Both the position numbers and the translations under genes were made by a program. From Pelomonas sp. Root1237 (GTDB lineage: Bacteria > Pseudomonadota > Gammaproteobacteria > Burkholderiales > Burkholderiaceae_C): a DNA stretch of 64,000 bases. The stretch is from positions 248,001-312,000 of the forward strand of contig NZ_LMDK01000019.1 in NCBI RefSeq assembly GCF_001425055.1, given 5' to 3'. Under the pieces are notes generated by a model. It was not told the origin of the DNA. It did not search any database and was given only the letters and a program-made list of their open reading frames with translations. Shown here one piece after another: positions 1-64,000 of the stretch (the first letter of the stretch is position 1; each line of letters starts with the position of its first letter).

Positions 1-243
1 CGTCATGCCCGGCGTGGCCTGGGCCTGGGCGGCGTAGTGCTCGCCCAAAGCAGCCAGGCGGGCGGCGGGCTCGCCCAGCACCCAGTCCTGGGCGAAGTTC
101 AGGCCGGCCAGCGCGGCGCACAGGCGGGATTCGCGCTCGACGAGCAGGGCTGTCATGCCCATCTGGCCCAGCCAGGACGCGGCGCTGCAGCCGGCGGGGC
201 CGCCGCCGAGGATGGCGACGTCGATGGAGGTGGGGTTGGGCAT
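1..243 (-). CDS. FAD-dependent oxidoreductase, thioredoxin-reductase-like (partial, cut by window edge)
   Basis: Only the first 81 codons lie in the window. The protein opens with a beta strand followed by GGGPAGCSAA at about residues 14-23, the dinucleotide-binding Rossmann loop typical of FAD/NAD(P) flavoproteins. A strand ending LLVER at about residues 33-37 then supplies the acidic residue that would bind the FAD ribose. The start is the ATG at 243; no good ribosome binding site precedes it. It lies 25 bp downstream of msrQ on the same strand and may be co-transcribed. Family membership is clear from the fold motif; the substrate is unknown because the rest is missing. Confidence 0.7.
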   Translation of the reverse strand, partial: MPNPTSIDVAILGGGPAGCSAASWLGQMGMTALLVERESRLCAALAGLNFAQDWVLGEPAARLAALGEHYAAQAQATPGMT

Positions 244-268
244 GGGGTGGTTCGGGCAGAACCACGAA

Positions 269-895
269 TTATCCCAGTCGCGCCTTTTTCGTGTTCAGGC
301 GTTTGAAGAGGCGCCACCCCAGCAGCGCGGCAAGGATCACGCCGTAGACGGCCGGCTCGGCGAAGTTGTGCTTGCCGGCGCGCATCCAGATGAAGTGCAG
401 CAGCGCGATGACGGAGACGGCGTAGATCGTCTTGTGCAGCGCCTGCCAGCGCTTGGCGCCGAGGGCCTTGATGGCCTTGTTGAAGCTCGTTGCCGCCAGC
501 GGCGCCATCAGCAGCCAGGCGGTGAAGCCCATCAGGATGAAGGGCCGCTTGGCGATGTCGCGGGCGATGTCGGAGAAATCCAGCCCCATGTCCAGCCAGC
601 CATAGGCCAGCAGGTGCAGTGAGGCATAGCTGAAGGTGAACACGCCCAGCGTGCGCCGAAAGCGCGCCAGTGCGGCCAGGCCCGTCAGCTCGCGCAGCGG
701 CGTGATGGCCAGCGTCAGCCACAGGCCGCGCAACGTCCAGTCGCCCAGGCCGCGGATGATGGCTTCGGCCGGGTTGGCACCGAGCCGGTTGGCTACGGCG
801 CCGAAGACCAGCCACGCCAGCGGCGTAAGGCACAGCAGGAAAAGCGCCGGTTTGGCGCCGCGGCTGAGCAGCGCCGCCGTCAACGCACGCCGCAT
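269..895 (-). CDS. msrQ: MsrQ, haem-containing membrane subunit of the periplasmic methionine sulfoxide reductase
   Basis: A 208-residue inner-membrane protein with about six hydrophobic segments and the ferric-reductase-like layout of the YedZ/MsrQ family. His residues in transmembrane segments (for example in YASLHLLAY and LHKTIYAVSVIALLHF) are the expected haem ligands. Known role of the family: it takes electrons from the quinone pool or a flavin reductase and passes them to MsrP, which repairs oxidised methionines in envelope proteins. Its ATG overlaps the msrP stop codon (ATGA at 895), so the two are translationally coupled. Length matches the family (about 200 residues). Confidence 0.93.
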   Translation of the reverse strand: MRRALTAALLSRGAKPALFLLCLTPLAWLVFGAVANRLGANPAEAIIRGLGDWTLRGLWLTLAITPLRELTGLAALARFRRTLGVFTFSYASLHLLAYGWLDMGLDFSDIARDIAKRPFILMGFTAWLLMAPLAATSFNKAIKALGAKRWQALHKTIYAVSVIALLHFIWMRAGKHNFAEPAVYGVILAALLGWRLFKRLNTKKARLG

Positions 896-1869
896 CAGAA
901 ATTGCGCTTCAGATCCATGCCCGCATAGAGCTGGCCCACTTGCGCTTCATAGCCGTTGAACATCAAGGACGGCCGCTTCTTGGCGAACAGGCCGTCTTCG
1001 CCAATGCGGCGCTCGCTGAGCTGGCTCCAGCGCGGATGGGCCACGGTGGGATTCACGTTGGAATAGAAGCCGTATTCCTGGGGTGCGCTCTCTTCCCAGC
1101 TGCTGCGCGGCTGCTTCTCGACGAAGCGGATCTTGACGATGCTCTTGGCCGATTTGAAGCCGTACTTCCAGGGCAGCACGATGCGCACCGGCGCGCCATT
1201 CTGGTTGGGCAGCACCTCGCCATACATGCCGAAGGTCAGCAGCGCCAGCGGGTGCATGGCTTCATCCATGCGCAGGCCTTCGAGGTAGGGCCAGTCCAGC
1301 ACCGACGAGCGCAGCCCGGGCATCTGCGCGCGATCGGCCAGCGTCGTGAATTCGACGAACTTCGCCTTGCCGGTGGGCTCTGCTTTCTTGATGAGCTCTG
1401 ACAGCGAGTAGCCCACCCACGGGATCACCATGCTCCAGCCTTCGACGCAGCGCAGCCGGTAGATGCGCTCTTCCATGGCGCTGAGCTTGAGCAGCGCGTC
1501 GAGGTCGTAGCGGCCGGGCTTGGCGCATTCGCCTTCGACGCTGACCGTCCATGGCCGGGGCTTGAGCGTGTGGGCGCGCTCGGCGGGGTCGGCCTTGTCG
1601 GTGCCGAATTCGTAGAAGTTGTTGTACGAGGTTGCATCGGCGTAGCTGGTGACTTTCTCCATCACCATCGCACTGGCCACGGCCGAGCGGGCGCCCGGCA
1701 GCTTGGGCAGCTTGCCGCCACCTGGCGCGGCCTGGGCCTGGGCCAGGGCCAGCGGTGACGCGGTTGCCAGGCCAAGGCCGGCCAGGGCAGTGCGGCGGTT
1801 CAGGTAGACCCGGCGGGGCGTGATCTCGCTGGACAGGGGCTCGTGAAGGGCGGTCGTTCGAATCAGCAT
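895..1869 (-). CDS. msrP: MsrP, molybdopterin-dependent periplasmic methionine sulfoxide reductase catalytic subunit
   Basis: 324 residues of the sulfite-oxidase/YedY family. The N-terminus carries a twin-arginine export signal ([10 protein letters not shown], arginines 25-26) and a hydrophobic stretch ending in an alanine-rich cleavage region near residue 48, so the folded cofactor-loaded protein is exported by Tat. The Cys in YRLRCVEGW (about residue 141) is the conserved molybdenum ligand. With MsrQ it reduces methionine sulfoxide in periplasmic proteins. It is the first gene of the msrPQ pair. The ATG at 1869 gives a slightly long leader before the twin arginines, as in the E. coli protein. 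Confidence 0.94.
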
Positions 1870-2096
1870 GAGGGGCTCTCGGGTCTGTGGGCTGAGGCTG
1901 GGTCGGGCCAGGACGGGCGCAACTTACACCGTCGGATGAAAGGCTGCCCTACGTCATGGCAAATCCCGCGCCCTCCACCGGCGCCGGCAAAAGGCGTGTC
2001 CTGGGCTTTGTGTTCTCGACGGTCGCTGATAAGTCGGCCTGTTCATGTTGCTTTATCGGCGTCAGGAGCGTGCGCCTTGGCGCGTTTGGTTCTGCG
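1870..2096 (+). promoter_or_regulatory. CRISPR leader and msrP upstream region
   Basis: A 227 bp gap between msrP (minus strand) and the first CRISPR repeat. It holds no credible gene. By position it is the array leader and also the promoter region of msrP. The part nearest the array is less GC-rich and holds an imperfect inverted repeat, CGCTGATAAG (2024-2033) against CTTTATCGGCG (2051-2061). A plus-strand promoter could lie here (TTGTGT near 2009 and a GATAAG-like -10 near 2028), but the spacing is poor. Leader identity rests on its position and on the terminator at the far end of the array. Confidence 0.5.
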
Positions 2097-4644
2097 GTTC
2101 CGGCCAGAGCGCATTTCCCAGCGATCTAGACTCGCATCAACGTCTTCCTACATGACGGCGGGGTTCCGGCCAGAGCGCATTTCCCAGCGATCTAGACTGG
2201 GGACGAAGTTGCACCGCGCCAGCGCGCGGTTCCGGCCAGAGCGCATTTCCCAGCGATCTAGACTCGCGGGCACCGGCGGCGCGCGGGGTCTCGTGTTCCG
2301 GCCAGAGCGCATTTCCCAGCGATCTAGACTGCTGGACACCAACACCAACGCCCTGGCCTCGTTCCGGCCAGAGCGCATTTCCCAGCGATCTAGACTCCCT
2401 GTCGATGACGATGGCGCGGTAATTCGGTTCCGGCCAGAGCGCATTTCCCAGCGATCTAGACTAACCGGGATCAGCAACCAGACCGCCACCGGGTTCCGGC
2501 CAGAGCGCATTTCCCAGCGATCTAGACTCCACGTCTGCCACTCGCATGAACTGCGCTGGTTCCGGCCAGAGCGCATTTCCCAGCGATCTAGACTCGACGG
2601 CCGCGAGGACCTCACCGGCAGCGAGTTCCGGCCAGAGCGCATTTCCCAGCGATCTAGACTCAGCCTGGTGATGTCGCGCGGCGTGATCCAGTTCCGGCCA
2701 GAGCGCATTTCCCAGCGATCTAGACTGGCAGTCGCCCGCGTCGAAGCGCCAGGCGGGTTCCGGCCAGAGCGCATTTCCCAGCGATCTAGACTTCACGGTC
2801 TTGGCATCGACGTTGATGTGCTGTTCCGGCCAGAGCGCATTTCCCAGCGATCTAGACTCTTGATGGTCTGCGGGTTGTAGCCGCGCTCGTTCCGGCCAGA
2901 GCGCATTTCCCAGCGATCTAGACTGAACGGCTACGAGGCCATGTGCGTGGTCGCGTTCCGGCCAGAGCGCATTTCCCAGCGATCTAGACTCTTCACCACC
3001 TACGCCCCCTGGCTCATGTCGTTCCGGCCAGAGCGCATTTCCCAGCGATCTAGACTTGAATGAACTTGCCGATGCCGGCGACTTCGAGTTCCGGCCAGAG
3101 CGCATTTCCCAGCGATCTAGACTCGTCGCCGAGCGCGTTCCATTGGATGTTGAGTTCCGGCCAGAGCGCATTTCCCAGCGATCTAGACTGCATCGACGTG
3201 TTCATGTTGGGCATGACCAGTTCCGGCCAGAGCGCATTTCCCAGCGATCTAGACTCGCGGCCTCGGCCATCATGTCTCTGTCGCCGTTCCGGCCAGAGCG
3301 CATTTCCCAGCGATCTAGACTGGTGGTGCGTGCCGCGGTGCTGCTGATACTGTTCCGGCCAGAGCGCATTTCCCAGCGATCTAGACTGGATCTGCAGGAC
3401 ACCCACTTGATCAATGAGTTCCGGCCAGAGCGCATTTCCCAGCGATCTAGACTGACCGCCCAGAACGCCAGCGCGCAGAACCAGTTCCGGCCAGAGCGCA
3501 TTTCCCAGCGATCTAGACTTCCAGTGGCCTGTGGCCGATACGCCGCCGAGTTCCGGCCAGAGCGCATTTCCCAGCGATCTAGACTTCCAGCCGGCCAACT
3601 GCACCTGGTGATCCAGGTTCCGGCCAGAGCGCATTTCCCAGCGATCTAGACTCCCAGACCGTGTAGCCGCCGACGGAACGCGGTTCCGGCCAGAGCGCAT
3701 TTCCCAGCGATCTAGACTCGCATTGCCAGTCGGCAGCAGAACGCCATTGTTCCGGCCAGAGCGCATTTCCCAGCGATCTAGACTGGCCGATACCTGCGTC
3801 AGCAAGGATTGCTAGTTCCGGCCAGAGCGCATTTCCCAGCGATCTAGACTCTCGCCGTGTCGCTCGAGCCTGTTGGTCAAGTTCCGGCCAGAGCGCATTT
3901 CCCAGCGATCTAGACTCTGCGAGCCAGGCCAGTACGGCGCGTATCTGTTCCGGCCAGAGCGCATTTCCCAGCGATCTAGACTCCGAATTGCTGGTTGCAT
4001 CGAAGATCGTGAGTTCCGGCCAGAGCGCATTTCCCAGCGATCTAGACTCCTGGAGCTGCGCGCGCATCACCTGGGCCTGTTCCGGCCAGAGCGCATTTCC
4101 CAGCGATCTAGACTCGGCTACAGCGACGAGCCCGACTGCGTGCACGTTCCGGCCAGAGCGCATTTCCCAGCGATCTAGACTTCCAGTGGCCGGTAGCGGT
4201 CACGCCGCCGAGTTCCGGCCAGAGCGCATTTCCCAGCGATCTAGACTCCTTGGACCCCGCGGTCAGCACCTTGTAGGGTTCCGGCCAGAGCGCATTTCCC
4301 AGCGATCTAGACTACGGGTTCGTCGGCAGTGAGCCAGAATGGCGTTCCGGCCAGAGCGCATTTCCCAGCGATCTAGACTCGCTCGCGCAGCGCGGCCTCA
4401 ACCTCACACCGTTCCGGCCAGAGCGCATTTCCCAGCGATCTAGACTCCTTTGGCAGGAACAGTACGGCTCGGCCGTGTTCCGGCCAGAGCGCATTTCCCA
4501 GCGATCTAGACTCGGCTGGATCGGCGTTGGCGGCTTCGCCTCGTTCCGGCCAGAGCGCATTTCCCAGCGATCTAGACTACCAACAAGGAGCTAAGGGGCA
4601 AGGCGATCGTTCCGGCCAGAGCGCATTTCCCAGCGATCTAGACT
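2097..4644 (+). CRISPR. Type II-C CRISPR array: 39 repeats of 36 bp, 38 spacers of 30-31 bp
   Basis: Direct reading gives 39 copies of a 36 bp repeat beginning GTTCCGGCCA and ending GATCTAGACT. I saw no variant copy, including the first and last. Spacers are 30 bp except four of 31 bp: spacers 15, 23, 31 and 35, starting at 3057, 3586, 4115 and 4380. Array strand is set by three facts. The repeat resembles the Neisseria II-C repeat in this orientation (GTT start, CATTTCNCAG core). The plus-strand RNA carries the sequence complementary to the tracrRNA anti-repeat at 9200-9224. A Rho-independent terminator follows the last repeat on this strand. No two spacers are identical, but spacers 22 and 32 are related. 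Confidence 0.99.
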
Positions 4645-4655
4645 CGGCCGGCAAC

Positions 4656-4682
4656 AACCCCTTGATTCGTCAAGGGGTTTTT
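4656..4682 (+). terminator. Rho-independent terminator of the CRISPR array transcript
   Basis: A perfect 10 bp stem (AACCCCTTGA / TCAAGGGGTT) with a TTCG loop is followed by a run of five T, starting 11 bp after the last repeat. The T-run is only on the plus strand, so it ends pre-crRNA transcription and keeps it out of the convergent cas2 gene. Confidence 0.9.
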
Positions 4683-4714
4683 GCCTTCTGGACGGGCCGA
4701 AAACGTGCGCATGG

Positions 4715-5041
4715 CTAGAACAGGTCGAATTGGTCGGGCGTTTTTTTGGCCGGCTGCTTGGCCTTGCCCTGGTAGCTGATGATGCGTTCGTACTGCTTGT
4801 CGGTGAACTGCAGGATATTGACCTTGCCGCCGGCCGGCAATGCCCCTTCGACCCGTTTGCAGTAGGTCTCTACCTGGGTGCCGCTGGTGCAAAAGCGCAT
4901 GTAGACGCTGAACTGGCTCATCTCGAAGCCCATATCCAGCAATGCGTTGCGAAACTCGGTGGCTGCGCGACGCTCGGCCTTCTCGACCACCGGCAGATCG
5001 AACATCACCACCATCCACATCAGCCGGTATCCCGTAAGCAT
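4715..5041 (-). CDS. cas2: Cas2, CRISPR adaptation endoribonuclease-fold protein
   Basis: 108 residues with the Cas2 ferredoxin-like fold. The first strand reads WMVVMFDLPV with the conserved Asp at about residue 15, followed by a helix rich in charged residues, and then QFSVYMRF. Cas2 forms the central dimer of the Cas1-Cas2 integrase that inserts new spacers. It starts 10 bp after the cas1 stop and is the last gene of the cas9-cas1-cas2 unit. The C-terminus has a short Lys/Pro-rich tail (KAKQPAKKTPDQFDLF), as in several II-C Cas2 proteins. Confidence 0.97.
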   Translation of the reverse strand: MLTGYRLMWMVVMFDLPVVEKAERRAATEFRNALLDMGFEMSQFSVYMRFCTSGTQVETYCKRVEGALPAGGKVNILQFTDKQYERIISYQGKAKQPAKKTPDQFDLF

Positions 5042-5051
5042 GGGGCGCGGC

Positions 5052-5981
5052 TCATTCGTCGGCCTGCAGCGCTGACGCCAGCGACAGCGGCAGGCCGGGC
5101 AGGGGCAGGTCCAACTTGTCCCGCTCGCCCAGGTACACCTGCGCCAGCGAAACCGCCAACCGCTGCGTGCAGACCATGACAGGGGTTGCCCCCGCAGCTG
5201 TCTGCATGTCGTCGTAGAGCGTGCGCACCAGGGCGCGCTTGGACTCGGGCGTGACTATCTCTTCGCCATTGCGGCGCAGCTGCCAGACCTTCAGATCGAT
5301 GACGGGCCGGAAGGGTTCCATCAGGTCATCGACCAGCCGCATCGCGTTGTTGTCGTGGCTGTGATGCAGGCCGATGCCGGGGTGCAGACCCGCTGCGATG
5401 ATGGCGCGGGCCATCGCAGCGCGCATCACCGTGTAGCCATAGTTCAGCAGGCCATTGACACCACCGCCCTGCTGATCTCGCCGGAAGCCGTCGCCGAACA
5501 GCAGGCCCCAGTAGCGCCGTGCGCCCTGGGCCTCCAGGTTGTCGGGGTCGCCGCTGCGCACCTTGGCGGCCAGCGCGGTCAGTGGCGCAGTGGGTGCCCC
5601 GGCGGCCTCCAGCGCGGCGGCCTGTTGTTCCAGCTTGGATCGCACAACAGCAGCCCACAGGCGCTTGTGCGTGGGCAGGCTGGCAGCGATCTGCGCCTCG
5701 ATGCGCTTGGACTGCTCGAAATTTCCCTCGATGGGCAGCAGCATGCCCACCGCGTTGTGGTTGGCCGCGCACAGCACGAACGGCGCGCCGCGCTCGGCCA
5801 GCGCCACGAGCAGGTTGTTCGTGTAGCTCAGGCCCTGGGCATTGGCGATCACGGCGGCGATGTCGTCTAGCGGCACCTGGCCGAGTTCCTTGCCCGACTC
5901 CGTGTCCTTGACCACCATGAAGCCGCGATTCATGGACAGGTGCCGGCGGTCATCGGCCACTTCGACGATGCGGCCGATCAT
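5052..5981 (-). CDS. cas1: Cas1, CRISPR adaptation integrase
   Basis: 309 residues, the usual length for type II Cas1. The metal-binding residues are visible: Glu150 in NLEAQGARRYW, His206 in PGIGLHHSHD and Glu222 in DLMEPFRPVID. It catalyses spacer integration as a complex with Cas2. The ATG at 5981 is preceded by AAGGAG at 8 bp spacing, inside the end of cas9. The gap to the cas9 stop is 5 bp, so translation is probably coupled. No cas4 or csn2 accompanies it, which places the locus in subtype II-C. Confidence 0.98.
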   Translation of the reverse strand: MIGRIVEVADDRRHLSMNRGFMVVKDTESGKELGQVPLDDIAAVIANAQGLSYTNNLLVALAERGAPFVLCAANHNAVGMLLPIEGNFEQSKRIEAQIAASLPTHKRLWAAVVRSKLEQQAAALEAAGAPTAPLTALAAKVRSGDPDNLEAQGARRYWGLLFGDGFRRDQQGGGVNGLLNYGYTVMRAAMARAIIAAGLHPGIGLHHSHDNNAMRLVDDLMEPFRPVIDLKVWQLRRNGEEIVTPESKRALVRTLYDDMQTAAGATPVMVCTQRLAVSLAQVYLGERDKLDLPLPGLPLSLASALQADE

Positions 5982-5986
5982 GCGAG

Positions 5987-8900
5987 CTACTCCTTGAAGC
6001 CGGGGTCGCGCAGCTCGCCCGCCGGCGAGACCGTGACCCGGCGGCCACGGGCTTTTTGAAGTGATCCGGCATATTTGGACAGATAGACAAACTGGTCTTG
6101 TTTGTCTCTATTGCGCGCATCTCCGTTGGCTTCGTTATGCGGCGCAAAGAAGATCTGGCCGTTACCCGTCATGTTGACGACGCGCAGCACCACAGGCCGG
6201 CCCTCGTCGTCGTCGAAGCGAACCATGTCACCGCCTTGCAGGCGCATCACCAACGGCTTGCCTGAAATGCTGCGGCTCTTCGACTGGATGTGCGCCAAGG
6301 CGGCATCTCTGCCGAACTCGCTGACCAGGCGATATGCCTCGAAGGTTGACACGACCTCGCCCTCCCATCGACCCTTGTCGTTGCGCACGATGTCCATGCA
6401 AAACTTGGGGCTGGCCACGTAGCCCTTGTAGGGCAACTGCTGACCGGCCTTGTCGCGGTGGTGGCGTTGCAAATGCTCCGGCCCGGTGAAGCCGACCATC
6501 GCCTTGGAGTCGGCTTCCTTTTCATTCGGCTTGCCGCCGCCGATGCCGCGCGTGCGCCACATGTTCTTGGGGTCGAGATGCGGCGGGCGATAGGTTGTGT
6601 CCTCGTGCATCGCGCCCTCGAAGCCATGATCCGGCTTATGGCTGACCCAGATCGAATTCACTGCGCGCTGCACATGCTCGCGATAGCTGTCCCACGGGTC
6701 GGGCATGGTCTCGACCAGCCGGTCCAGTCCTTTGCCGCGCGCGTCGGCGCTGGCCTGGGCAAAGCGCTGCAGCAGGCCCTGGTCGGTCACTGCCACGACG
6801 CAGGCATCCACCGCGTGATGCCGGTGGTCGTTGCGGTTCTTCTCGCCGTTCAATCCGAGGATGTCGTTAAGGCCGAACTTGGCGCGCAGCATCGCCGTCA
6901 TCTGCCCCGGAATCACGCGTGTGCTGGCAGGGCAGACAAGGCTCAAATACTCGCGCGCCACTCGGCTCAGGTGGCGTGTGTCGTTCAGCGCCCGGGCCAG
7001 GAAGTCCTTATCCTCCTTCAGCCACTTCTCTAAGCCGTCCGGCGCAAAGCGCTGGCGCTTGGCGCGGGGCATGCGCTCGGCGCGCATCAGGATGCCGTCG
7101 TAGTCCCAGCCTTGTCCGGCAAAGGCTTCGCGCGCGTCCCAGGGCGTGCGGTTGCCTTTGAGGCGGTTGACCAGGCGCATCGCCACGGTCTTGTTGTTGA
7201 GGCTGTCATCCAGCGTCATCGAGAACGGCAGGATGTGCTCGATCTCCACCTGTTCGCTCAACACCATGGCCGCGCTCAACTGCACGCCGCTATAGGGGCA
7301 GCGCCGGTCCGCGATGTCGAAGCTCAATTCCTCCCAGAGGATCAGCTTCTGGATGTCCGCAAGGCGCACGCGCTCATCGGCAATGCCCAGGATGGCCGCC
7401 GCGTCCTTGCGCAGCCGCTCATTGCGCTTCTGGTTCTTCGCTTGCTGCTCCTGCGTTTCGCGGCGCTGGTCCTGGCTCTGTTTGAGGTCGCGTGCCACTT
7501 CCACGATCACCTCGGTGGGGTGGCCGTAGCGCTTGATCAGCGCATTGACGACGACGCGCACCTGGTTCAGCCCGATGTGCACCGTCGGGTTGGCGATTCG
7601 GCCGAAGCGCTTTTCCGGCGTGTCATTCAGTTCGCCAGTGCCGAATCCCACATGCCGCTGCAGGTACTCGCCGTAGTAGGGCAGCTCGGGCAAGATCTCG
7701 CCGGTCGAGGCCGCGTGGCTGATGTGGCTGTGATGGTCGTAGCCGGCGGCCAGCACGGCCTTGTCGTAGGTGATGACCTCGGCGCGCATGGCCGGCAGGA
7801 TCTTGGCCAGCGCCTTGGCGCTCAGCGAGCCGTAGCCCTCGGGCAGCGCGGCATTGGCGATCTTCAGCGCGTGAGCCTCGTCTACGCCTGTGGATGTGGC
7901 CAGCCAGTCCACCAGCCGTGCTTCGCTTTCCTCCTCCTGGATGCGCATGACGATCTCGTCCTGGCGCGCCTCGCTGAAGCCGTGCCAGGCCGGGCCGAAG
8001 AAATCCTTCTTGCCGAGCAGCATGCTGGTGGCATTGCCCTTCAGCTCGGTTCGCTTGGCGTCGGCCAGGTTGAACTGCACCGTGCCCGGTAGGCCCAGCA
8101 GCTTGGGGATGGCCGTCTTGAAGGACTTGCTGCCGTCCTCCAACGCCGCCACCAGCTTGTCGCGTTGCTCAACGCTCAGTGACTCTTCCAGCAACCGGCC
8201 GCCGAGCAGACGCAGGTGGTTGACCTCCTGCAGGATGCGGAAGCGCTGCTGGCTGGGCAGGGCCAGCGGTGCGCGCGGCTCGTCGGGCTCCAGCGTGCAG
8301 CGGCCGGGGCGGACGGGACGCAAGTTGCGCTGGTGCAGCAGGCAGTCCTTCAGCGTGGCGCGGGCGGCTTCGCCGAACTGGGTGGGACTGAGTTCCGCTT
8401 GTTTGGCCCACAGCGCGTCGAACTCTGCCTCCACCATCGCGCGGTCTACATACAGGTCGTAGCTCTTGTCGACGCGCGTCTTGCCATCGTCCTTGGTGAT
8501 GCGCTGCTCGCGATAGCGGGCACGCACGGTGAGGACGTTCGGATCGCTCATGCGCCGCCATAGCAATTCGCCCACCGTCCGCGCCCTGCCATCGGCGCCT
8601 GCCGTATCAAGCTGTGCGCGCAAGCCGCCGATGGCTGCCTTCAGAGCACCGCTGTCGTTGTCCTTCCTGTCTGTGCGGCGGTTGCTCTTGAAGCCGCGGC
8701 GCTGGTTGAGATGGAAGAGCGCGCGGGCGAACTCGGCCGGCGTCAGTGCCGCGTCCAAACCCTTGGCGCGCAGCTCGTAGGGATTGAGCGTCTCCAGCGC
8801 CTTGCGGGCCGCCTCGTCAGCAGGGAATAAGTCGTGCTCGATCAGAAGCCGCTGCATGCGCGCCTTGCGCTTGAGCAACCTGTCGCGGCGTCGGCGCATG

Positions 8901-9076
8901 GCGCGAGCGTTGCGGCGCGTGACCGCCAGCGAGGAGCCGTCTTTCGGATTGCGCCCGTCCGGGAAGATGCGTACGCCGGCGCGCACGATGGCGCAAGGCT
9001 CATCCTTGGCGTTGAGTTGCACGATGGCCCAGCCGAGTGAAGTCGAGCCGAGGTCCAAAGCCAGCCGATATTTCAT
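5987..9076 (-). CDS. cas9: Cas9, type II-C RNA-guided DNA endonuclease
   Basis: 1029 residues, in the compact II-C size range. Numbering from the ATG at 9076, all nuclease motifs are intact: RuvC-I ALDLGSTSLGWAI with Asp8; an Arg-rich bridge helix at about 55-78; RuvC-II VIVEVARDL with Glu526; HNH VEIEHILPFS with Glu613-His614, and Asn628 in LNNK; RuvC-III HHAVDACVVA with His754 and Asp757. The C-terminal 250 or so residues would be the wedge and PAM-interacting region. An in-frame GTG at 9082 would add two residues but abuts the GGGAGGAG ribosome binding site; the ATG has normal spacing. Interference is predicted functional, guided by the array and the tracrRNA at 9200. The PAM cannot be read from sequence alone. 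Confidence 0.98.
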   Translation of the reverse strand: MKYRLALDLGSTSLGWAIVQLNAKDEPCAIVRAGVRIFPDGRNPKDGSSLAVTRRNARAMRRRRDRLLKRKARMQRLLIEHDLFPADEAARKALETLNPYELRAKGLDAALTPAEFARALFHLNQRRGFKSNRRTDRKDNDSGALKAAIGGLRAQLDTAGADGRARTVGELLWRRMSDPNVLTVRARYREQRITKDDGKTRVDKSYDLYVDRAMVEAEFDALWAKQAELSPTQFGEAARATLKDCLLHQRNLRPVRPGRCTLEPDEPRAPLALPSQQRFRILQEVNHLRLLGGRLLEESLSVEQRDKLVAALEDGSKSFKTAIPKLLGLPGTVQFNLADAKRTELKGNATSMLLGKKDFFGPAWHGFSEARQDEIVMRIQEEESEARLVDWLATSTGVDEAHALKIANAALPEGYGSLSAKALAKILPAMRAEVITYDKAVLAAGYDHHSHISHAASTGEILPELPYYGEYLQRHVGFGTGELNDTPEKRFGRIANPTVHIGLNQVRVVVNALIKRYGHPTEVIVEVARDLKQSQDQRRETQEQQAKNQKRNERLRKDAAAILGIADERVRLADIQKLILWEELSFDIADRRCPYSGVQLSAAMVLSEQVEIEHILPFSMTLDDSLNNKTVAMRLVNRLKGNRTPWDAREAFAGQGWDYDGILMRAERMPRAKRQRFAPDGLEKWLKEDKDFLARALNDTRHLSRVAREYLSLVCPASTRVIPGQMTAMLRAKFGLNDILGLNGEKNRNDHRHHAVDACVVAVTDQGLLQRFAQASADARGKGLDRLVETMPDPWDSYREHVQRAVNSIWVSHKPDHGFEGAMHEDTTYRPPHLDPKNMWRTRGIGGGKPNEKEADSKAMVGFTGPEHLQRHHRDKAGQQLPYKGYVASPKFCMDIVRNDKGRWEGEVVSTFEAYRLVSEFGRDAALAHIQSKSRSISGKPLVMRLQGGDMVRFDDDEGRPVVLRVVNMTGNGQIFFAPHNEANGDARNRDKQDQFVYLSKYAGSLQKARGRRVTVSPAGELRDPGFKE

Positions 9077-9081
9077 GGGCA

Positions 9082-9089
9082 CTCCTCCC
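9082..9089 (-). promoter_or_regulatory. Ribosome binding site that fixes the cas9 start
   Basis: On the minus strand GGGAGGAG ends 5 bases before the ATG at 9076 and touches the upstream GTG at 9082. Normal Shine-Dalgarno spacing therefore selects the ATG, and the GTG is unlikely to be used. Confidence 0.75.
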
Positions 9090-9199
9090 TGGAGTTCTTG
9101 TATTGATGCCGCCGGTGGATTGGACGTTGATCGCGTCTCCGGTCGTATCAGGGTTGCTCCGCAGGGAGGGCGGTAGCCACGGCGTTAGCATGCACACGT

Positions 9200-9290
9200 T
9201 AGATCGCTGGGAAATGCGCTCTGGACGCTAACAAGCTGAAAGATGCACCAAATGGAAGGCCGCGAAGTCGCAAGACGCGCGGCCTTCGTC
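9200..9290 (+). ncRNA. tracrRNA of the type II-C system
   Basis: Bases 9200-9224 are an exact 25-base complement of repeat positions 8-32. An internal loop follows, and then AAC (9230-9232) can pair with the repeat's first GTT. Downstream, GCTGAAAGATGCACC resembles the Neisseria tracrRNA segment UCUGAAAAGAUGUGCC. The RNA then forms a perfect 10 bp stem, GAAGGCCGCG (9255-9264) / CGCGGCCTTC (9278-9287), which I take as the 3' end although no T-run follows it. It is divergent from cas9. The 5' end is probably a little upstream of 9200; no convincing promoter was seen there. Confidence 0.9.
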
Positions 9291-9375
9291 CTTGTGCGGA
9301 GCAACTGTGGTCGCGGCGCTGCGACAGCGCCCCCGAGGCTCGACGGCGTGGTGGATACCCCGCCGCCTCAAACAT

Positions 9376-11601
9376 TCAGCGCGCGGATCCCGCCGGCACG
9401 TTCACGGGAACCTCCAGGATGAACGACGCACCTTGCCCAGGGCCATCGCTATGGACGCTCAAGCTGCCGCCCATCTCCTGTGCGGCCAGAACGCAGCTGT
9501 GCAAACCAAAGCCATGCCCGTTCTTGCGCGTGGTGAAACCATGAGAGAAAACGCGGGTCAGATTCTCCGGCGCGATGCCTTCGCCGTTGTCCGTCACCGT
9601 GATGCGCAGCACAGGCCCTTCCATCAAAACAGCACCGAGCGTAATGAAGGCGCGTTTGTCCGCGGTCGCGCTCAACGCTTGTTTGGCGTTGCTGATCAAG
9701 TTCACCAGTACCTGCAACACGCGATGCCGATCCAGTAAGAGAGCGGGCAAGGTCGGGTAGTTTTTTACAACATCCACTTTGTGACGCGTCAGCGCAACCG
9801 TGTGCATGCGCAGCGCGTCGTCCAGCAGTTCGTCCACCTTGGCGGATTCGACAACACGCGGCGTGCCTGCATATGACTGCTGGGTTGCGATGACCTGTTT
9901 GATATGTTCCACGCTGCCGCACAGCGCGCCCAGTTCAGTCGTTATGGCTTCGTGCTCACCCTCGAGTGTTCGAGCCAGTTCACGCAAATAGGTGGGCAGC
10001 AGCTTGCCTTTGCTGTCCTGCGTCAGGAACTGCCCCAAATCCTCGGTATGCGCATCCATCAAAGCCACGGAGCGGGCGAGTCCCTTGAGCTTGGATGCCC
10101 GCAACTGGGCGCCAATCAAGTCGGCCGATACGTTGACGCTGTTGAGAACGTTGCCCACGTTGTGCAAAACGTTGGTTGCGATCTCTGCCATGCCGGCGAG
10201 GCGTGCCGCAGTCAGCAGTTGGGCCTGCACCTCTTCAATTTTTCGCTCGGCTTCCTTCAGTTCGGATATGTTTTTTGACGTTCCGAAGGTCCCGATCAGT
10301 TGACCATGCCGGTCTCTCCAGGGGCTTTTGGTGGTGAGATACCAAACAACGCGCCCATCGGGATGGACGGTTTTCTCGCTCTTTTCGACGATGGGTTTTC
10401 CGGTCCGGAGGATTTCTTCTTCATCATGGCTGAATTCACTCGCCCTGTCCTGGCCGTAAAGGTCTGCATCGGTTTTGCCGATCACATATTTTTCAAACTC
10501 ATCCACGTTGGCCAAATGCGGCGGGAGTGCGTCTTCATCCGTGCCGGGATGTACTGCGCGGTAGCGGCTGATCGATAGTCGCAGCAGGTTATGCAGCTCT
10601 GAACGGCTTATTTTGACGAAGCGTGATTTCAAATCCTTGAAGAAGATGGAATCAGGCGAATTCTCCATCAGCGTGCTCAGCAAATCGTGGTGATATGCCA
10701 GCGCTGCTTCCGACTGCTTCAGCGCAGTAATGTCCTTGGAGATGCCGAAGGTGCCGATGATGACTCCTGCACTGTTGCGCAGCGGCATTTTGGTACTCAG
10801 CGTCCAGGACTCGGCGCGGCCATCCTTCCAGGTTTCCTTCTCCGCTTTGCCAATCATCGGTTGGCCTGTGCGCAGTATTTCCTGTTCATCCTCATAGGCG
10901 GGGCGCGCATGCTCTTCGGAAAAAAAATCGAAATCTGTCTTGCCTACCAATGCCGCCGGCGACGCGGCCCCGAATTGCAACGCCTGGGCTTTGCTGCATT
11001 TGAGAAAACGGGACTGCATATCTTTGAAATAAATATGATCGGGTGAGTTGTCCAGGAGTGTGCGCAGCAAATCTTGCTCATTGATCTGGGACGCATCCAC
11101 TGGGCTCTCTGCCGCTGTCGTCTCTGCCGACGAGTTCACGCCTTGATGCGCCTCGGCAAACTGTTGCAAATGCCACTTCTCTGTCAGGGAATGTGACAGC
11201 TGGATGACTTCGACGCGGTCAAGAGGCATTTGAAGCGTCAGCCACCTGCTATTCGTTGCTCCCATGGCTTCGAATAACGAGTCAGAGGAAGAAGCGAGCC
11301 GCTCCGCGCAAAGCACGATCTGAACTCTGGGATCAATTGCCCAAATTTGGGGGGCTATTTCGACCGCTGTCCATGCCTTCGTTTGAGAGGCGCCTATGAA
11401 TACCAAGGTATAAGGTTGTGAGGCCAGCAGGGACTGCTGCATAAGGGCAAGGCTGTCGGGGGTGTCGCGGGCGCAGTCCAGTTCGAATTTCCCTTGCGCA
11501 TGGGCATCTTCGACCAACATGTTGCGAAAGGCGCCGTGAGTGTCGGGATTGCTGTCCACGACGAGAATACGGCCCTTGTTTGGGGCAGGCCATGTTTTCA
11601 T
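9376..11601 (-). CDS. Sensor histidine kinase with pseudo-receiver and two PAS domains
   Basis: 741 residues from the ATG at 11601, chosen because longer in-frame extensions run back into the upstream kinase gene. An N-terminal receiver-like domain (about 10-140) has lost its phosphoacceptor: where the upstream paralogue has AFVDMRMP this one has VFIGASQT, with Gly70 in place of Asp. Two PAS domains follow (about 150-290 and 290-430), each with the NSPDxIxFKD opening. The phosphoacceptor His is about residue 480 in TNVLHNVGNVLN. The C-terminal ATPase domain has an N box (NLISNAKQAL), DNGEGI and GFGLH. The ligand is unknown. It sits 26 bp downstream of a second kinase and probably works with it. 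Confidence 0.85.
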   Translation of the reverse strand: MKTWPAPNKGRILVVDSNPDTHGAFRNMLVEDAHAQGKFELDCARDTPDSLALMQQSLLASQPYTLVFIGASQTKAWTAVEIAPQIWAIDPRVQIVLCAERLASSSDSLFEAMGATNSRWLTLQMPLDRVEVIQLSHSLTEKWHLQQFAEAHQGVNSSAETTAAESPVDASQINEQDLLRTLLDNSPDHIYFKDMQSRFLKCSKAQALQFGAASPAALVGKTDFDFFSEEHARPAYEDEQEILRTGQPMIGKAEKETWKDGRAESWTLSTKMPLRNSAGVIIGTFGISKDITALKQSEAALAYHHDLLSTLMENSPDSIFFKDLKSRFVKISRSELHNLLRLSISRYRAVHPGTDEDALPPHLANVDEFEKYVIGKTDADLYGQDRASEFSHDEEEILRTGKPIVEKSEKTVHPDGRVVWYLTTKSPWRDRHGQLIGTFGTSKNISELKEAERKIEEVQAQLLTAARLAGMAEIATNVLHNVGNVLNSVNVSADLIGAQLRASKLKGLARSVALMDAHTEDLGQFLTQDSKGKLLPTYLRELARTLEGEHEAITTELGALCGSVEHIKQVIATQQSYAGTPRVVESAKVDELLDDALRMHTVALTRHKVDVVKNYPTLPALLLDRHRVLQVLVNLISNAKQALSATADKRAFITLGAVLMEGPVLRITVTDNGEGIAPENLTRVFSHGFTTRKNGHGFGLHSCVLAAQEMGGSLSVHSDGPGQGASFILEVPVNVPAGSAR

Positions 11602-11627
11602 GATGGGTTGCCTTGCATGAAGTGGCT

Positions 11628-13058
11628 TCAGATATCGGACACTGGCACTTCGGCTTGCGTTTTTGTCTGTCGCACGGGCAGCGTGACGCGAAACGTGGTG
11701 CCTTGACCCACGACACTTTCCACGTCGATGCGGCCGTGGTGTTTCTGCACGATGCCGTAGGACACCGATAGCCCGAGCCCCGTGCCTTTGCCAACGGGCT
11801 TGGTGGTGAAGAAGGGCTCGAAAATATGCTTGAGCGTGTCGGGTGGTATGCCAGTGCCCGTGTCGGCCACCTCCATCCACACGTGCGCCCCTTCGGCTCC
11901 CGTTCGAATGGCGATGCGGCCACGTTTTTCACCAATGGCGTGAGTCGCATTGACCACAAGGTTCATCACCACCTGATTGATCTGTGAAGGCAGGCATTCA
12001 ATATTGGGAATGGCGCCATATTCCTTGACCAGATCGGCCTTGTACTTGATTTCGCTGGCGACGATATTCAGCGTCGAATCGATGCCCTGGTGCAGATCGG
12101 CTGATTCCCAGTCTTGCGACGAATCAATGCGGGAAAAGTCCTTCAGATCCTGGACGATCTGGCGCACCCGCACAATGCCTTGCTTGGATTCTCGTATGAG
12201 CACTGGAATGTCTTCTTTCAAGAAATCCAGCTCCACACGTTCACGCAGTGCGCGCAGATTTGCAATCACCTCGGGTGCCGTGATGCTGGTTTCTGCGTGT
12301 TCATAGGCGGCAATCAGCTCGAATAGTTTTCCGATATATCCATCCAAGGTGCCATGGTTGGAGAAGATATAGCCGATCGGATTGTTTATCTCATGCGCGA
12401 CACCTGCCGCAAGCTGACCGATGGAGGCCAGCTTTTCTGATTGGATCAATTGCCCTTCCAGATGCTTGCGCTCCCTTATCTCGTTCTGTAAAACTTCGTT
12501 GACGGTGAGCAGTTCACTGGTGCGTTCCCGTACCGCGTCTTCCAAAAGGGTGCGGTGCGCCGCCGCATCCTGCATCATTTGCCATTTGGTGGTGAGCGCC
12601 GTGGCCAGTTGGAAGACCTCGATGGAATCAAAGGGTTTTTTGAGGATCAGCAGACGGTCGGACACGTCCAGGCGCGCCAAGATATCGGCCCACGAACCGT
12701 CGGCATATGCCGTGCAAATAACGACCTGCAAACGTGGGTCGCGCTGCCATAGATGTTCAATGGTTTGCACACCATCCCAGCCGGGCGGCATGCGCATATC
12801 CACGAAGGCCATGGCATAGGGCCTGTTTTCGTGGAGGGCGGCCTCTAATCTTGAAAGCCCCTCCTGCCCCTGATAGGCAGAATCGAGTTCAAAGGCGATT
12901 TGGGGGAGCGCGCTGTCCTCTTCGCCAAACAAAGCTGCTTCCACGGCGCTGAGTTGCGCGTGTTCCGGCGCTTGCGGCATGAGGATCTTTCGAAAATCCT
13001 CGTGGATTGCAGGCATGTCATCCACCAACAGGATGCGACGGTTTTGCGGGGTCTTCAT
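11628..13058 (-). CDS. Hybrid receiver-histidine kinase
   Basis: 476 residues. An intact receiver domain lies at the N-terminus: acidic pair DD13-14, phosphoacceptor Asp87 in AFVDMRMP, Lys140 in LILKKPF. A coiled-coil linker (about 160-210) leads to a HisKA domain with His222 in GVAHEINNP and a HATPase domain ending [14 protein letters not shown]. There is no membrane segment, so it is a cytoplasmic sensor. The ATG at 13058 has GGAGGG six bases upstream. It is the first gene of a two-kinase unit. The 271 bp upstream (13059-13329) hold no gene that I can support and presumably contain its promoter. Confidence 0.87.
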
Positions 13059-13329
13059 CGCTGGCCCTCCGGATTGGGGACTGATTTTTCAGAATAATTA
13101 GAGCAGATTTCCGTAAGGGTATGTCGCGAATGAGATACTGGCTGTGCACCCGTCTTATGGGAGTGGATTGAAATTTCTGACCGATTGGAGTCATTGGGGC
13201 GCAGGGCTTCGCTCCTCCGCTCATTACTGGCTGCTGCATCCAGTGCGCACTTGGCAGCGGCCCGAAGTGGCGGTCATGGTGGGCCCATGTGCGGCCCGGT
13301 GTTCGGAAGCGGGACTTGCCGGGTTTAGC

Positions 13330-16300
13330 TCACTTGAAGTCCCGACTCTCCGTCGGCAACCGGCCCAGCAGCGGGTTGAGGTTGGTGAAGCCCTGCGCCA
13401 GCAGGTGGCGCACATCGCCGTCGCCGCGCTGCCAGACGCCTTCCACGGCCAGCAGCCGTGCGCCGAGGATGGTGTTGCGGTGCTCTTCATAGACCTTGGG
13501 CCAGACGATGACCTGCACGTTGCCGGTCTCGTCCTCCAGCGTGACGAACAGGGTGCCCTTGGCCGTCTGCGGCTTCTGCCGCCCGGTGACGATGCCGCAG
13601 GCCTTGGCGCGGCGGCCGCTCTTGACGGCGTCGAGCTGCTGGGCGCTGAGCAGCCCTTGCTTGGACAGGCGTGGGCGCAGCAGGGCCAGCGGGTGGCGGC
13701 GTAGCGTCAGGCCCGTGGCGGCGTAGTCCCACAGCACCTCCTCGCCCTCGGCGGCGGCGGGTAGTTCGAGATCATCCTCGGGCAGCAGGCTGCCCTGCAG
13801 CAGCTCCGGCATGGCATGCAGGGCCGAGGCCTGCCAGACCTGCTGGCGGCGATGGCCGGCCAGCGACGTCAGTGCATCGGCGGCGGCGAGCTGTTGCATG
13901 TCTTGCTGCGTCAGGCGGGCTCGGAAGGCCAGGTCCTGCGGGTGGGCGAATTCGCCGTCGCGAGCGCGAGCCTGCTCGATGCGCTCGGCCGCCTCGTCGC
14001 CCAGGCCGCCGACGAGGCGCAGGCCCAGCCGCACGGCGGGTTGGTGCTCGCCCGGTCGGGGCTCCAGCGTGCTGTCCTTGTTGCTGTGGTTCACGTCGAT
14101 GGCGCGCACCTCGACCTCGTGCCGGCGCGCGTCCTGAATGAGCTGGCTGGGCGTGTAGAAGCCCAGCGGTTGCGAGTTCAGCAGCGCGCACAGGAAGGCC
14201 GCGGGCTCGTGGCATTTGAGCCAGGAGCTGACATAGGTCAGCAGCGCGAAGCTGGCGGCATGGGACTCGGGGAAGCCGTAGGAGGAGAAGCCCTTGATCT
14301 GGCTGAAGATGCGCTCGGCAAACGCGTCCTCATAACCTCGTTCTCGCATGCCCTTGACGACCTTGTCGTAGTACTTCTCCAGCACGCCGGGGCGCTTCCA
14401 CGCGGCCATGGCACGGCGCAGCTGGTCAGCCTCCCCGGCGCTGAAGCCCGCGGCGATCATGGCCACCTGCATGACCTGCTCCTGGAAGATGGGCACGCCC
14501 CGGGTGCGCCACAGGGCTTCCTTCAGCGCCTCGCTGGGGTACTCCACCTGGTCTGCCGGCAATGCGCGGTTCTTCAGATAGGGGTGCACCATGCCGCCCT
14601 CGATCGGCCCGGGGCGGACGATGGCGACTTCCACGACCAGGTCGTAGTAGTCGCGCGGCTTCAGCCGCGGCAGCATCGACATCTGGGCTCGCGATTCGAT
14701 CTGGAACACACCGATGGTGTCGGCCTTGCAGATCATGTCGTAGGTGGCGGTGTCGTTGTCGGGGATGGTCAGGTCGATGGCCGTGCCGCGCATCGGGTTG
14801 ACGAGATCGAAGCAACGCCGGATGGCGCTGAGCATGCCCAAGGCCAGCACGTCGACCTTCATCATCTTCAGCTCGTCGATGTCGTCCTTGTCCCACTCGA
14901 TGACGCTGCGGTCCTTCATCGTCGCGTTCTCGATGGGCACGAGGCGCTCGAGCGAGCCTTGCGTCAGCACGAAGCCGCCCACGTGCTGGGAGAGGTGGCG
15001 GGGCAGCCCGTTGAGCTGGCGGCCCAGGGTGATGAGTTGCTGAAGCCGCGGATCGTCGTCCGGCAAGCCAAGCTGCTGCAGCAGCTCGATCCGATGTTCT
15101 TCGGGCAGCACCTGGGTGGACCAGCCGCTGTGGTCATTGCTCATCACTTCGAGCTGCGCCTCGCTGAAGCCCAGCGCCTTGCCGACATCCCGGATCGCGC
15201 TCTTGGGCCGGTAGCAGATGACGACGGCCGTCAGCGCGGCACGGTCGCGGCCGTATTTCTTGTAGAGGTGCTGGATGACCTCCTCGCGGCGCTCATGCTC
15301 GAAGTCGACGTCGATGTCGGGCGGTTCGTTGCGCTCGCGGCTGATGAAGCGCTCGAACAGCAGCGTGCTGCGGTCGGGGTCCACCGATGTGACGTGCAGG
15401 CAGTAGCAGACGACGCTGTTGGCGGCTGAGCCGCGACCCTGGCAGAGGATGCCGATGCTGCGCGCGAAGTCGACCACATCGGCAACGGTCAGGAAGTAGT
15501 GTTCGTACGCCAGCTCCTCGATCAGTTCCAGTTCGTCCTCGATGCGGCGCTTGAATTTGTCGGGCACACCGCCCTTGGCTTCTGGCCAGCGCTTGTAGGC
15601 ACCGGCATAGGTCAGGTCGCGCAGGTGCTGGCGCGGCGTGCGACCGGCAGGCACAACCTCGCTGGGGTAGCGGTAGCTGATCTCGTTGAGGCTGAACGTG
15701 CAGCGAGCCGCCACCTGCGTCGTCTCTCGCATCAACGCTTGCGGATAGATCTGCGAGATCCGGTAGCGGCTGCGCAGATGGCGCTCGGCGTTGGGCTGCA
15801 GGTCGAAACCGCACTCGGCCACCGTGCGGCCCAGGCACGTGGCCGTCATCACGTCCTGCAGCGCCTTGCGCGAGCGCACGTGGAAGTGCACGTCACCGGC
15901 GGCAACCAGCGGCAGCGCCGTCTCCTCGGACAGCGCCTGCAGCCGCTGCAGCCACAGCGCATCGCTGGCCTCGCGCAGCAGCTCGACGGCGATCCAGGCG
16001 CGGCCGGCGAAATGGCGCAGCACCCAATGCGCCGCCGGCGCCAGCTCGGCATCTGGGGCCTCGCGCGGCAGCACGAGCAGGGCCAAGCAGTCGGACAGTT
16101 TCTCGGGTGAGATCTGGCGCCAGTGCAGCGTGTACTCGCCTTTGACCGGGCTGGCACGCCGCAGCCGGGTGATGAACTGGCTGAGATTGCCGTAGCCGTT
16201 GAGGTTCTGCGCCAGCAGCACGAGCTTGAAGCGCGGCGTGCCGGTGTCGTCGCGCACAAGGAACTCGCTGCCGATCAGCAACTGCATCAGCTGCGGTTGC

Positions 16301-16671
16301 GCAATGTCGTCTTCGGTCTGGCCCGCCTCGCGTGCAACCTCTTTCAGGGCGTGGTGCGCTGCCTCGCGCATCTCCCGCAATTGCTTGTGCGCGCGCACGA
16401 CGCCCGCCAGCGAGCATTCGTCGGTGATGGCCAGCGCTTCGTAGCCCAGGTCGCAGGCACGCTCCACCAGTTCGGCCGGCTCGGACGCGCCACGCAGGAA
16501 GCTGAAGGCCGACAGGCAGTGCAGCTCGGCATACCGCGGCACGTCGGTGCGCGAGCCGGGCTGGGCCCGTTGCCACCCATCGGCGGCGCGGCGCAGGTCG
16601 GCTTCCGAGGCGATTCCCTGCTCGCGCAGCATCGCCAGCCGCTCGTCGCGGTCCGACATCGGCGGCGTCAT
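13330..16671 (-). CDS. dnaE2: DnaE2/ImuC, error-prone DNA polymerase III alpha subunit
   Basis: 1113 residues. An N-terminal PHP domain begins YAELHCLSAFSFLRGAS, followed by the polymerase III alpha palm with the catalytic acids in PDIDVDFEH, then helix-hairpin-helix and OB-fold regions (KGTLFVTLEDETG). It is the polymerase of the ImuA-ImuB-DnaE2 mutasome, which copies past lesions during the SOS response and causes mutation. The ATG at 16671 overlaps the imuB stop (ATGA), so translation is coupled; longer in-frame starts lie inside imuB and are unlikely. As last gene of the operon it should share the LexA control at 18928. Confidence 0.95.
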   Translation of the reverse strand: MTPPMSDRDERLAMLREQGIASEADLRRAADGWQRAQPGSRTDVPRYAELHCLSAFSFLRGASEPAELVERACDLGYEALAITDECSLAGVVRAHKQLREMREAAHHALKEVAREAGQTEDDIAQPQLMQLLIGSEFLVRDDTGTPRFKLVLLAQNLNGYGNLSQFITRLRRASPVKGEYTLHWRQISPEKLSDCLALLVLPREAPDAELAPAAHWVLRHFAGRAWIAVELLREASDALWLQRLQALSEETALPLVAAGDVHFHVRSRKALQDVMTATCLGRTVAECGFDLQPNAERHLRSRYRISQIYPQALMRETTQVAARCTFSLNEISYRYPSEVVPAGRTPRQHLRDLTYAGAYKRWPEAKGGVPDKFKRRIEDELELIEELAYEHYFLTVADVVDFARSIGILCQGRGSAANSVVCYCLHVTSVDPDRSTLLFERFISRERNEPPDIDVDFEHERREEVIQHLYKKYGRDRAALTAVVICYRPKSAIRDVGKALGFSEAQLEVMSNDHSGWSTQVLPEEHRIELLQQLGLPDDDPRLQQLITLGRQLNGLPRHLSQHVGGFVLTQGSLERLVPIENATMKDRSVIEWDKDDIDELKMMKVDVLALGMLSAIRRCFDLVNPMRGTAIDLTIPDNDTATYDMICKADTIGVFQIESRAQMSMLPRLKPRDYYDLVVEVAIVRPGPIEGGMVHPYLKNRALPADQVEYPSEALKEALWRTRGVPIFQEQVMQVAMIAAGFSAGEADQLRRAMAAWKRPGVLEKYYDKVVKGMRERGYEDAFAERIFSQIKGFSSYGFPESHAASFALLTYVSSWLKCHEPAAFLCALLNSQPLGFYTPSQLIQDARRHEVEVRAIDVNHSNKDSTLEPRPGEHQPAVRLGLRLVGGLGDEAAERIEQARARDGEFAHPQDLAFRARLTQQDMQQLAAADALTSLAGHRRQQVWQASALHAMPELLQGSLLPEDDLELPAAAEGEEVLWDYAATGLTLRRHPLALLRPRLSKQGLLSAQQLDAVKSGRRAKACGIVTGRQKPQTAKGTLFVTLEDETGNVQVIVWPKVYEEHRNTILGARLLAVEGVWQRGDGDVRHLLAQGFTNLNPLLGRLPTESRDFK

Positions 16672-18044
16672 GCGAAGACCCCATGCAGGAACCATCCCGA
16701 TGTGGCCGTTGCCGCGTCCGGCAGGCGCTCGTGATAGACCCACAGCAACCCGCGCGCGGCGCTGCGGTAGACGAAGTAGTCGCGCGTCTGCAGGCCGCCG
16801 CGGCCCTCCCACCACCCGGCCTCGATGCGGTGCGGGCCGCTGACTCGCGCCAGCGGCCCGGCGTACAGCGGCTGTTCCTGCGCATCGCAGCGCAGTGGCT
16901 GTGGTGGCTCGACGAGCCAGGTCGGCTGCGGCCCTGGTGGAGAGCGCACAGCTACGGCAGGCGGTGCTGGCCAAGGCTGCCAGCGCTGCATTTCGGCCAG
17001 CCGATGGTCTTCGCGCAGCCGGCCTTCGCGCACATGGTCGGCGCCCAGGCGCACCGACAACCGCTCCAGCAGCGCATTCGTCGTCGTGCGCTCCTGCGGA
17101 TCGGCGGGGCCGGGCAACAGGCTGCTGCTGCCTTCCTCCAGCGGCAGCACGGTATCGGCGCTGAGGCGGATTTCGCCGGCTGGCGCGGCCAGTGTCATGC
17201 GGCCCAGGTGTTCGGACAGCAGCCTTGTAAGCCGCCTCAGATCGCGCGTCGTGTCCGCCGTGGCCACGGTCAGCTCGCCGCTGTCGGCCACGTCGCGGGG
17301 GCGCATCGCGTCGTGCTGCCAGGCCAGTCGCAGCGCACGCACACCGGCATGGCGGGCGGCGAGGAAGGCGCAGAGCTGGCGCAGCAGGGTTTCAGCAAAG
17401 TGCAGCAGCACGGGCGCGTGCTCGACGCGGTAGGGCAGCTCCAGCCGGGCGTCGAAGCGATCGGGCAGGGTCAGCCAGCTGTGTATCTCGGGCAGGTCGC
17501 CATAGGCCTGGTCCAGCGCCGTCAGCAGCGCCGGGCCAAAGCGCTTGGCCAGTGCCGGGCGAGGCAGCCGGCGCAGCTCGCCCAGGCGCGTGCAGCCCAG
17601 GCGGGCCAGCATGGCGTGATGGGCTTGGGCGGCGCTCAGTGCCGATAACGGCAGCGCGTCCAGGCGCTCGCTCAGGCGGCCAGGATTGATGTCGCTGCAA
17701 CGCGCCAGTGCCAAGGCGCCCAGCGCTGTCGGCGCCCAGGCCATGTCGCCCAGGGCCAAGCCGGCTTGTGTTGCCTGCGTCTGCAGCCGCTGCCGCAACG
17801 CCCGTGCGCCGCGGAACAGCCGCAGGCTGGCCGACACCTCGGCCACCACCGCTTCCTCCAGCCGCGCAACGCGCGGCGTGAAGCTCAGCGCCAGCCAGCC
17901 GAGGGCGTCAACATCGCCAATATGACCTGTTGACCCCCAGGGCAGGGCTGCGCCCTGCCCGCCCCCCGAGGGGGTCAAGGCAACTTGGGGCGGCCCGGCG
18001 TTGCCTTGGGCATCAGGCCTGCAGCACAGGGCGAGCCAGCGCAT
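16668..18044 (-). CDS. imuB: ImuB, inactive Y-family polymerase homologue of the mutasome (N-terminus altered)
   Basis: 458 residues. The opening MRWLAL and the segments WLALSFTPRV, EVSASLRLFRG and the thumb/little-finger region follow ImuB. The family lacks polymerase catalytic acids and serves as the hub linking ImuA, DnaE2 and the beta clamp. Between the opening and the SFTPRV segment only about 40 residues are present, a Gly/Pro-rich stretch (VALTPSGGGQGAALPWG) encoded largely by the palindromic element at 17930-17978. Homologues I know have roughly 60-80 ordinary palm residues there. The reading frame is intact, but the N-terminal palm may be truncated. It overlaps imuA by 32 bp. Confidence 0.88.
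   Translation of the reverse strand: MRWLALCCRPDAQGNAGPPQVALTPSGGGQGAALPWGSTGHIGDVDALGWLALSFTPRVARLEEAVVAEVSASLRLFRGARALRQRLQTQATQAGLALGDMAWAPTALGALALARCSDINPGRLSERLDALPLSALSAAQAHHAMLARLGCTRLGELRRLPRPALAKRFGPALLTALDQAYGDLPEIHSWLTLPDRFDARLELPYRVEHAPVLLHFAETLLRQLCAFLAARHAGVRALRLAWQHDAMRPRDVADSGELTVATADTTRDLRRLTRLLSEHLGRMTLAAPAGEIRLSADTVLPLEEGSSSLLPGPADPQERTTTNALLERLSVRLGADHVREGRLREDHRLAEMQRWQPWPAPPAVAVRSPPGPQPTWLVEPPQPLRCDAQEQPLYAGPLARVSGPHRIEAGWWEGRGGLQTRDYFVYRSAARGLLWVYHERLPDAATATSGWFLHGVFA
17930..17978. repeat. REP-like palindromic element inside imuB
   Basis: An outer 9 bp perfect inverted pair (TTGACCCCC / GGGGGTCAA) encloses an inner 9 bp perfect inverted repeat (GGGCAGGGC / GCCCTGCCC) with a 3-base loop. 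Next to it lies CCCCCCGAGGGGG, a third short hairpin. The architecture matches the intergenic element at 44683-44755. It is in frame with imuB and encodes part of its odd N-terminal insert. Confidence 0.8.
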
Positions 18045-18873
18045 GAGGGCGCTCCATCGGAGGGCTGGCCGGAGCCGGCGCGGGCTCCGGCATGGGGGCA
18101 GGCAGGGGCTTGCGCTTGGCGGCAGTCAGCAGCGGTTCCACCGCGCCGGGCACGGCGGGCAGTTCAAGCCAGCCCTCGTGCGCGGGCCCGCGGCGCTTGA
18201 GCAGGTGCACGGCCAGGTCCCAGCCCTCGCCCGGCTGCACGATCAGGCGCAGCGGCGCGGCCGAGGACTGCTGCTGCACGCGCTCCGGCCGCATCAGGAA
18301 GGCCGGCGCATCGGAACTCAGCGCATTGACCTGCAGGCGCCGGATCTGCTCCGGCCGCGCCTCGGGCAGCCAGGCCAGCACGGCCACGCGCGACTTGATG
18401 GCCTGCTCGGCGGCCCAGAGCGCTTGAGCCGGCGTGCTGGCCTCCACCCAGATCAGTGCCGAGGGTGGCAGGCCCAGGGCCTGCAGGCCCGGCAGATGGG
18501 GCGTGTGGGGCGGGTTGATGAGCAGCAGCGAACGCAGCGCCGACGTGACCACGCGTCCGCGACGGCCGGGAGCGGCCGCCGGCAGGGCCTGGGCCGCCCA
18601 CCAGCCGCGCAGAGCCGGCGCCAGCAGCCGCCACTCCAGCACGCCGGGCTGCGATGTCAGCAACTCGGTGACTGCCCGCAGCGGCCAGCCGCCGCCGGGC
18701 AGTTCGGCGTCCAGCGCCGCAAAACCGCTGGCCAGCGTCGGATCGGCGGCGGTGCTCAGGCTGCTGCCGCGCCACAGCCACCCCTGCAGCCGGGCGTCGT
18801 CCAGCGGCAGGGGGACGAGCGGGGGCCGCAAGGCAGCGCAAGGGACACAGGAGGCGAGAGAAGCGGACAACAT
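18013..18873 (-). CDS. imuA: ImuA, RecA/SulA-like subunit of the translesion mutasome
   Basis: 286 residues. The segment TLASGFAALDAELPGGGWPLRAVTEL is typical of ImuA, a RecA-fold protein without a complete ATP-binding loop. In other species it binds ImuB and regulates the mutasome with RecA. The C-terminus is Pro/Ala-rich and runs 32 bp into imuB. The ATG at 18873 lacks a clear ribosome binding site, so the exact start is uncertain. It is first in the imuA-imuB-dnaE2 operon, about 55 bp downstream of a strong LexA box. Confidence 0.9.
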   Translation of the reverse strand: MLSASLASCVPCAALRPPLVPLPLDDARLQGWLWRGSSLSTAADPTLASGFAALDAELPGGGWPLRAVTELLTSQPGVLEWRLLAPALRGWWAAQALPAAAPGRRGRVVTSALRSLLLINPPHTPHLPGLQALGLPPSALIWVEASTPAQALWAAEQAIKSRVAVLAWLPEARPEQIRRLQVNALSSDAPAFLMRPERVQQQSSAAPLRLIVQPGEGWDLAVHLLKRRGPAHEGWLELPAVPGAVEPLLTAAKRKPLPAPMPEPAPAPASPPMERPHALARPVLQA

Positions 18874-18927
18874 GGCCAGGAAACAGGCAGGTCGGGGGAA
18901 GAATCCGGAGCTTGAATGAGATCACAA

Positions 18928-18947
18928 GACTGTATGGATATCCAGTA
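18928..18947. promoter_or_regulatory. LexA (SOS) box controlling imuA-imuB-dnaE2
   Basis: The 20-mer GACTGTATGGATATCCAGTA matches the LexA operator pattern: CTGT...CCAG core, flanking A and TA, 10 bases between CTG and CAG. On the minus strand a TTGCCA sequence lies just upstream and a CATACA/ATACAG -10 overlaps the box, so bound LexA would block polymerase. The divergent VOC gene at 19008 starts 61 bp away and could be affected as well. Confidence 0.85.
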
Positions 18948-19007
18948 TTTTCTGGCAATCGACCCCACCTTGGCGCTAGCATTTCACGGCGTTCCTGGAG
19001 AGCCGCC

Positions 19008-19388
19008 ATGCAACTCGCCCCGCTGATCTGCGTCCATGACGTGTCCGCCAGCAGCCGCTGGTATCAGCGCTTGCTGGAGTGCCACAGCGGCCACGGCGGC
19101 GACGAATACGAACGCCTGAACGCGCCCGACGGCCATTTGCTGCTGCAGTTGCACCGCTGGGAGGTCGATCACGATCATGGGCCTCTTGGCGACGTCGAGT
19201 TGCGCCCCTATGGCAACGGCGTGCTGCTGTGGTTCGAGCTGGCTGACTTCGACGCCGCCGTGGAGCGGGCGACAGCGCTGGATGTCGACGTCGTCAGGCC
19301 GAAGCGCTGGAGCCAGAACGGCAACTGGGAGTTCTGGCTGCGCGACCCCGATGGCTATGCCGTGGTGTTGACGAGCCCACTGCCCTGA
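19008..19388 (+). CDS. VOC (glyoxalase/bleomycin-resistance) superfamily protein
   Basis: 126 residues from the ATG at 19008, which has GGAG seven bases upstream. It shows the paired beta-alpha-beta-beta-beta modules of the vicinal oxygen chelate fold: an N-terminal VHDVSASSRWYQRLLE, and a C-terminal half ending EFWLRDPDGYAVVL, which holds the usual metal-ligand or catalytic Glu. The family includes lyases, dioxygenases and drug-binding resistance proteins. Nothing here fixes the substrate. It is divergent from the SOS operon and convergent with srkA. Confidence 0.8.
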   Translation: MQLAPLICVHDVSASSRWYQRLLECHSGHGGDEYERLNAPDGHLLLQLHRWEVDHDHGPLGDVELRPYGNGVLLWFELADFDAAVERATALDVDVVRPKRWSQNGNWEFWLRDPDGYAVVLTSPLP

Positions 19389-19393
19389 GCGAA

Positions 19394-20440
19394 TCAGGCG
19401 AAGCCGTCGCCATCGAAGTTGACCTCGTCCTCGTCACGGGCCAGCGTCGGGGTGCTGCCCTTGGGCCGCATCGCTTCCAGCTGTTCCCTCAGCTTGGCCA
19501 CTTGGTCCAGCCAATAGTTGGGCGTGCCAAACCAGGGGAAGGCGAGAGGGAAGGCCGGGTCGCCCCAGCGGCGAGCCAGCCAGGCGCTGTGGTGGATCAT
19601 GCGCATTGTTCGCAACGGTTCGATCAGGCGCAGTTCGCGATCATCGAATTCGGCGATCTGCTCGTAGCCATCGAGCACGGCGTTGAGCAGGCTGCGTGCA
19701 GCATCGGGCTCGCCGGGCAACAGCATCCACAGGTCCTGCACCACCGGGCCATTGACGGCGTCGTCGAGGTCGACGAAGTGCGGCCCGCGGTCAGGCGTCC
19801 AGAGGATGTTGCCGGGATGGCAGTCGCCATGCAGGCGTGTCAACTGCAAGTCGGGCAGGCTGTCAAAGGCGGCCTGGATGGCATCAATGCAGCGGCGTGC
19901 GGCCTCGTCCCAGGCGGGTGCGATCTCGGGCGGGATGGCGTCGTTGCCCATCAGCCAATCGCGTGCGGCCTGGGCGGGCGCGGCGCTGGCCCAGGCCAGG
20001 CGTTCGGCAAAGGGCTTTTGGCGGCCGACGCCGTGCAGGCGAGCCAGTAGCCGGCCGATCCAGCGCAGCACTTCGGGGTCTTCCAGCTCCGGCCCGCGCC
20101 CACCCTGGCGCGGCGTGACGGCCAGGCGCTGGCCCTGATAGTGGAAAAGGGTGGAGCCGCCCTCTAGCGTCCACGGCGCCGCGACGGGCACCTCGGCGGC
20201 GGCGAGCTCGGTGGCGAAATCGTGTTCTTCCAGGATCTGCGCATCGCTCCAGCGCGCCGGGCGGTAGAACTTGGCGACAGCCGCGCCGCCGTCCTCCAGG
20301 TGCAGCATCAGCACGCGGTTCTCGAAGGAGTTGAGCTGCAGCAGCCGGCCGTCGGCACGCAGGCCGGCGGCGTCCAGGGCGTCGAGCATGAACTCCGGCG
20401 TCAGGTCGCCGAAACTGAGATCAGGGGTCGCGTCATGCAT
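19394..20440 (-). CDS. srkA: SrkA/YihE-type stress response kinase
   Basis: 348 residues with a choline-kinase-like fold. Motifs: LNSFENRVLML and AKFYRPARWSDAQILEEH (ATP-binding lobe), HGDCHPGNILW (catalytic loop) and FVDLDDAVNGP (metal-binding Asp). These match E. coli YihE/SrkA, a Ser/Thr kinase that protects against stress-induced death. The ATG at 20440 aligns with the E. coli N-terminus. An in-frame TTG at 20467 overlaps the upstream stop codon (TTGA) and would add nine residues, so it is a possible coupled start. Neither has an ideal ribosome binding site. Confidence 0.9.
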   Translation of the reverse strand: MHDATPDLSFGDLTPEFMLDALDAAGLRADGRLLQLNSFENRVLMLHLEDGGAAVAKFYRPARWSDAQILEEHDFATELAAAEVPVAAPWTLEGGSTLFHYQGQRLAVTPRQGGRGPELEDPEVLRWIGRLLARLHGVGRQKPFAERLAWASAAPAQAARDWLMGNDAIPPEIAPAWDEAARRCIDAIQAAFDSLPDLQLTRLHGDCHPGNILWTPDRGPHFVDLDDAVNGPVVQDLWMLLPGEPDAARSLLNAVLDGYEQIAEFDDRELRLIEPLRTMRMIHHSAWLARRWGDPAFPLAFPWFGTPNYWLDQVAKLREQLEAMRPKGSTPTLARDEDEVNFDGDGFA

Positions 20441-20463
20441 CCGGCGAGTGTCGCCGGTTGCAA

Positions 20464-21330
20464 TCAACTCCGACGGGGACGCTGGGTGGCGTAGCGCGGC
20501 GCATCGACGACGACGCCGACGATGTCGTCCATCATGGCCTCCTCGTCGGCGTCATCGAGCACCGGCAGATTGCGCGGGTTGTAGCGCGCCGGGTCGAGGT
20601 TGCGTGAGGACAGACGGCGCTGTGGATGCGGCGCGGCGGGCTGGGCCGGCATGCGCGGATGGCGGTCGCGCTCTCGGTCCCCATAGCCGTCATTGCCGCC
20701 ACTGAAGACGCCAGCGTCCTGCCACAGCGGCAGAGGCTGGGAGAACTGCCCCCAGTCGCTGCCGAATTCGTCCTCGCTGCTGCCCATGCGGCGGCGCGGC
20801 GGCGTCGATGTGGCTGCCGGTGCGGGGAGCGGGCCGCGTGAATTGCTGCTCTGGGGCACCAAAAGCTGCAGCTCGGCGACGCTGGGCAGCTGGTCCATCG
20901 CGCAGCGCAAATAACGCACGCGGCAGGCGGAGAGCACGGCATGCTTGATCTGCAGGCTGCGCGGCGTAACGCCGCGCTCGCCCTCGAGGTCGATGGCGGC
21001 CAGCACGCGACCATTGGGGCTGCAGACCGCGAAGGTCACATGCGAGGCGCCGAGCAGGTCGAACCAGTAGCGCACTTCCTTGGCCTCGGTCGGCTGGCAA
21101 AACCGCACCAGCGGCAGCTTGGACAGCACGACGTGGTGGGGCAGGGCCTCGCGCAGCAGCCGGAAGACACGGCGCTCGTCGGTCGTGAATACAGGCCGCG
21201 CCGTGAGTGACCACTCCGCCGGCAAGCCTTTATTGGCGTACGCAGGTCGGCGCAGCGCCCAGATCAGGCTGATGGCCAGACCCAGGACGCAAACAGCCAG
21301 CGCGGCGATCCAATAAATGGCGTACGGCAT
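20464..21330 (-). CDS. Membrane-anchored DUF2726 protein
   Basis: 288 residues from the ATG at 21330. An N-terminal transmembrane helix (YWIAALAVCVLGLAISLIW) anchors the protein. The DUF2726 domain follows (about 45-160; RPVFTTDERRVFRLLREALP, then AIDLEGERG), a nuclease-like fold of unknown activity. The C-terminal 120 or so residues are low complexity and charged. A longer in-frame start at 21393 would put 21 charged residues before the membrane helix and is less likely. It lies directly upstream of srkA and may be co-transcribed. Function unknown. Confidence 0.75.
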   Translation of the reverse strand: MPYAIYWIAALAVCVLGLAISLIWALRRPAYANKGLPAEWSLTARPVFTTDERRVFRLLREALPHHVVLSKLPLVRFCQPTEAKEVRYWFDLLGASHVTFAVCSPNGRVLAAIDLEGERGVTPRSLQIKHAVLSACRVRYLRCAMDQLPSVAELQLLVPQSSNSRGPLPAPAATSTPPRRRMGSSEDEFGSDWGQFSQPLPLWQDAGVFSGGNDGYGDRERDRHPRMPAQPAAPHPQRRLSSRNLDPARYNPRNLPVLDDADEEAMMDDIVGVVVDAPRYATQRPRRS

Positions 21331-21489
21331 ACCCTGAAGGGATTTCGGCGGATGACGCCGACCTTGTTTTCTCGCGGCGCAATGGTCGGGCAATGTAGCG
21401 CAACGTCCCTAAAAGGAATTACTCGCTAGTCCCGATTCCCCCGGGCCTGAGGGGGAGCATGCCTGGGAAAACGGCCGTTAGCCCGTCAT

Positions 21490-22296
21490 TTATTCCTTGG
21501 CGGCGCGCCCGGGAGATTCGAAATGGGCTTTGACCTCGGCAACGCTGTCGACAAATCCACTCAGCACTTGAGCCTGGCGCTTGAACTGGAAATCCAGCTC
21601 GCCCAGATGCCGCTCCAGTGCCTGCTCGACCTGGGAGCTGAATGATTCGGGTGGCAGGCGCAGATAGGCCGCGGATTCGCTGCCGTCGCGCTCGACGATG
21701 GCGCCAGCCGCTGCCGCAATGCGCAGCATGGGACGGTTTTCGCTCAGTGCGTGGATGAACAGGGTGTCGATACCCCGGTTGCGGGCATGCAAGCCCGCGG
21801 CGTCGAAAAGCCGCCGTCCCAGGCCCCGGCCGCGCGACTGCGGCAGCACGGAGACGCCGAACTCGGCCATCGTGCGGCTGGGCTCATCCGGCATCGGTTG
21901 CCCATAGGCCAGATGGGCCAGGGCGATCAGGTGCAGGCGGCGGTTGAAGATGCCCAGCACCTCGTCGCGGGCAAAGTCGATGCTGAGGGCGTATTTGCGA
22001 ATCTGCTCGTCCGAAGCCGGGTACCCGAAGCGCAAGTAACGGTCCTGCGGCTCCAGCGCCAGCAGGTGGTCAATGATGCGATGGCGGTGGCGGCGCGCGA
22101 GTGAGCGAATTGGCACCCAGGTGGAAAGGAGCTCCAATGCAGCCCGGGCCTTGGCCAGCGGGCCTGCCGGTTCGGCCGGGGCGGCTGCCGGCGCAATCGG
22201 GTCGAGGCCGAAGGCCGACAGCTCATGGCCCTCGCCCGCCGCGGCTTCGGCGAGGGGAGGAGAGGCGGCGGACGGGGGCTTGGGCATGGCGGGCAC
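21490..22296 (-). CDS. GNAT family N-acetyltransferase
   Basis: 268 residues. The acetyl-CoA-binding motif is QSRGRGLGRRLFDAA (about 154-168), followed by ARNRGIDTLFIHALSENRPMLRIAAAAGA, the standard GNAT motif B. The first 50 residues are Ala/Pro-rich and probably disordered; the last 40 look helical. The acceptor is unknown. It stands alone, about 160 bp upstream of the DUF2726 gene. Confidence 0.82.
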   Translation of the reverse strand: MPAMPKPPSAASPPLAEAAAGEGHELSAFGLDPIAPAAAPAEPAGPLAKARAALELLSTWVPIRSLARRHRHRIIDHLLALEPQDRYLRFGYPASDEQIRKYALSIDFARDEVLGIFNRRLHLIALAHLAYGQPMPDEPSRTMAEFGVSVLPQSRGRGLGRRLFDAAGLHARNRGIDTLFIHALSENRPMLRIAAAAGAIVERDGSESAAYLRLPPESFSSQVEQALERHLGELDFQFKRQAQVLSGFVDSVAEVKAHFESPGRAAKE

Positions 22297-22330
22297 TGCA
22301 AAGGTATGGCAAGGTTAACGCCTCGGTCCT

Positions 22331-22359
22331 TTTCAAACCATCGGCCGCACTGCTACACT
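22331..22359 (+). promoter_or_regulatory. Probable sigma-70 promoter of rplM-rpsI
   Basis: TTTCAA (22331-22336) and TACACT (22354-22359) are 17 bp apart, and TG in the right place makes an extended -10 (TGCTACACT). It lies about 140 bp upstream of rplM, leaving a long 5' leader, as is common for ribosomal protein operons. Confidence 0.55.
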
Positions 22360-22500
22360 CGTGGGCTTTTCCGTCAAAAGGCTGCGGGAAAGAGCCGTGT
22401 TGAGAGGCTGTGCATCAGACACAAGCACCGAGACCGGTCGAAGTTCAGCCATCTATTGCCGGTTTCAGCAGTTTGAAGCCGGCGCAGCGAAAGCACTCTC

Positions 22501-22929
22501 ATGAAGACCTTCAGCGCCAAGCCGGCCGAAGTGACGCACGAGTGGTTTGTGATTGACGCCACCGACAAGGTGCTCGGACGTGTTGCCAGCGAAGTGGCAC
22601 TCCGTTTGCGCGGCAAGCACAAGGCCATTTACACGCCTCACGTGGATACCGGTGATTTCATCGTCATCGTCAATGCCGAAAAGCTCCGTGTCACGGGCAA
22701 CAAGGCCACCGACAAGGTGTACTACCGTCACAGCGGCTTCCCCGGCGGCATCTACGCCACGAAGTTCAAGGACATGCAAGCCAAGCACCCCGGCCGCGCG
22801 CTGGAAAAGGCCGTCAAGGGCATGCTGCCCAAGGGCCCGCTCGGTTACGCCATGGTCAAGAAGCTGAAGGTCTACGCAGGCCCGACGCACCCGCATACCG
22901 CCCAGCAGCCCAAGGCTCTCGAGATCTAA
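22501..22929 (+). CDS. rplM: 50S ribosomal protein L13
   Basis: 142 residues, the same length as E. coli L13, with the family segments [18 protein letters not shown] and [21 protein letters not shown], and GLPKGPLG-like residues near position 110. L13 binds 23S rRNA early in 50S assembly. It is 9 bp upstream of rpsI in the conserved rplM-rpsI operon. The roughly 140-base leader may be the place of autogenous control, but I cannot assign a known structure to it. Confidence 0.99.
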
Positions 22930-22938
22930 GGAACGGCC

Positions 22939-23331
22939 ATGATCGGAAACTGGAATTACGGTACGGGCCGTCGCAAGTCGTCGGTCGCTCGCGTCTTCAT
23001 GAAGAAGGGCACGGGCCAGATCATCGTCAATGGCAAGGCCATCGACGCTTACTTTGGTCGTCAGACGTCCATCATGATCGCCAAGCAGCCCCTGCTGCTG
23101 ACGAACAATGGTGAAGCCTTCGACATCAAGGTGAACGTGCACGGCGGTGGCGAATCGGGTCAAGCCGGCGCTCTGCGCCTGGGCATCACCCGCGCGCTGA
23201 TCGACTACGACGCAGCCCTGAAGCCCGAACTGAGCCGCGCCGGCTTCGTCACGCGTGACGCGCGTGAAGTCGAGCGTAAGAAGGTCGGTCTGCACGGCGC
23301 CCGTCGCAGGAAGCAGTTCAGCAAGCGTTAA
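22939..23331 (+). CDS. rpsI: 30S ribosomal protein S9
   Basis: 130 residues ending [14 protein letters not shown], the basic tail that reaches the P-site tRNA. The core [19 protein letters not shown] is universal in S9. AAGGA precedes the ATG. Second gene of the rplM operon, closed by the strong terminator at 23348. Confidence 0.99.
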
Positions 23332-23347
23332 TTGCTGCGCATCGACA

Positions 23348-23379
23348 CAAAAGGCCGCTTCGAGCGGCCTTTTGTTTTT
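23348..23379 (+). terminator. Rho-independent terminator after rpsI
   Basis: A perfect 12 bp stem (CAAAAGGCCGCT / AGCGGCCTTTTG) with a 3-base loop is followed by five T. It begins 17 bp after the rpsI stop. Confidence 0.93.
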
Positions 23380-23430
23380 GCGCGGACAATCCCCATATTC
23401 GTCTCTGGACAGATTCACAGGAGCCTCGCC

Positions 23431-23796
23431 ATGAGCGCCGTGCTTGATACCCCCGTCACTGACATTCCCGTGCCCCTGGTGTTCACCGACAGCGCCGCCG
23501 ACAAGGTGCGCGACTTGGTGGCCGAGGAAGGCAACCCGGACCTGAAGCTGCGCGTTTTCGTGCAGGGTGGTGGTTGCTCCGGCTTCCAGTACGGCTTCAC
23601 CTTCGACGAGGCCGTCAACGACGACGACACGCAGATGCAGAAGAATGGCGTCACGCTGCTGATCGACTCGATGAGCCTGCAATACCTGATGGGTGCCGAG
23701 ATCGACTACAAGGAAGACCTGCAGGGCGCCCAGTTCGTCATCAAGAACCCGAACGCCACGACGACCTGCGGCTGCGGCTCCTCCTTCTCGGTCTGA
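23431..23796 (+). CDS. erpA: ErpA, iron-sulfur cluster insertion protein
   Basis: 121 residues of the A-type carrier family with the three cluster-binding cysteines: Cys49 in [11 protein letters not shown], and Cys113 and Cys115 in TTCGCGSSF. It hands Fe-S clusters to apoproteins such as the IspG/IspH isoprenoid enzymes. The ATG at 23431 has AGGAG upstream; an in-frame extension back to the rpsI stop has no such support and crosses a terminator. The position next to rplM-rpsI is conserved in Burkholderiales. Confidence 0.95.
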
Positions 23797-23819
23797 GCCT
23801 TCGCTCAACCCTCGCTGAC

Positions 23820-23842
23820 AAGCCGCCTCCGGGCGGCTTTTT
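23820..23842 (+). terminator. Rho-independent terminator after erpA
   Basis: An 8 bp stem (AAGCCGCC / GGCGGCTT) with a TCCG loop ends in five T, 24 bp after the erpA stop. Confidence 0.88.
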
Positions 23843-23854
23843 CATTGCCGACCC

Positions 23855-25300
23855 ATGGCACCTCCCTTGCCGTCTCCCGACATGGATCAGGAACGCAAGC
23901 AGCGCATGCTGCTGTGGCTGGTGGCCCTCGGCTTCTTCATGCAGACGCTGGACGCCACCATCGTCAACACGGCGCTGCCGGCAATGGCGCGCAGCCTGGG
24001 CGAAAGCCCGCTGCGCATGCAGTCCGTCGTCGTCGCCTATTCGCTGACGATGGCCATGCTGATCCCGGCCACGGGCTGGGTGGCGGACCGCTTCGGCACG
24101 CGCCGCATCTACGTCGGCGCAATCGTCCTCTTCGTGATCGGCTCGGTGCTGTGCGCGTTGGCGCCCAGCCTGGACGCCCTGGTCGCCGCGCGTGTCGTGC
24201 AAGGCGCTGGTGGCGCGCTGCTGCTGCCGGTCGGACGCCTGGTCGTGCTGCGCACCTTCCCGCGCGAGCGCTTCCTGCAGGCGATGAGCTTCGTTGCCAT
24301 TCCCGGCTTGGTCGGCCCGCTGATCGGCCCAACGCTGGGCGGCTGGCTGGTGCAGGCGGCGTCCTGGCACTGGATCTTTCTGATCAACCTGCCGGTCGGC
24401 CTCATCGGCGCCTTGGCCACGTTGCGCTACATGCCAGCACCTGCGCCGGTCGCGGTCGGGCGCTTTGATCTGACGGGCTATCTGCTGCTGGCCTTCGGCA
24501 TGGCCGCGGTCTCGCTGGCGCTGGACGGCCTGTCGGGCCTGGGCTTGCGCCAGGCTTCGGTACTGATGTTGATGATCTTCGGGCTGGCCAGCCTGACGAC
24601 CTACTGGCTGCATGCCCTGCGCCGGCCCGACCCGCTGTTTTCGCCCCGGCTGTTTCGCATCGGTGCGCTGCGCATCGGCCTGCTCGGCAATCTGTTCTCG
24701 CGCCTGGGCAGCTCCTGCATGCCCTTCCTGATCCCGCTGCTGCTGCAGGTGACCATGGGCTATTCGCCCGCCCAGGCCGGCATGATGATGTTGCCCGTGG
24801 CCCTGGCCAGCATGTCGATGAAGCGCGTGACGACACCGCTCATCCGGCGCCACGGCTACCGGCGTGTGCTGGTCGTCAACACCTTGCTGGTCGGGCTGAC
24901 GATGGCGAGCTTCGGCTTCGCCACGCCTGGGCAGCCGCTGGTGGTGACTGTCGTGCAACTGGCACTCTTTGGCGCCGTCAACTCGATGCAGTTCACCGCG
25001 ATGAACACGCTGACGCTGAAGGATCTCGAGCCCGACAACGCGAGCAGTGGCAACAGCCTGCTGTCCATGGTGCAGATGCTGGCCATGGGCATGGGTGTGG
25101 CCGCGGCGGGCGCGGTGCTGGCGGCCTTCACAGCGCACTTCGGCATGGACGGTGTGCAGACGCTGCAGGCCTTTCGCGCCACCTTTGTCTGCATGGCCCT
25201 GATCACGATGGCCTCGGCTGGCATCTTCGGCCAGCTCGAATCGGGCGACAGCCACGTGGCGCTGGCGATCAAGCAGCAGGACCCGCCCGAACCGGGCTGA
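23855..25300 (+). CDS. MdtD-like DHA2 family MFS multidrug exporter
   Basis: 481 residues with about 14 hydrophobic segments. DHA2 signatures: LDATIVNTALPAMARSL in helix 1 (motif D region), GWVADRFGTRRIY (motif A) and GPTLGGWLV (motif C of drug/proton antiporters). The best resemblance is to MdtD of E. coli, though without its mdtABC neighbours, so the substrate is open. Starts at 23855 and 23882 are both possible; neither has a strong ribosome binding site. It stands alone between two unrelated units and is convergent with anmK. Confidence 0.85.
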   Translation: MAPPLPSPDMDQERKQRMLLWLVALGFFMQTLDATIVNTALPAMARSLGESPLRMQSVVVAYSLTMAMLIPATGWVADRFGTRRIYVGAIVLFVIGSVLCALAPSLDALVAARVVQGAGGALLLPVGRLVVLRTFPRERFLQAMSFVAIPGLVGPLIGPTLGGWLVQAASWHWIFLINLPVGLIGALATLRYMPAPAPVAVGRFDLTGYLLLAFGMAAVSLALDGLSGLGLRQASVLMLMIFGLASLTTYWLHALRRPDPLFSPRLFRIGALRIGLLGNLFSRLGSSCMPFLIPLLLQVTMGYSPAQAGMMMLPVALASMSMKRVTTPLIRRHGYRRVLVVNTLLVGLTMASFGFATPGQPLVVTVVQLALFGAVNSMQFTAMNTLTLKDLEPDNASSGNSLLSMVQMLAMGMGVAAAGAVLAAFTAHFGMDGVQTLQAFRATFVCMALITMASAGIFGQLESGDSHVALAIKQQDPPEPG

Positions 25301-25310
25301 GCCCGCGCTG

Positions 25311-26426
25311 TCAGGCGGGGTAGAGTGCCCCCAGCAGGCGCGTGCCTGCTGCGCCGGTGACGGCAGGCAGATTGCCCGGCCGGCGCTCGACAAAGCACCG
25401 GGCCAGCCAGGCGAAGGCCGCCGCTTCGACCTGGTCGACCGGCAGGCCGTGCGCGGCGCTGGTCTGCACGGCCACGCCGGGCAGCAGCGCCGCCAGGCGG
25501 CCCATCATCGTGCCGTTCAGGGCGCCGCCACCGCAGGCGATCAAGTGCTTGGCCTGTGGCATGGTGGTGTGCAGGGCGTCGGACACGCAGCGAGCGCTGA
25601 GCTCCAGCAGCGTCGCCTGCACATCCTCCGGCGCGAGACTGGGCGCCAGCTTCGCGTCCAACCAGCGCAGATGGAAGAGATCGCGCCCCGTGCTCTTGGG
25701 CGGCGGTAATGCGAACCAGGGTTCGGCCCGCAATGCCGCCAACAGTTCGGGAAGCACCTTGCCCGTCGCGGCCCAGGCGCCGTCGGCGTCATAGGCCAAG
25801 CCGCGATGTCGGGCGATCCAGCCATCCATCAGGCAGTTGGCCGGGCCGCAGTCGAAGCCGCCGGTGCGGCCGTCGGCATGCAGCAGGCTGAGGTTGCTGA
25901 TGCCGCCGAGATTGAGCACTGCCACGTCCGCCTGCGCTGCACCGAAGACGGCGCGGTGGAAGGCCGGCACCAGTGGCGCGCCCTGGCCGCCCGCGGCCAC
26001 ATCGCGGCTGCGCAGGTCGCAGATGACGTCAATGCCGACCTGCTCGGCCAGCAGGGCGCCGTTCAGCAGTTGCGTCGTGTAGCCGTCGAAGCCGTCCGGG
26101 CGGTGGCGCGCCGTCTGGCCATGAGCGCCCAGCGCCGCAATCTGCTTGCGTGGAACGCCCGTGGCTTCAAGCAACTGCGAGACGACGTCGGCATAGGCAC
26201 GGGCTACCGCATTGGCAGCCAAGGCGGCGCGATGCAGCTCGTTACCGCCAGGTGCGTTCAGTGCCAACAACTCGTCGCGCAGCGCGTGGGAGAAGGGGGC
26301 ATGCACATGGCCGGTGACGGCCAGCGCATCGGCGTCGAAGAGGACGCCATCAATGCCGTCGAGCGAGGTGCCCGACATCAGCCCGATATAGAGCTGACGG
26401 AGCTCAGTCGGCGGCTGAGACGCCAT
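25311..26426 (-). CDS. anmK: AnmK, anhydro-N-acetylmuramic acid kinase
   Basis: 371 residues (E. coli 369). The ATP-binding opening is IGLMSGTSLDGIDG; further motifs are GAHGQTARHRP, NLGGISNLS and ACGGGALNGTMM. It phosphorylates and opens 1,6-anhydro-MurNAc during cell-wall recycling, giving MurNAc-6-phosphate. The ATG at 26426 overlaps the end of the upstream M23 peptidase gene by 23 bp; a longer reading frame exists but runs through that gene. Pairing with a murein hydrolase fits a wall-recycling unit. Confidence 0.95.
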   Translation of the reverse strand: MASQPPTELRQLYIGLMSGTSLDGIDGVLFDADALAVTGHVHAPFSHALRDELLALNAPGGNELHRAALAANAVARAYADVVSQLLEATGVPRKQIAALGAHGQTARHRPDGFDGYTTQLLNGALLAEQVGIDVICDLRSRDVAAGGQGAPLVPAFHRAVFGAAQADVAVLNLGGISNLSLLHADGRTGGFDCGPANCLMDGWIARHRGLAYDADGAWAATGKVLPELLAALRAEPWFALPPPKSTGRDLFHLRWLDAKLAPSLAPEDVQATLLELSARCVSDALHTTMPQAKHLIACGGGALNGTMMGRLAALLPGVAVQTSAAHGLPVDQVEAAAFAWLARCFVERRPGNLPAVTGAAGTRLLGALYPA

Positions 26427-27801
26427 CCATGGTCTCGGCCACGGCCAGTTGGGTCTTGACGCTGGCGACGGTCTGCAGGAACTGCGACTTGGCGTAGTTC
26501 GGCAGCGTGATCGCCTCGGAGGCGCGAGCGATGGTGCGTGGGTCCATGTGGCGGCCACCGACGCGGAACTCGAAGTGCAGGTGCGGGCCGGTGGCCCAGC
26601 CGGTCGAGCCGACGGCACCGAGCTTCATGCCCTGTTCGATGCGCTGGCCCTTCTTCACGTCGATCTTGCTCAGGTGAGCGTAGACCGTGCTGCGGTCGCC
26701 GGCGTGGCGCACCTGCACGACATTGCCAAAGCCGTTCTGCCAGCCGGCCATTTCGACCGTGCCATCGCCCACCGACCGCACGGCCGTGCCGGTCGGCGCA
26801 CCGTAGTCGACACCGTTGTGCTGGCGCCAGGTCTGCATGATGGGATGGAAGCGCATCGCGAAGCCGCTGGTGATGCGCGAGAACTCCATCGGGCTGGCCA
26901 GGAAGGCGCGACGCTTGCTCGTGCCGTCAAAGCCGAAGAAGCTGCTCTTGCCGGTGGCGTTGTCCTTGAAATAGACGGCCGAATAGGTGCGGCCGTTGTT
27001 CGTGAACTCGCCGGCCAGCAGGCGGCCGACGCCGCCGTCCCACGGGACCGGCTCGCCGTCGGCGGTCAGCGTCTCGTAGACGATGCTGAAGCGGTCGCCC
27101 TTGCGCAGCTCGCGGTGGAAGTCGATGTCGCCCGAGAACATGTCGGCCATCTGCGAAGCGATGGCGTCGGGGATGTTGGCGTCGTCGGTGGCGGCGAACA
27201 GCGAGGTGCGGATGGTGCCGCTGCCCAAGGCCACCTGGGCCTGCAGCGGGGCCGTTTCGGTGCGGGCGGTGAAGCGGCCGCCGACGCGCTCGATCGTCAA
27301 CCGGGTGAAATGACTTGCTTGCTGCTCGACCTTTTCGGCCGGGAAGCGCATGACGATCTTCTGCACCTGGCCGGAGGCGTCGGCTGTCAGGTGGACCATC
27401 TTGCCGGCGCGGCCCTGCAGCACGCGCCGGCCCAGCGGGTCGGTGCGCAGGAAGGCCGCGGCGGCCGGATCGAAGGCGCCGGCACGCTTGAGCAGGCTGT
27501 CAGGGGTATCGCTGGAGCGAGTGGCTTCGGCGCGGGTCAGGCCGACGGCGTGCGTGGCCAGCTCCTCGAGCTGACTCTCCACATCGGGCGTGGCCAGGGT
27601 CTCGACCAACGTGCGCTTGGGCAGCTCGGCGGCGTCAGGGGCCAGCGGCGCGATGCCGAAGGCGGTCACGGCGAAGCAACTCAGCAGGCCGACGACGGTG
27701 GCCGTCAGCGCACGCGGATGCCGGGCGGCAAAGGCCTCGGCGTGCTGCAGGCTGGCTTGGACTTGCTTCAGGCGGTTCTTAACAGTCACTCTCGCTGTCA
27801 C
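26404..27801 (-). CDS. M23 family murein endopeptidase (MepM-like)
   Basis: 465 residues. A single membrane helix at about 31-50 anchors it. The LytM/M23 domain near the C-terminus has the zinc ligands in RFHPIMQTWRQHNGVDYG (HxxxD) and HLHFEFR (HxH), so it should be an active D,D-endopeptidase cutting peptidoglycan cross-links. The start is GTG at 27801; a second GTG lies four codons in and the ribosome binding site is weak. It is upstream of and overlaps anmK. It is divergent from tyrS across a 224 bp gap, an arrangement common in beta-proteobacteria. Confidence 0.92.
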   Translation of the reverse strand: MTARVTVKNRLKQVQASLQHAEAFAARHPRALTATVVGLLSCFAVTAFGIAPLAPDAAELPKRTLVETLATPDVESQLEELATHAVGLTRAEATRSSDTPDSLLKRAGAFDPAAAAFLRTDPLGRRVLQGRAGKMVHLTADASGQVQKIVMRFPAEKVEQQASHFTRLTIERVGGRFTARTETAPLQAQVALGSGTIRTSLFAATDDANIPDAIASQMADMFSGDIDFHRELRKGDRFSIVYETLTADGEPVPWDGGVGRLLAGEFTNNGRTYSAVYFKDNATGKSSFFGFDGTSKRRAFLASPMEFSRITSGFAMRFHPIMQTWRQHNGVDYGAPTGTAVRSVGDGTVEMAGWQNGFGNVVQVRHAGDRSTVYAHLSKIDVKKGQRIEQGMKLGAVGSTGWATGPHLHFEFRVGGRHMDPRTIARASEAITLPNYAKSQFLQTVASVKTQLAVAETMDGVSAAD

Positions 27802-28025
27802 TCTCGGTATTCCCGGGGTTGTCGCTGGGGCAATCCCGGCCGAGCCGGTTCAGCGCTGAGGCCGCTCGTGGGCGGCCCTTAAAATCCCTGGATTGGTTGT
27901 GTTGAAACAACACCCCCAAACGAAGGGTGAATTCTAACGGCTTTGTCCTACCTGGCATGCCGGTTAACCCCGATGGATCAATAACTTAACGTTTCGCCCG
28001 GCTTGCTGCCGGGCGCCGATGCGCC

Positions 28026-29252
28026 ATGTCCGACGCTCCGCAATTCCCCATCACCGATGCTGTCCTCGAAGCCCTGGCCGTCACGCGCCGCGGCGTGGAC
28101 GAGTTGCTGCCGGAGGCCGAGTGGACGAAGAAGCTGGCCCGCTCCGCCGCCACCGGTGTGCCGCTGCGTATCAAGCTGGGCCTGGACCCGACGGCGCCCG
28201 ACATCCACGTCGGTCACACGGTTGTCTTGAACAAGATGCGCCAATTGCAGGACCTGGGTCACCAAGTCATCTTCCTGATCGGCGACTTCACCTCGCTGAT
28301 TGGCGACCCGTCCGGCCGCAACGCCACCCGCCCGCCGCTGACCAAGGAACAGATCCAGGCCAACGCCGAGACCTACTACGCCCAGGCCAGGCTGGTGCTG
28401 GACCCGGCGCGCACCGAGATTCGCTACAACTCCGAGTGGAGCGAGCCGCTGGGCGCGGCCGGCATGATCCAGCTGGCGAGCAAGTACACGGTCGCCCGCA
28501 TGATGGAGCGCGACGACTTCACCAAGCGCTTCGCGGCCCAGACGCCGATCTCGGTGCACGAGTTCCTCTACCCGCTGATGCAGGGCTACGACTCGGTGGC
28601 GCTGAAGAGCGACCTGGAGCTGGGTGGCACCGACCAGAAGTTCAACCTGCTGATGGGCCGCCACCTGCAGCAGGAATACGGCCAGGAGCCGCAGTGCATC
28701 CTGACCATGCCGTTGCTGGAGGGCTTGGACGGCGTCGAGAAGATGTCCAAGTCAAAGAATAACTACATCGGCATCACGGAGGCGCCGAACACGATGTTCG
28801 CCAAGATCCTGTCGATCAGCGACGTACAGATGTGGAAGTGGTTCGAGCTGCTGTCCTTCAAGTCCCTGGCCGAGATCGCCGCGCTGAAGGCCGAGGTCGA
28901 GGGTGGCCGCAACCCGAAGGACGCCAAGGTCATGCTGGCCAAGGAGATCACGGCGCGCTTCCACAGCGCGGCGGCGGCGGACGCGGCCGAAGCCGACTTC
29001 AACAATCGCGCCCGCGGTGGCATTCCTGACGAGATTCCTGAAGTTCAGTTGAGCGGCGCGCCCATGGGCATCGCCCAGGTGTTGAAGGGGGCCGGCCTTG
29101 TCGCATCGACAGGCGAAGGCCTGCGCATGGTCGAGCAGGGCGGCGTGCGCCGGGCCGGCGAAGTCATCGCCGACAAGGGGCTGAAGCTTGACGCCGGCGA
29201 GCATGTGCTGCAGGTGGGCAAGCGCAAGTTCGCGAGGGTCGTGCTGAGCTGA
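28026..29252 (+). CDS. tyrS: Tyrosyl-tRNA synthetase
   Basis: 408 residues of the class I TyrRS. The HIGH-type signature is HVGHT at 61-65 and the KMSKS loop is at 239-243. An S4 RNA-binding domain is at the C-terminus ([29 protein letters not shown] region). It charges tRNA-Tyr. The larger type without the Bacillus-like spacing of signatures is usual in proteobacteria. It is transcribed alone, divergent from the M23 peptidase. Confidence 0.97.
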
Positions 29253-29387
29253 GCGCCCGGCGGGCGGCCGTTCGCCACCGTTCGCTGGCGATTCCCGCCG
29301 CGCGCTGTCCATTCGTCGCAAGCCGTTGGCCCCAAGGGCGAGGCATCCGCACAGTCCAGGCATCGCAACACCCACCGGATGCCGCCA

Positions 29388-29864
29388 ATGACTGCTTCTT
29401 CCATCCCCTTCTGGCCCTTCGCCGTCCTGGCCGGCCTCGTCATGCTGGGCTACCGCCAGTCGCGTGACCGTGTCGTCCAGCCCGGCATGCTCGCCAAGGT
29501 CGCCCTGGCCATGCTGGCCCTGTCGCTGTATGGCGTCACGACGGCCTTCGGCGCACACATGGTTCCCGTGCTGGCCTGGGCGACGGCCTTTGCAGCTGCC
29601 GTCTTCATCGGTGGCCCGCTGTTTGCACCGCGCGGCCTGGCCAAGGAAGGCGCCGCCGTGCGCATGCCCGGCAGCTGGGTGCCGCTGGGCCTGATGCTCG
29701 GCATCTTCATGACCAAGTTCGGCCTGGGCTTCGCCAACGGCATGGGCGCCCATGTGCTGCAGGAGCTCTGGTTCATCGCCGCGGTGAGCGCGATCCTGGG
29801 CCTGTTCAGCGGTGCCTTCGCGGCCCGGGCCACGGCGGTGCATCGCTTCGTCCGCGCCGCTTGA
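29388..29864 (+). CDS. Small integral membrane protein, DUF6622-like
   Basis: 158 residues with four or five hydrophobic helices and few charged residues (PFWPFAVLAGLVMLGYRQS at the start, LGIFMTKFGLGFANGM in the middle). It looks like the uncharacterised DUF6622 family; I hold that assignment loosely. The ATG at 29388 is preferred over one three codons earlier only by habit. A bidirectional terminator lies 18 bp after its stop. Function unknown. Confidence 0.7.
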   Translation: MTASSIPFWPFAVLAGLVMLGYRQSRDRVVQPGMLAKVALAMLALSLYGVTTAFGAHMVPVLAWATAFAAAVFIGGPLFAPRGLAKEGAAVRMPGSWVPLGLMLGIFMTKFGLGFANGMGAHVLQELWFIAAVSAILGLFSGAFAARATAVHRFVRAA

Positions 29865-29882
29865 TCTCTCAAGCCCATGAAA

Positions 29883-29910
29883 AAGGGAGGCCGCGGCCTC
29901 CCTTTGCTTT
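29883..29910. terminator. Bidirectional terminator between the DUF6622-like gene and the tricorn-like protease
   Basis: A GC-rich palindrome, AAAGGGAGGCCG / CGGCCTCCCTTT, has T-rich tails on both strands: five T on the minus strand, TTTGCTTT on the plus strand. It serves both convergent genes. Confidence 0.8.
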
Positions 29911-32900
29911 CACGGCTTGACCGGCCGCAGATACGGTCCCGGCTTCACCACCTGGACCGGCTGCTCGGCAATCCGGCGCTTCAGCTCGGCCAGCGCCGCA
30001 TCCAGCTGCGCGTCCTGGCCCATCGCCGTCGCCCGCGGCGGGTTGTCGACCTCGATGTCCGGCGTCACGCCGATGCCCTCGATCAGGAAGCGGCCCTCGG
30101 CGTCGATCTGCCCCGTCTCGGCGGCCCGCATGATGCCGTTGTCGATCAGGCGGTTCTGGTCCGACAGCCACACGCCCGCCCCCGAGCTGCGCTTGCCAAT
30201 GACGGGTCCCAGCTTGAGGCGCTTGAAGCCCTCGGCGAAGGTCTCGCCGTCGCTGTAGGTGTCCTCGTTCATCAGCACCACCGTGTGGCCGCGGTAGACG
30301 TTCTGCATGTTGGCGTAGACCGGCGCGCCGCCTGGCGAGCGCGGTTGCCAGAAGGCCCAGGCGCGGCGCAGCAGCTTTTCCAGGATCCAGCTGTCGATGT
30401 TGCCGCCATTGTTGTAGCGCACGTCGATGATGAGGCCGTCGCGGTCGCTGGCAGCGTAGAACTCGCGCACGAAATCGGCGATGTCGGCCGCGCTCATCGC
30501 GCGCAGATGCACGTAGCCGATGCGGCCCTGGGCCGACTGCTCAACGGCGCGGGCGCGGCTGACGCGCCAGTCGTTGTAGCGCAGCTGGTTTTCGCGCGTC
30601 TGCGCCACCGGCGTGACGATGCGCTGCACCGTCTTGCCGCTGGCCTGTTTCACCTCCAGCAGCACCTGGCGGCCGGCCTGGCCGCGCAGCAGCTCCAGGA
30701 TGTGCGGCGCGCTGGCGCTGGGGCGGCCATTGACGGTCGTGATGACGTCACCCACTTGCAGGTTGAGACCGGGCGCGGCCAGCGGCGGTGCCTCGGATGG
30801 CAACTCCTGCTCATGCGCATAGATCGCATCGATGCGCCAGCCCTCCGGTGCGCGCGAGAAGCGCCCACCGAGGCCCGCGAGGCCAGGCTCGTCGGGCGCG
30901 AGCCGCGTGTCGCCGGCGCCGATCTGGCTGTGCAGGGCGCCCAGTTCGCTGACCATCTGCGCCATCAGCTCGGCGAGCTCGAAGCGGTCGGTCACACGGT
31001 CCACCAGTGGCTCGTACTTGGCGCGCACGGCCACCCAGTCGACGCCGTGCATGGCCTTGTCGTAGAAGTGGTCGCGGTGCATGCGCCAGGCGTCGGCGAA
31101 CATCTGCTTCCACTCGGCGCGCGGCTGCGTGGCGATCTGCCAGTCGCTCCAGCGCACTTGCAGCTTGGCGAGTTCAGTCGGCAGCTTGGGCGCCGCGTCG
31201 ACGACGAGGATTTCCGGCGCCGCACCCGCGGGCTGGTTGCGCACCAGCATCAGCTTCTTGCCGTCGGCACTGATGTCGTAGTTGCGCACGTCGCTGGCCA
31301 GGATCTCGGCCGGGCCGCCCTGGTTGTCGATGCCAACCGACTTGAGCTGGCTCTTTCCGTCCAGATCACGATCCAGGAACCACAGGCGCTTGCCATCCGC
31401 GCGCAGCGCGCGGTAGCTGCCGGCGGTCACGGGCAGCTCGTGGAGGCGCTCGGCCAGGCCTTCGAAAACGATGGCGGGCTTGCCCTTCTTCTCGGCGGCT
31501 GGCTTCTTGTCGTCCTTTGGATCAGGCTTGCGCTCGGTCGGCTCCTTGTCGGTGGCCTTCTTGTCCTCGGCGCGCTGCTCGTCGGCCTTCTTCTCGGTGA
31601 CCGACTCCAGCTCGTCCTTGGCCGCGAACGGCGAGCGCAGGCCCGTCTGCAGGGCCAGCGCGTAGAGCTTGGCGCGGAAGCCGAAGAACGGCCCGGTGTT
31701 GCGGTCGCCCCATGTGCTGCCATTGCCCGTCGTCGCGAAGTTGCGGTTGGACGCGAAGTACAGCCATTGCCCGTCCGGGCTGAAGGTGGCGCTGTCGCTG
31801 TCGTAGCGGTCGCTGGTCAGCGTGTGGGTGCGGCCATCGGCCGTGCTGTAGAGCTGCAGCTGGCTGCGGTCGGCATGGCGCAGCGACAGCGTCCAGGCCA
31901 GGGCCTGGCCATCGGGACTCCAGCCCTGCAGCTGCGGCGCGTCACCAAGGGCGCTGCGAGCGATCTCGCGTGTTGTCTTGGCCTTCAGGTCGGTCAGCCA
32001 GATGCCGCCTTCCTTGTCGGTATGCGCCAGCCAGCGGCCGTCGGGCGAAGGGAGCAGGTCGCGGCGCTGCGTCGTTGCGCCGCTGGTGATGCGTTCGGGT
32101 TGACCCGTGCCATTGGCCGCGAAGCGCCAGATCTCGGTCTCGCCGCTGAAGTCGCAGACGGCGAAGACGCTCTTGTTGTCGCTGCTGAATTCACCCTTCT
32201 TGCAGCTGCCGTCGGCCGGCAGCGGCAGCTCAGCGCGGCGCAGCTGCTGCACGCCCTGCGTCGCGAGGTGACCGCGCGCGGCCAGCAGCACGCGCTCGCC
32301 ATTGGGGGCGAAGGATGTGTCGGTCAGGAAGTCCTGCGGCTTCTTGATCCAGCGCTCGCGCTGCTGGTCGAAGTCGCCGCCCAGGCTGATGTCGAGCTTC
32401 TTCGCGCCCGCGCTCTGCGCGAGGTCGACGAGGTAGAGGTCCGCGCCCACTGCATAGACGACACGGCTGCCGTCGATGGATGCGTGGCGGATGTCCCAGC
32501 CCTTGTGCGTGGTGTGCTGGCGCATGTCACCGCCTTGGGCATTGACCGACCAGATGTTGACCGTGCCTTCGCGGTCCGACAGGAAGGCGACGCGCTCCGC
32601 GCCACCGTTGCGGTAGGGCAGGGGACGGCGATCGTTGTTGCCCTCGGCGATCAGCGGTTTTGCTTCCGCCTTGTCCGTCAAGTCCAGCGACCACAGCCGC
32701 GCGATGGCGCCGCCGCGGTACTGTCGGGCGTTGTCGCTGCGCAGGCCGCTGCGCGTGAAATAGAGCGTCTTGCCATCGGCGCTCAGCGCGGCGTCGCTGG
32801 CCTCGCCGACGGGCAGTTGGCGGCGCTGGCCAGTCTTCACGTCGATGGCGAAAAGCTGACTGCCGGGACGGGCGTCCAAGCCGGTGTAGAGGACTTCGCC

Positions 32901-33248
32901 GGCGGCCGTGAAGCCCCAGACGCGCATGCCGCCGCCTTCCCAGGTCAGGCGCTTCGGCGGGCCGCCGGCCACCGGCATCAGGTAGATCTCGGTGCCGCCG
33001 TCGTACTGCGCCGTGAAGGCCAGCCATTGCCCATCGGGCGACACGGCGGGCTGGGTCTCCTGGCCGCTGTGCGTGGTCAGCCGCTGGGCTTCGCCGCCCT
33101 GCGTGCCGACGCGCCAGAGGTCGCCCTCGGCGACGAGATAGACGGCATCGCCACCCAGTGTGGGCTGGCGATAGAAGCCGCTGGTGCCGGCCCAGGCGCT
33201 CGTGGCGCACAGGACCGCAGCGAGCGCGGCGAGACGGAAGCGGGGCAT
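29910..33248 (-). CDS. Tricorn-like S41 family peptidase, exported
   Basis: 1112 residues. A signal peptide (about 1-20, cleavage after SAWA) sends it to the periplasm. Beta-propeller blades fill about 25-560 (repeated SPDGQWLAF-like units). A Lys/Glu-rich linker follows (about 540-590, ADEQRAEDKKATDKEP), then the tricorn core, a PDZ domain (LQVGDVITTVNGRP) and the S41 protease domain, with nucleophile Ser999 in TYSDGE and DVRYNNGGN before it. Family members degrade peptides released by other proteases. It stands alone; the bidirectional terminator is at its 3' end. Confidence 0.93.
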   Translation of the reverse strand: MPRFRLAALAAVLCATSAWAGTSGFYRQPTLGGDAVYLVAEGDLWRVGTQGGEAQRLTTHSGQETQPAVSPDGQWLAFTAQYDGGTEIYLMPVAGGPPKRLTWEGGGMRVWGFTAAGEVLYTGLDARPGSQLFAIDVKTGQRRQLPVGEASDAALSADGKTLYFTRSGLRSDNARQYRGGAIARLWSLDLTDKAEAKPLIAEGNNDRRPLPYRNGGAERVAFLSDREGTVNIWSVNAQGGDMRQHTTHKGWDIRHASIDGSRVVYAVGADLYLVDLAQSAGAKKLDISLGGDFDQQRERWIKKPQDFLTDTSFAPNGERVLLAARGHLATQGVQQLRRAELPLPADGSCKKGEFSSDNKSVFAVCDFSGETEIWRFAANGTGQPERITSGATTQRRDLLPSPDGRWLAHTDKEGGIWLTDLKAKTTREIARSALGDAPQLQGWSPDGQALAWTLSLRHADRSQLQLYSTADGRTHTLTSDRYDSDSATFSPDGQWLYFASNRNFATTGNGSTWGDRNTGPFFGFRAKLYALALQTGLRSPFAAKDELESVTEKKADEQRAEDKKATDKEPTERKPDPKDDKKPAAEKKGKPAIVFEGLAERLHELPVTAGSYRALRADGKRLWFLDRDLDGKSQLKSVGIDNQGGPAEILASDVRNYDISADGKKLMLVRNQPAGAAPEILVVDAAPKLPTELAKLQVRWSDWQIATQPRAEWKQMFADAWRMHRDHFYDKAMHGVDWVAVRAKYEPLVDRVTDRFELAELMAQMVSELGALHSQIGAGDTRLAPDEPGLAGLGGRFSRAPEGWRIDAIYAHEQELPSEAPPLAAPGLNLQVGDVITTVNGRPSASAPHILELLRGQAGRQVLLEVKQASGKTVQRIVTPVAQTRENQLRYNDWRVSRARAVEQSAQGRIGYVHLRAMSAADIADFVREFYAASDRDGLIIDVRYNNGGNIDSWILEKLLRRAWAFWQPRSPGGAPVYANMQNVYRGHTVVLMNEDTYSDGETFAEGFKRLKLGPVIGKRSSGAGVWLSDQNRLIDNGIMRAAETGQIDAEGRFLIEGIGVTPDIEVDNPPRATAMGQDAQLDAALAELKRRIAEQPVQVVKPGPYLRPVKP

Positions 33249-33387
33249 GGGGCTCTCCTGATGAGGGTCGCCATTGTGTTGTTAGGGGAATGGAGGGCGA
33301 TTCGTCACATCGGGTGAATCCGTAGAGCCTCTGAGCGCGTAACAGCGCTCAGATGCCAAGACGGCATTGCCATACAGGATGCCCCCG

Positions 33388-34920
33388 ATGAAAGCTCGTC
33401 TCACCCGCAGCGCCGTGGGCGCAGCGCTGCTCTGCCTGGCCGTTGGCGCCCAGGCTTCCAGCCACCGCGAAGCGCCCTTCATCACGACCGTGCCCAAGGT
33501 CGACGCGACGGACTTCTACATGTTCAACAGCTACGAGACCGGCCGTGCCGGCTACGTGACGCTGATCGCCAACTACCAGCCGCTGCAGGACGGCTATGGC
33601 GGCCCGAACTATTTCTCGATGGACCCCAACGCGCTCTACGAGATCCACGTCGACAACGTTGGCGATGCCAAGGAACACCTGACCTTCCAGTTCCGCTTCA
33701 AGAACACGCTGTCCAACAGCGGTGCCGGCACGTCTTTAAGCGTCGGCGGCAAGATGGTCGGCATCCCGCTGATCCAGTCGGGCGCGGTGGCCAGCGTCAA
33801 GGACGCAAACCTGCAGGTCAACGAGAGCTACACGCTGACCGTGGTGCGCGGCGATCGCCGCAGCGGTACTGCCCAGGCGGTCACGCATGCCACCAGCGGC
33901 GCGACGACGTTCGACAAGCCGGTCGACAACATCGGCAAGAAGACCATCGCCGACTATGCGAGCTATGCGGCCAAGCATGTCTACCCCATCACCATCCCCG
34001 GCTGCAGCACGCCGGCCAAGGTCTTCGTCGGCCAGCGCCAGGACCCGTTTGCCGTCAACCTCGGCACCATCTTCGACCTGGTCAACGCGCCGGTCTCCGT
34101 CATCACCGACCCATCGCTGATCAATGCCGCGCCCAACACCCTCGACGACAAGAACGTCTCCACGCTGGCGCTGGAGGTGCACAAGGACTGCCTGAAATCC
34201 GCGACCGACGATGTCATCGGCGGCTGGACCACGGCCAGCCTGCGCCAGGGCCGCCTGCTCGATCCCAAGCCGGGCTCGGGCCATCAGGCCAGCGAGAAGG
34301 CCGGCGGCGCCTGGGTGCAGGTCTCGCGCCTGGGCATGCCCCTGGTGAATGAAGTCGTCATCGGCCTCAAGGACAAGGACAAGTTCAACTCCTCCAAGCC
34401 CAAGGACGACGGCCAGTTCGCCGACTACGTGACCAACCCGACGCTGCCGGCCTTGCTGGAGATCGCGCTGGCCCTGCCCAACACCGCGCCGACCAACTTC
34501 CCGCGCAACGACCTGGTCACCACCTTCCTGACCGGCATCAAGGGTGTTAACCAGCAGAAGACGGTCACGGCCTCCGAGATGCTGCGCCTCAATACGGCAA
34601 TAGCGGCCGTGCCCTTCGCTCAACAAAACCGTTTGGGCATCGTCGGCAACATCCTCGCCGCAGGCAACGACAACGCCGGCTACCCCAACGGCCGCCGGCC
34701 CAAGGACGACGTCGTCGACATCTCGCTGGTGGCCGTCATGGGCGGCCTGTGCGTGGCCAACGGCGACACCGACAAGCTCGGCTTCGGCGCGGCCTGCAAG
34801 CCCAGCGTGGTGCCCCTGGGTGCCACGACTTTCAAGCTGCATGACGCGGTCGATCAGGCTGTCGTGCCCCTGCTGAGCGGCTTCCCCTACCTCAACACGC
34901 CCATCCCGGGCACCAAGTGA
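33388..34920 (+). CDS. Exported DUF4331 protein
   Basis: 510 residues. A signal peptide ends near GAQA, and the mature protein starts SSHREAPFIT, the signature of DUF4331. YVTLIANYQPLQ and FRFKNTL strands suggest a beta-rich extracytoplasmic domain. The ATG at 33388 has AGGA upstream; an in-frame TTG at 33367 would add seven unlikely residues. It heads a tight four-gene operon with a small lipoprotein, a TPR protein and a HupE/UreJ membrane protein. The biochemical function of DUF4331 is not established. Confidence 0.85.
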   Translation: MKARLTRSAVGAALLCLAVGAQASSHREAPFITTVPKVDATDFYMFNSYETGRAGYVTLIANYQPLQDGYGGPNYFSMDPNALYEIHVDNVGDAKEHLTFQFRFKNTLSNSGAGTSLSVGGKMVGIPLIQSGAVASVKDANLQVNESYTLTVVRGDRRSGTAQAVTHATSGATTFDKPVDNIGKKTIADYASYAAKHVYPITIPGCSTPAKVFVGQRQDPFAVNLGTIFDLVNAPVSVITDPSLINAAPNTLDDKNVSTLALEVHKDCLKSATDDVIGGWTTASLRQGRLLDPKPGSGHQASEKAGGAWVQVSRLGMPLVNEVVIGLKDKDKFNSSKPKDDGQFADYVTNPTLPALLEIALALPNTAPTNFPRNDLVTTFLTGIKGVNQQKTVTASEMLRLNTAIAAVPFAQQNRLGIVGNILAAGNDNAGYPNGRRPKDDVVDISLVAVMGGLCVANGDTDKLGFGAACKPSVVPLGATTFKLHDAVDQAVVPLLSGFPYLNTPIPGTK

Positions 34921-34931
34921 AAGGGGCCGCC

Positions 34932-35201
34932 ATGTTGACCCGCAAGACTGCCGCGGTCGCCGCCGGCGCCGTGCTCGTGCTGGCCGCCTGCGGCGGCAGT
35001 GACAGCGACACTGAAATCATCAGCCCGCCGCCCCCACCGCCGCCGGCCCCCACCGCGGTGCCCGACAGCGCCGTGGCCTCGTCCGCCGCCCTGGTGAGCT
35101 ACCTGAAGGCGCAGAAGACCGACGACGAGACCACGGAGGCGCTGACGCTGCCGACGGTGGCGGTGTCGGTCAGCGAAACCGAAGAGCCCGTGAGCCTGTG
35201 A
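34932..35201 (+). CDS. Small lipoprotein with proline-rich linker
   Basis: 89 residues. The signal peptide ends in the lipobox LAAC with Cys20, so the mature protein is lipid-anchored. A run of prolines follows, then an acidic C-terminus. The ATG at 34932 has AAAGGGG five bases upstream. An in-frame GTG at 34917 overlaps the DUF4331 stop and is a weaker choice. Its stop overlaps the GTG start of the next gene. I do not recognise a domain; its role is probably to serve its operon partners. Confidence 0.75.
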   Translation: MLTRKTAAVAAGAVLVLAACGGSDSDTEIISPPPPPPPAPTAVPDSAVASSAALVSYLKAQKTDDETTEALTLPTVAVSVSETEEPVSL

Positions 35202-36358
35202 AGCACCTGCTCGTGCTGCTGCTGGCAATCCCGCTGGCGGTCTTGGCCGAACCTTTCGTCCCGAAGGTCGACGCCGAGATCGTGCAGCGCCTGCCTTACC
35301 GCATCGACGCGGCCGAGCGCCAGCGCCGTGCGGCCTTGTCGCGCGACCCAGCACAGCTGCAGCTCGCCGTAGCCACCGCCCGCGCGGCGCTGCAGCGCGC
35401 CCGCGTGCATGGCGACCCGCGCGAGCTCGGCGCGGCACAGGCCGCGCTGGCGCCGTGGTGGCACCAGGCCGATGCACCCGCCGATGCCGTGCTGCTGCGC
35501 GCCCGCGTTCTGCAGGCGCGGCACGAGTTCGAGCCTGCCCTGGCCGAGCTGCACCGCCTGTTGGCGCGCGAAGATCTCGCGCCGGAGCATCGCGCCCAGG
35601 CCCTGCTCGACGCGGCCGCGTTGCATCAGCTGCGCGCCGAACTAACCGAGGCTCGCACCTTGTGCGAACAGCTTCAACCCCTGGCCGCACTGCCGGCAAC
35701 TGCCTGTCTGGCCGAGCTGGCCAGCCTGTCAGGCCAAGGCCAAGTGGCGGCACAAACGCTGGCCCAGCTCAGCCCGGGCCGGTCCACCGCGCCCTGGCTT
35801 GCACTGATGCGTGCCGAGCTGGCCGAGCGCCTCGGCAACGAGACCACCGCGCCTGCCCTCTACCGTGCCGCGCTGGCCGGTGAGGACGAGGTCTACACGC
35901 GCGCCGCGCTGGCCGACTGGCTGCTGGCCCGCCAGCGCGCGGCCGAGGCCCTCGTGCTGGTCGAACGCAGCCCCGATGCAGAGGCCGATGCATTGCTGTT
36001 GCGCCAGGTCATCGCCTTGCGCCAGCTCGGCCGCGATGCGTCGGCGCCGACGGCCCTGATGCGCGAGCGCCTTGCCGCCGCCGACCGCCGCGAATCGGGC
36101 AAGCATGCGCGCGAGCAGGCCCGCTTTGCCCTCGATGTCGAGCAGCAGCCACGCGAGGCCCTGCGCCTGGCCCGGCTGAACTGGGCGATGCAGCGCGAGC
36201 CTGTTGATGCGGTGCTGCTGCTGCGCGCTGCCCTCGCCGCTGGGCGCGATGGCGATGCGACGCGTGAGGAACTGGCGCGCGTGCTGCGCGGCAAGGGCTG
36301 GCAGGATGCACGCCTTGCCGCTCTTGATCGGCGTTTTGACCGGAGCTTCGCGCCGTGA
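35198..36358 (+). CDS. Exported TPR-like helical repeat protein
   Basis: 386 residues from a GTG that overlaps the lipoprotein stop (GTGA). A signal peptide (LLVLLLAIPLAVLAE) comes first, then an almost wholly helical, Ala/Leu/Arg-rich chain with repeats resembling TPR units (for example ALAELHRLLAREDLAPEHRAQ). It is likely a periplasmic scaffold. Its stop again overlaps the next start. No catalytic motif is visible. Confidence 0.75.
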   Translation: MKHLLVLLLAIPLAVLAEPFVPKVDAEIVQRLPYRIDAAERQRRAALSRDPAQLQLAVATARAALQRARVHGDPRELGAAQAALAPWWHQADAPADAVLLRARVLQARHEFEPALAELHRLLAREDLAPEHRAQALLDAAALHQLRAELTEARTLCEQLQPLAALPATACLAELASLSGQGQVAAQTLAQLSPGRSTAPWLALMRAELAERLGNETTAPALYRAALAGEDEVYTRAALADWLLARQRAAEALVLVERSPDAEADALLLRQVIALRQLGRDASAPTALMRERLAAADRRESGKHAREQARFALDVEQQPREALRLARLNWAMQREPVDAVLLLRAALAAGRDGDATREELARVLRGKGWQDARLAALDRRFDRSFAP

Positions 36359-37461
36359 TCCGTTGTTTGTTGTGGCTGGCGCTGCTGCTGTGCGGTGTGG
36401 CCCAGGCCCACCAGGCCAGCGAGGCCTATCTCGTCTACCGCGTCGAAGGTGCGGCGGTCGAACAGCGCCTGGACATCGCCTTGCGCGACCTGGACCGCGA
36501 CCTGGCGCTGGACGCCGATGGCGACGGCAACTTGAGCTGGGGCGAGGTGCGCCAGCGCTGGCCCGACATCGAAGCGCTGGCCATGGCCGGCCTGCGCTTC
36601 ACCGCCGATGGCGCGGCCTGCACGCCGCAGGACCGTCCCCAACCCCAGCTCGACCAGCACAGCGACGGCATGCACGCCGTGCTCATCAGCCACTGGCTCT
36701 GCCGCGCCGCCGTGCATGAGCTCGACATCGACTACCGCCTCTTTGCCAGCACCGACACCGCCCACCGTGGCCTGGCCCGCCTCGTCGGCGCGGCGGGCGA
36801 GCCGCTGGTGCTGACGCCCGGCGCCGGCCCACAACGTCTGGCGCTGGACAGCCGCGGCTTCGGTGGCTTCGTCGTCGAGGGCATGGCCCATATCGCCAGC
36901 GGGCTGGACCATGTGCTTTTCCTCGTCACGCTGCTGCTCGTCGCCGTCTGGCGTCGCGAGGGCAAGGGCTGGGCGCCCCGTGCCAGCGGCCGCGCCGCGC
37001 TGGCCGAGACGCTCAAGCTTGTCACCGCCTTCACTCTGGCCCACTCCATCACCCTGGCGCTGGCGGCCAGCGGCGCCATCGACCCGCCGACCACCGTCGT
37101 CGAATCGCTGATCGCGCTGACCGTGCTGCTCGCCGCGCTCGACAACCTGCGGCCCTTTGTGCCTGGGCCGCGCTGGAGCATGGTCGGCCTCTTCGGCCTC
37201 GTGCACGGCGTCGGCTTTGCCGGGCCGCTGAAGGACCTGGGCCTGCGCGGCAGCGAACTGGTGCTGCCGCTGCTGGGCTTCAACCTCGGCGTCGAGCTGG
37301 GACAGCTTGCCGTCGTCGCGCTGCTGCTGCCACTGGCCCTGATGCTGCGCTCGGCGACCATCTACCGGCGCTGGATCGTGCCCGGTGGATCCAGCGCTGT
37401 CGCCGCGCTGGCCCTGCTCTGGTGTGTCGAGCGCAGCTTCGGGCTCAGCCTGCTGCCTTGA
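36355..37461 (+). CDS. HupE/UreJ-family membrane protein with an exported EF-hand domain
   Basis: 368 residues from a GTG overlapping the previous stop. A signal peptide is followed by a periplasmic domain with a canonical 12-residue EF-hand loop (DADGDGNLSWGE, residues 53-64), so calcium binding is likely. The C-terminal half carries six or so membrane helices with the HupE/UreJ_2 motifs HIASGLDHVLFL, FTLAHSITLAL and GLVHGVGFAGPL; the histidines recall nickel/cobalt permeases. It is the last gene of the DUF4331 operon. Its 3' end overlaps the convergent unknown gene by 17 bp. Confidence 0.85.
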   Translation: MIRCLLWLALLLCGVAQAHQASEAYLVYRVEGAAVEQRLDIALRDLDRDLALDADGDGNLSWGEVRQRWPDIEALAMAGLRFTADGAACTPQDRPQPQLDQHSDGMHAVLISHWLCRAAVHELDIDYRLFASTDTAHRGLARLVGAAGEPLVLTPGAGPQRLALDSRGFGGFVVEGMAHIASGLDHVLFLVTLLLVAVWRREGKGWAPRASGRAALAETLKLVTAFTLAHSITLALAASGAIDPPTTVVESLIALTVLLAALDNLRPFVPGPRWSMVGLFGLVHGVGFAGPLKDLGLRGSELVLPLLGFNLGVELGQLAVVALLLPLALMLRSATIYRRWIVPGGSSAVAALALLWCVERSFGLSLLP

Positions 37462-37816
37462 GCGGCCGCAGGCGGCTGCGCAGCAACGCCAGGTCGAAGC
37501 GGTAGAACACCGCCTGTATGCCGCGGCCCGATGCGCAAGTCGACAGCGCATCGTCGCCTTCGTGCATCCCGCCAGCCGTATCCCGCGCGCCCAGGCAAGC
37601 CAGCCCGGGCGGCAACTGGGCCAGCAGCATCTGGGCCATGATGAGGCTGTCGGCATCGCCGACCAGGGCTTGGAGCGGGATGTCGACACTGCCGGCAGCG
37701 TCGTCCAGGTGCGTGGTCAGTGCCTGCTCCAGCCGCGCGCTGACGCCCAGCATGGCAGGCTCGGTGGCAAAGGCCATCGCGTCGGTGTCCAGCAGTGCGC
37801 TGATCAGGACGGCCAT
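37445..37816 (-). CDS. Hypothetical protein
   Basis: 123 residues, starting MAVLISALLDTDAM and rich in Leu and Ala. I do not recognise a family. The sequence contains GDADSLIMAQMLLAQLPPGL and two cysteines; no signal peptide or membrane helix is evident. The ATG at 37816 lies inside the end of the preceding gene (13 bp overlap), and the 3' end overlaps the HupE gene on the other strand. The normal codon pattern and tight coupling to its neighbour support a real gene, but only moderately. Confidence 0.5.
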   Translation of the reverse strand: MAVLISALLDTDAMAFATEPAMLGVSARLEQALTTHLDDAAGSVDIPLQALVGDADSLIMAQMLLAQLPPGLACLGARDTAGGMHEGDDALSTCASGRGIQAVFYRFDLALLRSRLRPLKAAG

Positions 37817-38043
37817 ACAGCCTCCTGGCGCAGGTCGCTGCGCAGCGGTGTGATGCGGTAGCTGTAGCCCGGGCGCATCAGCAACTGCGGGAAGGCGCAG
37901 CGGCTGAAGCCATCGCCCACGACGTCGCCGGAGCGGTCGTGCAGCATCTCCCAGTAGAAGCCGAAGACCTGTGGCGGCTGGCGCCGCAGACGCGGCAGGC
38001 CGCAAGCCGGGCGGCTCGCATGAGGAATCCAAAGATTTGGCAC
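37804..38043 (-). CDS. Small hypothetical protein
   Basis: 79 residues from a GTG at 38043 with GGGGAG six bases upstream. It contains PPQVFGFYWEMLHDRSGDVVGDG and MRPGYSYRITPLRSD, an aromatic-rich globular composition with no known motif. It overlaps the next unknown gene by 13 bp; the two are probably co-expressed. I cannot assign a function. Confidence 0.5.
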   Translation of the reverse strand: MPNLWIPHASRPACGLPRLRRQPPQVFGFYWEMLHDRSGDVVGDGFSRCAFPQLLMRPGYSYRITPLRSDLRQEAVWPS

Positions 38044-38143
38044 GGCATGCTCCCCGGGGCACACACAAGCGGCCCCTACATGCACAGACGCGCAAATCCG
38101 CGCGACCCGGTCACGCCGGCATGCACAAGCTAGGGGGAGGAGG

Positions 38144-39040
38144 TCAGCCTGCGGCGATGCCGGCGGTCACGTGACCCGCGGGCACGTGGGCGGCCGCACT
38201 CGTGACATGGCCGACCTGATCGTCGAAGAAGAAGTCGGGCTCGAACTCGCGCAGGAATTCCCCCTTGGCCAGGCCGCCGAGAAACATGGCCTCGTCGACC
38301 TCGATCTGCCAATCCATCAGCGTGCGGATGGCGCGCTCGTGAGCCGGTGCGCTGCGCGCAGTGACGAGGGCCGTGCGTACCTTCATGCCGTTGGCGTGTG
38401 AATGCTGCAGCCGGTGCAGCGCCTCCAGCATCGGCTTGAAGGGCCCGGCCTGTAGCGGCAGGTGGGCGCGCTGCAGTTCATGCTCGCGAAAGGCCGCCAG
38501 GCCGTCGCGCTGGAACACCTGCTCCGCTTCGTCGGAGAACAGCACCGCGTCGCCGTCGAAGGCAATGCGCAATTCCTTGGGATGCGCTGCCGAGGCCCGC
38601 GCCGCCAGCGGCATCACGCGCGCTGCGGCCACGCCGGCGCCGAGGGCTTGGCGCACATCGGCCTCGTTGGTGGACAAAAAGAGCTGGGCCGACAGCGGCT
38701 TCAGGTAGCGCCAGGGCGAGGCGCCACGCGTGAACACGCCGCGCTCGATGGGCAGGCCGTAGTGCTTGGCCGAGCGGAACACGCGCATGCCCGAGATCGG
38801 GTCGTTGCGCGACAGCACGACGACCTCCACCTGGGGTGCGCCACCGGCGTTGAAGGCCAGCAGTTTCTCCACCAGCGAGAAGGCCACGCCGGGCGGCGCC
38901 GGTTCGTCCAGGCGCTGCTGCTGCAGGGCCATGTAGGCATGGTCGTCGCCGGCCTCGAAGACCTCGTTCTCGGCCTCGAAGTCGAAGAGGGCGCGTGACG
39001 AGATGGCGACGACGAGTTGACCGGAGAGCGTGGCTGGCAT
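38144..39040 (-). CDS. Cytosolic 5'-nucleotidase
   Basis: 298 residues resembling the 5'-nucleotidase family that includes eukaryotic cN-I. Motifs: VVAISSRALFDFEAEN at the start (nucleophile region), VVVLSRNDPISGMRVF, IAFDGDAVLFSDEAE (haloacid-dehalogenase-like DxDxxLF loop) and DFFFDDQVGH (metal-binding acids). It should release nucleosides from 5'-nucleoside monophosphates. There is no signal peptide, so it is cytosolic. It stands alone, divergent from the DUF3455 lipoprotein. Confidence 0.85.
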   Translation of the reverse strand: MPATLSGQLVVAISSRALFDFEAENEVFEAGDDHAYMALQQQRLDEPAPPGVAFSLVEKLLAFNAGGAPQVEVVVLSRNDPISGMRVFRSAKHYGLPIERGVFTRGASPWRYLKPLSAQLFLSTNEADVRQALGAGVAAARVMPLAARASAAHPKELRIAFDGDAVLFSDEAEQVFQRDGLAAFREHELQRAHLPLQAGPFKPMLEALHRLQHSHANGMKVRTALVTARSAPAHERAIRTLMDWQIEVDEAMFLGGLAKGEFLREFEPDFFFDDQVGHVTSAAAHVPAGHVTAGIAAG

Positions 39041-39117
39041 GGCGGTCGATGATAGGGCTCGACGCCCGGGCCACGCCTTCCTAGACTCGCCGCGTTTTCA
39101 ACTCGAAAGACTTGCCC

Positions 39118-39621
39118 ATGCGCGCTGCTGCCCTTGCCATGCTGCCCATCCTCGCCGCCTGCGCCAGCAAGCCGGTGCCGCCTCAGGTGCCCGCCGCGTT
39201 GCAGCCCCCTGCCGGGCAGGTGCTGCAGCTCGAGGCGTTGGCCCAGGGCTGGCAGATCTACGAATGCCAGGCCAAGGCCGATGGCAGCGGCACCGCCTGG
39301 GTCTTCAAGGCGCCCGAGGCCACGCTGGCCGACCGCGCGGGGCGGCCGCTGGGCAAGCATTACGCCGGTCCGACCTGGGAGGGACTGGATGGCAGCACGG
39401 TCGTCGGCGAGGTCAAGGCCCGCGACCCGGGCCCGGACGCGAAGGCCATCCCCTGGCTGCTGCTCGCGGCCAAGAGCAACGGCGGCAGCGGCGTCTTCAG
39501 CACGACGAAGAGCATCCAGCGCGTCACGACGGTCGGTGGCGTCGCGCCCGCCGAGGCCTGCACGGCGGCCGGCCAGGTCGTGCGCGTCACCTACACGGCG
39601 ACCTACTACTTCTACCGCTAG
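39118..39621 (+). CDS. DUF3455 lipoprotein
   Basis: 167 residues. The lipobox ILAAC puts the lipidated Cys at residue 15. The mature part matches DUF3455: QIYECQA, WVFKAPEATLAD, GPTWEGLDGS and VRVTYTATYYFYR at the end. The ATG at 39118 is preferred over a TTG two codons earlier. Its stop shares the palindrome CTAG (39618-39621) with the stop of the convergent PLP enzyme. Function unknown. Confidence 0.82.
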   Translation: MRAAALAMLPILAACASKPVPPQVPAALQPPAGQVLQLEALAQGWQIYECQAKADGSGTAWVFKAPEATLADRAGRPLGKHYAGPTWEGLDGSTVVGEVKARDPGPDAKAIPWLLLAAKSNGGSGVFSTTKSIQRVTTVGGVAPAEACTAAGQVVRVTYTATYYFYR

Positions 39622-40787
39622 ATCACGGCCAGCGCGGTGGCGAGGTCGCGCCGCAGGTCGTCCGTGGCCTCGATGCCTACGGACAGGCGCACCAGCGAGT
39701 CCGTGATGCCCAGCCGCGCCCGCGTCTCGGGCGGAATGGAGGCGTGGGTCATCAAGGCGGGCAGCGAGATCAGGCTCTCGACGCCACCCAGGCTCTCGGC
39801 CAGCGTGAACAGCTCGACGCGCTGCAGGAAGCGGCGCGCACCGGCCAGGTCGGCCTTCAGCGCGACGCCGATCATGCCGCCGCCGCCGCGCATCTGGCGC
39901 TTGGCCAGGGCGTGCTGCGGGTGGCTTTCCAGGCCGGGGTAGAGCACACGCTCGACCTGGGGCTGCGCGGCCAGCCAGGTCGCCAATTCGGCGGCGCTGG
40001 CGTTGTGCCTCTCCATGCGCAATGCCAGCGTCTTGAGGCCACGCAGCGCGAGGAAGCTGTCGAAGGGCCCGGCCACCGAGCCGACGGCGTTGTGCAGGAA
40101 CTCGAGCTTCTCGCGCAGCTCGGCCTGGCGCGGCTCTCCACCCACGACCGCAATGCCGCCGATGACGTCGCTGTGGCCGTTGAGGTATTTGGTCGCCGAG
40201 TGCACGACGAGGTCGAAGCCCAGTTCCAGCGGGCGCTGGGCCCAGGGGCTGGCGAAAGTGTTGTCCGCCACGGCCAGCGCGCCGTGCTCGCGGGCGACGC
40301 GGGCTATGGCTGCCAGGTCGCTCAGGCGCAGCAGCGGGTTGCTGGGCGTCTCGATCCAGATCAGCTGGGTGTCAGGCTGCAACGCAGCGCGCACGGCCTC
40401 GGTGTTGCGGCTGTCGACGTAAGTCACGCGCAGGCCGGCGCTGTGCTTGCGCACCCGCTCGAACAGGCGATAGCTGCCGCCGTAGAGGTCGTCACCGGCG
40501 ACGATATGGGCGCCAGCGGGCAGGGTGTCGAGCACCGTGGCCATGGCCGCCAGCCCGGATGCGAAGGCATAGGCCTGGGCGCCGCCTTCGAGGTCGGCGA
40601 CGGCGCGCTCCCAGGCCTGGCGGGTCGGGTTGTGGGTGCGGCCGTACTCATAGCCGGTGTGCTCGCCGGGGCCATGTTGGCGGTAGGTGGAGCTGACCGA
40701 GATGGGCGGCATGACGGCGCCGGTGACGGCGTCGGGTGACTGACCGGCATGGATGACGCGGGTGTTGAAGTCGAGTTGATCGCTCAT
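39618..40787 (-). CDS. Cystathionine gamma-lyase/synthase family PLP enzyme
   Basis: 389 residues of the Cys/Met-metabolism PLP family. PLP-binding Lys200 sits in VVHSATKYLNGHSD; YGRTHNPTR, NPLLRLSDL and SVGIEATDDLRRDL are family motifs. Because the gene before it is cystathionine beta-synthase, the likely reaction is gamma-lysis of cystathionine to cysteine, 2-oxobutyrate and ammonia. Gamma-synthase activity cannot be excluded from sequence. The ATG overlaps the upstream stop by 4 bp (ATGA). Confidence 0.9.
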   Translation of the reverse strand: MSDQLDFNTRVIHAGQSPDAVTGAVMPPISVSSTYRQHGPGEHTGYEYGRTHNPTRQAWERAVADLEGGAQAYAFASGLAAMATVLDTLPAGAHIVAGDDLYGGSYRLFERVRKHSAGLRVTYVDSRNTEAVRAALQPDTQLIWIETPSNPLLRLSDLAAIARVAREHGALAVADNTFASPWAQRPLELGFDLVVHSATKYLNGHSDVIGGIAVVGGEPRQAELREKLEFLHNAVGSVAGPFDSFLALRGLKTLALRMERHNASAAELATWLAAQPQVERVLYPGLESHPQHALAKRQMRGGGGMIGVALKADLAGARRFLQRVELFTLAESLGGVESLISLPALMTHASIPPETRARLGITDSLVRLSVGIEATDDLRRDLATALAVI

Positions 40788-42172
40788 CGCGCGATCTCCT
40801 TGCGCAGATGGTTGATGAGGTCGAAGCGGGTGACCAGGCCGTGGAAGCCGGCGTCGTCCGCAATGACGGCCACGAGGCCGCGGCGCAACTGCTCGTTCAG
40901 TTCGGTGAGCGACGCGCTGGGCGCCAGCGTGATGACGTCGGTATTCATCGCGCTCTGCACCAGGGCGCCAAACGCGGCCGGGTCGGCATGTAGCCGGGCC
41001 AGCAGGTCGGACTCGTCCAGCAGCCCGACGAGGCGGTCGCCGTCGAGCACCGGCAATTGCGACACATCGGCCTGGCGCATGCGCGAGAAGGCGGTCTGCA
41101 GCGTGTCGTCCGGCCCGACCGACACGACGCCGCCGCTGGTCACCGGGCGCGAGATCAGGTCGCGCAGGTCGCCCAGGCGCGGGCGCGTCAGCAGGCCCTG
41201 GTCGAACATCCAATGGTCGTTGTAGACCTTGGACAGGTAGCGCGTGCCGGTGTCGCAGACGAAGGTGACGACACGCTTCGGCGTGGTCTGCTCGCGGCAG
41301 TAGCGCAGGGCCGCGGCCAGCAGCGTGCCGGTGGATGAACCGGCCAGGATGCCCTCGGCGCGGTAGAGCTCGCGCGCGGTGGCGAAGCTGTCGGTGTCGC
41401 TGATGCTGTAGGCCGTGCGTACCGGCCTGAGGTCGGCGATGGGCGGGATGAAGTCCTCGCCGATGCCTTCCACCGCCCATGAGCCGGCGTCACCGAATTT
41501 GCCGGTGTCGATGTAGTCCTTCAGGATGGACCCGACCGGGTCGGCCAGCACCATCTCGATGCCGGGGCGCACGCGCTGGAAGAAACGACCGAGGCCGGTG
41601 ATGGTGCCGCCCGAGCCGACGCCACAGACGATGGCGTCGACGTCGTGGCCCATCTGCTGCCAGATCTCGGGCGCGGTGGTCGTCTCGTGGGCCAGCGGGT
41701 TGGCGGGGTTGTTGAACTGGTCGGCATACCAGGCGCCGGGGATTTCGCGCACCAGGCGGGCGGCCACGTCCTGGTAGTAGGCCGGGTGGCCCTTGCCGAC
41801 GTCGGAGCGTGTCAGGTGCACGCGGGCACCGAGAGCCTTGAGCTGCAGCACCTTTTCGGCGGACATCTTGTCGGGCACCACGAGCGCCACCTGGTAGCCC
41901 TTGGCACGCGCCACCAGGGCCAGGCCCAGGCCGGTATTGCCGGCGGTGGCTTCCACCACCGTGCCGCCGGGTTTGAGCAGGCCCTCGCGCTCGGCTGTCT
42001 CGATCATGGCCAGGCCGATGCGGTCCTTGATGGAGCCACCGGGGTTCTGGGATTCGAGCTTGAGGAAGAGCTGGCAGGGGCCGGTGTCCAGGCGCAGCAC
42101 GGGCAACAGCGGCGTGTTGCCGATGAGGTCCAGCACGGCGGGCCGGGCCTCGAGCGGGAGTCGAGCGTTCAT
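40784..42172 (-). CDS. Cystathionine beta-synthase with C-terminal CBS pair
   Basis: 462 residues. The N-terminal PLP domain has Lys49 in NPGGSIKDR and the glycine loop SGGTITGLG. The C-terminal 120 residues form two CBS motifs (VGPDDTLQTAFSRM and ITLAPSASLTELNEQ), the regulatory module that binds adenosyl compounds. It condenses homocysteine with serine to cystathionine. The start at 42172 aligns with the family; an in-frame upstream extension lacks support. It forms a two-gene reverse transsulfuration operon with the lyase. Confidence 0.93.
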   Translation of the reverse strand: MNARLPLEARPAVLDLIGNTPLLPVLRLDTGPCQLFLKLESQNPGGSIKDRIGLAMIETAEREGLLKPGGTVVEATAGNTGLGLALVARAKGYQVALVVPDKMSAEKVLQLKALGARVHLTRSDVGKGHPAYYQDVAARLVREIPGAWYADQFNNPANPLAHETTTAPEIWQQMGHDVDAIVCGVGSGGTITGLGRFFQRVRPGIEMVLADPVGSILKDYIDTGKFGDAGSWAVEGIGEDFIPPIADLRPVRTAYSISDTDSFATARELYRAEGILAGSSTGTLLAAALRYCREQTTPKRVVTFVCDTGTRYLSKVYNDHWMFDQGLLTRPRLGDLRDLISRPVTSGGVVSVGPDDTLQTAFSRMRQADVSQLPVLDGDRLVGLLDESDLLARLHADPAAFGALVQSAMNTDVITLAPSASLTELNEQLRRGLVAVIADDAGFHGLVTRFDLINHLRKEIAR

Positions 42173-42320
42173 GACGAGTCGGGCCGCGGGTCGGGCGCGG
42201 CCAATTTGGGCTAGACCTCGCAGGATACGAAGGGAGGCTTCGCGCGCAATCCCGTTTTTCGCATGAGCTTGCGCGGTTTTCGGCCGAGCCCCGCCGCACA
42301 AGCAAATGCGAAAAGCGTCG

Positions 42321-42349
42321 TTCACGGCGGCTTATGTGATTCCTAGCAT
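42321..42349 (+). promoter_or_regulatory. Possible promoter of the amino acid ABC importer
   Basis: TTCACG (42321-42326) and TAGCAT (42344-42349) are separated by 17 bp and lie 28 bp before the start of the binding-protein gene. Each hexamer matches the sigma-70 consensus at four positions. Confidence 0.4.
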
Positions 42350-42376
42350 GCGACCACTTGTTCTCCAGGAATCCAG

Positions 42377-43213
42377 ATGACTCTCTCCCGCCGCGTAATC
42401 ACCCTGGCCTTGGTCGCTGCCGGCCTCTTTGCAGTGCAGGTCGCCCACGCCGACCAGCTCGACGACATCAAGAAGAAGGGCGAGCTCGTGGTCGGCGTGC
42501 TCGGCACCGACGAGCCCAACAGCTTCATCGACCCCAAGACGCGCGAAATCATTGGCTACGAGGTCGATCTGGCCCGCGCCATCGCCACCCGGCTGGGCGT
42601 GAAGCTGCAGATCAAGCAGCTCGCCGTCGCTGCGCGCATCCCCGAGCTACAGCAAGGCCATGTCGACCTGCTGGCTGCCTCCCTCACGCACAACAAGGAG
42701 CGCGAGGCCGTCATCGACTTCTCGCTGACCACCTTCGTCACCGGCCAGAAGGTGCTCGTCAAAGCCGATAGCGGCATCCAGAACGTAGCCGCGCTCGCCG
42801 GCAAGAAGGTCGTCACCATCAAAGGTGGCACGCAGGAGCCCAATATTCGCAAGGCCGTGCCTCAGGTCGACGTCGTCACCTTCGACACCGGCCCGCAGGC
42901 CTTCCAGGCGCTGCAGCAGGGCAAGGGCGTGGCCTTTGTCAACGATGAGGTCTCGCTGCTGGATCAGCACGCCAAGCTCGGCGCGGCGTCGGCGCAATAC
43001 CGCATCCTCGACCAGAACATCAGCGTCGAGCCCCTGGCCATCGGCATTCGCAAGGGCGAGAAGCGCCTGAAGGCCGAGGTCGATGCGGCGCTGAGCGGCC
43101 TGGAGAAGGGTGGCGAAGCCGACAAGCTGTTCGTCAAGTGGTATGGCCCGGACACGCGTCTGAAGTTCCCCAAGCGCACCTTCAAGATCGACAGCGACAA
43201 GGTCGAAAGCTGA
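42377..43213 (+). CDS. Periplasmic polar amino acid-binding protein of an ABC importer
   Basis: 278 residues. A signal peptide ends VQVAHA, and the mature protein begins DQLDDIKKKGELVVGV, the usual opening of family-3 solute-binding proteins. IGYEVDLARAIATRLGV and LLAASLTHNKEREAVIDFS are family hallmarks. The binding-pocket residues are not diagnostic enough to name the amino acid. CCAGGAA lies about 8 bases before the ATG. It is followed by two permease genes in the same direction. Confidence 0.9.
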   Translation: MTLSRRVITLALVAAGLFAVQVAHADQLDDIKKKGELVVGVLGTDEPNSFIDPKTREIIGYEVDLARAIATRLGVKLQIKQLAVAARIPELQQGHVDLLAASLTHNKEREAVIDFSLTTFVTGQKVLVKADSGIQNVAALAGKKVVTIKGGTQEPNIRKAVPQVDVVTFDTGPQAFQALQQGKGVAFVNDEVSLLDQHAKLGAASAQYRILDQNISVEPLAIGIRKGEKRLKAEVDAALSGLEKGGEADKLFVKWYGPDTRLKFPKRTFKIDSDKVES

Positions 43214-43274
43214 TTCGTCGGTCTGTCTGATTGCAGCCGCCGCCTCACGAGGGCCGGCGGCTGCCTCGTTTCTG

Positions 43275-43988
43275 GTGAGCCCCCCGATGCCCGTCCTTTC
43301 CTTTGCCCCGCTGCTGCAGGGCGACTACCTCACCTGGCTGCTGCAAGGCCTGCGCCTGTCGCTGCTGCTGACCGGCCTGACGCTGCTGACCGCGCTGCCT
43401 TTGGCTGTCTTCATCGCGTTGCTGCGCCTGTCACCGTGGCGCGCGTTGCGCGTCATCGGAGAAGGCTATGTCGAGGCCGTGCGCTGCGTGCCGCTGCTGG
43501 TACACATGCTGTTCTGGTACTTTGGCGTGCCGGAGCTGCTGCCCGCCGGCATCAAGGAAAAGGTCTACGCCGGCAATATCGAGATCCTCAGCGCCTGGGC
43601 CGCGCTGACGCTGTACACGGCCGCCTACATGAGCGAGGACATCCGCTCCGGCGTGCGGGCCGTGCCCGGCGCGCAGCTGGACGCGGCGATGGCCCTGGGC
43701 TTCAGCTTCCTGGCCGGCATGCGCCTGGTCGTGCTGCCGCAGGCCCTGCGCATCACGCTGCCACCGCTGCTGTCACAGACGCTCAACCTCTGGAAGAACA
43801 CCAGCATTGCCACCGTCATCGGCGCGGCCGAGCTGATGACGCAGGCCCAGCGCGTCGAGTCGGCGAGCTTTCGCGGCTTCGAGACCTTTGCCCTCGTCAC
43901 GGTGGCCTATCTGTCGGTGTCACTGGTGCTGACGGGGCTGGCGCAATGGGCGCAGCACGTGGTGTCGCCTCAGGGGGCCAAGCGATGA
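43275..43988 (+). CDS. Polar amino acid ABC transporter permease
   Basis: 237 residues with five hydrophobic helices of the HisM/GltJ type. TLLTALPLAVFIALLRLS is the membrane start, and the EAA loop that docks the ATPase reads DAAMALGFSFLAGMRLVVLPQALR. It pairs with the next permease to form the heterodimeric channel. Its stop overlaps the next ATG (ATGA at 43985). Confidence 0.9.
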   Translation: MSPPMPVLSFAPLLQGDYLTWLLQGLRLSLLLTGLTLLTALPLAVFIALLRLSPWRALRVIGEGYVEAVRCVPLLVHMLFWYFGVPELLPAGIKEKVYAGNIEILSAWAALTLYTAAYMSEDIRSGVRAVPGAQLDAAMALGFSFLAGMRLVVLPQALRITLPPLLSQTLNLWKNTSIATVIGAAELMTQAQRVESASFRGFETFALVTVAYLSVSLVLTGLAQWAQHVVSPQGAKR

Positions 43989-44662
43989 GTGGACTCGTCG
44001 ACACCTACTGGCTCTACTTCCTCGTCGGCCAGTACCCGCACGGGCCGCTGGGCGGCCTGGCGCTGACCGTGATCCTCGCCACACTGGGCCTGGTGCTCGC
44101 GCTGCCGCTGGGCATCCTGCTGGGCTTGGCCCGCTTCAGCCCGAATCGCTGGCTGCGCCTGCCGGTGACCGGCTGGGTCTGGGTGGTGCGTGGCACGCCG
44201 CTGCTGATGGTGGTGTTCTGGGCCTATTTCTTCCTGCCCACGGTCACCGGCCACAAGACCGACCAGTTCTGGACCATGCTGATCGCGCTGATCGTCTTTG
44301 ACGCCGCTTACCTTGCCGAGATCGTGCATGCCGGCCTGCAGGCCCTGCCACGCGGCCAGCTGCAGGCGTCGATGTCGCTGGGCATGACGCGCGGCCAGGC
44401 GCTGCGTTCGGTGCTGCTGCCCCAGGCCTTGCGCCACATGCTGCCCTCGCTGATCAACCAGTTCGTCGCAACCATCAAGGAGACCTCGCTGGGCACCATC
44501 ATCGGCCTCTCCGAGCTGTCCTTCATCGCCAACCAGATCAACGCCCAGGTGCTGGTCAAGCCGGTGGAAATCTACCTGACGCTGGCGGGTTGCTACTTCG
44601 TCATGTGCTTCGGGCTGACGCGCGTGGCCAGGATGGCCGAACGGCGCCTCGTCGCGCCGTAG
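43985..44662 (+). CDS. Polar amino acid ABC transporter permease, second subunit
   Basis: 225 residues. The EAA loop is QASMSLGMTRGQALRSVLLPQALR, and ATIKETSLGTIIGLSEL is typical of the family. Translationally coupled to the first permease. No ATP-binding subunit follows; a palindromic repeat and the end of the gsp operon come next, so the ATPase must be encoded elsewhere. Confidence 0.9.
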   Translation: MSGLVDTYWLYFLVGQYPHGPLGGLALTVILATLGLVLALPLGILLGLARFSPNRWLRLPVTGWVWVVRGTPLLMVVFWAYFFLPTVTGHKTDQFWTMLIALIVFDAAYLAEIVHAGLQALPRGQLQASMSLGMTRGQALRSVLLPQALRHMLPSLINQFVATIKETSLGTIIGLSELSFIANQINAQVLVKPVEIYLTLAGCYFVMCFGLTRVARMAERRLVAP

Positions 44663-44682
44663 TGCATGACCGCGCGACCGCC

Positions 44683-44755
44683 GTGGATCCGGCTTTGCCG
44701 GTCCACCAGCGGTGCCCCCTTGAGGGGGCCGCAGCTTCGCTGCGGTAGGGGGTGG
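44683..44755. repeat. REP-like palindromic cluster between convergent operons
   Basis: Three hairpins lie in a row: GTGGATCCGG / CCGGTCCAC around CTTTG (44683-44707), CCCCCTTGAGGGGG, and CCGCAGC-TTC-GCTGCGG, with a final AGGGGGT able to pair back to the C-run. The order of C-run hairpin, GC hairpin and closing G-run matches the element inside imuB at 17930. It may also act as a terminator for the converging transcripts, but no T-run follows it. Confidence 0.7.
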
Positions 44756-44756
44756 T

Positions 44757-45968
44757 CTATTTCACCCAGGTGTTCAGCTGGATGATCGGCAGCAACACCG
44801 CCAGCACGATCAGCAGCACCACCGCGCCCATCGCGACGATGAGCAGCGGTTCGAGCAGCGTGGCAGCAGCCATCGAGCGGCGCTGCACCTCGACGCCCAG
44901 CTGGCGCGCCGCGCGGCTCAGCATCTCGGGCAGTTGGCCCGTCTGCTCGCCCAGGCGGGCGAACATCGCCAGGATGCCGGGAAAGCGCTTCTTGCCGGCC
45001 AGGGCCGAGCCCAGCGGCGCGCCTTCGCGCACCTGTACGAGGGCGTCCAGCGCATCGGCCTGCATGGCGCGGTTGGACAGGGTCTCGGCGGCTGCCTGCA
45101 GGGCCTTCAGGATGGGCACGCCGGCACCGGCCAGCATGGCCAGCGTGCCAGCGAAGCGGGCGGCGTTGTAGCCGCGCGCCAGCCGCCCGACCAGGGGCAG
45201 GCCGAGGATGCCGGCGTCAAAGCGCAGCCGGAAGGCCGGCGCCTTCAGCGCGAAGCGCAGCGCCACGCCGCCGGCGACGAGAACGGCCAGCATGGCCCAG
45301 CCCCAGCTGCGCACGAAGTCGCTGACGGCGAGCATCGCGATCGTCAGCGCGGGCAGGGCGCGCTTGGAGCTGGTGAACACGGTCGCGATCTGCGGCACGA
45401 CATAGGTGACGAGGAAGATGACGATCAGCACCGAGATGAAGGAGACGATGGCCGGATAGGCCATTGCGCCGATGAGCTTGGCCTTCAGGTCCTGGCGCTC
45501 CTCGAGGTCGTCGGCGAGCTTCTCCAGCACCTGGCCCAGCGCGCCGCTTTGTTCGCCGGCAGCCACGACGCCGCGATAGACCTCGTCGAACTCGCGCGGC
45601 GCCAGGCCCAGGGCCCGCGCGAAGGTCGAGCCGGCATTGACCTCGGCCTTCAGTTGCGAGATCAGCTCGCGCTGCTTGGTGTCCTCGCTCTCGTCAGCCA
45701 GGGCTGTCAGCGCACGCTCGATGGGCAGGCTGGAGCCGACCAGGCCGGCGAGCTGGCGCGTCCAGACGGCCAGCGCCGTCGTGCTGAAGACGCGGCGGGT
45801 GAAGCGGCTGCCTTCCTGGGTGCCGTGCTGCTGCACCATCTCGATCGACAGTGGCGTCAGGCCTTGCGCACGCACCATGGCACGCGCCGCACGCGGGTTG
45901 TCGGCCTCGATCAGGCCGCTGCTCTGGCGGCCGGCGTCGGTGAGGGCTTCGTATTTGTAGGCTGGCAC
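44757..45968 (-). CDS. gspF: GspF, inner-membrane platform protein of type II secretion
   Basis: 403 residues. It opens MPAYKYEALTDAGRQSSGLIEADNPRAAR, the GspF/PilC N-terminal domain, and has two GspF domains with three membrane helices. FAGTLAMLAGAGVPILKAL and FARLGEQTGQLPEML are family motifs. It couples the GspE motor to pseudopilus assembly. Last gene of the gsp operon, 10 bp after gspE. Confidence 0.95.
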   Translation of the reverse strand: MPAYKYEALTDAGRQSSGLIEADNPRAARAMVRAQGLTPLSIEMVQQHGTQEGSRFTRRVFSTTALAVWTRQLAGLVGSSLPIERALTALADESEDTKQRELISQLKAEVNAGSTFARALGLAPREFDEVYRGVVAAGEQSGALGQVLEKLADDLEERQDLKAKLIGAMAYPAIVSFISVLIVIFLVTYVVPQIATVFTSSKRALPALTIAMLAVSDFVRSWGWAMLAVLVAGGVALRFALKAPAFRLRFDAGILGLPLVGRLARGYNAARFAGTLAMLAGAGVPILKALQAAAETLSNRAMQADALDALVQVREGAPLGSALAGKKRFPGILAMFARLGEQTGQLPEMLSRAARQLGVEVQRRSMAAATLLEPLLIVAMGAVVLLIVLAVLLPIIQLNTWVK

Positions 45969-45978
45969 GGCGGGTCAG

Positions 45979-47403
45979 CTACTCGCGAGTGACGCGAAGC
46001 ACTTCTTCGAGCGACGTCACGCCGGCGTCGATCAGCCTTTCGCCGTCCTCGCGCATGGAGCGCAGGCCGTTGGCCTCGGCGGCGGCCTGCAGTTGGCTCT
46101 CCGGCGCTCGGTTGTGGATGAGGCTGCGCACGGCTTCGTCGGCCACCATCAGCTCATACACGCCTGTGCGGCCCTTGTAGCCCGTGTGGCCGCAGGCATC
46201 GCAGCCGACGGGGTGCCAGCGGTCATGGTCGTCCTGGCGCTTGCAGACGGGGCACAGCCGCCGCACCAGGCGCTGGGCCAGCACGCCGAGCAGCGAGCTG
46301 CTCAGCAGGAAGGGCTCGACACCCATGTCGGTCAGGCGCGTGACGGCGCTGGGCGCGTCGTTCGTGTGCAGAGTGGCCAGCACCAAGTGGCCGGTCAGCG
46401 AGGCCTGGATGGCGATCTGAGCGGTCTCGTAGTCGCGGATTTCGCCGATCATGATGACGTCCGGGTCCTGGCGCAGGATGGCGCGCAGGGCCTTGGCGAA
46501 GGTCAGGTCGATCTTGCTGTTGACCTGGGTCTGGCCGATGCCGGGCAGCTCGTACTCGATCGGGTCCTCGACGGTCAGCACATTGGTCGTGCTGGTGTCG
46601 ACGGTCTGCAGCGAGGCGTACAGCGAGGTCGTCTTGCCCGAGCCGGTCGGGCCGGTGACCAGGACGATGCCGTGGGGCTGCTGCACCAGCTTCTTGAAGG
46701 CGGTCAGCACGTTGCCGTCCATGCCCAGGCCTTCGAGCGTGAACTTGGATTCGCTCTTGTCCAGCAGGCGCAGCACCGCGCGTTCGCCGTGCGCCGAGGG
46801 CAGGGTGGACACGCGCACGTCGATGGCGCGGCCGCCGATGCGCAGCGAGATGCGGCCGTCCTGCGGCAGGCGCTTCTCGGCGATGTCGAGCTCGGCCATG
46901 ATCTTCAGCCGCGAGATCAGCGCGGCGTGCAGACCACGGTTGGGCTGCACCACTTCGCGCAGCGTGCCGTCGACGCGAAAGCGCACCGACGAGGCGCGCT
47001 CATAGGGTTCGATGTGGATGTCGCTCGCGCCGTCCTTGGCCGCCTGGGTCAGCAGGGCGTTCAGCATGCGGATGATGGGCGCGTCGTTGGCCGCTTCGAG
47101 CAGGTCTTCCACGGCCGGCAGGTCCTGCATCATGCGCGACAGGTCCACCGCGCTCTCGACCTCGCCGACGACGACGGCTGCGCTCGATTCACTGCCGGCA
47201 TAGGCGGCGTTGATGCGCTCGGCCAGCGACGTGACGGCTTCGGATTCGAGCCGGTCCACCGCGTACTGGCGCTGCACCTCGGACAGCGTGGCCCAGCCGA
47301 CCTCGGGCGGCGCCCACAGCGTCAGCGTGCTGCCGTCGTCCTCCAGCAGCACGGTGTTGGCCTTGGCGAAGGCGTAGGGCAGGGGGTGGCGGGTGGCGGC
47401 CAT
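45979..47403 (-). CDS. gspE: GspE, type II secretion ATPase
   Basis: 474 residues. The Walker A is GPTGSGKTTSLY; the Asp box and His box follow. A zinc-binding pair of CxxC motifs (CPVC and CDAC, about residues 395-420) identifies a GspE/PilB-type ATPase. It powers pseudopilus growth from the cytoplasm and docks on GspL and GspF. It is 11 bp after gspD and 10 bp before gspF. Confidence 0.96.
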   Translation of the reverse strand: MAATRHPLPYAFAKANTVLLEDDGSTLTLWAPPEVGWATLSEVQRQYAVDRLESEAVTSLAERINAAYAGSESSAAVVVGEVESAVDLSRMMQDLPAVEDLLEAANDAPIIRMLNALLTQAAKDGASDIHIEPYERASSVRFRVDGTLREVVQPNRGLHAALISRLKIMAELDIAEKRLPQDGRISLRIGGRAIDVRVSTLPSAHGERAVLRLLDKSESKFTLEGLGMDGNVLTAFKKLVQQPHGIVLVTGPTGSGKTTSLYASLQTVDTSTTNVLTVEDPIEYELPGIGQTQVNSKIDLTFAKALRAILRQDPDVIMIGEIRDYETAQIAIQASLTGHLVLATLHTNDAPSAVTRLTDMGVEPFLLSSSLLGVLAQRLVRRLCPVCKRQDDHDRWHPVGCDACGHTGYKGRTGVYELMVADEAVRSLIHNRAPESQLQAAAEANGLRSMREDGERLIDAGVTSLEEVLRVTRE

Positions 47404-47414
47404 GGATCGATCGC

Positions 47415-49670
47415 TTACTGTGGCGATTGCTGCGGCGATTGCTGCTGCTGTGGCGGCGGCTGCAGCGACGGTTGCGGCAGCGCCTTGTTCGGCGGCGAAG
47501 TCTTGGGCTCGGGCAGCACCGGCGCGCCGGTGTCCGGCAGCACGAGGCTCTTCTGCGGCTGGCTGAGCTGCTGCACGCCGCGGATGCTTTCGTAGCGGTC
47601 CAGCGTCAGCTGGTTGGCGCTGTCGGCGTTGCGCATGACGACGGGGCGCAGGAAGACCATCAGGTTGGTCTTCACGCGCTTGCGGCTCTTGCTGCTGAAG
47701 AGGTTGCCGATCAGTGGGATCTTGGACAGCCCGGGCACGCCGTCGTCGCCGTCGGTGTACTCATCCTTCAGCAGACCGCCGAGCACGATGATGTCGCCGT
47801 CATCGACGACGACGCTGGTCTCGATGGCGCTCTTGTCCAGCGTCGGGCCGGTGGTGCTGTTGGAGCCGGGCACCACGGAGGAATTCTCCTGGTAGACCAC
47901 CATGCGCACGGTGCCGCCTTCGCCGATCTGGCTCTTAATCTTCAGCGTCAGGCCCACGTCCTTGCGGTCCACGGTCGTGAACGGGTTGACGGTGCCACCG
48001 GTCGTCGTGCCGCTGGCGTAGGAGCCCGTCACGAAGGGCACGTTCTGGCCGATGACGATGCGCGCTTCCTCGTTGTCCAGCGCCACGAGGTTGGGCGTGG
48101 ACAGCACGTTGGCGCCGCTCTGGCTTTCGAAGAAATTGGCCACGGCGCCGAGGGTGTAGAAGTCGCCGACCTTTTTCAGAACGCCGATGTTCAGGCCGGT
48201 GGGCGCCGAGCCTGAACTCAGCGCCGGACCCACGGTGGAGCGGCCACCGGCGACGGCCACCGTGCCGTTGATGATGTTGGCCAGGCCCGAGCCGAAATTG
48301 GTGCCGGCGCCGGTGATGGTGCTGTCGCCCTTGCTGCCGAACAGGTTCTGCCACTGCACGCCGAACTGGGCCGCCTTGGTGTTGTCGATCTTGACGATCA
48401 GCGACTCGACGTAGATCTGGGCGCGGCGCGAATCGAGCTGCTCGATAACGGCGCGCACCTGCCGGTACAGCGGCTCGGCAGCCGTGATGATCAGTGAGTT
48501 GGTCGACGGGTCGGCCTGCACGAAGCCGCCGGTGGAAGGGCCGGCTGACTGCGTCAGCGGCGTCGTCGCGGCGGTCGAGCTCATGCCGCCGGTGTTGCTG
48601 TTGGCGGCGTTGCCGCCGGTCAGCGAGGGCGAGGCGCCAGTCAGCGAGCCGCTGCCACTGAGGCTGGACGTGCCGGAGGAGCTGCCGCCACTGCTGCTGC
48701 TCGACGAGGCAGCGCCGAAAGCCGCACGCAGCACGGTGGCCAGCTTGGTGGCGTCGGCGTTCTTCAGGTAGACGACGCGGATGTTGTTGCCGCCGCCATC
48801 GCCGCTGGGCTGGTCGAGCTTGTCGACCATCGAACGCACCGCGGCCAGGCGCGCCGGGTTGCTGGCGCGCAGGATGAGGCCGTTGGAGCGCGGGTCGACG
48901 AGCACGTTGACGGCGCTGCTGCTCTGGCCGGGCACGGCCCCGCCGACGGCCGCACCGCCATCGGCCAGGCGCTGCACCAGCGGTGCTAGGTCGGCCGCGA
49001 CGGCATTCTTCAGCGGCACGATCTCAATGTCGCTGGTGCCCGGCGTGTCCATCGCCGCGATGATCTTGGCGATGCGCTGCAGGTTGTCGGCGTAGTCGGT
49101 GATGATCAGGCTGTTATTGCCCGGGTTGGCATTGATGGTGTTGTTGGGGCTGATCAGCGGGCGCAGCACGGCGACGAGGTTGTTCGCGTTCTCGTGCTGG
49201 ATGCGGAAGATCTGCGTCAGGATCTGGTCGCCACGCACTGCGCTGGTCTCGACGGCCACCGAGCCGGCCTGCAGCTTGGCGTCGGGCTCGGGCAGTACCT
49301 TCAAGAGGCCGGCCGTCTCGACGACGGTGAAGCCCAGGCCGCGCAGCGCTGCGAGGTAGTTGAGGTAAGCCTCGCGCACCGACACCGGCTGCTCGCTGTA
49401 GACCGTGATCGTGCCCTTGACGCGCGGGTCGATGATGATCTGGCGGTCCAGCATGACGCCGATGGCGCGGGTGACGGCCTCGATGTCGGCGTTGACGAAG
49501 TTCAGTGTGACCGGCGAGCTGGCGCGTACGGCGGGGCCTTTGCCCGAGCCTGGCCGGCCGCGCTGCACTGTGGCGCTGTCGGGCTGGGCGAACGCGCTGC
49601 CTGCGGACGTCAGCAGCACGGAGAGCGCGGTAGCCGAAGCGACGGCGGTGCGTTGGAAATTCATGATCAT
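47415..49670 (-). CDS. gspD: GspD, outer-membrane secretin of type II secretion
   Basis: 751 residues. A signal peptide (cleavage near SAFA) is followed by N0-N3 domains (VTLNFVNADIEAVTRAIGVML; ILTQIFRIQHENANNLVAVLRPLIS) and the secretin barrel (VPGLSKIPLIGNLFSS). Between N domains lies an unusually long Ser/Gly/Thr stretch (about residues 320-380). It forms the exit channel in the outer membrane. Its ATG overlaps the gspN stop by 4 bp; an in-frame ATG two codons later is also possible. Confidence 0.96.
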   Translation of the reverse strand: MIMNFQRTAVASATALSVLLTSAGSAFAQPDSATVQRGRPGSGKGPAVRASSPVTLNFVNADIEAVTRAIGVMLDRQIIIDPRVKGTITVYSEQPVSVREAYLNYLAALRGLGFTVVETAGLLKVLPEPDAKLQAGSVAVETSAVRGDQILTQIFRIQHENANNLVAVLRPLISPNNTINANPGNNSLIITDYADNLQRIAKIIAAMDTPGTSDIEIVPLKNAVAADLAPLVQRLADGGAAVGGAVPGQSSSAVNVLVDPRSNGLILRASNPARLAAVRSMVDKLDQPSGDGGGNNIRVVYLKNADATKLATVLRAAFGAASSSSSSGGSSSGTSSLSGSGSLTGASPSLTGGNAANSNTGGMSSTAATTPLTQSAGPSTGGFVQADPSTNSLIITAAEPLYRQVRAVIEQLDSRRAQIYVESLIVKIDNTKAAQFGVQWQNLFGSKGDSTITGAGTNFGSGLANIINGTVAVAGGRSTVGPALSSGSAPTGLNIGVLKKVGDFYTLGAVANFFESQSGANVLSTPNLVALDNEEARIVIGQNVPFVTGSYASGTTTGGTVNPFTTVDRKDVGLTLKIKSQIGEGGTVRMVVYQENSSVVPGSNSTTGPTLDKSAIETSVVVDDGDIIVLGGLLKDEYTDGDDGVPGLSKIPLIGNLFSSKSRKRVKTNLMVFLRPVVMRNADSANQLTLDRYESIRGVQQLSQPQKSLVLPDTGAPVLPEPKTSPPNKALPQPSLQPPPQQQQSPQQSPQ

Positions 49671-50551
49671 CCGATCGTCAGGACGGAGCGGGCCCCTTGG
49701 CGGCGCCCGATGATGTTCAGCAAATTGTTCAGCGCTTCCTCGCGGCCCGGCGCGGCGCCGGCCTCACCAGTGAAGCGGCTCTTACCACCGCTGTTCAGTG
49801 TGCCGACGCCCGAAAGCTGCAGTGCGCCCTCCAGCGTGGATAGGCGCAGCGTGCTGACGCCGGGATTGGCGGTGTCGGCCGTCACGGTGAAACGGTAGCT
49901 GCCCAGTGGCGCAACCGTGGACACGCGCGAGGACAGGTTGAGCAGGTCCAACTGCAGCTCGCCGAACTGGCGCCAGCGGCCCTGCACCGATTCGAGCCTC
50001 AGCTCGCGGGCCGACAGGCGCAGCGAGCCACCCAACTGCAGCGTGTTCCACGGCGTGCCCAGGCCCGCCAGCAGGCCGGCGGGCAGGCGGGCCAGCCAGT
50101 CGGTCTGGTTGTCGACGCTGATCTCCATGCGGCCCAGGCCCGGCTTGACGCCCAGCAGCAGGTCGCCGTTGATGCAGCAGTCCTGGCGCGCCGCGAGCTG
50201 CAGGCCCAGGCCTTTGACGGCCATGCGCCAGTACAGCCGGCCGGGCAGGGCCGAGGCATCACGGCTGCCGGTGCCACCGGTCAGCACCAGCACGCCCGAG
50301 CCATTCCAGACGCTGCCGCGCGTGTCAACGATGAGCAGGTGGTCGTTGCTGGCCGAGGCCAGCGCGCGTGCCAGCCAGCTCGCCGGCGCAAAGACGATGA
50401 GCGCGGCGAGGATGCCGATCAGGGCGCCGCCCACGGCCCAGCGCCGGGGCGTGCGGTGGCGCACCGCACGGCCGCCATAGCTGCCGCTGACCAGCACCGA
50501 GTCCGACATTTGCTGCGTCGTGTGGCCGCTGCGCTTCTTGAACAAGGCCAT
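49667..50551 (-). CDS. gspN: GspN, accessory type II secretion protein
   Basis: 294 residues with one N-terminal membrane helix (about 41-60) and a beta-rich periplasmic domain with GspN features (LLGVKPGLGRMEISVDN, GSYRFTVTADTANPG). The role of GspN is not settled and many systems lack it. It overlaps its neighbours by 1 and 4 bp. Assignment rests on position between gspM and gspD as well as on sequence. Confidence 0.85.
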   Translation of the reverse strand: MALFKKRSGHTTQQMSDSVLVSGSYGGRAVRHRTPRRWAVGGALIGILAALIVFAPASWLARALASASNDHLLIVDTRGSVWNGSGVLVLTGGTGSRDASALPGRLYWRMAVKGLGLQLAARQDCCINGDLLLGVKPGLGRMEISVDNQTDWLARLPAGLLAGLGTPWNTLQLGGSLRLSARELRLESVQGRWRQFGELQLDLLNLSSRVSTVAPLGSYRFTVTADTANPGVSTLRLSTLEGALQLSGVGTLNSGGKSRFTGEAGAAPGREEALNNLLNIIGRRQGARSVLTIG

Positions 50552-51075
50552 CAGGCGCCTCCCAGGCTCAGCACCAGCGTGCCGGCATAGCCCTTGGGGC
50601 CGCGCGTCAACTGAGCTTCGACGGGCCGGGCCCGCGCTGCCGAGCGCACCTCGCCCAGCCAGCCCTGCAGCAGCTCGGGTGCGACGCCGGTGAGCGTGAC
50701 GACGGCGCGGTCGCCCGTCAGGTTCAGGCGGGCTGCGGCGCCCAGGTGTTCGACGGAGGCCTTCAATGCGGCCTGGGCCTGGTCGGGCGGCACCGGCGGC
50801 GCCGCGCGCAGCGCCTGGGCCTCCTGCGCCTGGGCCTGCATCTGCTGCAGTTGCAGCTCCAGCCGGTCCAGTTCGGTGGGCGCTGTCTTCAGCGTTCGCA
50901 GGGCCGGCGCGAGCAGCACGCTCCAGGCCAGCAGCAGGCCGAGCAGCAGGCCGATGGCACCCACGGCTAAGCGTTCGCGTTCGCCCAGGGCTTGCCAGTG
51001 CGCGAGCGCCTGGGCCTTGGCCTGGCCGAGTTGGGCGGAGAGGCCGTCGCCGGCGCTGGAATTGAAGCGGGCCAT
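50551..51075 (-). CDS. gspM: GspM, inner-membrane type II secretion protein
   Basis: 174 residues. A single membrane helix (VGAIGLLLGLLLAWSVLLAP, about 38-57) is followed by a coiled coil and a small ferredoxin-like periplasmic domain (LTGDRAVVTLTGVAPELLQGWL). It binds GspL and stabilises the inner-membrane platform. It overlaps gspL and gspN by single bases. Confidence 0.88.
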   Translation of the reverse strand: MARFNSSAGDGLSAQLGQAKAQALAHWQALGERERLAVGAIGLLLGLLLAWSVLLAPALRTLKTAPTELDRLELQLQQMQAQAQEAQALRAAPPVPPDQAQAALKASVEHLGAAARLNLTGDRAVVTLTGVAPELLQGWLGEVRSAARARPVEAQLTRGPKGYAGTLVLSLGGA

Positions 51076-52322
51076 CAGGGGCGTCCTTGCGCGTTGGTGC
51101 GGCTGATGGTCAGCTTGCCCTCGCTGGCGTCCAGCTGCCAGCCTTCGCTGCGCAGCTGATTGCGGAAATTGTCGATCTGGGGCTGGGCCCAGCCCTGTGC
51201 CGACACCGTGAGGCGGCCGGGCTCGAAGGCCAGCGCATCAGTCGGCGGGCGGTCGGCCGGCCAGGCCATGGCAGCGGCCGCGAGCAGGGCTTCGAGGTCC
51301 TGCTCGCCGACGCTGCCGGCGCTGGCGCGCAGCAGGTCGAGCTGCTTTTGCATCTGCACCGGCGCGTCGAGGATGGCACGCACCTGCGGGAAAGCGCCGG
51401 TCAGCGTTGTCGTGACCGCCTCGCGTCGCGCCGCCACCTCGCGATGCTGGTGCCAGGCCCACAGGTTGAGGCCCAGCAGCTGAACGATGGCCAGGCCGGC
51501 GAGGCCGTAGCGCACCGGCTGCCAGGGCTTGCGCATCAGCCCGCGGCTGAGAAGGCGCAGGGCGCGCACGCCACGGGCGCGGGGCGCAAGGTCGAACTGG
51601 CGGAAATCCCAGGCGTTGTCGACGACGGCCAGCCCCCGCTGCGTCGGCGTCTGCACGGTGACCGTCGTGCCCAGCCAGCGCTCGGCCACTGTCGCCACAG
51701 CTGGCGTGGCCGTCCACTGCGCGGCATGCACTAGGCCAGGCGGGAAGAGCTGGCGCGCCAGGCCGCCTTCCAGCGGCAGGGTGGCGACGCCGTCGACATG
51801 GCTCCAGCGCAGGGCGACGCCGGCGCCATTGGCTTCAAAGAAATGGCCGCGCGGCAATTCGTCGGGCCAGGACAGCGGTGCGACGCGATCGATGAAGATA
51901 TGGGCCGCTTCGAGCTGGGCCAGATGCTCGGCCAGCCAGGGGCGCGACGTGACGGCGATCCAGGCCGTGTCGCCGCCCAGGGCGTCGGGCTCGACCGCAA
52001 AGTGCAGGGTGTCGGGCTCGTCGAGCAGGGCCTCCTCAAGCTTGCCGGCGAGGGCAGCGCGCATCTGGCGGCCGGCGCGCGGCAGTTCGACACGGCGCCA
52101 GGCCACATCGGACTCGTTGACGACGGCGATGACGCTGTCCGCCGCCGGCAGGCCACCCGGCGCGGCACGGCCCTCGGCGGTGATCTGGCGGCCATCCGGC
52201 GTCAGTGCGTAGTCGTACTCGCGCACCGCGTTGGCGCGCGGCAGCTCGGCCGCGGCGGACGCGGCTTTGCCCAGGGCGCGCAGGCGCGTCCGTGGGGGCA
52301 GGAACAGCAGCAGGGTGCTCAT
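51075..52322 (-). CDS. gspL: GspL, inner-membrane type II secretion protein
   Basis: 415 residues from the ATG at 52322; the longer in-frame start has no support. The cytoplasmic actin-like domain (about 1-260) recruits GspE, a membrane helix lies near 280 (PVRYGLAGLAIVQLLGLNLWAWHQ), and a periplasmic domain follows. Order and single-base overlap with gspM are typical. The 101 bp between gspK and gspL is the largest gap inside the operon. Confidence 0.9.
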   Translation of the reverse strand: MSTLLLFLPPRTRLRALGKAASAAAELPRANAVREYDYALTPDGRQITAEGRAAPGGLPAADSVIAVVNESDVAWRRVELPRAGRQMRAALAGKLEEALLDEPDTLHFAVEPDALGGDTAWIAVTSRPWLAEHLAQLEAAHIFIDRVAPLSWPDELPRGHFFEANGAGVALRWSHVDGVATLPLEGGLARQLFPPGLVHAAQWTATPAVATVAERWLGTTVTVQTPTQRGLAVVDNAWDFRQFDLAPRARGVRALRLLSRGLMRKPWQPVRYGLAGLAIVQLLGLNLWAWHQHREVAARREAVTTTLTGAFPQVRAILDAPVQMQKQLDLLRASAGSVGEQDLEALLAAAAMAWPADRPPTDALAFEPGRLTVSAQGWAQPQIDNFRNQLRSEGWQLDASEGKLTISRTNAQGRP

Positions 52323-52423
52323 TGGGAGATCAGGGGCGGCGCATTCTAGGAGGGGCGGCTGCCTTCCCGGCCCGGGCGCCAAGCCGCCGGTGAAAGTCTG
52401 TAGCCGGGTTCGAGTTCAAGGAA

Positions 52424-53413
52424 TCACTGATCCAGCAGCTGGTTGATGCGCTCGCGGGCGAGGACGTCCATGCTCAGGTTGTTGCGAAAGATCAGCGAGC
52501 GCTGTTCGAGCTGACGCTCGTCAAGGCGCAGCCGGCCGGTGACGATGAAGTAGGACGAATCCACCGACGCCCGGTTGCCGCTGAGGTCGACAGCGGCGGG
52601 CAGGAAATTCTTGGCATCGTCGACGTTCTGTAGCGGCTGGGCCTTGCGGCCCTGCACCAGGCGCTCGGCCGAGGCGAGGTCGACGCCCTCGAACAGCGCT
52701 GCGATGACTTCGCGCGGCGCGGTGTTCAAGTTGACCGGCGTGGGCTTGGGCAGCAGCACCACATAGGGCTGCAGGCGCTTGAGGGTGTCGGCGTCCAGGC
52801 CCAGCCAGGCGAGCTGGTCCAGGCCGGCCGGCTGCAGGGGGCCGGACTCGCTGATGGCCGCATCGCTCGCAGGCGCGCCGGGCCCGCTGGCGGCGCTGGC
52901 CGGCGCCGGGAAAGCGCTCCGCAGGCCGGTGACGATGACGGCAGCCGCGCCGGGCGCCGCGTTGACCTGGCTGCACAGCCGCTCCAGCACGCGCTGCTCC
53001 AACTCCGGCACCTTTGCACCGCCGAGCAGTGCGCGCAGGTTGTAGCGGCTCTGCGCGTCCTCGATGGTGCCGGACAGGAAGGCCTCGGGGCCGTCGTCGT
53101 CGCTGGCCGCCGTTCGGTCGGCAGCCAGGAAGGTGGACAGCCGCGCCTCGGCCAGCGGCACGGCCCAGGGCTCGCCGAGGTGGTCGATCTTCTTCCGCTG
53201 CTGGCTGTTGCCTCGGGCGTCCTCTTTCAGAATCAGGCGGGCCCAGTCCAGCGCGCCCTGCAGGATCCAGGCGCTCTGCGCGCGGGCGCGGTCGGCGGCT
53301 TCGATCTGCACGGCGCGATACTGCTGCCAGACCATGCCGGCGGCGAGGCTGGCAATCAGCGTGACGATGATCATGGCCGTCAGCAAGGCGGCGCCGCTCT
53401 GACGAGTCTTCAT
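52424..53413 (-). CDS. gspK: GspK, minor pseudopilin at the pseudopilus tip
   Basis: 329 residues from the ATG at 53413. The prepilin leader MKTRQSG precedes the hydrophobic helix AALLTAMIIVTLIASLAAGM. A large globular domain follows, with NLNTAPREVIAAL, the helix-hairpin-helix-like GspK motif. The expected Glu at +5 is absent, as is normal for GspK. Coupled to gspJ by ATGA overlap. Confidence 0.92.
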   Translation of the reverse strand: MKTRQSGAALLTAMIIVTLIASLAAGMVWQQYRAVQIEAADRARAQSAWILQGALDWARLILKEDARGNSQQRKKIDHLGEPWAVPLAEARLSTFLAADRTAASDDDGPEAFLSGTIEDAQSRYNLRALLGGAKVPELEQRVLERLCSQVNAAPGAAAVIVTGLRSAFPAPASAASGPGAPASDAAISESGPLQPAGLDQLAWLGLDADTLKRLQPYVVLLPKPTPVNLNTAPREVIAALFEGVDLASAERLVQGRKAQPLQNVDDAKNFLPAAVDLSGNRASVDSSYFIVTGRLRLDERQLEQRSLIFRNNLSMDVLARERINQLLDQ

Positions 53414-54033
53414 CGAACGGTCACCTCCAGCTCGCGCGTCAGCGTGCCAGTCAGGCCGCTGCCCTCGGCGAACTGCATGGCCACGCGCAGGCCGGCGGGC
53501 GGCTGGGTCGGCGTCTTGGGGTTGACGGGGCCGGCGTTGTCGTTGCCGTTGCCGCCGGTGGACTGGCAGTTGCTCCAGGCATTGCCCCAGTAGCAATAGA
53601 ACTGCCAGCCGGCCACGCCGTCGAATGCGCGTAGGGCCGGGTTGCGCTGGTCCAGTTGCTGCAGGCCGCGCTGGCGCTGGTCTTCGAGGTCCTGCACGGT
53701 ACGCTGCGCCGGGCTTTCCCATCGCCATAGGCTGCCTTCGCGCAGGGTCCAGACGACGACCTGCAAACCGGTCGGCGCCTGGCGGGTCAGCACGAGGTTG
53801 CCGCCGTCGAAAGCGATGGGTTGCACGGTGCTGTGGCTGTCCTGCAAGGCGTGCAGGTCGACCTCCCACTGCGCCAGCACGGTCTGCAGCCGGGCGGTCT
53901 GGGCCAAGTGGGCCTGGGCGATCTCGCGGCTTCTCACGAGGGCGTCGATGCCGCGCCAAGCCATGGCCGCCATGGTCGCCATGACGACCAGGGCGACGAG
54001 CACCTCGACGAGGGTGAAGCCGCGCACCTTCAT
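53410..54033 (-). CDS. gspJ: GspJ, minor pseudopilin
   Basis: 207 residues from the ATG at 54033; the longer in-frame extension runs into gspI. It begins MKVRGFTLVEVLVALVVMA, a type IV prepilin signal cut after Gly5 with Glu+5 present. The C-terminal beta-rich part contains YCYWGNAWSNC, whose cysteines may form a disulfide. Part of the GspH-I-J-K tip complex. Confidence 0.92.
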   Translation of the reverse strand: MKVRGFTLVEVLVALVVMATMAAMAWRGIDALVRSREIAQAHLAQTARLQTVLAQWEVDLHALQDSHSTVQPIAFDGGNLVLTRQAPTGLQVVVWTLREGSLWRWESPAQRTVQDLEDQRQRGLQQLDQRNPALRAFDGVAGWQFYCYWGNAWSNCQSTGGNGNDNAGPVNPKTPTQPPAGLRVAMQFAEGSGLTGTLTRELEVTVR

Positions 54034-54401
54034 CAGAACTTGCCCATGATGGTGCTCAGGCTGAGCACGGGGCGGCCCTGGTCGTCGGTGACGTCGGCGT
54101 CGACGCGGCGGAACAGTGGGTTGGGCGTCGGGCTGACCCTGAGCTTGCCGCCATAGCTGCGGCCGAGCTGCTCGCAGCTGAAGGGCGATTCGCCGATGTC
54201 GGGAAACTGCTGCGTCAAGCGCAATTCGGTCAACAGGTTCTCGGCGCACCATTGGCCAGCGCTGACCTGGGCCAGGCGCTCGGCGTTGTTGGTCAGCGCC
54301 CCGGCAGCCTTGATGCCGGCGCCCAGCGCGATGGCGACGATGACCAGGGCGACGAGGACCTCGATCAACGTGAAGCCGCGCTGGTCATGCACGGGATTCA
54401 T
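54033..54401 (-). CDS. gspI: GspI, minor pseudopilin
   Basis: 122 residues beginning MNPVHDQRGFTLIEVLVALV; the prepilin peptidase would cut after Gly9, and Glu+5 is present. AAGALTNNAERLAQVSAGQWCAENLL is the typical GspI segment. Overlaps gspH by 4 bp and gspJ by 1 bp. Confidence 0.92.
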   Translation of the reverse strand: MNPVHDQRGFTLIEVLVALVIVAIALGAGIKAAGALTNNAERLAQVSAGQWCAENLLTELRLTQQFPDIGESPFSCEQLGRSYGGKLRVSPTPNPLFRRVDADVTDDQGRPVLSLSTIMGKF

Positions 54402-54865
54402 TGCGGCGTGACGATGTCAAAGGCGGCCAGGCCATCGGTGGCCAGCACGAGTTGCTGGCTGCCGAGCTGCAGGCGCAGGCGCTGGGCGGGGATGACGGGT
54501 TCGGGGCCGAGCCTCAGGCCAGGGTTGGTGGCGGTCGCGTTCTCGATCAGCACGGCCACCGGCTCGCCGAGCCAGCGCGTCGGCAGCTGGATGGTGCGGG
54601 GCAGGCCTTCGAAGCGGAAGTCGTCACCGGTCTTGATGCCTTTGGGAATCCAGCGCACGTCCAGGCCCGACGCGCGGCTCTCGGCACGCGCCGTCTCCAG
54701 CAGTGCGGCCAGGCGCTGGGCTTCGCGCTGCAGCTGCAGCTCGGCGGGGTCGCGCAGCGCCAGCGTGATCGTGGCGCTGGTGATCGCGATCAGTGCGACG
54801 ACGACCAGCAGCTCGATGAGCGTGAAGCCCCTGGGCTTACTGCCAGGAACCGATGTCCGCGTCAC
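54398..54865 (-). CDS. gspH: GspH, minor pseudopilin
   Basis: 155 residues from a GTG at 54865, which has GAGG four bases upstream and gives a short leader ending KPRG before FTLIELLVVVALIA. A longer reading frame from 54913 runs deeper into gspG and would make a 28-residue leader, so the GTG is preferred. The overlap with gspG is then 29 bp. Glu+5 is present. Confidence 0.85.
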   Translation of the reverse strand: MTRTSVPGSKPRGFTLIELLVVVALIAITSATITLALRDPAELQLQREAQRLAALLETARAESRASGLDVRWIPKGIKTGDDFRFEGLPRTIQLPTRWLGEPVAVLIENATATNPGLRLGPEPVIPAQRLRLQLGSQQLVLATDGLAAFDIVTPQ

Positions 54866-55271
54866 GGCCCTCGCCGCCGGCGCGGCCGTCGGCGCCAAAG
54901 CTATAGATATCAACCTCGCCCTTCACGCCGGGATTGGCGTACTGGTAGGGGTGGCCCCAGGGGTCGTTGGGTAGCTTCTCCAGATAGGGCTTCCAGTTCG
55001 GCGGCGGGTTGCCGGCCGTGGGCTTGTGCACGAGGGCGTCCAGGCCCTGCTCTGAGCTCGGATAGCGCTGGTTGTCCAGCTTGTAGATCTTGAGCGCCTG
55101 CATCAGGTTGTTGACGTCGGTGCGGGCGGCGGTGACGCGAGCGTCTTCGGCGCGGTCCAGCACGTTGGGCACGACGAGGGCCGCGAGCACGCCGATGATG
55201 ACGAGCACGACCAACAGTTCGATCAGCGTGAAGCCGCGGGCAACGGAGCCGGTGAGGGAGGAGCGACGCAT
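54837..55271 (-). CDS. gspG: GspG, major pseudopilin
   Basis: 144 residues from the ATG at 55271. The prepilin cut falls before FTLIELLVVLVIIGVLAAL. The C-terminal region (NDPWGHPYQYANPG and DIYSFGADG) is the calcium-binding loop region diagnostic of GspG. An ATG at 55316 would make an overlong leader. No good ribosome binding site precedes either. First gene of the eleven-gene gsp operon. Confidence 0.95.
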   Translation of the reverse strand: MRRSSLTGSVARGFTLIELLVVLVIIGVLAALVVPNVLDRAEDARVTAARTDVNNLMQALKIYKLDNQRYPSSEQGLDALVHKPTAGNPPPNWKPYLEKLPNDPWGHPYQYANPGVKGEVDIYSFGADGRAGGEGRDADIGSWQ

Positions 55272-55324
55272 GTCTGGGGGCGTGGAAGCGCTGAGCTGCG
55301 GTGAGCGGGCCATCATAATGGGCC

Positions 55325-55954
55325 ATGCTTGCTCGAACGATGGCGTTTACGGTGTGGCTGCTGCTCGGCGGCTCGGTGGCTTACTGGAGCCTGCAACTGC
55401 TCGCACGGCCGCTGGCCATGCCGGCTTCGGTGCTGCCGGCCGGTGAGGGGCGCGGCGGCGCGGTCGACCTGAGCCGGCTGCTCGGCGTGACGGCGCCCGA
55501 GGCCGTGCCCGAGCCCGAGGTCGCGGTATCGACGCGGCTGCGCCTGCTGGGTGTTGTCGCGCCCAGGAACGCGAAGGCGGCCGAGGCCGGCGAGGGCGTC
55601 GCGCTGATCGAGGTGGACGGCGTGGCGCGCACGGTGCGCGTCGGCGCAGTGGTCGACGGCGAGTTGCGCCTGCTGCGCGTGGACGTGCGCAGCGCCAGCC
55701 TTGGCCGCATCGGCCAGGCGCCCAGCCAGGTCTTGCAGATCAGCCCGCCGGCCGCTGCGGCGACGGGCGCGCTGCCGCCGGCTGCGCCATCTCCGGTGGT
55801 GCTGGGCGGCAATCCGAATGGCAATCCCAATGCCGCGCCCAACGCACAGGGCCTGCCGCGGCGCGGCAATGCGCCGCCGCCCGTGCCGGCCACCTATGGC
55901 GCGGCGCCGGCAAATCAGGCCTCGCCGCCGACGCGCGAGGAGCAGCAGCGCTGA
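55325..55954 (+). CDS. gspC: GspC, inner-membrane link to the secretin
   Basis: 209 residues, divergent from gspG with 53 bp between starts. One membrane helix (MAFTVWLLLGGSVAYWSLQLL) is followed by the homology region (TRLRLLGVVAPRN...GVALIEVDGVARTVRVG), which contacts GspD. The C-terminus is Pro/Ala/Asn-rich with no PDZ or coiled-coil domain, so it is a short GspC. The divergent placement suggests a shared promoter region with the main operon. Confidence 0.88.
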   Translation: MLARTMAFTVWLLLGGSVAYWSLQLLARPLAMPASVLPAGEGRGGAVDLSRLLGVTAPEAVPEPEVAVSTRLRLLGVVAPRNAKAAEAGEGVALIEVDGVARTVRVGAVVDGELRLLRVDVRSASLGRIGQAPSQVLQISPPAAAATGALPPAAPSPVVLGGNPNGNPNAAPNAQGLPRRGNAPPPVPATYGAAPANQASPPTREEQQR

Positions 55955-55961
55955 CCTGGTG

Positions 55962-57035
55962 TTAGGCGCCCAGCGTCGGGACGTGGGCGCTGGGGTCGGG
56001 GCGGGCCGCGACGCGGGCTTCGGCGACCTCGTGCAGATCGGTCAGCAGAGCGGCGGCGGCGCGGATCATCGGCCAGGCCAGGGCCGCGCCGGTGCCGTCG
56101 GCGCTGTCCATGCCCAGTTCAAGCAAGGCGGAGGCATGGAACAGGGCCAGCGCTTCATCCAGGCCGCGGTGCACATGGCTGCGGCAGAACACCGCGTAGT
56201 CGGTCACCGGCGCGCAGATCAGCGACGCGAGCTTGAGGGCCGCGCAGGCGGCGATGCCGTCCACGATGATGAGGCTGCGCTTGCTGGCCGCAACGAGCAT
56301 GGCGCCAACCATGACGGCGATCTCGTGGCCACCGAAGGCCGCGATGATGTCCATGGGGTCCTTGGCGTCGCGATGGCGGGCCAGGGCGCCTTGCAGCACG
56401 TCGAGCAGATGGACGAGATCGTCCTGGCGCATGGTCGGGCCAGAGACGATGAAGTCGCGCACCGGTTGGTCGGACAGCCGCGCCAGCACCAGGGCGGCGC
56501 ATTCGGGCGAGCCCTGGCCCATGGAGGCGCAGGCCAGCACATTGCCGGGCAGGTTGTCGGCGATCTCCATGCCGACGCGCACGCCAGCGTGGGCCTGCTC
56601 GACGCTCATCGCATGCGCGGTGCGCGCGTTGCGCGTGCCATGGGCGACCTTGCGCGCCAGCAGCCGGGCGTGAGGGGGCAGGTTCTCGGCGACGCCGCAG
56701 TCGACGACGGTCAGGTGCAGGCCCTGCAGCCGGGCAAAGACTGACACCGGCAACTGGGCATGCAGGGCCATCTGCACCTGGTCCCTGGTGGCGCGGCCCC
56801 ATTGGGCGCCGACGCCGTCGACGACGATGCCGTGATCGGAAGCGAAAAGACCGAGCACCGGGTCGCGAAAGCGCGGCGTCAGGCTGTTCTGCACGAGCCC
56901 GAGGCGGACGGCCAGTGGTTCCAGTTCGCCGAGGCCGCCAGCGATGGCCGAGCGTCGATCGACGCGGTCACGCAGGGCTTTTTCCAGCTCGGGATTGGCG
57001 GTGGGGGAGATCAGCGACTGTTGGGCAACGGTCAT
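55962..57035 (-). CDS. CobT-like nicotinate-nucleotide phosphoribosyltransferase family protein, active site altered
   Basis: 357 residues, the family length. CobT motifs: LGLFASDHGIVVDGV, THGTRNARTAHAMS-like (GTRNARTAHAMSVEQA) and AFGGHEIAVMVGAML. However, the usual GEMGI(A/G)NTT block reads CASMGQGSPE (about 169-178), and the conserved LGEGTGA near the end reads SADGTGA, with Asp313 where the Salmonella enzyme has its catalytic Glu317. Authentic CobT makes alpha-ribazole phosphate for cobalamin. With both Glu residues changed, the activity or base specificity may differ. No other cobalamin gene is near. Confidence 0.8.
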   Translation of the reverse strand: MTVAQQSLISPTANPELEKALRDRVDRRSAIAGGLGELEPLAVRLGLVQNSLTPRFRDPVLGLFASDHGIVVDGVGAQWGRATRDQVQMALHAQLPVSVFARLQGLHLTVVDCGVAENLPPHARLLARKVAHGTRNARTAHAMSVEQAHAGVRVGMEIADNLPGNVLACASMGQGSPECAALVLARLSDQPVRDFIVSGPTMRQDDLVHLLDVLQGALARHRDAKDPMDIIAAFGGHEIAVMVGAMLVAASKRSLIIVDGIAACAALKLASLICAPVTDYAVFCRSHVHRGLDEALALFHASALLELGMDSADGTGAALAWPMIRAAAALLTDLHEVAEARVAARPDPSAHVPTLGA

Positions 57036-57067
57036 GGCGCAGGCGTTGTCAGACCCCGCATTTCAAC

Positions 57068-58660
57068 TCAACCGAGGAACAAGCGATAGACCGGATTGGA
57101 GGTTTCGTCTTCGAAGGGGTAGTTCAAGCCGTTGAGGAACTCTCGCAAAGCCGCCGCATCGCCCCTGGGAACCTGGATGCCGACAAGGATGCGGCCGTAA
57201 TCCGCACCCTGGTTGCGGTAGTGGAAAAGGCTGATGTTCCAGTCGGGGTGCATGCTGGACAGGAAGCGCATCAGCGCGCCCGGCCGTTCTGGAAAGACGA
57301 AGCGATAGAGGCGCTCGTCGCGTGCCAGTTCGCTGCGCCCACCCACCATGTGGCGGATGTGCTGCTTCGCGAGTTCGTCGTTGGTCAGGTCCAGCGTCTC
57401 GAAGCCGGCCTTGCTGAAGGTGCGGGCCAGCTTGGCAGCGTCGTCGGGCTTGGAGATGGCGATGCCGACGAAGATATGGGCGACGTCCGCGCCAGCGATG
57501 CGGTAGTTGAACTCGGTGACGCTGCGCGGGCCGAGCAACTCGCAGAAGCGCTTGAAGCTGCCGCGCGCCTCGGGGATGGTGACGGCAAACAACGCCTCGC
57601 GGTGCTCGCCGACCTCGGCCCGCTCGGCGACGAAGCGCAGGCGGTCGAAGTTCATGTTGGCGCCGCAGGTGATGGCGACCAGCGTTTCGCCCTTGGCGCC
57701 AGTCGTCGCGGCGTATTGCTTGACGGCGGCGACGCTCATCGCCCCTGAGGGCTCAAGAATGGAACGCGTGTCCTCGAAGACATCCTTGATGGCCGCGCAA
57801 ACGGCGTCGGTGTCGACGACGATGTAGTCGTCAACCAGTTCGCGGGCGATGCGGAAGGTTTCCTCGCCCACCAGCTTGACGGCGGTGCCGTCGGCGAACA
57901 GGCCGACGTCGCTGAGCGTCACGCGCTTGCCTGCCTTCACCGAGCGCAGCATGGCGTCAGAGTCGGTGGTCTGCACACCGATGATCTTGATCTCCGGGCG
58001 CAGCGCCTTGACGTAGGCAGCAACGCCGGAGATGAGGCCGCCGCCGCCGATGGCGACGAAGATCGCGTCGATGGGGCCGGGATGCTGGCGCAGCAGCTCC
58101 ATGGCGATGGTGCCCTGGCCGGCGATGACGTCGGGGTCGTCAAAGGGGTGGACGAAGGTCAGGCCTTGCGCGCTCTCCAGTTCCTTGGCGTGACCATAGG
58201 CGTCGGTGAAGCTCTCGCCGAACAGCACGACTTCGCCGCCGTGGCCGCGCACCGCCTCGACCTTGACCTGGGGCGTGGTCACCGGCATCACGATGACGGC
58301 GCGGCAGCCGAGCTTTTTCGCCGACAGCGCCACGCCCTGGGCGTGGTTGCCTGCCGAAGCGCAGATGACGCCGGCCGCGCGTTGCTCGGCCGACAGATGC
58401 GCCATCTTGTTATAGGCGCCGCGCAGCTTGAAGCTGAAGACGTCCTGCTCGTCCTCGCGCTTGAGCCAGACCTTGTTGGACAGGCGCTTGGATAGCTTGG
58501 CGGCGGCGTGGAGATGGGTCTCGCGGGCGACTTCGTAGACCCGGGCGTTCAGGATTCGCTGCAGATAGCTGCTGCCGGGCGGCAGCATCGCGGGCACCTG
58601 AGATGACGTGCTGGACGGCGCCTTGGCGGGGGGCTGGCGTCGGCGCGAGGGGGCGCTCAT
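57068..58660 (-). CDS. ilvA: Threonine ammonia-lyase, biosynthetic
   Basis: 530 residues. The PLP domain has its Lys in VFSFKLRGAYNKM, and IGGGGLISGVAAYV binds the phosphate. Two ACT-like regulatory domains (about 350-530; ERPGALMRFLSSM) follow, as expected for the isoleucine-inhibited enzyme. It makes 2-oxobutyrate from threonine, the first step to isoleucine. The N-terminal 25 residues are Ser/Pro-rich, so the true start could be a little later. A strong terminator with a small-RNA-like unit lies 78 bp upstream on the same strand. Confidence 0.95.
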   Translation of the reverse strand: MSAPSRRRQPPAKAPSSTSSQVPAMLPPGSSYLQRILNARVYEVARETHLHAAAKLSKRLSNKVWLKREDEQDVFSFKLRGAYNKMAHLSAEQRAAGVICASAGNHAQGVALSAKKLGCRAVIVMPVTTPQVKVEAVRGHGGEVVLFGESFTDAYGHAKELESAQGLTFVHPFDDPDVIAGQGTIAMELLRQHPGPIDAIFVAIGGGGLISGVAAYVKALRPEIKIIGVQTTDSDAMLRSVKAGKRVTLSDVGLFADGTAVKLVGEETFRIARELVDDYIVVDTDAVCAAIKDVFEDTRSILEPSGAMSVAAVKQYAATTGAKGETLVAITCGANMNFDRLRFVAERAEVGEHREALFAVTIPEARGSFKRFCELLGPRSVTEFNYRIAGADVAHIFVGIAISKPDDAAKLARTFSKAGFETLDLTNDELAKQHIRHMVGGRSELARDERLYRFVFPERPGALMRFLSSMHPDWNISLFHYRNQGADYGRILVGIQVPRGDAAALREFLNGLNYPFEDETSNPVYRLFLG

Positions 58661-58738
58661 CGTCTCTCCATGGTGTCTTGTTGCGGCGCCGCATGATAGG
58701 GGAGACCCTCATGGGGCGCCGCTTGCCTGCCTTCGGCG

Positions 58739-58770
58739 AAAAAAAACCCGAGCTTTTGCAAGCTCGGGTT
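58739..58770 (-). terminator. Strong Rho-independent terminator between the candidate small RNA and ilvA
   Basis: The 11 bp perfect stem AACCCGAGCTT / AAGCTCGGGTT has a 4-base loop, and on the minus strand it is followed by a run of T (58746 down to 58739). There is no T-run on the plus strand. No minus-strand protein gene lies close upstream: coq7 ends almost 600 bp away, beyond the opposite-strand OsmC gene. It therefore ends a short transcript. Confidence 0.88.
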
Positions 58771-58825
58771 GAATCCACCATGGAGGCGGTGGAGGAGACA
58801 ATCGGTGCGAAAACGTTTTCGCTTG
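58739..58825 (-). ncRNA. Candidate small RNA upstream of ilvA
   Basis: On the minus strand a possible promoter (TTGCAG at 58861-58856, TAAACT at 58837-58832, 18 bp apart) is followed by a palindrome able to fold as a hairpin (GCGAAAACGTTTTCGC, 58822-58807). Next comes a single-stranded pyrimidine-rich segment with repeated CUCC/CCUCC (about 58800-58781) and then a perfect terminator. That is the layout of many trans-acting bacterial small RNAs, about 85 bases long. The CCUCC motifs could pair with ribosome binding sites. It could also be a premature-termination leader of ilvA. I do not recognise a named family. Confidence 0.45.
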
Positions 58826-58896
58826 AGTGGCAGTTTAGCGCCGAGTTATGCTGCGCTGCAATATTTTTCGTGAACGAATTGGAGCTTTGACTCTAG

Positions 58897-59334
58897 ATGA
58901 CCATGGAATGCACCGTCAGTTGGCTGGGTCCTGAGGGCCCGAGTGGCATGAGCTTCGTGGCCGAGACCGGCAGCGGCCATGTGCTGAGCATGGACGGCGC
59001 GCCGGACGGTGGCGGGCGCAACCTGGCGCCGCGGCCCATGGAAACCGTGCTGGCGGGTACGGGCGGCTGCACGGCCTATGACGTGGTGCTCATCCTCAAA
59101 CGCGGCCGCCATGATGTGCGTGGCTGCAAGGTGACGCTGAAGGCCGAGCGCGCCACCAGCGATCCCAAGGTCTTCACAGCCATCCACTTTCACTTCATCG
59201 TCAGCGGCAAGGGGCTGAAGCCTGAGATCGTCGAGCGCGCAGTGGCGCTGTCGCACGAGAAATACTGTTCGGCGACAGCCATGCTGGCCAAGACCTCGGC
59301 CATCAGTACCTCTTTCGAGGTCACTGAAGTTTGA
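58897..59334 (+). CDS. OsmC family protein
   Basis: 145 residues. Two redox cysteines, Cys58 in AGTGGCTAYDVV and Cys124 in HEKYCSATAML, and Glu49 in METVLAG are the active-site residues of OsmC/Ohr peroxidases. It is of the YhfA-like branch rather than classical Ohr by its motif style, so the peroxide substrate is not certain. It is convergent with coq7, with 11 bp between the ends. Confidence 0.88.
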   Translation: MTMECTVSWLGPEGPSGMSFVAETGSGHVLSMDGAPDGGGRNLAPRPMETVLAGTGGCTAYDVVLILKRGRHDVRGCKVTLKAERATSDPKVFTAIHFHFIVSGKGLKPEIVERAVALSHEKYCSATAMLAKTSAISTSFEVTEV

Positions 59335-59345
59335 GCCAGGTCTGA

Positions 59346-60008
59346 TCAGATGTGGTGAGCCACGGTCGTCATGACCTTGGCTGCCGCGCGCATCAGCTCC
59401 GCAATGGGCGCGGGCAATGGCCGCGCGCCGGCGGCAACGGCCGCGTCGGCATGCTCGGCTTCCTCGCGCCGCATTTGGTCGACGATGGCGCGGGATGGCG
59501 CGTCGGCCTCAGGCAGGCGTTGAAGATGCGAGGCCAAGTGGGCTTCGACCTGGCGCTCCGTTTCGACGACGAAGCCAAGGCTCCATTGATCGCCGGCCAG
59601 CCCAGCCAGGCTGCCCCAGGCGAAGGCACCGGCCCACCAGAGCGGCGCGAGGTGGCTGGTATGGCCATCCAGTTCGGCGATCCGGTCGGCCGTCCAGGCG
59701 AGGTGATCCAGTTCTTCCTGGGCGGCTTGTTCGAAGTGCCGCCGCAGCTGCTCGTTGCGGCTGAACAGCGCCTGTGACTGGTAAAGCGCCTGGGCGCAGA
59801 TTTCACCGACGTGATTGACGCGCATCAGCGCTGCCGCGTGCTGCTGGTCTGCCGCATCCAACTCGACCGGCGACTGGGCCGCCGACGGCGACTGGCGGGT
59901 GGCGCGGGTGGGCACGAACACGGTGCGAAGCCCGGCGTCGAGCGCGCTGATCAACCTGTCCCGAAAGTCCAGATCACGACGATGTGAATTGCTTGCTCGA
60001 GGTTGCAT
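59346..60008 (-). CDS. coq7: Coq7, 3-demethoxyubiquinol hydroxylase
   Basis: 220 residues. The diiron ligands are visible: Glu69 (MRVNHVGEI), Glu99 and His102 (EELDHLAW), Glu151 (ETERQVEAHL), and Glu183 with His186 (REEAEHADAA). It hydroxylates 2-polyprenyl-3-methyl-6-methoxy-1,4-benzoquinol in the penultimate step of ubiquinone synthesis. Many beta-proteobacteria use this enzyme where E. coli uses UbiF. Transcribed alone and divergent from the first porin. Confidence 0.95.
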   Translation of the reverse strand: MQPRASNSHRRDLDFRDRLISALDAGLRTVFVPTRATRQSPSAAQSPVELDAADQQHAAALMRVNHVGEICAQALYQSQALFSRNEQLRRHFEQAAQEELDHLAWTADRIAELDGHTSHLAPLWWAGAFAWGSLAGLAGDQWSLGFVVETERQVEAHLASHLQRLPEADAPSRAIVDQMRREEAEHADAAVAAGARPLPAPIAELMRAAAKVMTTVAHHI

Positions 60009-60055
60009 TCAGTTAAGCAATGTTTCGATGAAGAAATGGTGAATCTGGGGCGGCG

Positions 60056-60083
60056 TTGTGGATCGGCAACGACAACACATAAT
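60056..60083 (+). promoter_or_regulatory. Probable promoter of the first porin gene
   Basis: TTGTGG (60056-60061) and CATAAT (60078-60083) are 16 bp apart, 122 bp upstream of the start. The -10 matches five of six consensus bases. The resulting leader of about 110 bases ends in a good AGGAG ribosome binding site. Confidence 0.5.
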
Positions 60084-60204
60084 TTCATATCCGTGAATTC
60101 CCCAGCATCTCAAACCTGTAGTGGAATACGCGCACTTCCTCATAGGAGGTAAGTCGCTGTGGCCTGTTCGCTCGGCGACTCGGATGAATACCTAGGAGTA
60201 TCGA

Positions 60205-61242
60205 ATGAAGAAAGCTCTGATTGCCTTGGCCGTCCTCGGTCTGACCGGCGGCGCTGCCGTCGCGCAATCGTCCGTCACTCTGTTTGGCGTCATTGATGCC
60301 GACCTGAAGTACGTCAAGACCGGCGGTCTCACGGTGAAGAAGTTGGACTCCAGCGGTCTGAACACCAGCCGTTTCGGCGTGCGTGGCACCGAAGATCTGG
60401 GCGGCGGCCTGAAGGCTGGCTTCTGGCTGGAATCCCAAGTCGACACCGACACCGGTGTCGCTGGTGGCGGTAGCGCCTTCTGGGGTCGCCGCGCCACGGT
60501 CAGCCTGAGCGGCGACTTCGGTGAAGTGCGCCTCGGCCGCAACAAGACCGTCTCGCGCCTGCACGTCGAAGACTTCGACCCGTCCGCATTCACCGGCCTG
60601 GGCAGCGTCAGCGTGCTGTACAGCAACCTGGGCAGCGGCAACGGTACGTCTTTCGGCCGTGCTGACAACCTCGTCTCGTATTCCCTGCCGGCCAATCTCG
60701 GCGGCTTCTACGGCGGTGTGGACATCTCGGCTGGTGAAGGCGTGGACACGAACAAGGGCCAGTCCGTTCGTCTGGGCTATAAGCAGGGTCCCCTGCACGT
60801 GTCGGGCGCCTATGCCAGCACGTCCAACGCGGGTGACAGCAGCAAGTTCAAGCTGACCTCGATCGGTGCAGCCTACGACTTCGGCGTGATTCGCCCGTCG
60901 CTGTCCTACACGGAGTCCAAGTACCTGTCGCGCAAGCAGCAGATCCTGACGGCTGCCGTGACGGCACCGCTTGGCCAGGGTCAACTGTGGGCCTCGTTCA
61001 CGGACGCCAAGGCCAATGCTGGCGCCGAGACGGCCGTCGCGGGCTACACCGCCATCGGCGATGCGAAGCTGTTCGCGGCTGGCTACATCTACAACCTGTC
61101 CAAGCGTACCGCGCTGTACACGACGTTCTCGCAGCTGAAGAACAGCGGCGCTGCGCGCTTCGCCGTCGGCGGCGCTCCTGCAGCGACCTCCAACGGCCTG
61201 AAGTCCACCGGCTACGACGTCGGCGTTCGTCACAGCTTCTGA
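60205..61242 (+). CDS. Gram-negative trimeric porin
   Basis: 345 residues. The signal peptide MKKALIALAVLGLTGGAAVAQ is followed by SSVTLFGVIDADLKYVK, the first strand of beta-proteobacterial porins. Alternating beta strands, RFGVRGTEDLGGGLKAGF, and a C-terminal Phe after YDVGVRHSF (needed for BAM recognition) complete the pattern. It forms a general diffusion channel in the outer membrane. AGGAG lies seven bases before the ATG. A terminator separates it from the second porin. Confidence 0.93.
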   Translation: MKKALIALAVLGLTGGAAVAQSSVTLFGVIDADLKYVKTGGLTVKKLDSSGLNTSRFGVRGTEDLGGGLKAGFWLESQVDTDTGVAGGGSAFWGRRATVSLSGDFGEVRLGRNKTVSRLHVEDFDPSAFTGLGSVSVLYSNLGSGNGTSFGRADNLVSYSLPANLGGFYGGVDISAGEGVDTNKGQSVRLGYKQGPLHVSGAYASTSNAGDSSKFKLTSIGAAYDFGVIRPSLSYTESKYLSRKQQILTAAVTAPLGQGQLWASFTDAKANAGAETAVAGYTAIGDAKLFAAGYIYNLSKRTALYTTFSQLKNSGAARFAVGGAPAATSNGLKSTGYDVGVRHSF

Positions 61243-61277
61243 TGTCGAGCGGCCTCTCGGCCGCAGCGAAATCAGCC

Positions 61278-61301
61278 AAGCCGCCTTCGGGCGGCTTTTC
61301 T
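61278..61301 (+). terminator. Rho-independent terminator after the first porin
   Basis: An 8 bp stem (AAGCCGCC / GGCGGCTT) with a TTCG loop runs into TTTTCTTTT. It begins 36 bp after the stop codon. Confidence 0.85.
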
Positions 61302-61418
61302 TTTGTCCCATGCGGGACAGGGGAATTGCTGTGGGAAATCAACAACAGAGCTCGCGTTATGGCAGGGCGCATCACTGAGAATCAAAAAGTTCACTTTTCT
61401 TCGCAGGAGACAACCTTG

Positions 61419-62636
61419 ATGAAAAAAGCCACTCTGGCAGTTGCCGCTCTGGCCGCTTGCACCTCTTCCGCTTGGGCCCAGTCCACCGTGACCCTGTACG
61501 GCATCGTGGACGCTGCCGCGCGTTACACCACCAACGTCAATCCTGGAGCTGCACCAAAGCAGTTGATCCCTGGCGGCATGTCGCAAAGCCGTCTGGGCGT
61601 GAATGTCGTGGAAGACATGGGCGGCGGTCTCAAGGCTCTGGTGAACATGGAGCATCGCCTGAATTCGGACACCGGCGCGGCGTCCTCGGGAACCGATTTC
61701 TGGCGTCAAGCCTGGGTTGGCCTGCAGTCCAGTGACCTGGGCCAGATCCGCCTCGGCCGTCAATACAACATCCTGTTCGACGTCTACACCTCGACCTTCG
61801 CATCCTTCCGCTACTCGCCGTATATCGAGGCGTACAAGCCCGAAATCGGCATGTCCATGGCCGCGCGTCAGGACAACATGGTCAAGTACCTGGCCCAGTT
61901 TGGCAGCTTCTATGCCGAAGTCCAGGTGAGCGCCGGTGAAGGTCAATCGGGCGCTGCCGCGGCTTTCCCGAACAAGACCGTCGGCGGCTTGGTTCGCTAC
62001 AACGACGGTAAGTTCGGCGCGGGCGCCGCATATCTGCAAGCGACCGAGCAGACCGGCAAGAAGATCAAGGCGACCGTCCTCGGCGGCTCGTACACGAATG
62101 GCCCGCTCTACGTGCATGCGTCGTGGGGCGAGAACAAGTTCGAAAACCCCTTCACGCTGTTGAGCCTGAGCAGCCCCGCAGCTTTCGCGGCCTCGACCGC
62201 CGCCGGCGGCCCGGCCAATATCGCCCTGGCGACGCGTACAGCCTATACCGGCGGTATCTTGGGCGCGAACATCTTCAATGGCGATGCGGCTGACATCAAG
62301 AAGCGCACCATGATCATGTTCGGCGCGACCTATCAGTTGACGCCTCAGCTGAACATCGGCGCCAATGCCTGGTTGACCGAACAAACGCACTACGGCACGG
62401 TCCAGAACCTGGGCCCGTTCAGTGCGGCCTTTGCAGCGGCGCCTGGCGGTTTCTCGACGAACGCCAACACCAAGTCCAAGGCTAACTTCTTCGCCGTCGT
62501 CCTCGACTACGCGTTCTCCAAGCGCACCGACGCCTACCTGGAAATGGACTACACCAAGCTCAAGGGCGAGGTGCTGTTCCTGAACGGCGCTGGCAAGCGT
62601 GGCGGCGCGATGGTCGGTCTGCGTCACCGCTTCTGA
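61419..62636 (+). CDS. Gram-negative trimeric porin, second copy
   Basis: 405 residues from the ATG at 61419, which has AGGAGA upstream; the longer open frame before it overlaps the first porin out of frame. The signal peptide ends SSAWAQ and the mature start is STVTLYGIVDAAARY. GQIRLGRQYNILFDVY is the loop-3 region, and it ends GAMVGLRHRF with a terminal Phe. It is larger than the first porin mainly through longer surface loops. A tandem duplicate by family, though well diverged. Confidence 0.92.
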   Translation: MKKATLAVAALAACTSSAWAQSTVTLYGIVDAAARYTTNVNPGAAPKQLIPGGMSQSRLGVNVVEDMGGGLKALVNMEHRLNSDTGAASSGTDFWRQAWVGLQSSDLGQIRLGRQYNILFDVYTSTFASFRYSPYIEAYKPEIGMSMAARQDNMVKYLAQFGSFYAEVQVSAGEGQSGAAAAFPNKTVGGLVRYNDGKFGAGAAYLQATEQTGKKIKATVLGGSYTNGPLYVHASWGENKFENPFTLLSLSSPAAFAASTAAGGPANIALATRTAYTGGILGANIFNGDAADIKKRTMIMFGATYQLTPQLNIGANAWLTEQTHYGTVQNLGPFSAAFAAAPGGFSTNANTKSKANFFAVVLDYAFSKRTDAYLEMDYTKLKGEVLFLNGAGKRGGAMVGLRHRF

Positions 62637-62672
62637 TGCCGATGCGGGGCTTCGGCCTCGCGAGGCGTCTCG

Positions 62673-62697
62673 ACGGGCCGCGAAAGCGGCCCGTTTT
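62673..62697 (+). terminator. Rho-independent terminator after the second porin
   Basis: A 9 bp perfect stem (ACGGGCCGC / GCGGCCCGT) closed by a GAAA tetraloop, then TTTT. It begins 37 bp after the stop codon. Confidence 0.85.
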
Positions 62698-62810
62698 CAT
62701 TGGCGGCTCAGGCTCGCGGAGCTAGGGCTTTCCCGGGAAGCCCCGGCCCCCGCACTTCGCCATGATCCCGCCTTCGCGCCGCGCAAAGACGCGCTCGCTT
62801 CAAAGTCTTC

Positions 62811-63788
62811 ATGCTGGTCTTCATCCTTCGCCGCCTTGTCCAGGCTCTCGTCGTCATGCTGACGGTCGCCTTCATCGCCTTCATGCTGTTTCAGTACGTG
62901 GGCGACCCGGTCACGAATCTGCTGGGCCAGGATGCGACCGAGGAGCAGCGCATCGCCTTGCGCAAGGATCTGGGCCTGGATCAGCCCTTTCCCGTGCAAT
63001 TCGCGCGCTTCGCGGTCAACGCGGCCCAGGGCGAATTCGGCATCAGCCTGCGCCAGGGCCGCAAGGTTTCAAGCCTCATCGTCGAACGCTTCCCGGCGAC
63101 GCTGGAGCTCGCTCTCGTCGCCGGCCTGATTGCGCTCGGCCTGGGCATTCCGCTGGGCGTCTATGCGGCGCTGCGCCGCGGCAAGGCAAGCGCGCAACTG
63201 CTGATGACGGGCACGCTGTTCGGTGTCAGCCTGCCCAATTTCGTCATCGGCATCGTGCTGATCTGGATCTTCGCGGTCGAACTCAAATGGCTGCCGAGCT
63301 TCGGCCGCGGCGAAGTCGTTGCCCTGGGAGCGTGGACCTCGGGCCTGCTGACGCGCGACGGCCTGCTGCACCTCGTCTTGCCGGCCTTCACGCTGTCGGC
63401 CTTCCAACTGACGCTGATCATGCGGCTCGTGCGCGCCGAGATGTTGGAGGTGCTGCGCACCGACTACATCCGCTTTGCCCGCGCCCGCGGCCTGACGGAC
63501 CGCAGCGTCTACTTCGGCCATGCATTGAAGAACACGCTGGTGCCCGTCATCACGATCACCGGCCTGCAACTCGGCTCATTGATTGCCTTTGCCATCATCA
63601 CCGAGCAGGTCTTCCAGTGGCCCGGCATGGGCCTGCTCTTCATCCAGGCCGTGCAGTTCGCCGACATCCCCGTGATGGCCGCCTATCTCTGCCTGATCTC
63701 GCTGATCTTCGTCGTCATCAATCTGGGCGTTGACCTCCTCTATTTCGCCGTCGATCCGCGCCTGCGCGTTGAGGGCAAAGCACATTGA
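62811..63788 (+). CDS. Dipeptide/oligopeptide-type ABC transporter permease (DppB-like)
   Basis: 325 residues with six membrane helices. It opens MLVFILRRLVQALVVMLTVAFIAFMLF, the OppB/DppB N-terminus. The EAA loop is RFARARGLTDRSVYFGHALKNTL, and WPGMGLLFIQAVQFADIPVM is a family motif. It pairs with the DppC-like permease that starts 2 bp after its stop. The binding protein and ATPases are not in view, so the substrate could be peptides, nickel or another solute. Confidence 0.9.
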   Translation: MLVFILRRLVQALVVMLTVAFIAFMLFQYVGDPVTNLLGQDATEEQRIALRKDLGLDQPFPVQFARFAVNAAQGEFGISLRQGRKVSSLIVERFPATLELALVAGLIALGLGIPLGVYAALRRGKASAQLLMTGTLFGVSLPNFVIGIVLIWIFAVELKWLPSFGRGEVVALGAWTSGLLTRDGLLHLVLPAFTLSAFQLTLIMRLVRAEMLEVLRTDYIRFARARGLTDRSVYFGHALKNTLVPVITITGLQLGSLIAFAIITEQVFQWPGMGLLFIQAVQFADIPVMAAYLCLISLIFVVINLGVDLLYFAVDPRLRVEGKAH

Positions 63789-63790
63789 CC

Positions 63791-64000
63791 ATGGCAGTCG
63801 ACGCCAATCCCAACTCCACCCCGTCGGCATCCGCGCTGCGCGGCTTCTTCGACGGCGACGTCTGGCATTCCTTCCGAAACTCGCCGGTCGCGATGCTGGC
63901 CGCTGCCATTGCGCTGGTCTGCCTTGTCTGCGCGCTGTTTGCGGAGCTTGTGGCGCCGCACAACCCTTTCGACCTGGCGACGCTGGAACTGATGGACTCG
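63791..64000 (+). CDS. DppC-like ABC transporter permease (partial, cut by window edge)
   Basis: The first 70 codons only. A short cytoplasmic N-terminus leads into WHSFRNSPVAMLAAAIALVCLVCALFAELVAPHNPFDLATL, the first membrane helix and following APYDP-like motif of OppC/DppC permeases. The ATG at 63791 is used; a TTG at 63785 overlapping the previous stop is an alternative. Second half of the permease heterodimer. Confidence 0.85.
   Translation, partial: MAVDANPNSTPSASALRGFFDGDVWHSFRNSPVAMLAAAIALVCLVCALFAELVAPHNPFDLATLELMDS

Follow-up and report, generated by a model that had tools for sequence, protein, structure and literature searches.

A complete type II-C CRISPR-Cas9 locus in Pelomonas sp. 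Root1237, and relatives with an apparent fusion of tracrRNA and self-directed guide

The window, that is, the whole 64,000-nucleotide stretch of Pelomonas sp. Root1237 DNA analysed here, carries what we consider, with a probability of about 0.93, a complete chromosomal type II-C CRISPR-Cas9 adaptive immune locus. The sequence itself shows which genes are present, that the catalytic residues are kept and that the RNAs can pair. The locus belongs to a known kind, the same gene order having been described for Bordetella pseudohinzii in the account of that species' locus (PMC4624362). The window locus adds one more compact Cas9, and its comparison with relatives, some of which appear to aim Cas9 at their own promoter regions, matters more. 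The features of the locus are as follows.

2097..4644, plus strand: CRISPR array of 39 identical 36-nt repeats (GTTCCGGCCAGAGCGCATTTCCCAGCGATCTAGACT) and 38 spacers of 30-31 nt, by exact match count
4656..4679, plus strand: terminator-like hairpin of 10 pairs with a T-rich tail, directly 3' of the last repeat, from a terminator scan
4715..5041, minus strand: cas2, 108 aa (TIGR01573, 62.7 bits, cut-off 24.5; best PADLOC match Cas2_II)
5052..5981, minus strand: type II cas1, 309 aa (TIGR03639, 230.6 bits, cut-off 120; best PADLOC match Cas1_II)
5987..9076, minus strand: cas9, 1029 aa, ATG at 9076 (TIGR01865, 581.7 bits, cut-off 100; HNH_4 and RuvC_III)
9186..9191, plus strand: candidate tracrRNA -10 hexamer TAGCAT, 16 nt before TGGGA, chosen by eye against about ten relatives
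about 9198..9296, plus strand: tracrRNA with anti-repeat at 9200-9227, core GCTAACAAGCTGAAAGATGCACCAAATGG and terminal hairpin at about 9255-9287, both ends being estimated

The three cas genes are open frames on the minus strand and each scores above its profile cut-off, in agreement with the original prediction that they are intact. The 1029-residue Cas9 also has the RuvC and HNH motifs predicted for it: besides the HNH_4 and RuvC_III matches, D8, E526, H614, N628, H754 and D757, which we take to be the catalytic residues, are all present, and each of these positions is the same in 38-39 of the 39 proteins aligned, with a gap where it differs. Among structures in the PDB, the best match of this Cas9 scores 234 bits, and some matches resemble the type II-C nuclease of Neisseria meningitidis (6jdv and 6kc8 are presumably Nme1Cas9); the window Cas1 likewise matches the NMENI model. 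The protein falls short of the Cas9d model (NF049971), with 100.5 bits against a curated cut-off of 375. The locus combines a cas9 with RuvC and HNH, type II cas1 and cas2, and a tracrRNA with an anti-repeat, and it was filed as type II-C because neither csn2 nor cas4 is among the four neighbouring genes scanned, which are msrQ, msrP and two histidine kinases. Any frame of at least 80 aa lying between array and tracrRNA is a cas gene or overlaps one.

The array is intact, as predicted, its 39 repeats including no decayed copy; 34 spacers measure 30 nt and four 31 nt, and no further repeat copy with up to three mismatches was found outside the array in the 6.43-Mb genome. The 28-nt anti-repeat is 96% complementary to the repeats listed, and its first 25 nt are the exact complement that had been noted. 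When the repeat and tracrRNA were folded in silico, as had been proposed, the duplex reached -55.0 kcal/mol, far below the -35.2 kcal/mol of the most stable among 500 random 46-nt stretches drawn from window positions 10000-63900. A G+C-rich hairpin closes the fold of 9190-9300, whose stability (z -2.25) was matched by 4 of 200 shuffles. The tail is common to 40 distinct relative sequences, and six of ten predicted pairs, all in the terminator hairpin, are kept despite changes on both sides, although some of the six are also broken in several sequences (worst 10 of 41). An Rfam search of window positions 1-14000 gave one chance-level match (E 0.22) and no tracrRNA family.

The predicted strands, plus for array and tracrRNA and minus for the cas genes, agree with our reading, the direction of transcription being deduced from the pairing. 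Plus-strand transcription is suggested by the anti-repeat complementarity, by the order of anti-repeat, tail and hairpin, and by the terminator-like site 3' of the array, which is one of 10 such sites called versus 5.6 expected in shuffles. Transcription opposite to the cas operon is given as a type II-C trait of the array where PMC3936727 treats this subtype. In the proposed mechanism, Cas1-Cas2 would insert new 30-nt spacers into the array. Array and tracrRNA would both be transcribed from the plus strand, opposite to the cas operon, and once repeat had paired with anti-repeat, the dual RNA would guide Cas9 to cut DNA that matches a spacer next to a PAM. The claim of a complete and apparently functional locus stands as regards the parts, all present and intact; for function, we infer transcription, processing, acquisition and cleavage by analogy with characterised II-C systems.

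A locus that is intact in sequence might nevertheless be silent or recently inactivated, for example because its tracrRNA promoter was lost. A scan of 1870-9400 called no sigma-70-like promoter, not even at the TAGCAT of 9186..9191, nor did the tracrRNA hairpin, with its short T tract, register as a plus-strand terminator. Loss of the system does occur in relatives: in one of them (G006), a tracrRNA tail without anti-repeat is left beside msrP. Nevertheless, 39 of 39 identical repeats and three intact cas genes argue against decay, and the TAGCAT hexamer sits, by eye, where its counterparts sit in relatives, so that we regard a silent locus as unlikely. The repeats of the clade end 3' in a -10-like TAGACT, TAGAAT or TATAAT, with neither a -35 nor a TG seen that would indicate a repeat-borne promoter. 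The N. meningitidis repeat carries an extended -10, unlike that of the window, which ends in TAGACT without TG.

As far as its published description extends, the B. pseudohinzii II-C system (PMC4624362) resembles that of the window in its cas9-cas1-cas2 operon, divergent tracrRNA upstream of cas9 and downstream array, as well as in its 36-nt repeats, 29-30-nt spacers and small Cas9 (3,117-bp gene), a likeness of gene order and sizes. In the same description, the array has 22 repeats, two named as variant, versus 39 identical ones here; the locus has 56% GC in a 66.5% genome, versus 63.6% and 67.2% for the window locus and the rest of the window; and RNA and its processing were demonstrated by RT-PCR, whereas the window locus is known from sequence alone. 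The system is reported there from one species and as absent from the rest of the genus, and that of the window is likewise sporadic, with Cas9 in two of 20 genus genomes (own included) and an empty site at the locus in two relatives. At the family level, a Cas9 match at E <= 1e-20 was obtained in 42 of 399 sampled genomes (own included), about nine of which have distant Cas9s or a fragment only. A Cas9 locus of this kind is not rare in the family.

Outside the window, 4 of 64 clade tracrRNA tails have a guide-like stretch fused to them in cis. The last 9-11 nt of each of these four guides recur 45-61 nt upstream, in the divergent promoter region, where they are followed by NGRRAT; the match is lost when guides are swapped between loci. 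In three of the four loci, the divergent gene is cas9. Judging from these sequences, some relatives seem to have a tracrRNA joined to a guide by which Cas9 is aimed back at the promoter region of its source. These clade members probably have natural single guide RNAs, in which a guide is joined through a repeat-like half or short hairpin to the tracrRNA tail. With such an RNA, Cas9 would settle on the matching site without cutting it and repress the guide RNA, the divergent gene or both, which would amount to a II-C equivalent of the tracr-L feedback of II-A. The tracr-L of Streptococcus pyogenes, as its sources present it (PMC8616872, PMC11417352), shares with the four relatives a cis-fused guide and a 9-11 nt self-target in a promoter region beside a PAM-like motif. 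In contrast to this II-A system, the four relatives are II-C, the target may be either the RNA's own or the divergent promoter, and the window has no fused guide. In its treatment of tracr-L, a 2021 review (tracr-L sources PMC8616872, PMC11417352) reports that this self-repression was not found outside some II-A systems. Should the fused guides prove real, natural single guide RNAs would mediate Cas9 self-repression beyond type II-A, II-C systems would gain a testable way to hold down their own RNA or nuclease, and the natural target sites would predict NGRRAT as the PAM form of the relatives' Cas9s. For the betaproteobacterial B. pseudohinzii II-C Cas9, the PAM guess given with the description of the locus is WGR (PMC4624362), with which the four self-target sites agree at positions 2 and 3 (4/4) and at position 1 (3/4).

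Given these four relatives, with their fused guides and 9-11 nt self-targets, a similar arrangement might be expected at the window's own tracrRNA, where GTTAGC (9184-9189) could pair, by eye, with GCTAAC (9228-9233). Sequence upstream of this tracrRNA, however, contains nothing repeat-like (score 15, versus 22 for the best of 40 shuffles), no guide-end duplication was detected under the rule used for the clade tails, and the genome has a single tracrRNA tail at E <= 0.01. With no upstream repeat-like half, no such duplication under that rule and a single tail, a natural single guide RNA in the window was judged very improbable. Array spacers were also considered for self-regulation. The last 10 nt of spacer 21 recur at 2087-2096 (minus), just before the first repeat (flank AACGCGCC), and for each of spacers 2, 12 and 15 a single further copy of the final 12 nt lies elsewhere in the window. 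By hand estimate, the chances of these two observations are about 0.03 and 0.3, respectively. No flank fits NGRRAT, and these matches were taken as chance.

Searches with the window array recovered no convincing protospacer in phages (41 records, all 40 listed at E >= 0.2) or plasmids (28 records, all but one at E >= 0.2). The exception, on a Limnohabitans plasmid, overlaps a place annotated cas2 and looks like another array. Beyond arrays and anti-repeats, the best E among matches listed from 20 genus genomes was 0.003. The array matched 29 of 399 family genomes, mostly at CRISPR repeats, and a 27-nt match in genome G076 straddles spacer and repeat. In its own genome, the best matches outside the array were the anti-repeat and a 24-nt, 96% match straddling spacer and repeat (15 of 79 candidates scored). 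Viral contigs gave no match to a pattern derived from spacers 22 and 32 or to four wobble patterns, which rest on a guessed reading frame. With no convincing protospacer in phages, plasmids, genus, family or viral contigs, the PAM that motivated the original prediction cannot be given. Nor was a PAM borrowed from a relative, because the PAM-side region 800-1029 of Cas9 is only 33-51% identical to 38 aligned relatives (some included twice, from two collections), versus 60-83% in 490-780.

Relatives' arrays found no match in phages (five of five arrays), and in plasmids the 15 records listed out of 17 were matches to insertion sequences and to another array, with three further records at another array and cas2 places. 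The 750 spacers pooled from the retrieved loci, compared with those same loci, returned among the rows listed array rows and short partial matches, many at places retrieved earlier for such matches. Two candidate protospacers of the G316 array lie in G248 (28/30 and 27/30 identical), with 3' flanks CGTGCT and TGCCCT, which do not fit NGRRAT and agree with the self-targets at positions 2 (G) and 6 (T) alone; these candidates may be due to chance, or the G316 Cas9 may have another PAM.

Within the window array, spacers 22 and 32 have 25 of 30 bases in common, as if acquired at one position in two related elements. The peptides that they encode are near-identical when read by eye.

The locus of the window is ordinary and most likely a standard type II-C immune system, as the parts and the RNA pairing shown by its sequence indicate. 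The original prediction of a complete locus with intact parts was right: the array repeats are identical, the models of the cas genes score above cut-off and the Cas9 positions that we take to be catalytic are conserved.

CRISPR array, 2097-4644, plus strand: 39 identical 36-nt repeats, 38 spacers
cas9, ATG at 9076, minus strand: 1029 residues

The cas2, cas1 and cas9 genes adjoin the array, all on the minus strand, and each beats the curated cut-off of its own NCBIfam model, while PADLOC ranked type II models top for cas1 and cas2. Those presumed catalytic positions (D8, E526, H614, N628, H754 and D757) are each shared by 38 or 39 of the 39 proteins aligned, the window's included, the sole exception being a gap at D8 in one protein. 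A scan of four flanking genes identified msrQ, msrP and two histidine kinases. Outside the array, a genome-wide search (6.43 Mb, ≤3 mismatches) found no further repeat copies. Spacers 22 and 32 are the same at 25 of 30 positions and encode, on the reverse strand, peptides near-identical by eye, which suggests that the same spot was sampled from two related elements. Scans of phages, plasmids, genus and family genomes and viral contigs yielded no convincing protospacer for the array and hence no PAM.

The predicted pairing of tracrRNA and repeat was also borne out. The anti-repeat (9200-9227) is 96% complementary to the array repeats, and the repeat:tracrRNA duplex reaches -55.0 kcal/mol, compared with -35.2 for the strongest among 500 randomly drawn 46-nt stretches (window 10000-63900). 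The tracrRNA tail, the part after the anti-repeat, is common to 40 distinct relative sequences; 6 of 10 consensus pairs predicted in it are kept through two-sided changes, all six in the terminator hairpin, three are nearly invariant, and some fail to pair in as many as 10 of 41 sequences. By eye, about ten relatives carry a -10-like hexamer 16-18 nt ahead of TGGGA, where the window has TAGCAT. The scans called neither a promoter for the window tracrRNA, TAGCAT included, nor a plus-strand terminator at it. In the proposed working of the locus, Cas1-Cas2 would capture spacers, the dual RNA would load Cas9, and Cas9 would cut target DNA next to a PAM.

Within the genus the system is sporadic: 2 of 20 genomes have a Cas9 match, own genome counted. 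Of 399 family genomes, 42 match at E ≤ 1e-20; in eight of these the match is distant (29-39% identity) and in one it is a fragment of 55 residues. Two relatives, G008 and G016, carry 65 and 76 nt between the same two genes in place of window 1932-9375 and 1932-9379, respectively, and the system may have been gained in the window's lineage rather than lost in theirs. A third relative without a Cas9 match, G006, has, next to the same msrP gene, a tracrRNA tail (G006:C5:68976-69053; loci L173 and L129) that lacks the anti-repeat and over 72 nt is 97% identical to the tail of the window. Our reading of these sequences is that the system was present at this site and later lost in relatives. The GC content of 2097-9290 is 63.6%, against 67.2% in the rest of the window. 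By eye, UUGG-ACG-CCAA around the start of the G006 tail could form its own hairpin, and a gene resembling the window's DNA polymerase III alpha family gene follows this relic; the window protein (13333-16974, minus strand; presumably DnaE2-like) adjoins the histidine kinases.

With a covariance model built from the tail, matches were obtained in 3 of 20 genomes at genus level, 39 of 399 at family level and 14 of 349 at order level, own genome counted in each set. Eight genomes have a tail without a Cas9 match (G006, G037, G083, G139, G295, G312, G317 and G382), with weak tail matches in G139 (E 1.2e-5) and G312 (E 6.2e-5). G295 is not a real orphan, since its Cas9 N-terminus (34 residues, 73.5%) is cut by the contig end, and G317 keeps an ordinary anti-repeat by eye. 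Array repeats precede, and are joined straight to, the tracrRNA or its tail in G037 (locus L170, about 3881-4066), and one degenerate repeat lies directly ahead of the tail in G139 (L168, reverse complement about 2947-3060). No cas gene was found in either fetched stretch, nor a Cas9 match in either genome, as if the cas genes had been deleted. Beside an annotated cas2, the plasmid NZ_AP027057.1 of Limnohabitans sp. TEGF004 carries an apparent array of this repeat family at about 51122-53402.

In four loci fetched from relatives, a guide-like stretch is joined in cis to the tail, separated from it by a sequence starting with GTTCCG.

L086 (genome G303), about 4853-5070, reverse complement: guide, repeat-like half, tail
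L172 (G295), 737-963: guide, repeat-like half, tail
L004 (Lysobacteraceae NML07-0707), about 9327-9530, reverse complement: guide, short repeat-like half, tail
L174 (G343:C16), 6167-6318: guide, short hairpin, tail

L174 is a second tail of G343, which has its normal tracrRNA about 1 kb away; by eye, an open frame resembling an NYN/PIN-type protein lies between the two (L097/L174). The repeat-likeness score of the GTTCCG part is 42 in L086 and 44 in L172, versus 21 and 22 for the best of 40 shuffles, and 24 versus 24 in L004, where the part is short and not significant alone; the look-up skipped the last 35 nt, leaving the L174 hairpin invisible to it. The guide end ahead of GTTCCG recurs once upstream (11, 10, 9 and 9 nt in L086, L172, L004 and L174), ending 58, 57, 61 and 45 nt ahead of GTTCCG; in the fetched locus each seed is present twice, as guide and as target. 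The flanks that follow the targets (AGGGAT, GGAAAT, AGAAAT and AGAAAT) fit NGRRAT. Over 24 nt, guide and target share only 14-15 identical positions, which, by analogy with the 11-nt target match given for S. pyogenes tracr-L, a type II-A natural single guide, in PMC8616872, would be what Cas9 parking without cutting needs.

Of 65 pattern matches, 10 of which are not tails, only these four had at least 9 nt directly ahead of a GTT recurring upstream, as did 5 of 1300 single-base shuffles; the four had already been found by eye or repeat look-up, making this rule a check rather than a blind test. Nine tails outside the first pattern set gave no match, and the corrected count is 4 of 64 tails, excluding L187 and L106 (no tail under the pattern) and copies (L016, L046, L114, L117, L129, L134-L165). 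Guides swapped between loci match over 3-6 nt, versus 9-11 nt in their own locus. No such upstream recurrence was seen in L170 and L168, where the join comes without cas genes; fusion alone thus does not create it. The L004 and L174 regions are alike by eye (AGAAATTTTT, TATA, AATT) and therefore may not be independent cases; yet 4 of the 9 seed positions differ between them in guide and target alike, the pattern that selection on pairing would leave.

By eye, a -10-like hexamer follows each target within about 35 nt on the guide strand (TATAAT in L086 and L174, TAGAAT in L004, TAAAGT in L172), none of which the promoter scanner called. It placed promoters on the opposite strand in L174 (-35 overlapping the target) and L172 (-10 abutting it) and on both strands in L004, each just beside the target, and called none in L086. 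Scanner support for opposite-strand promoters is weak, with one or two calls versus 0.3-0.5 expected. In L086, L004 and L172 the gene that diverges is cas9, starting 279, 167 and 643 nt from the PAM; in L174 another frame takes that place and cas9 is 1054 nt away. Repression by Cas9 with a fused guide might act on the guide RNA itself, on the divergent gene or on both. The corrected count and the promoter calls leave the probability of the fused-guide reading as it was, since the match of the seed holds, as do its controls.

In earlier work, tracr-L is said not to occur in subtypes other than some II-A (PMC8616872), PMC11417352 deals with II-A, scaRNAs are predicted in type II systems (PMC6199352), and a meningococcal II-C scaRNA was proposed to act possibly like an sgRNA, its DNA target not found (PMC13431127). 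Among the papers listed by our literature search, which covered no preprints and few subscription papers, none described a self-targeting natural single guide of type II-C; evidence that fused II-C guides are new is weak on account of that coverage.

Elsewhere in the window, a 1146-aa open frame (29877-33314, plus strand) without a Pfam match at 1e-10 is overlapped by a 1112-aa frame on the opposite strand and lies next to a DUF4331 protein (33367-34917).
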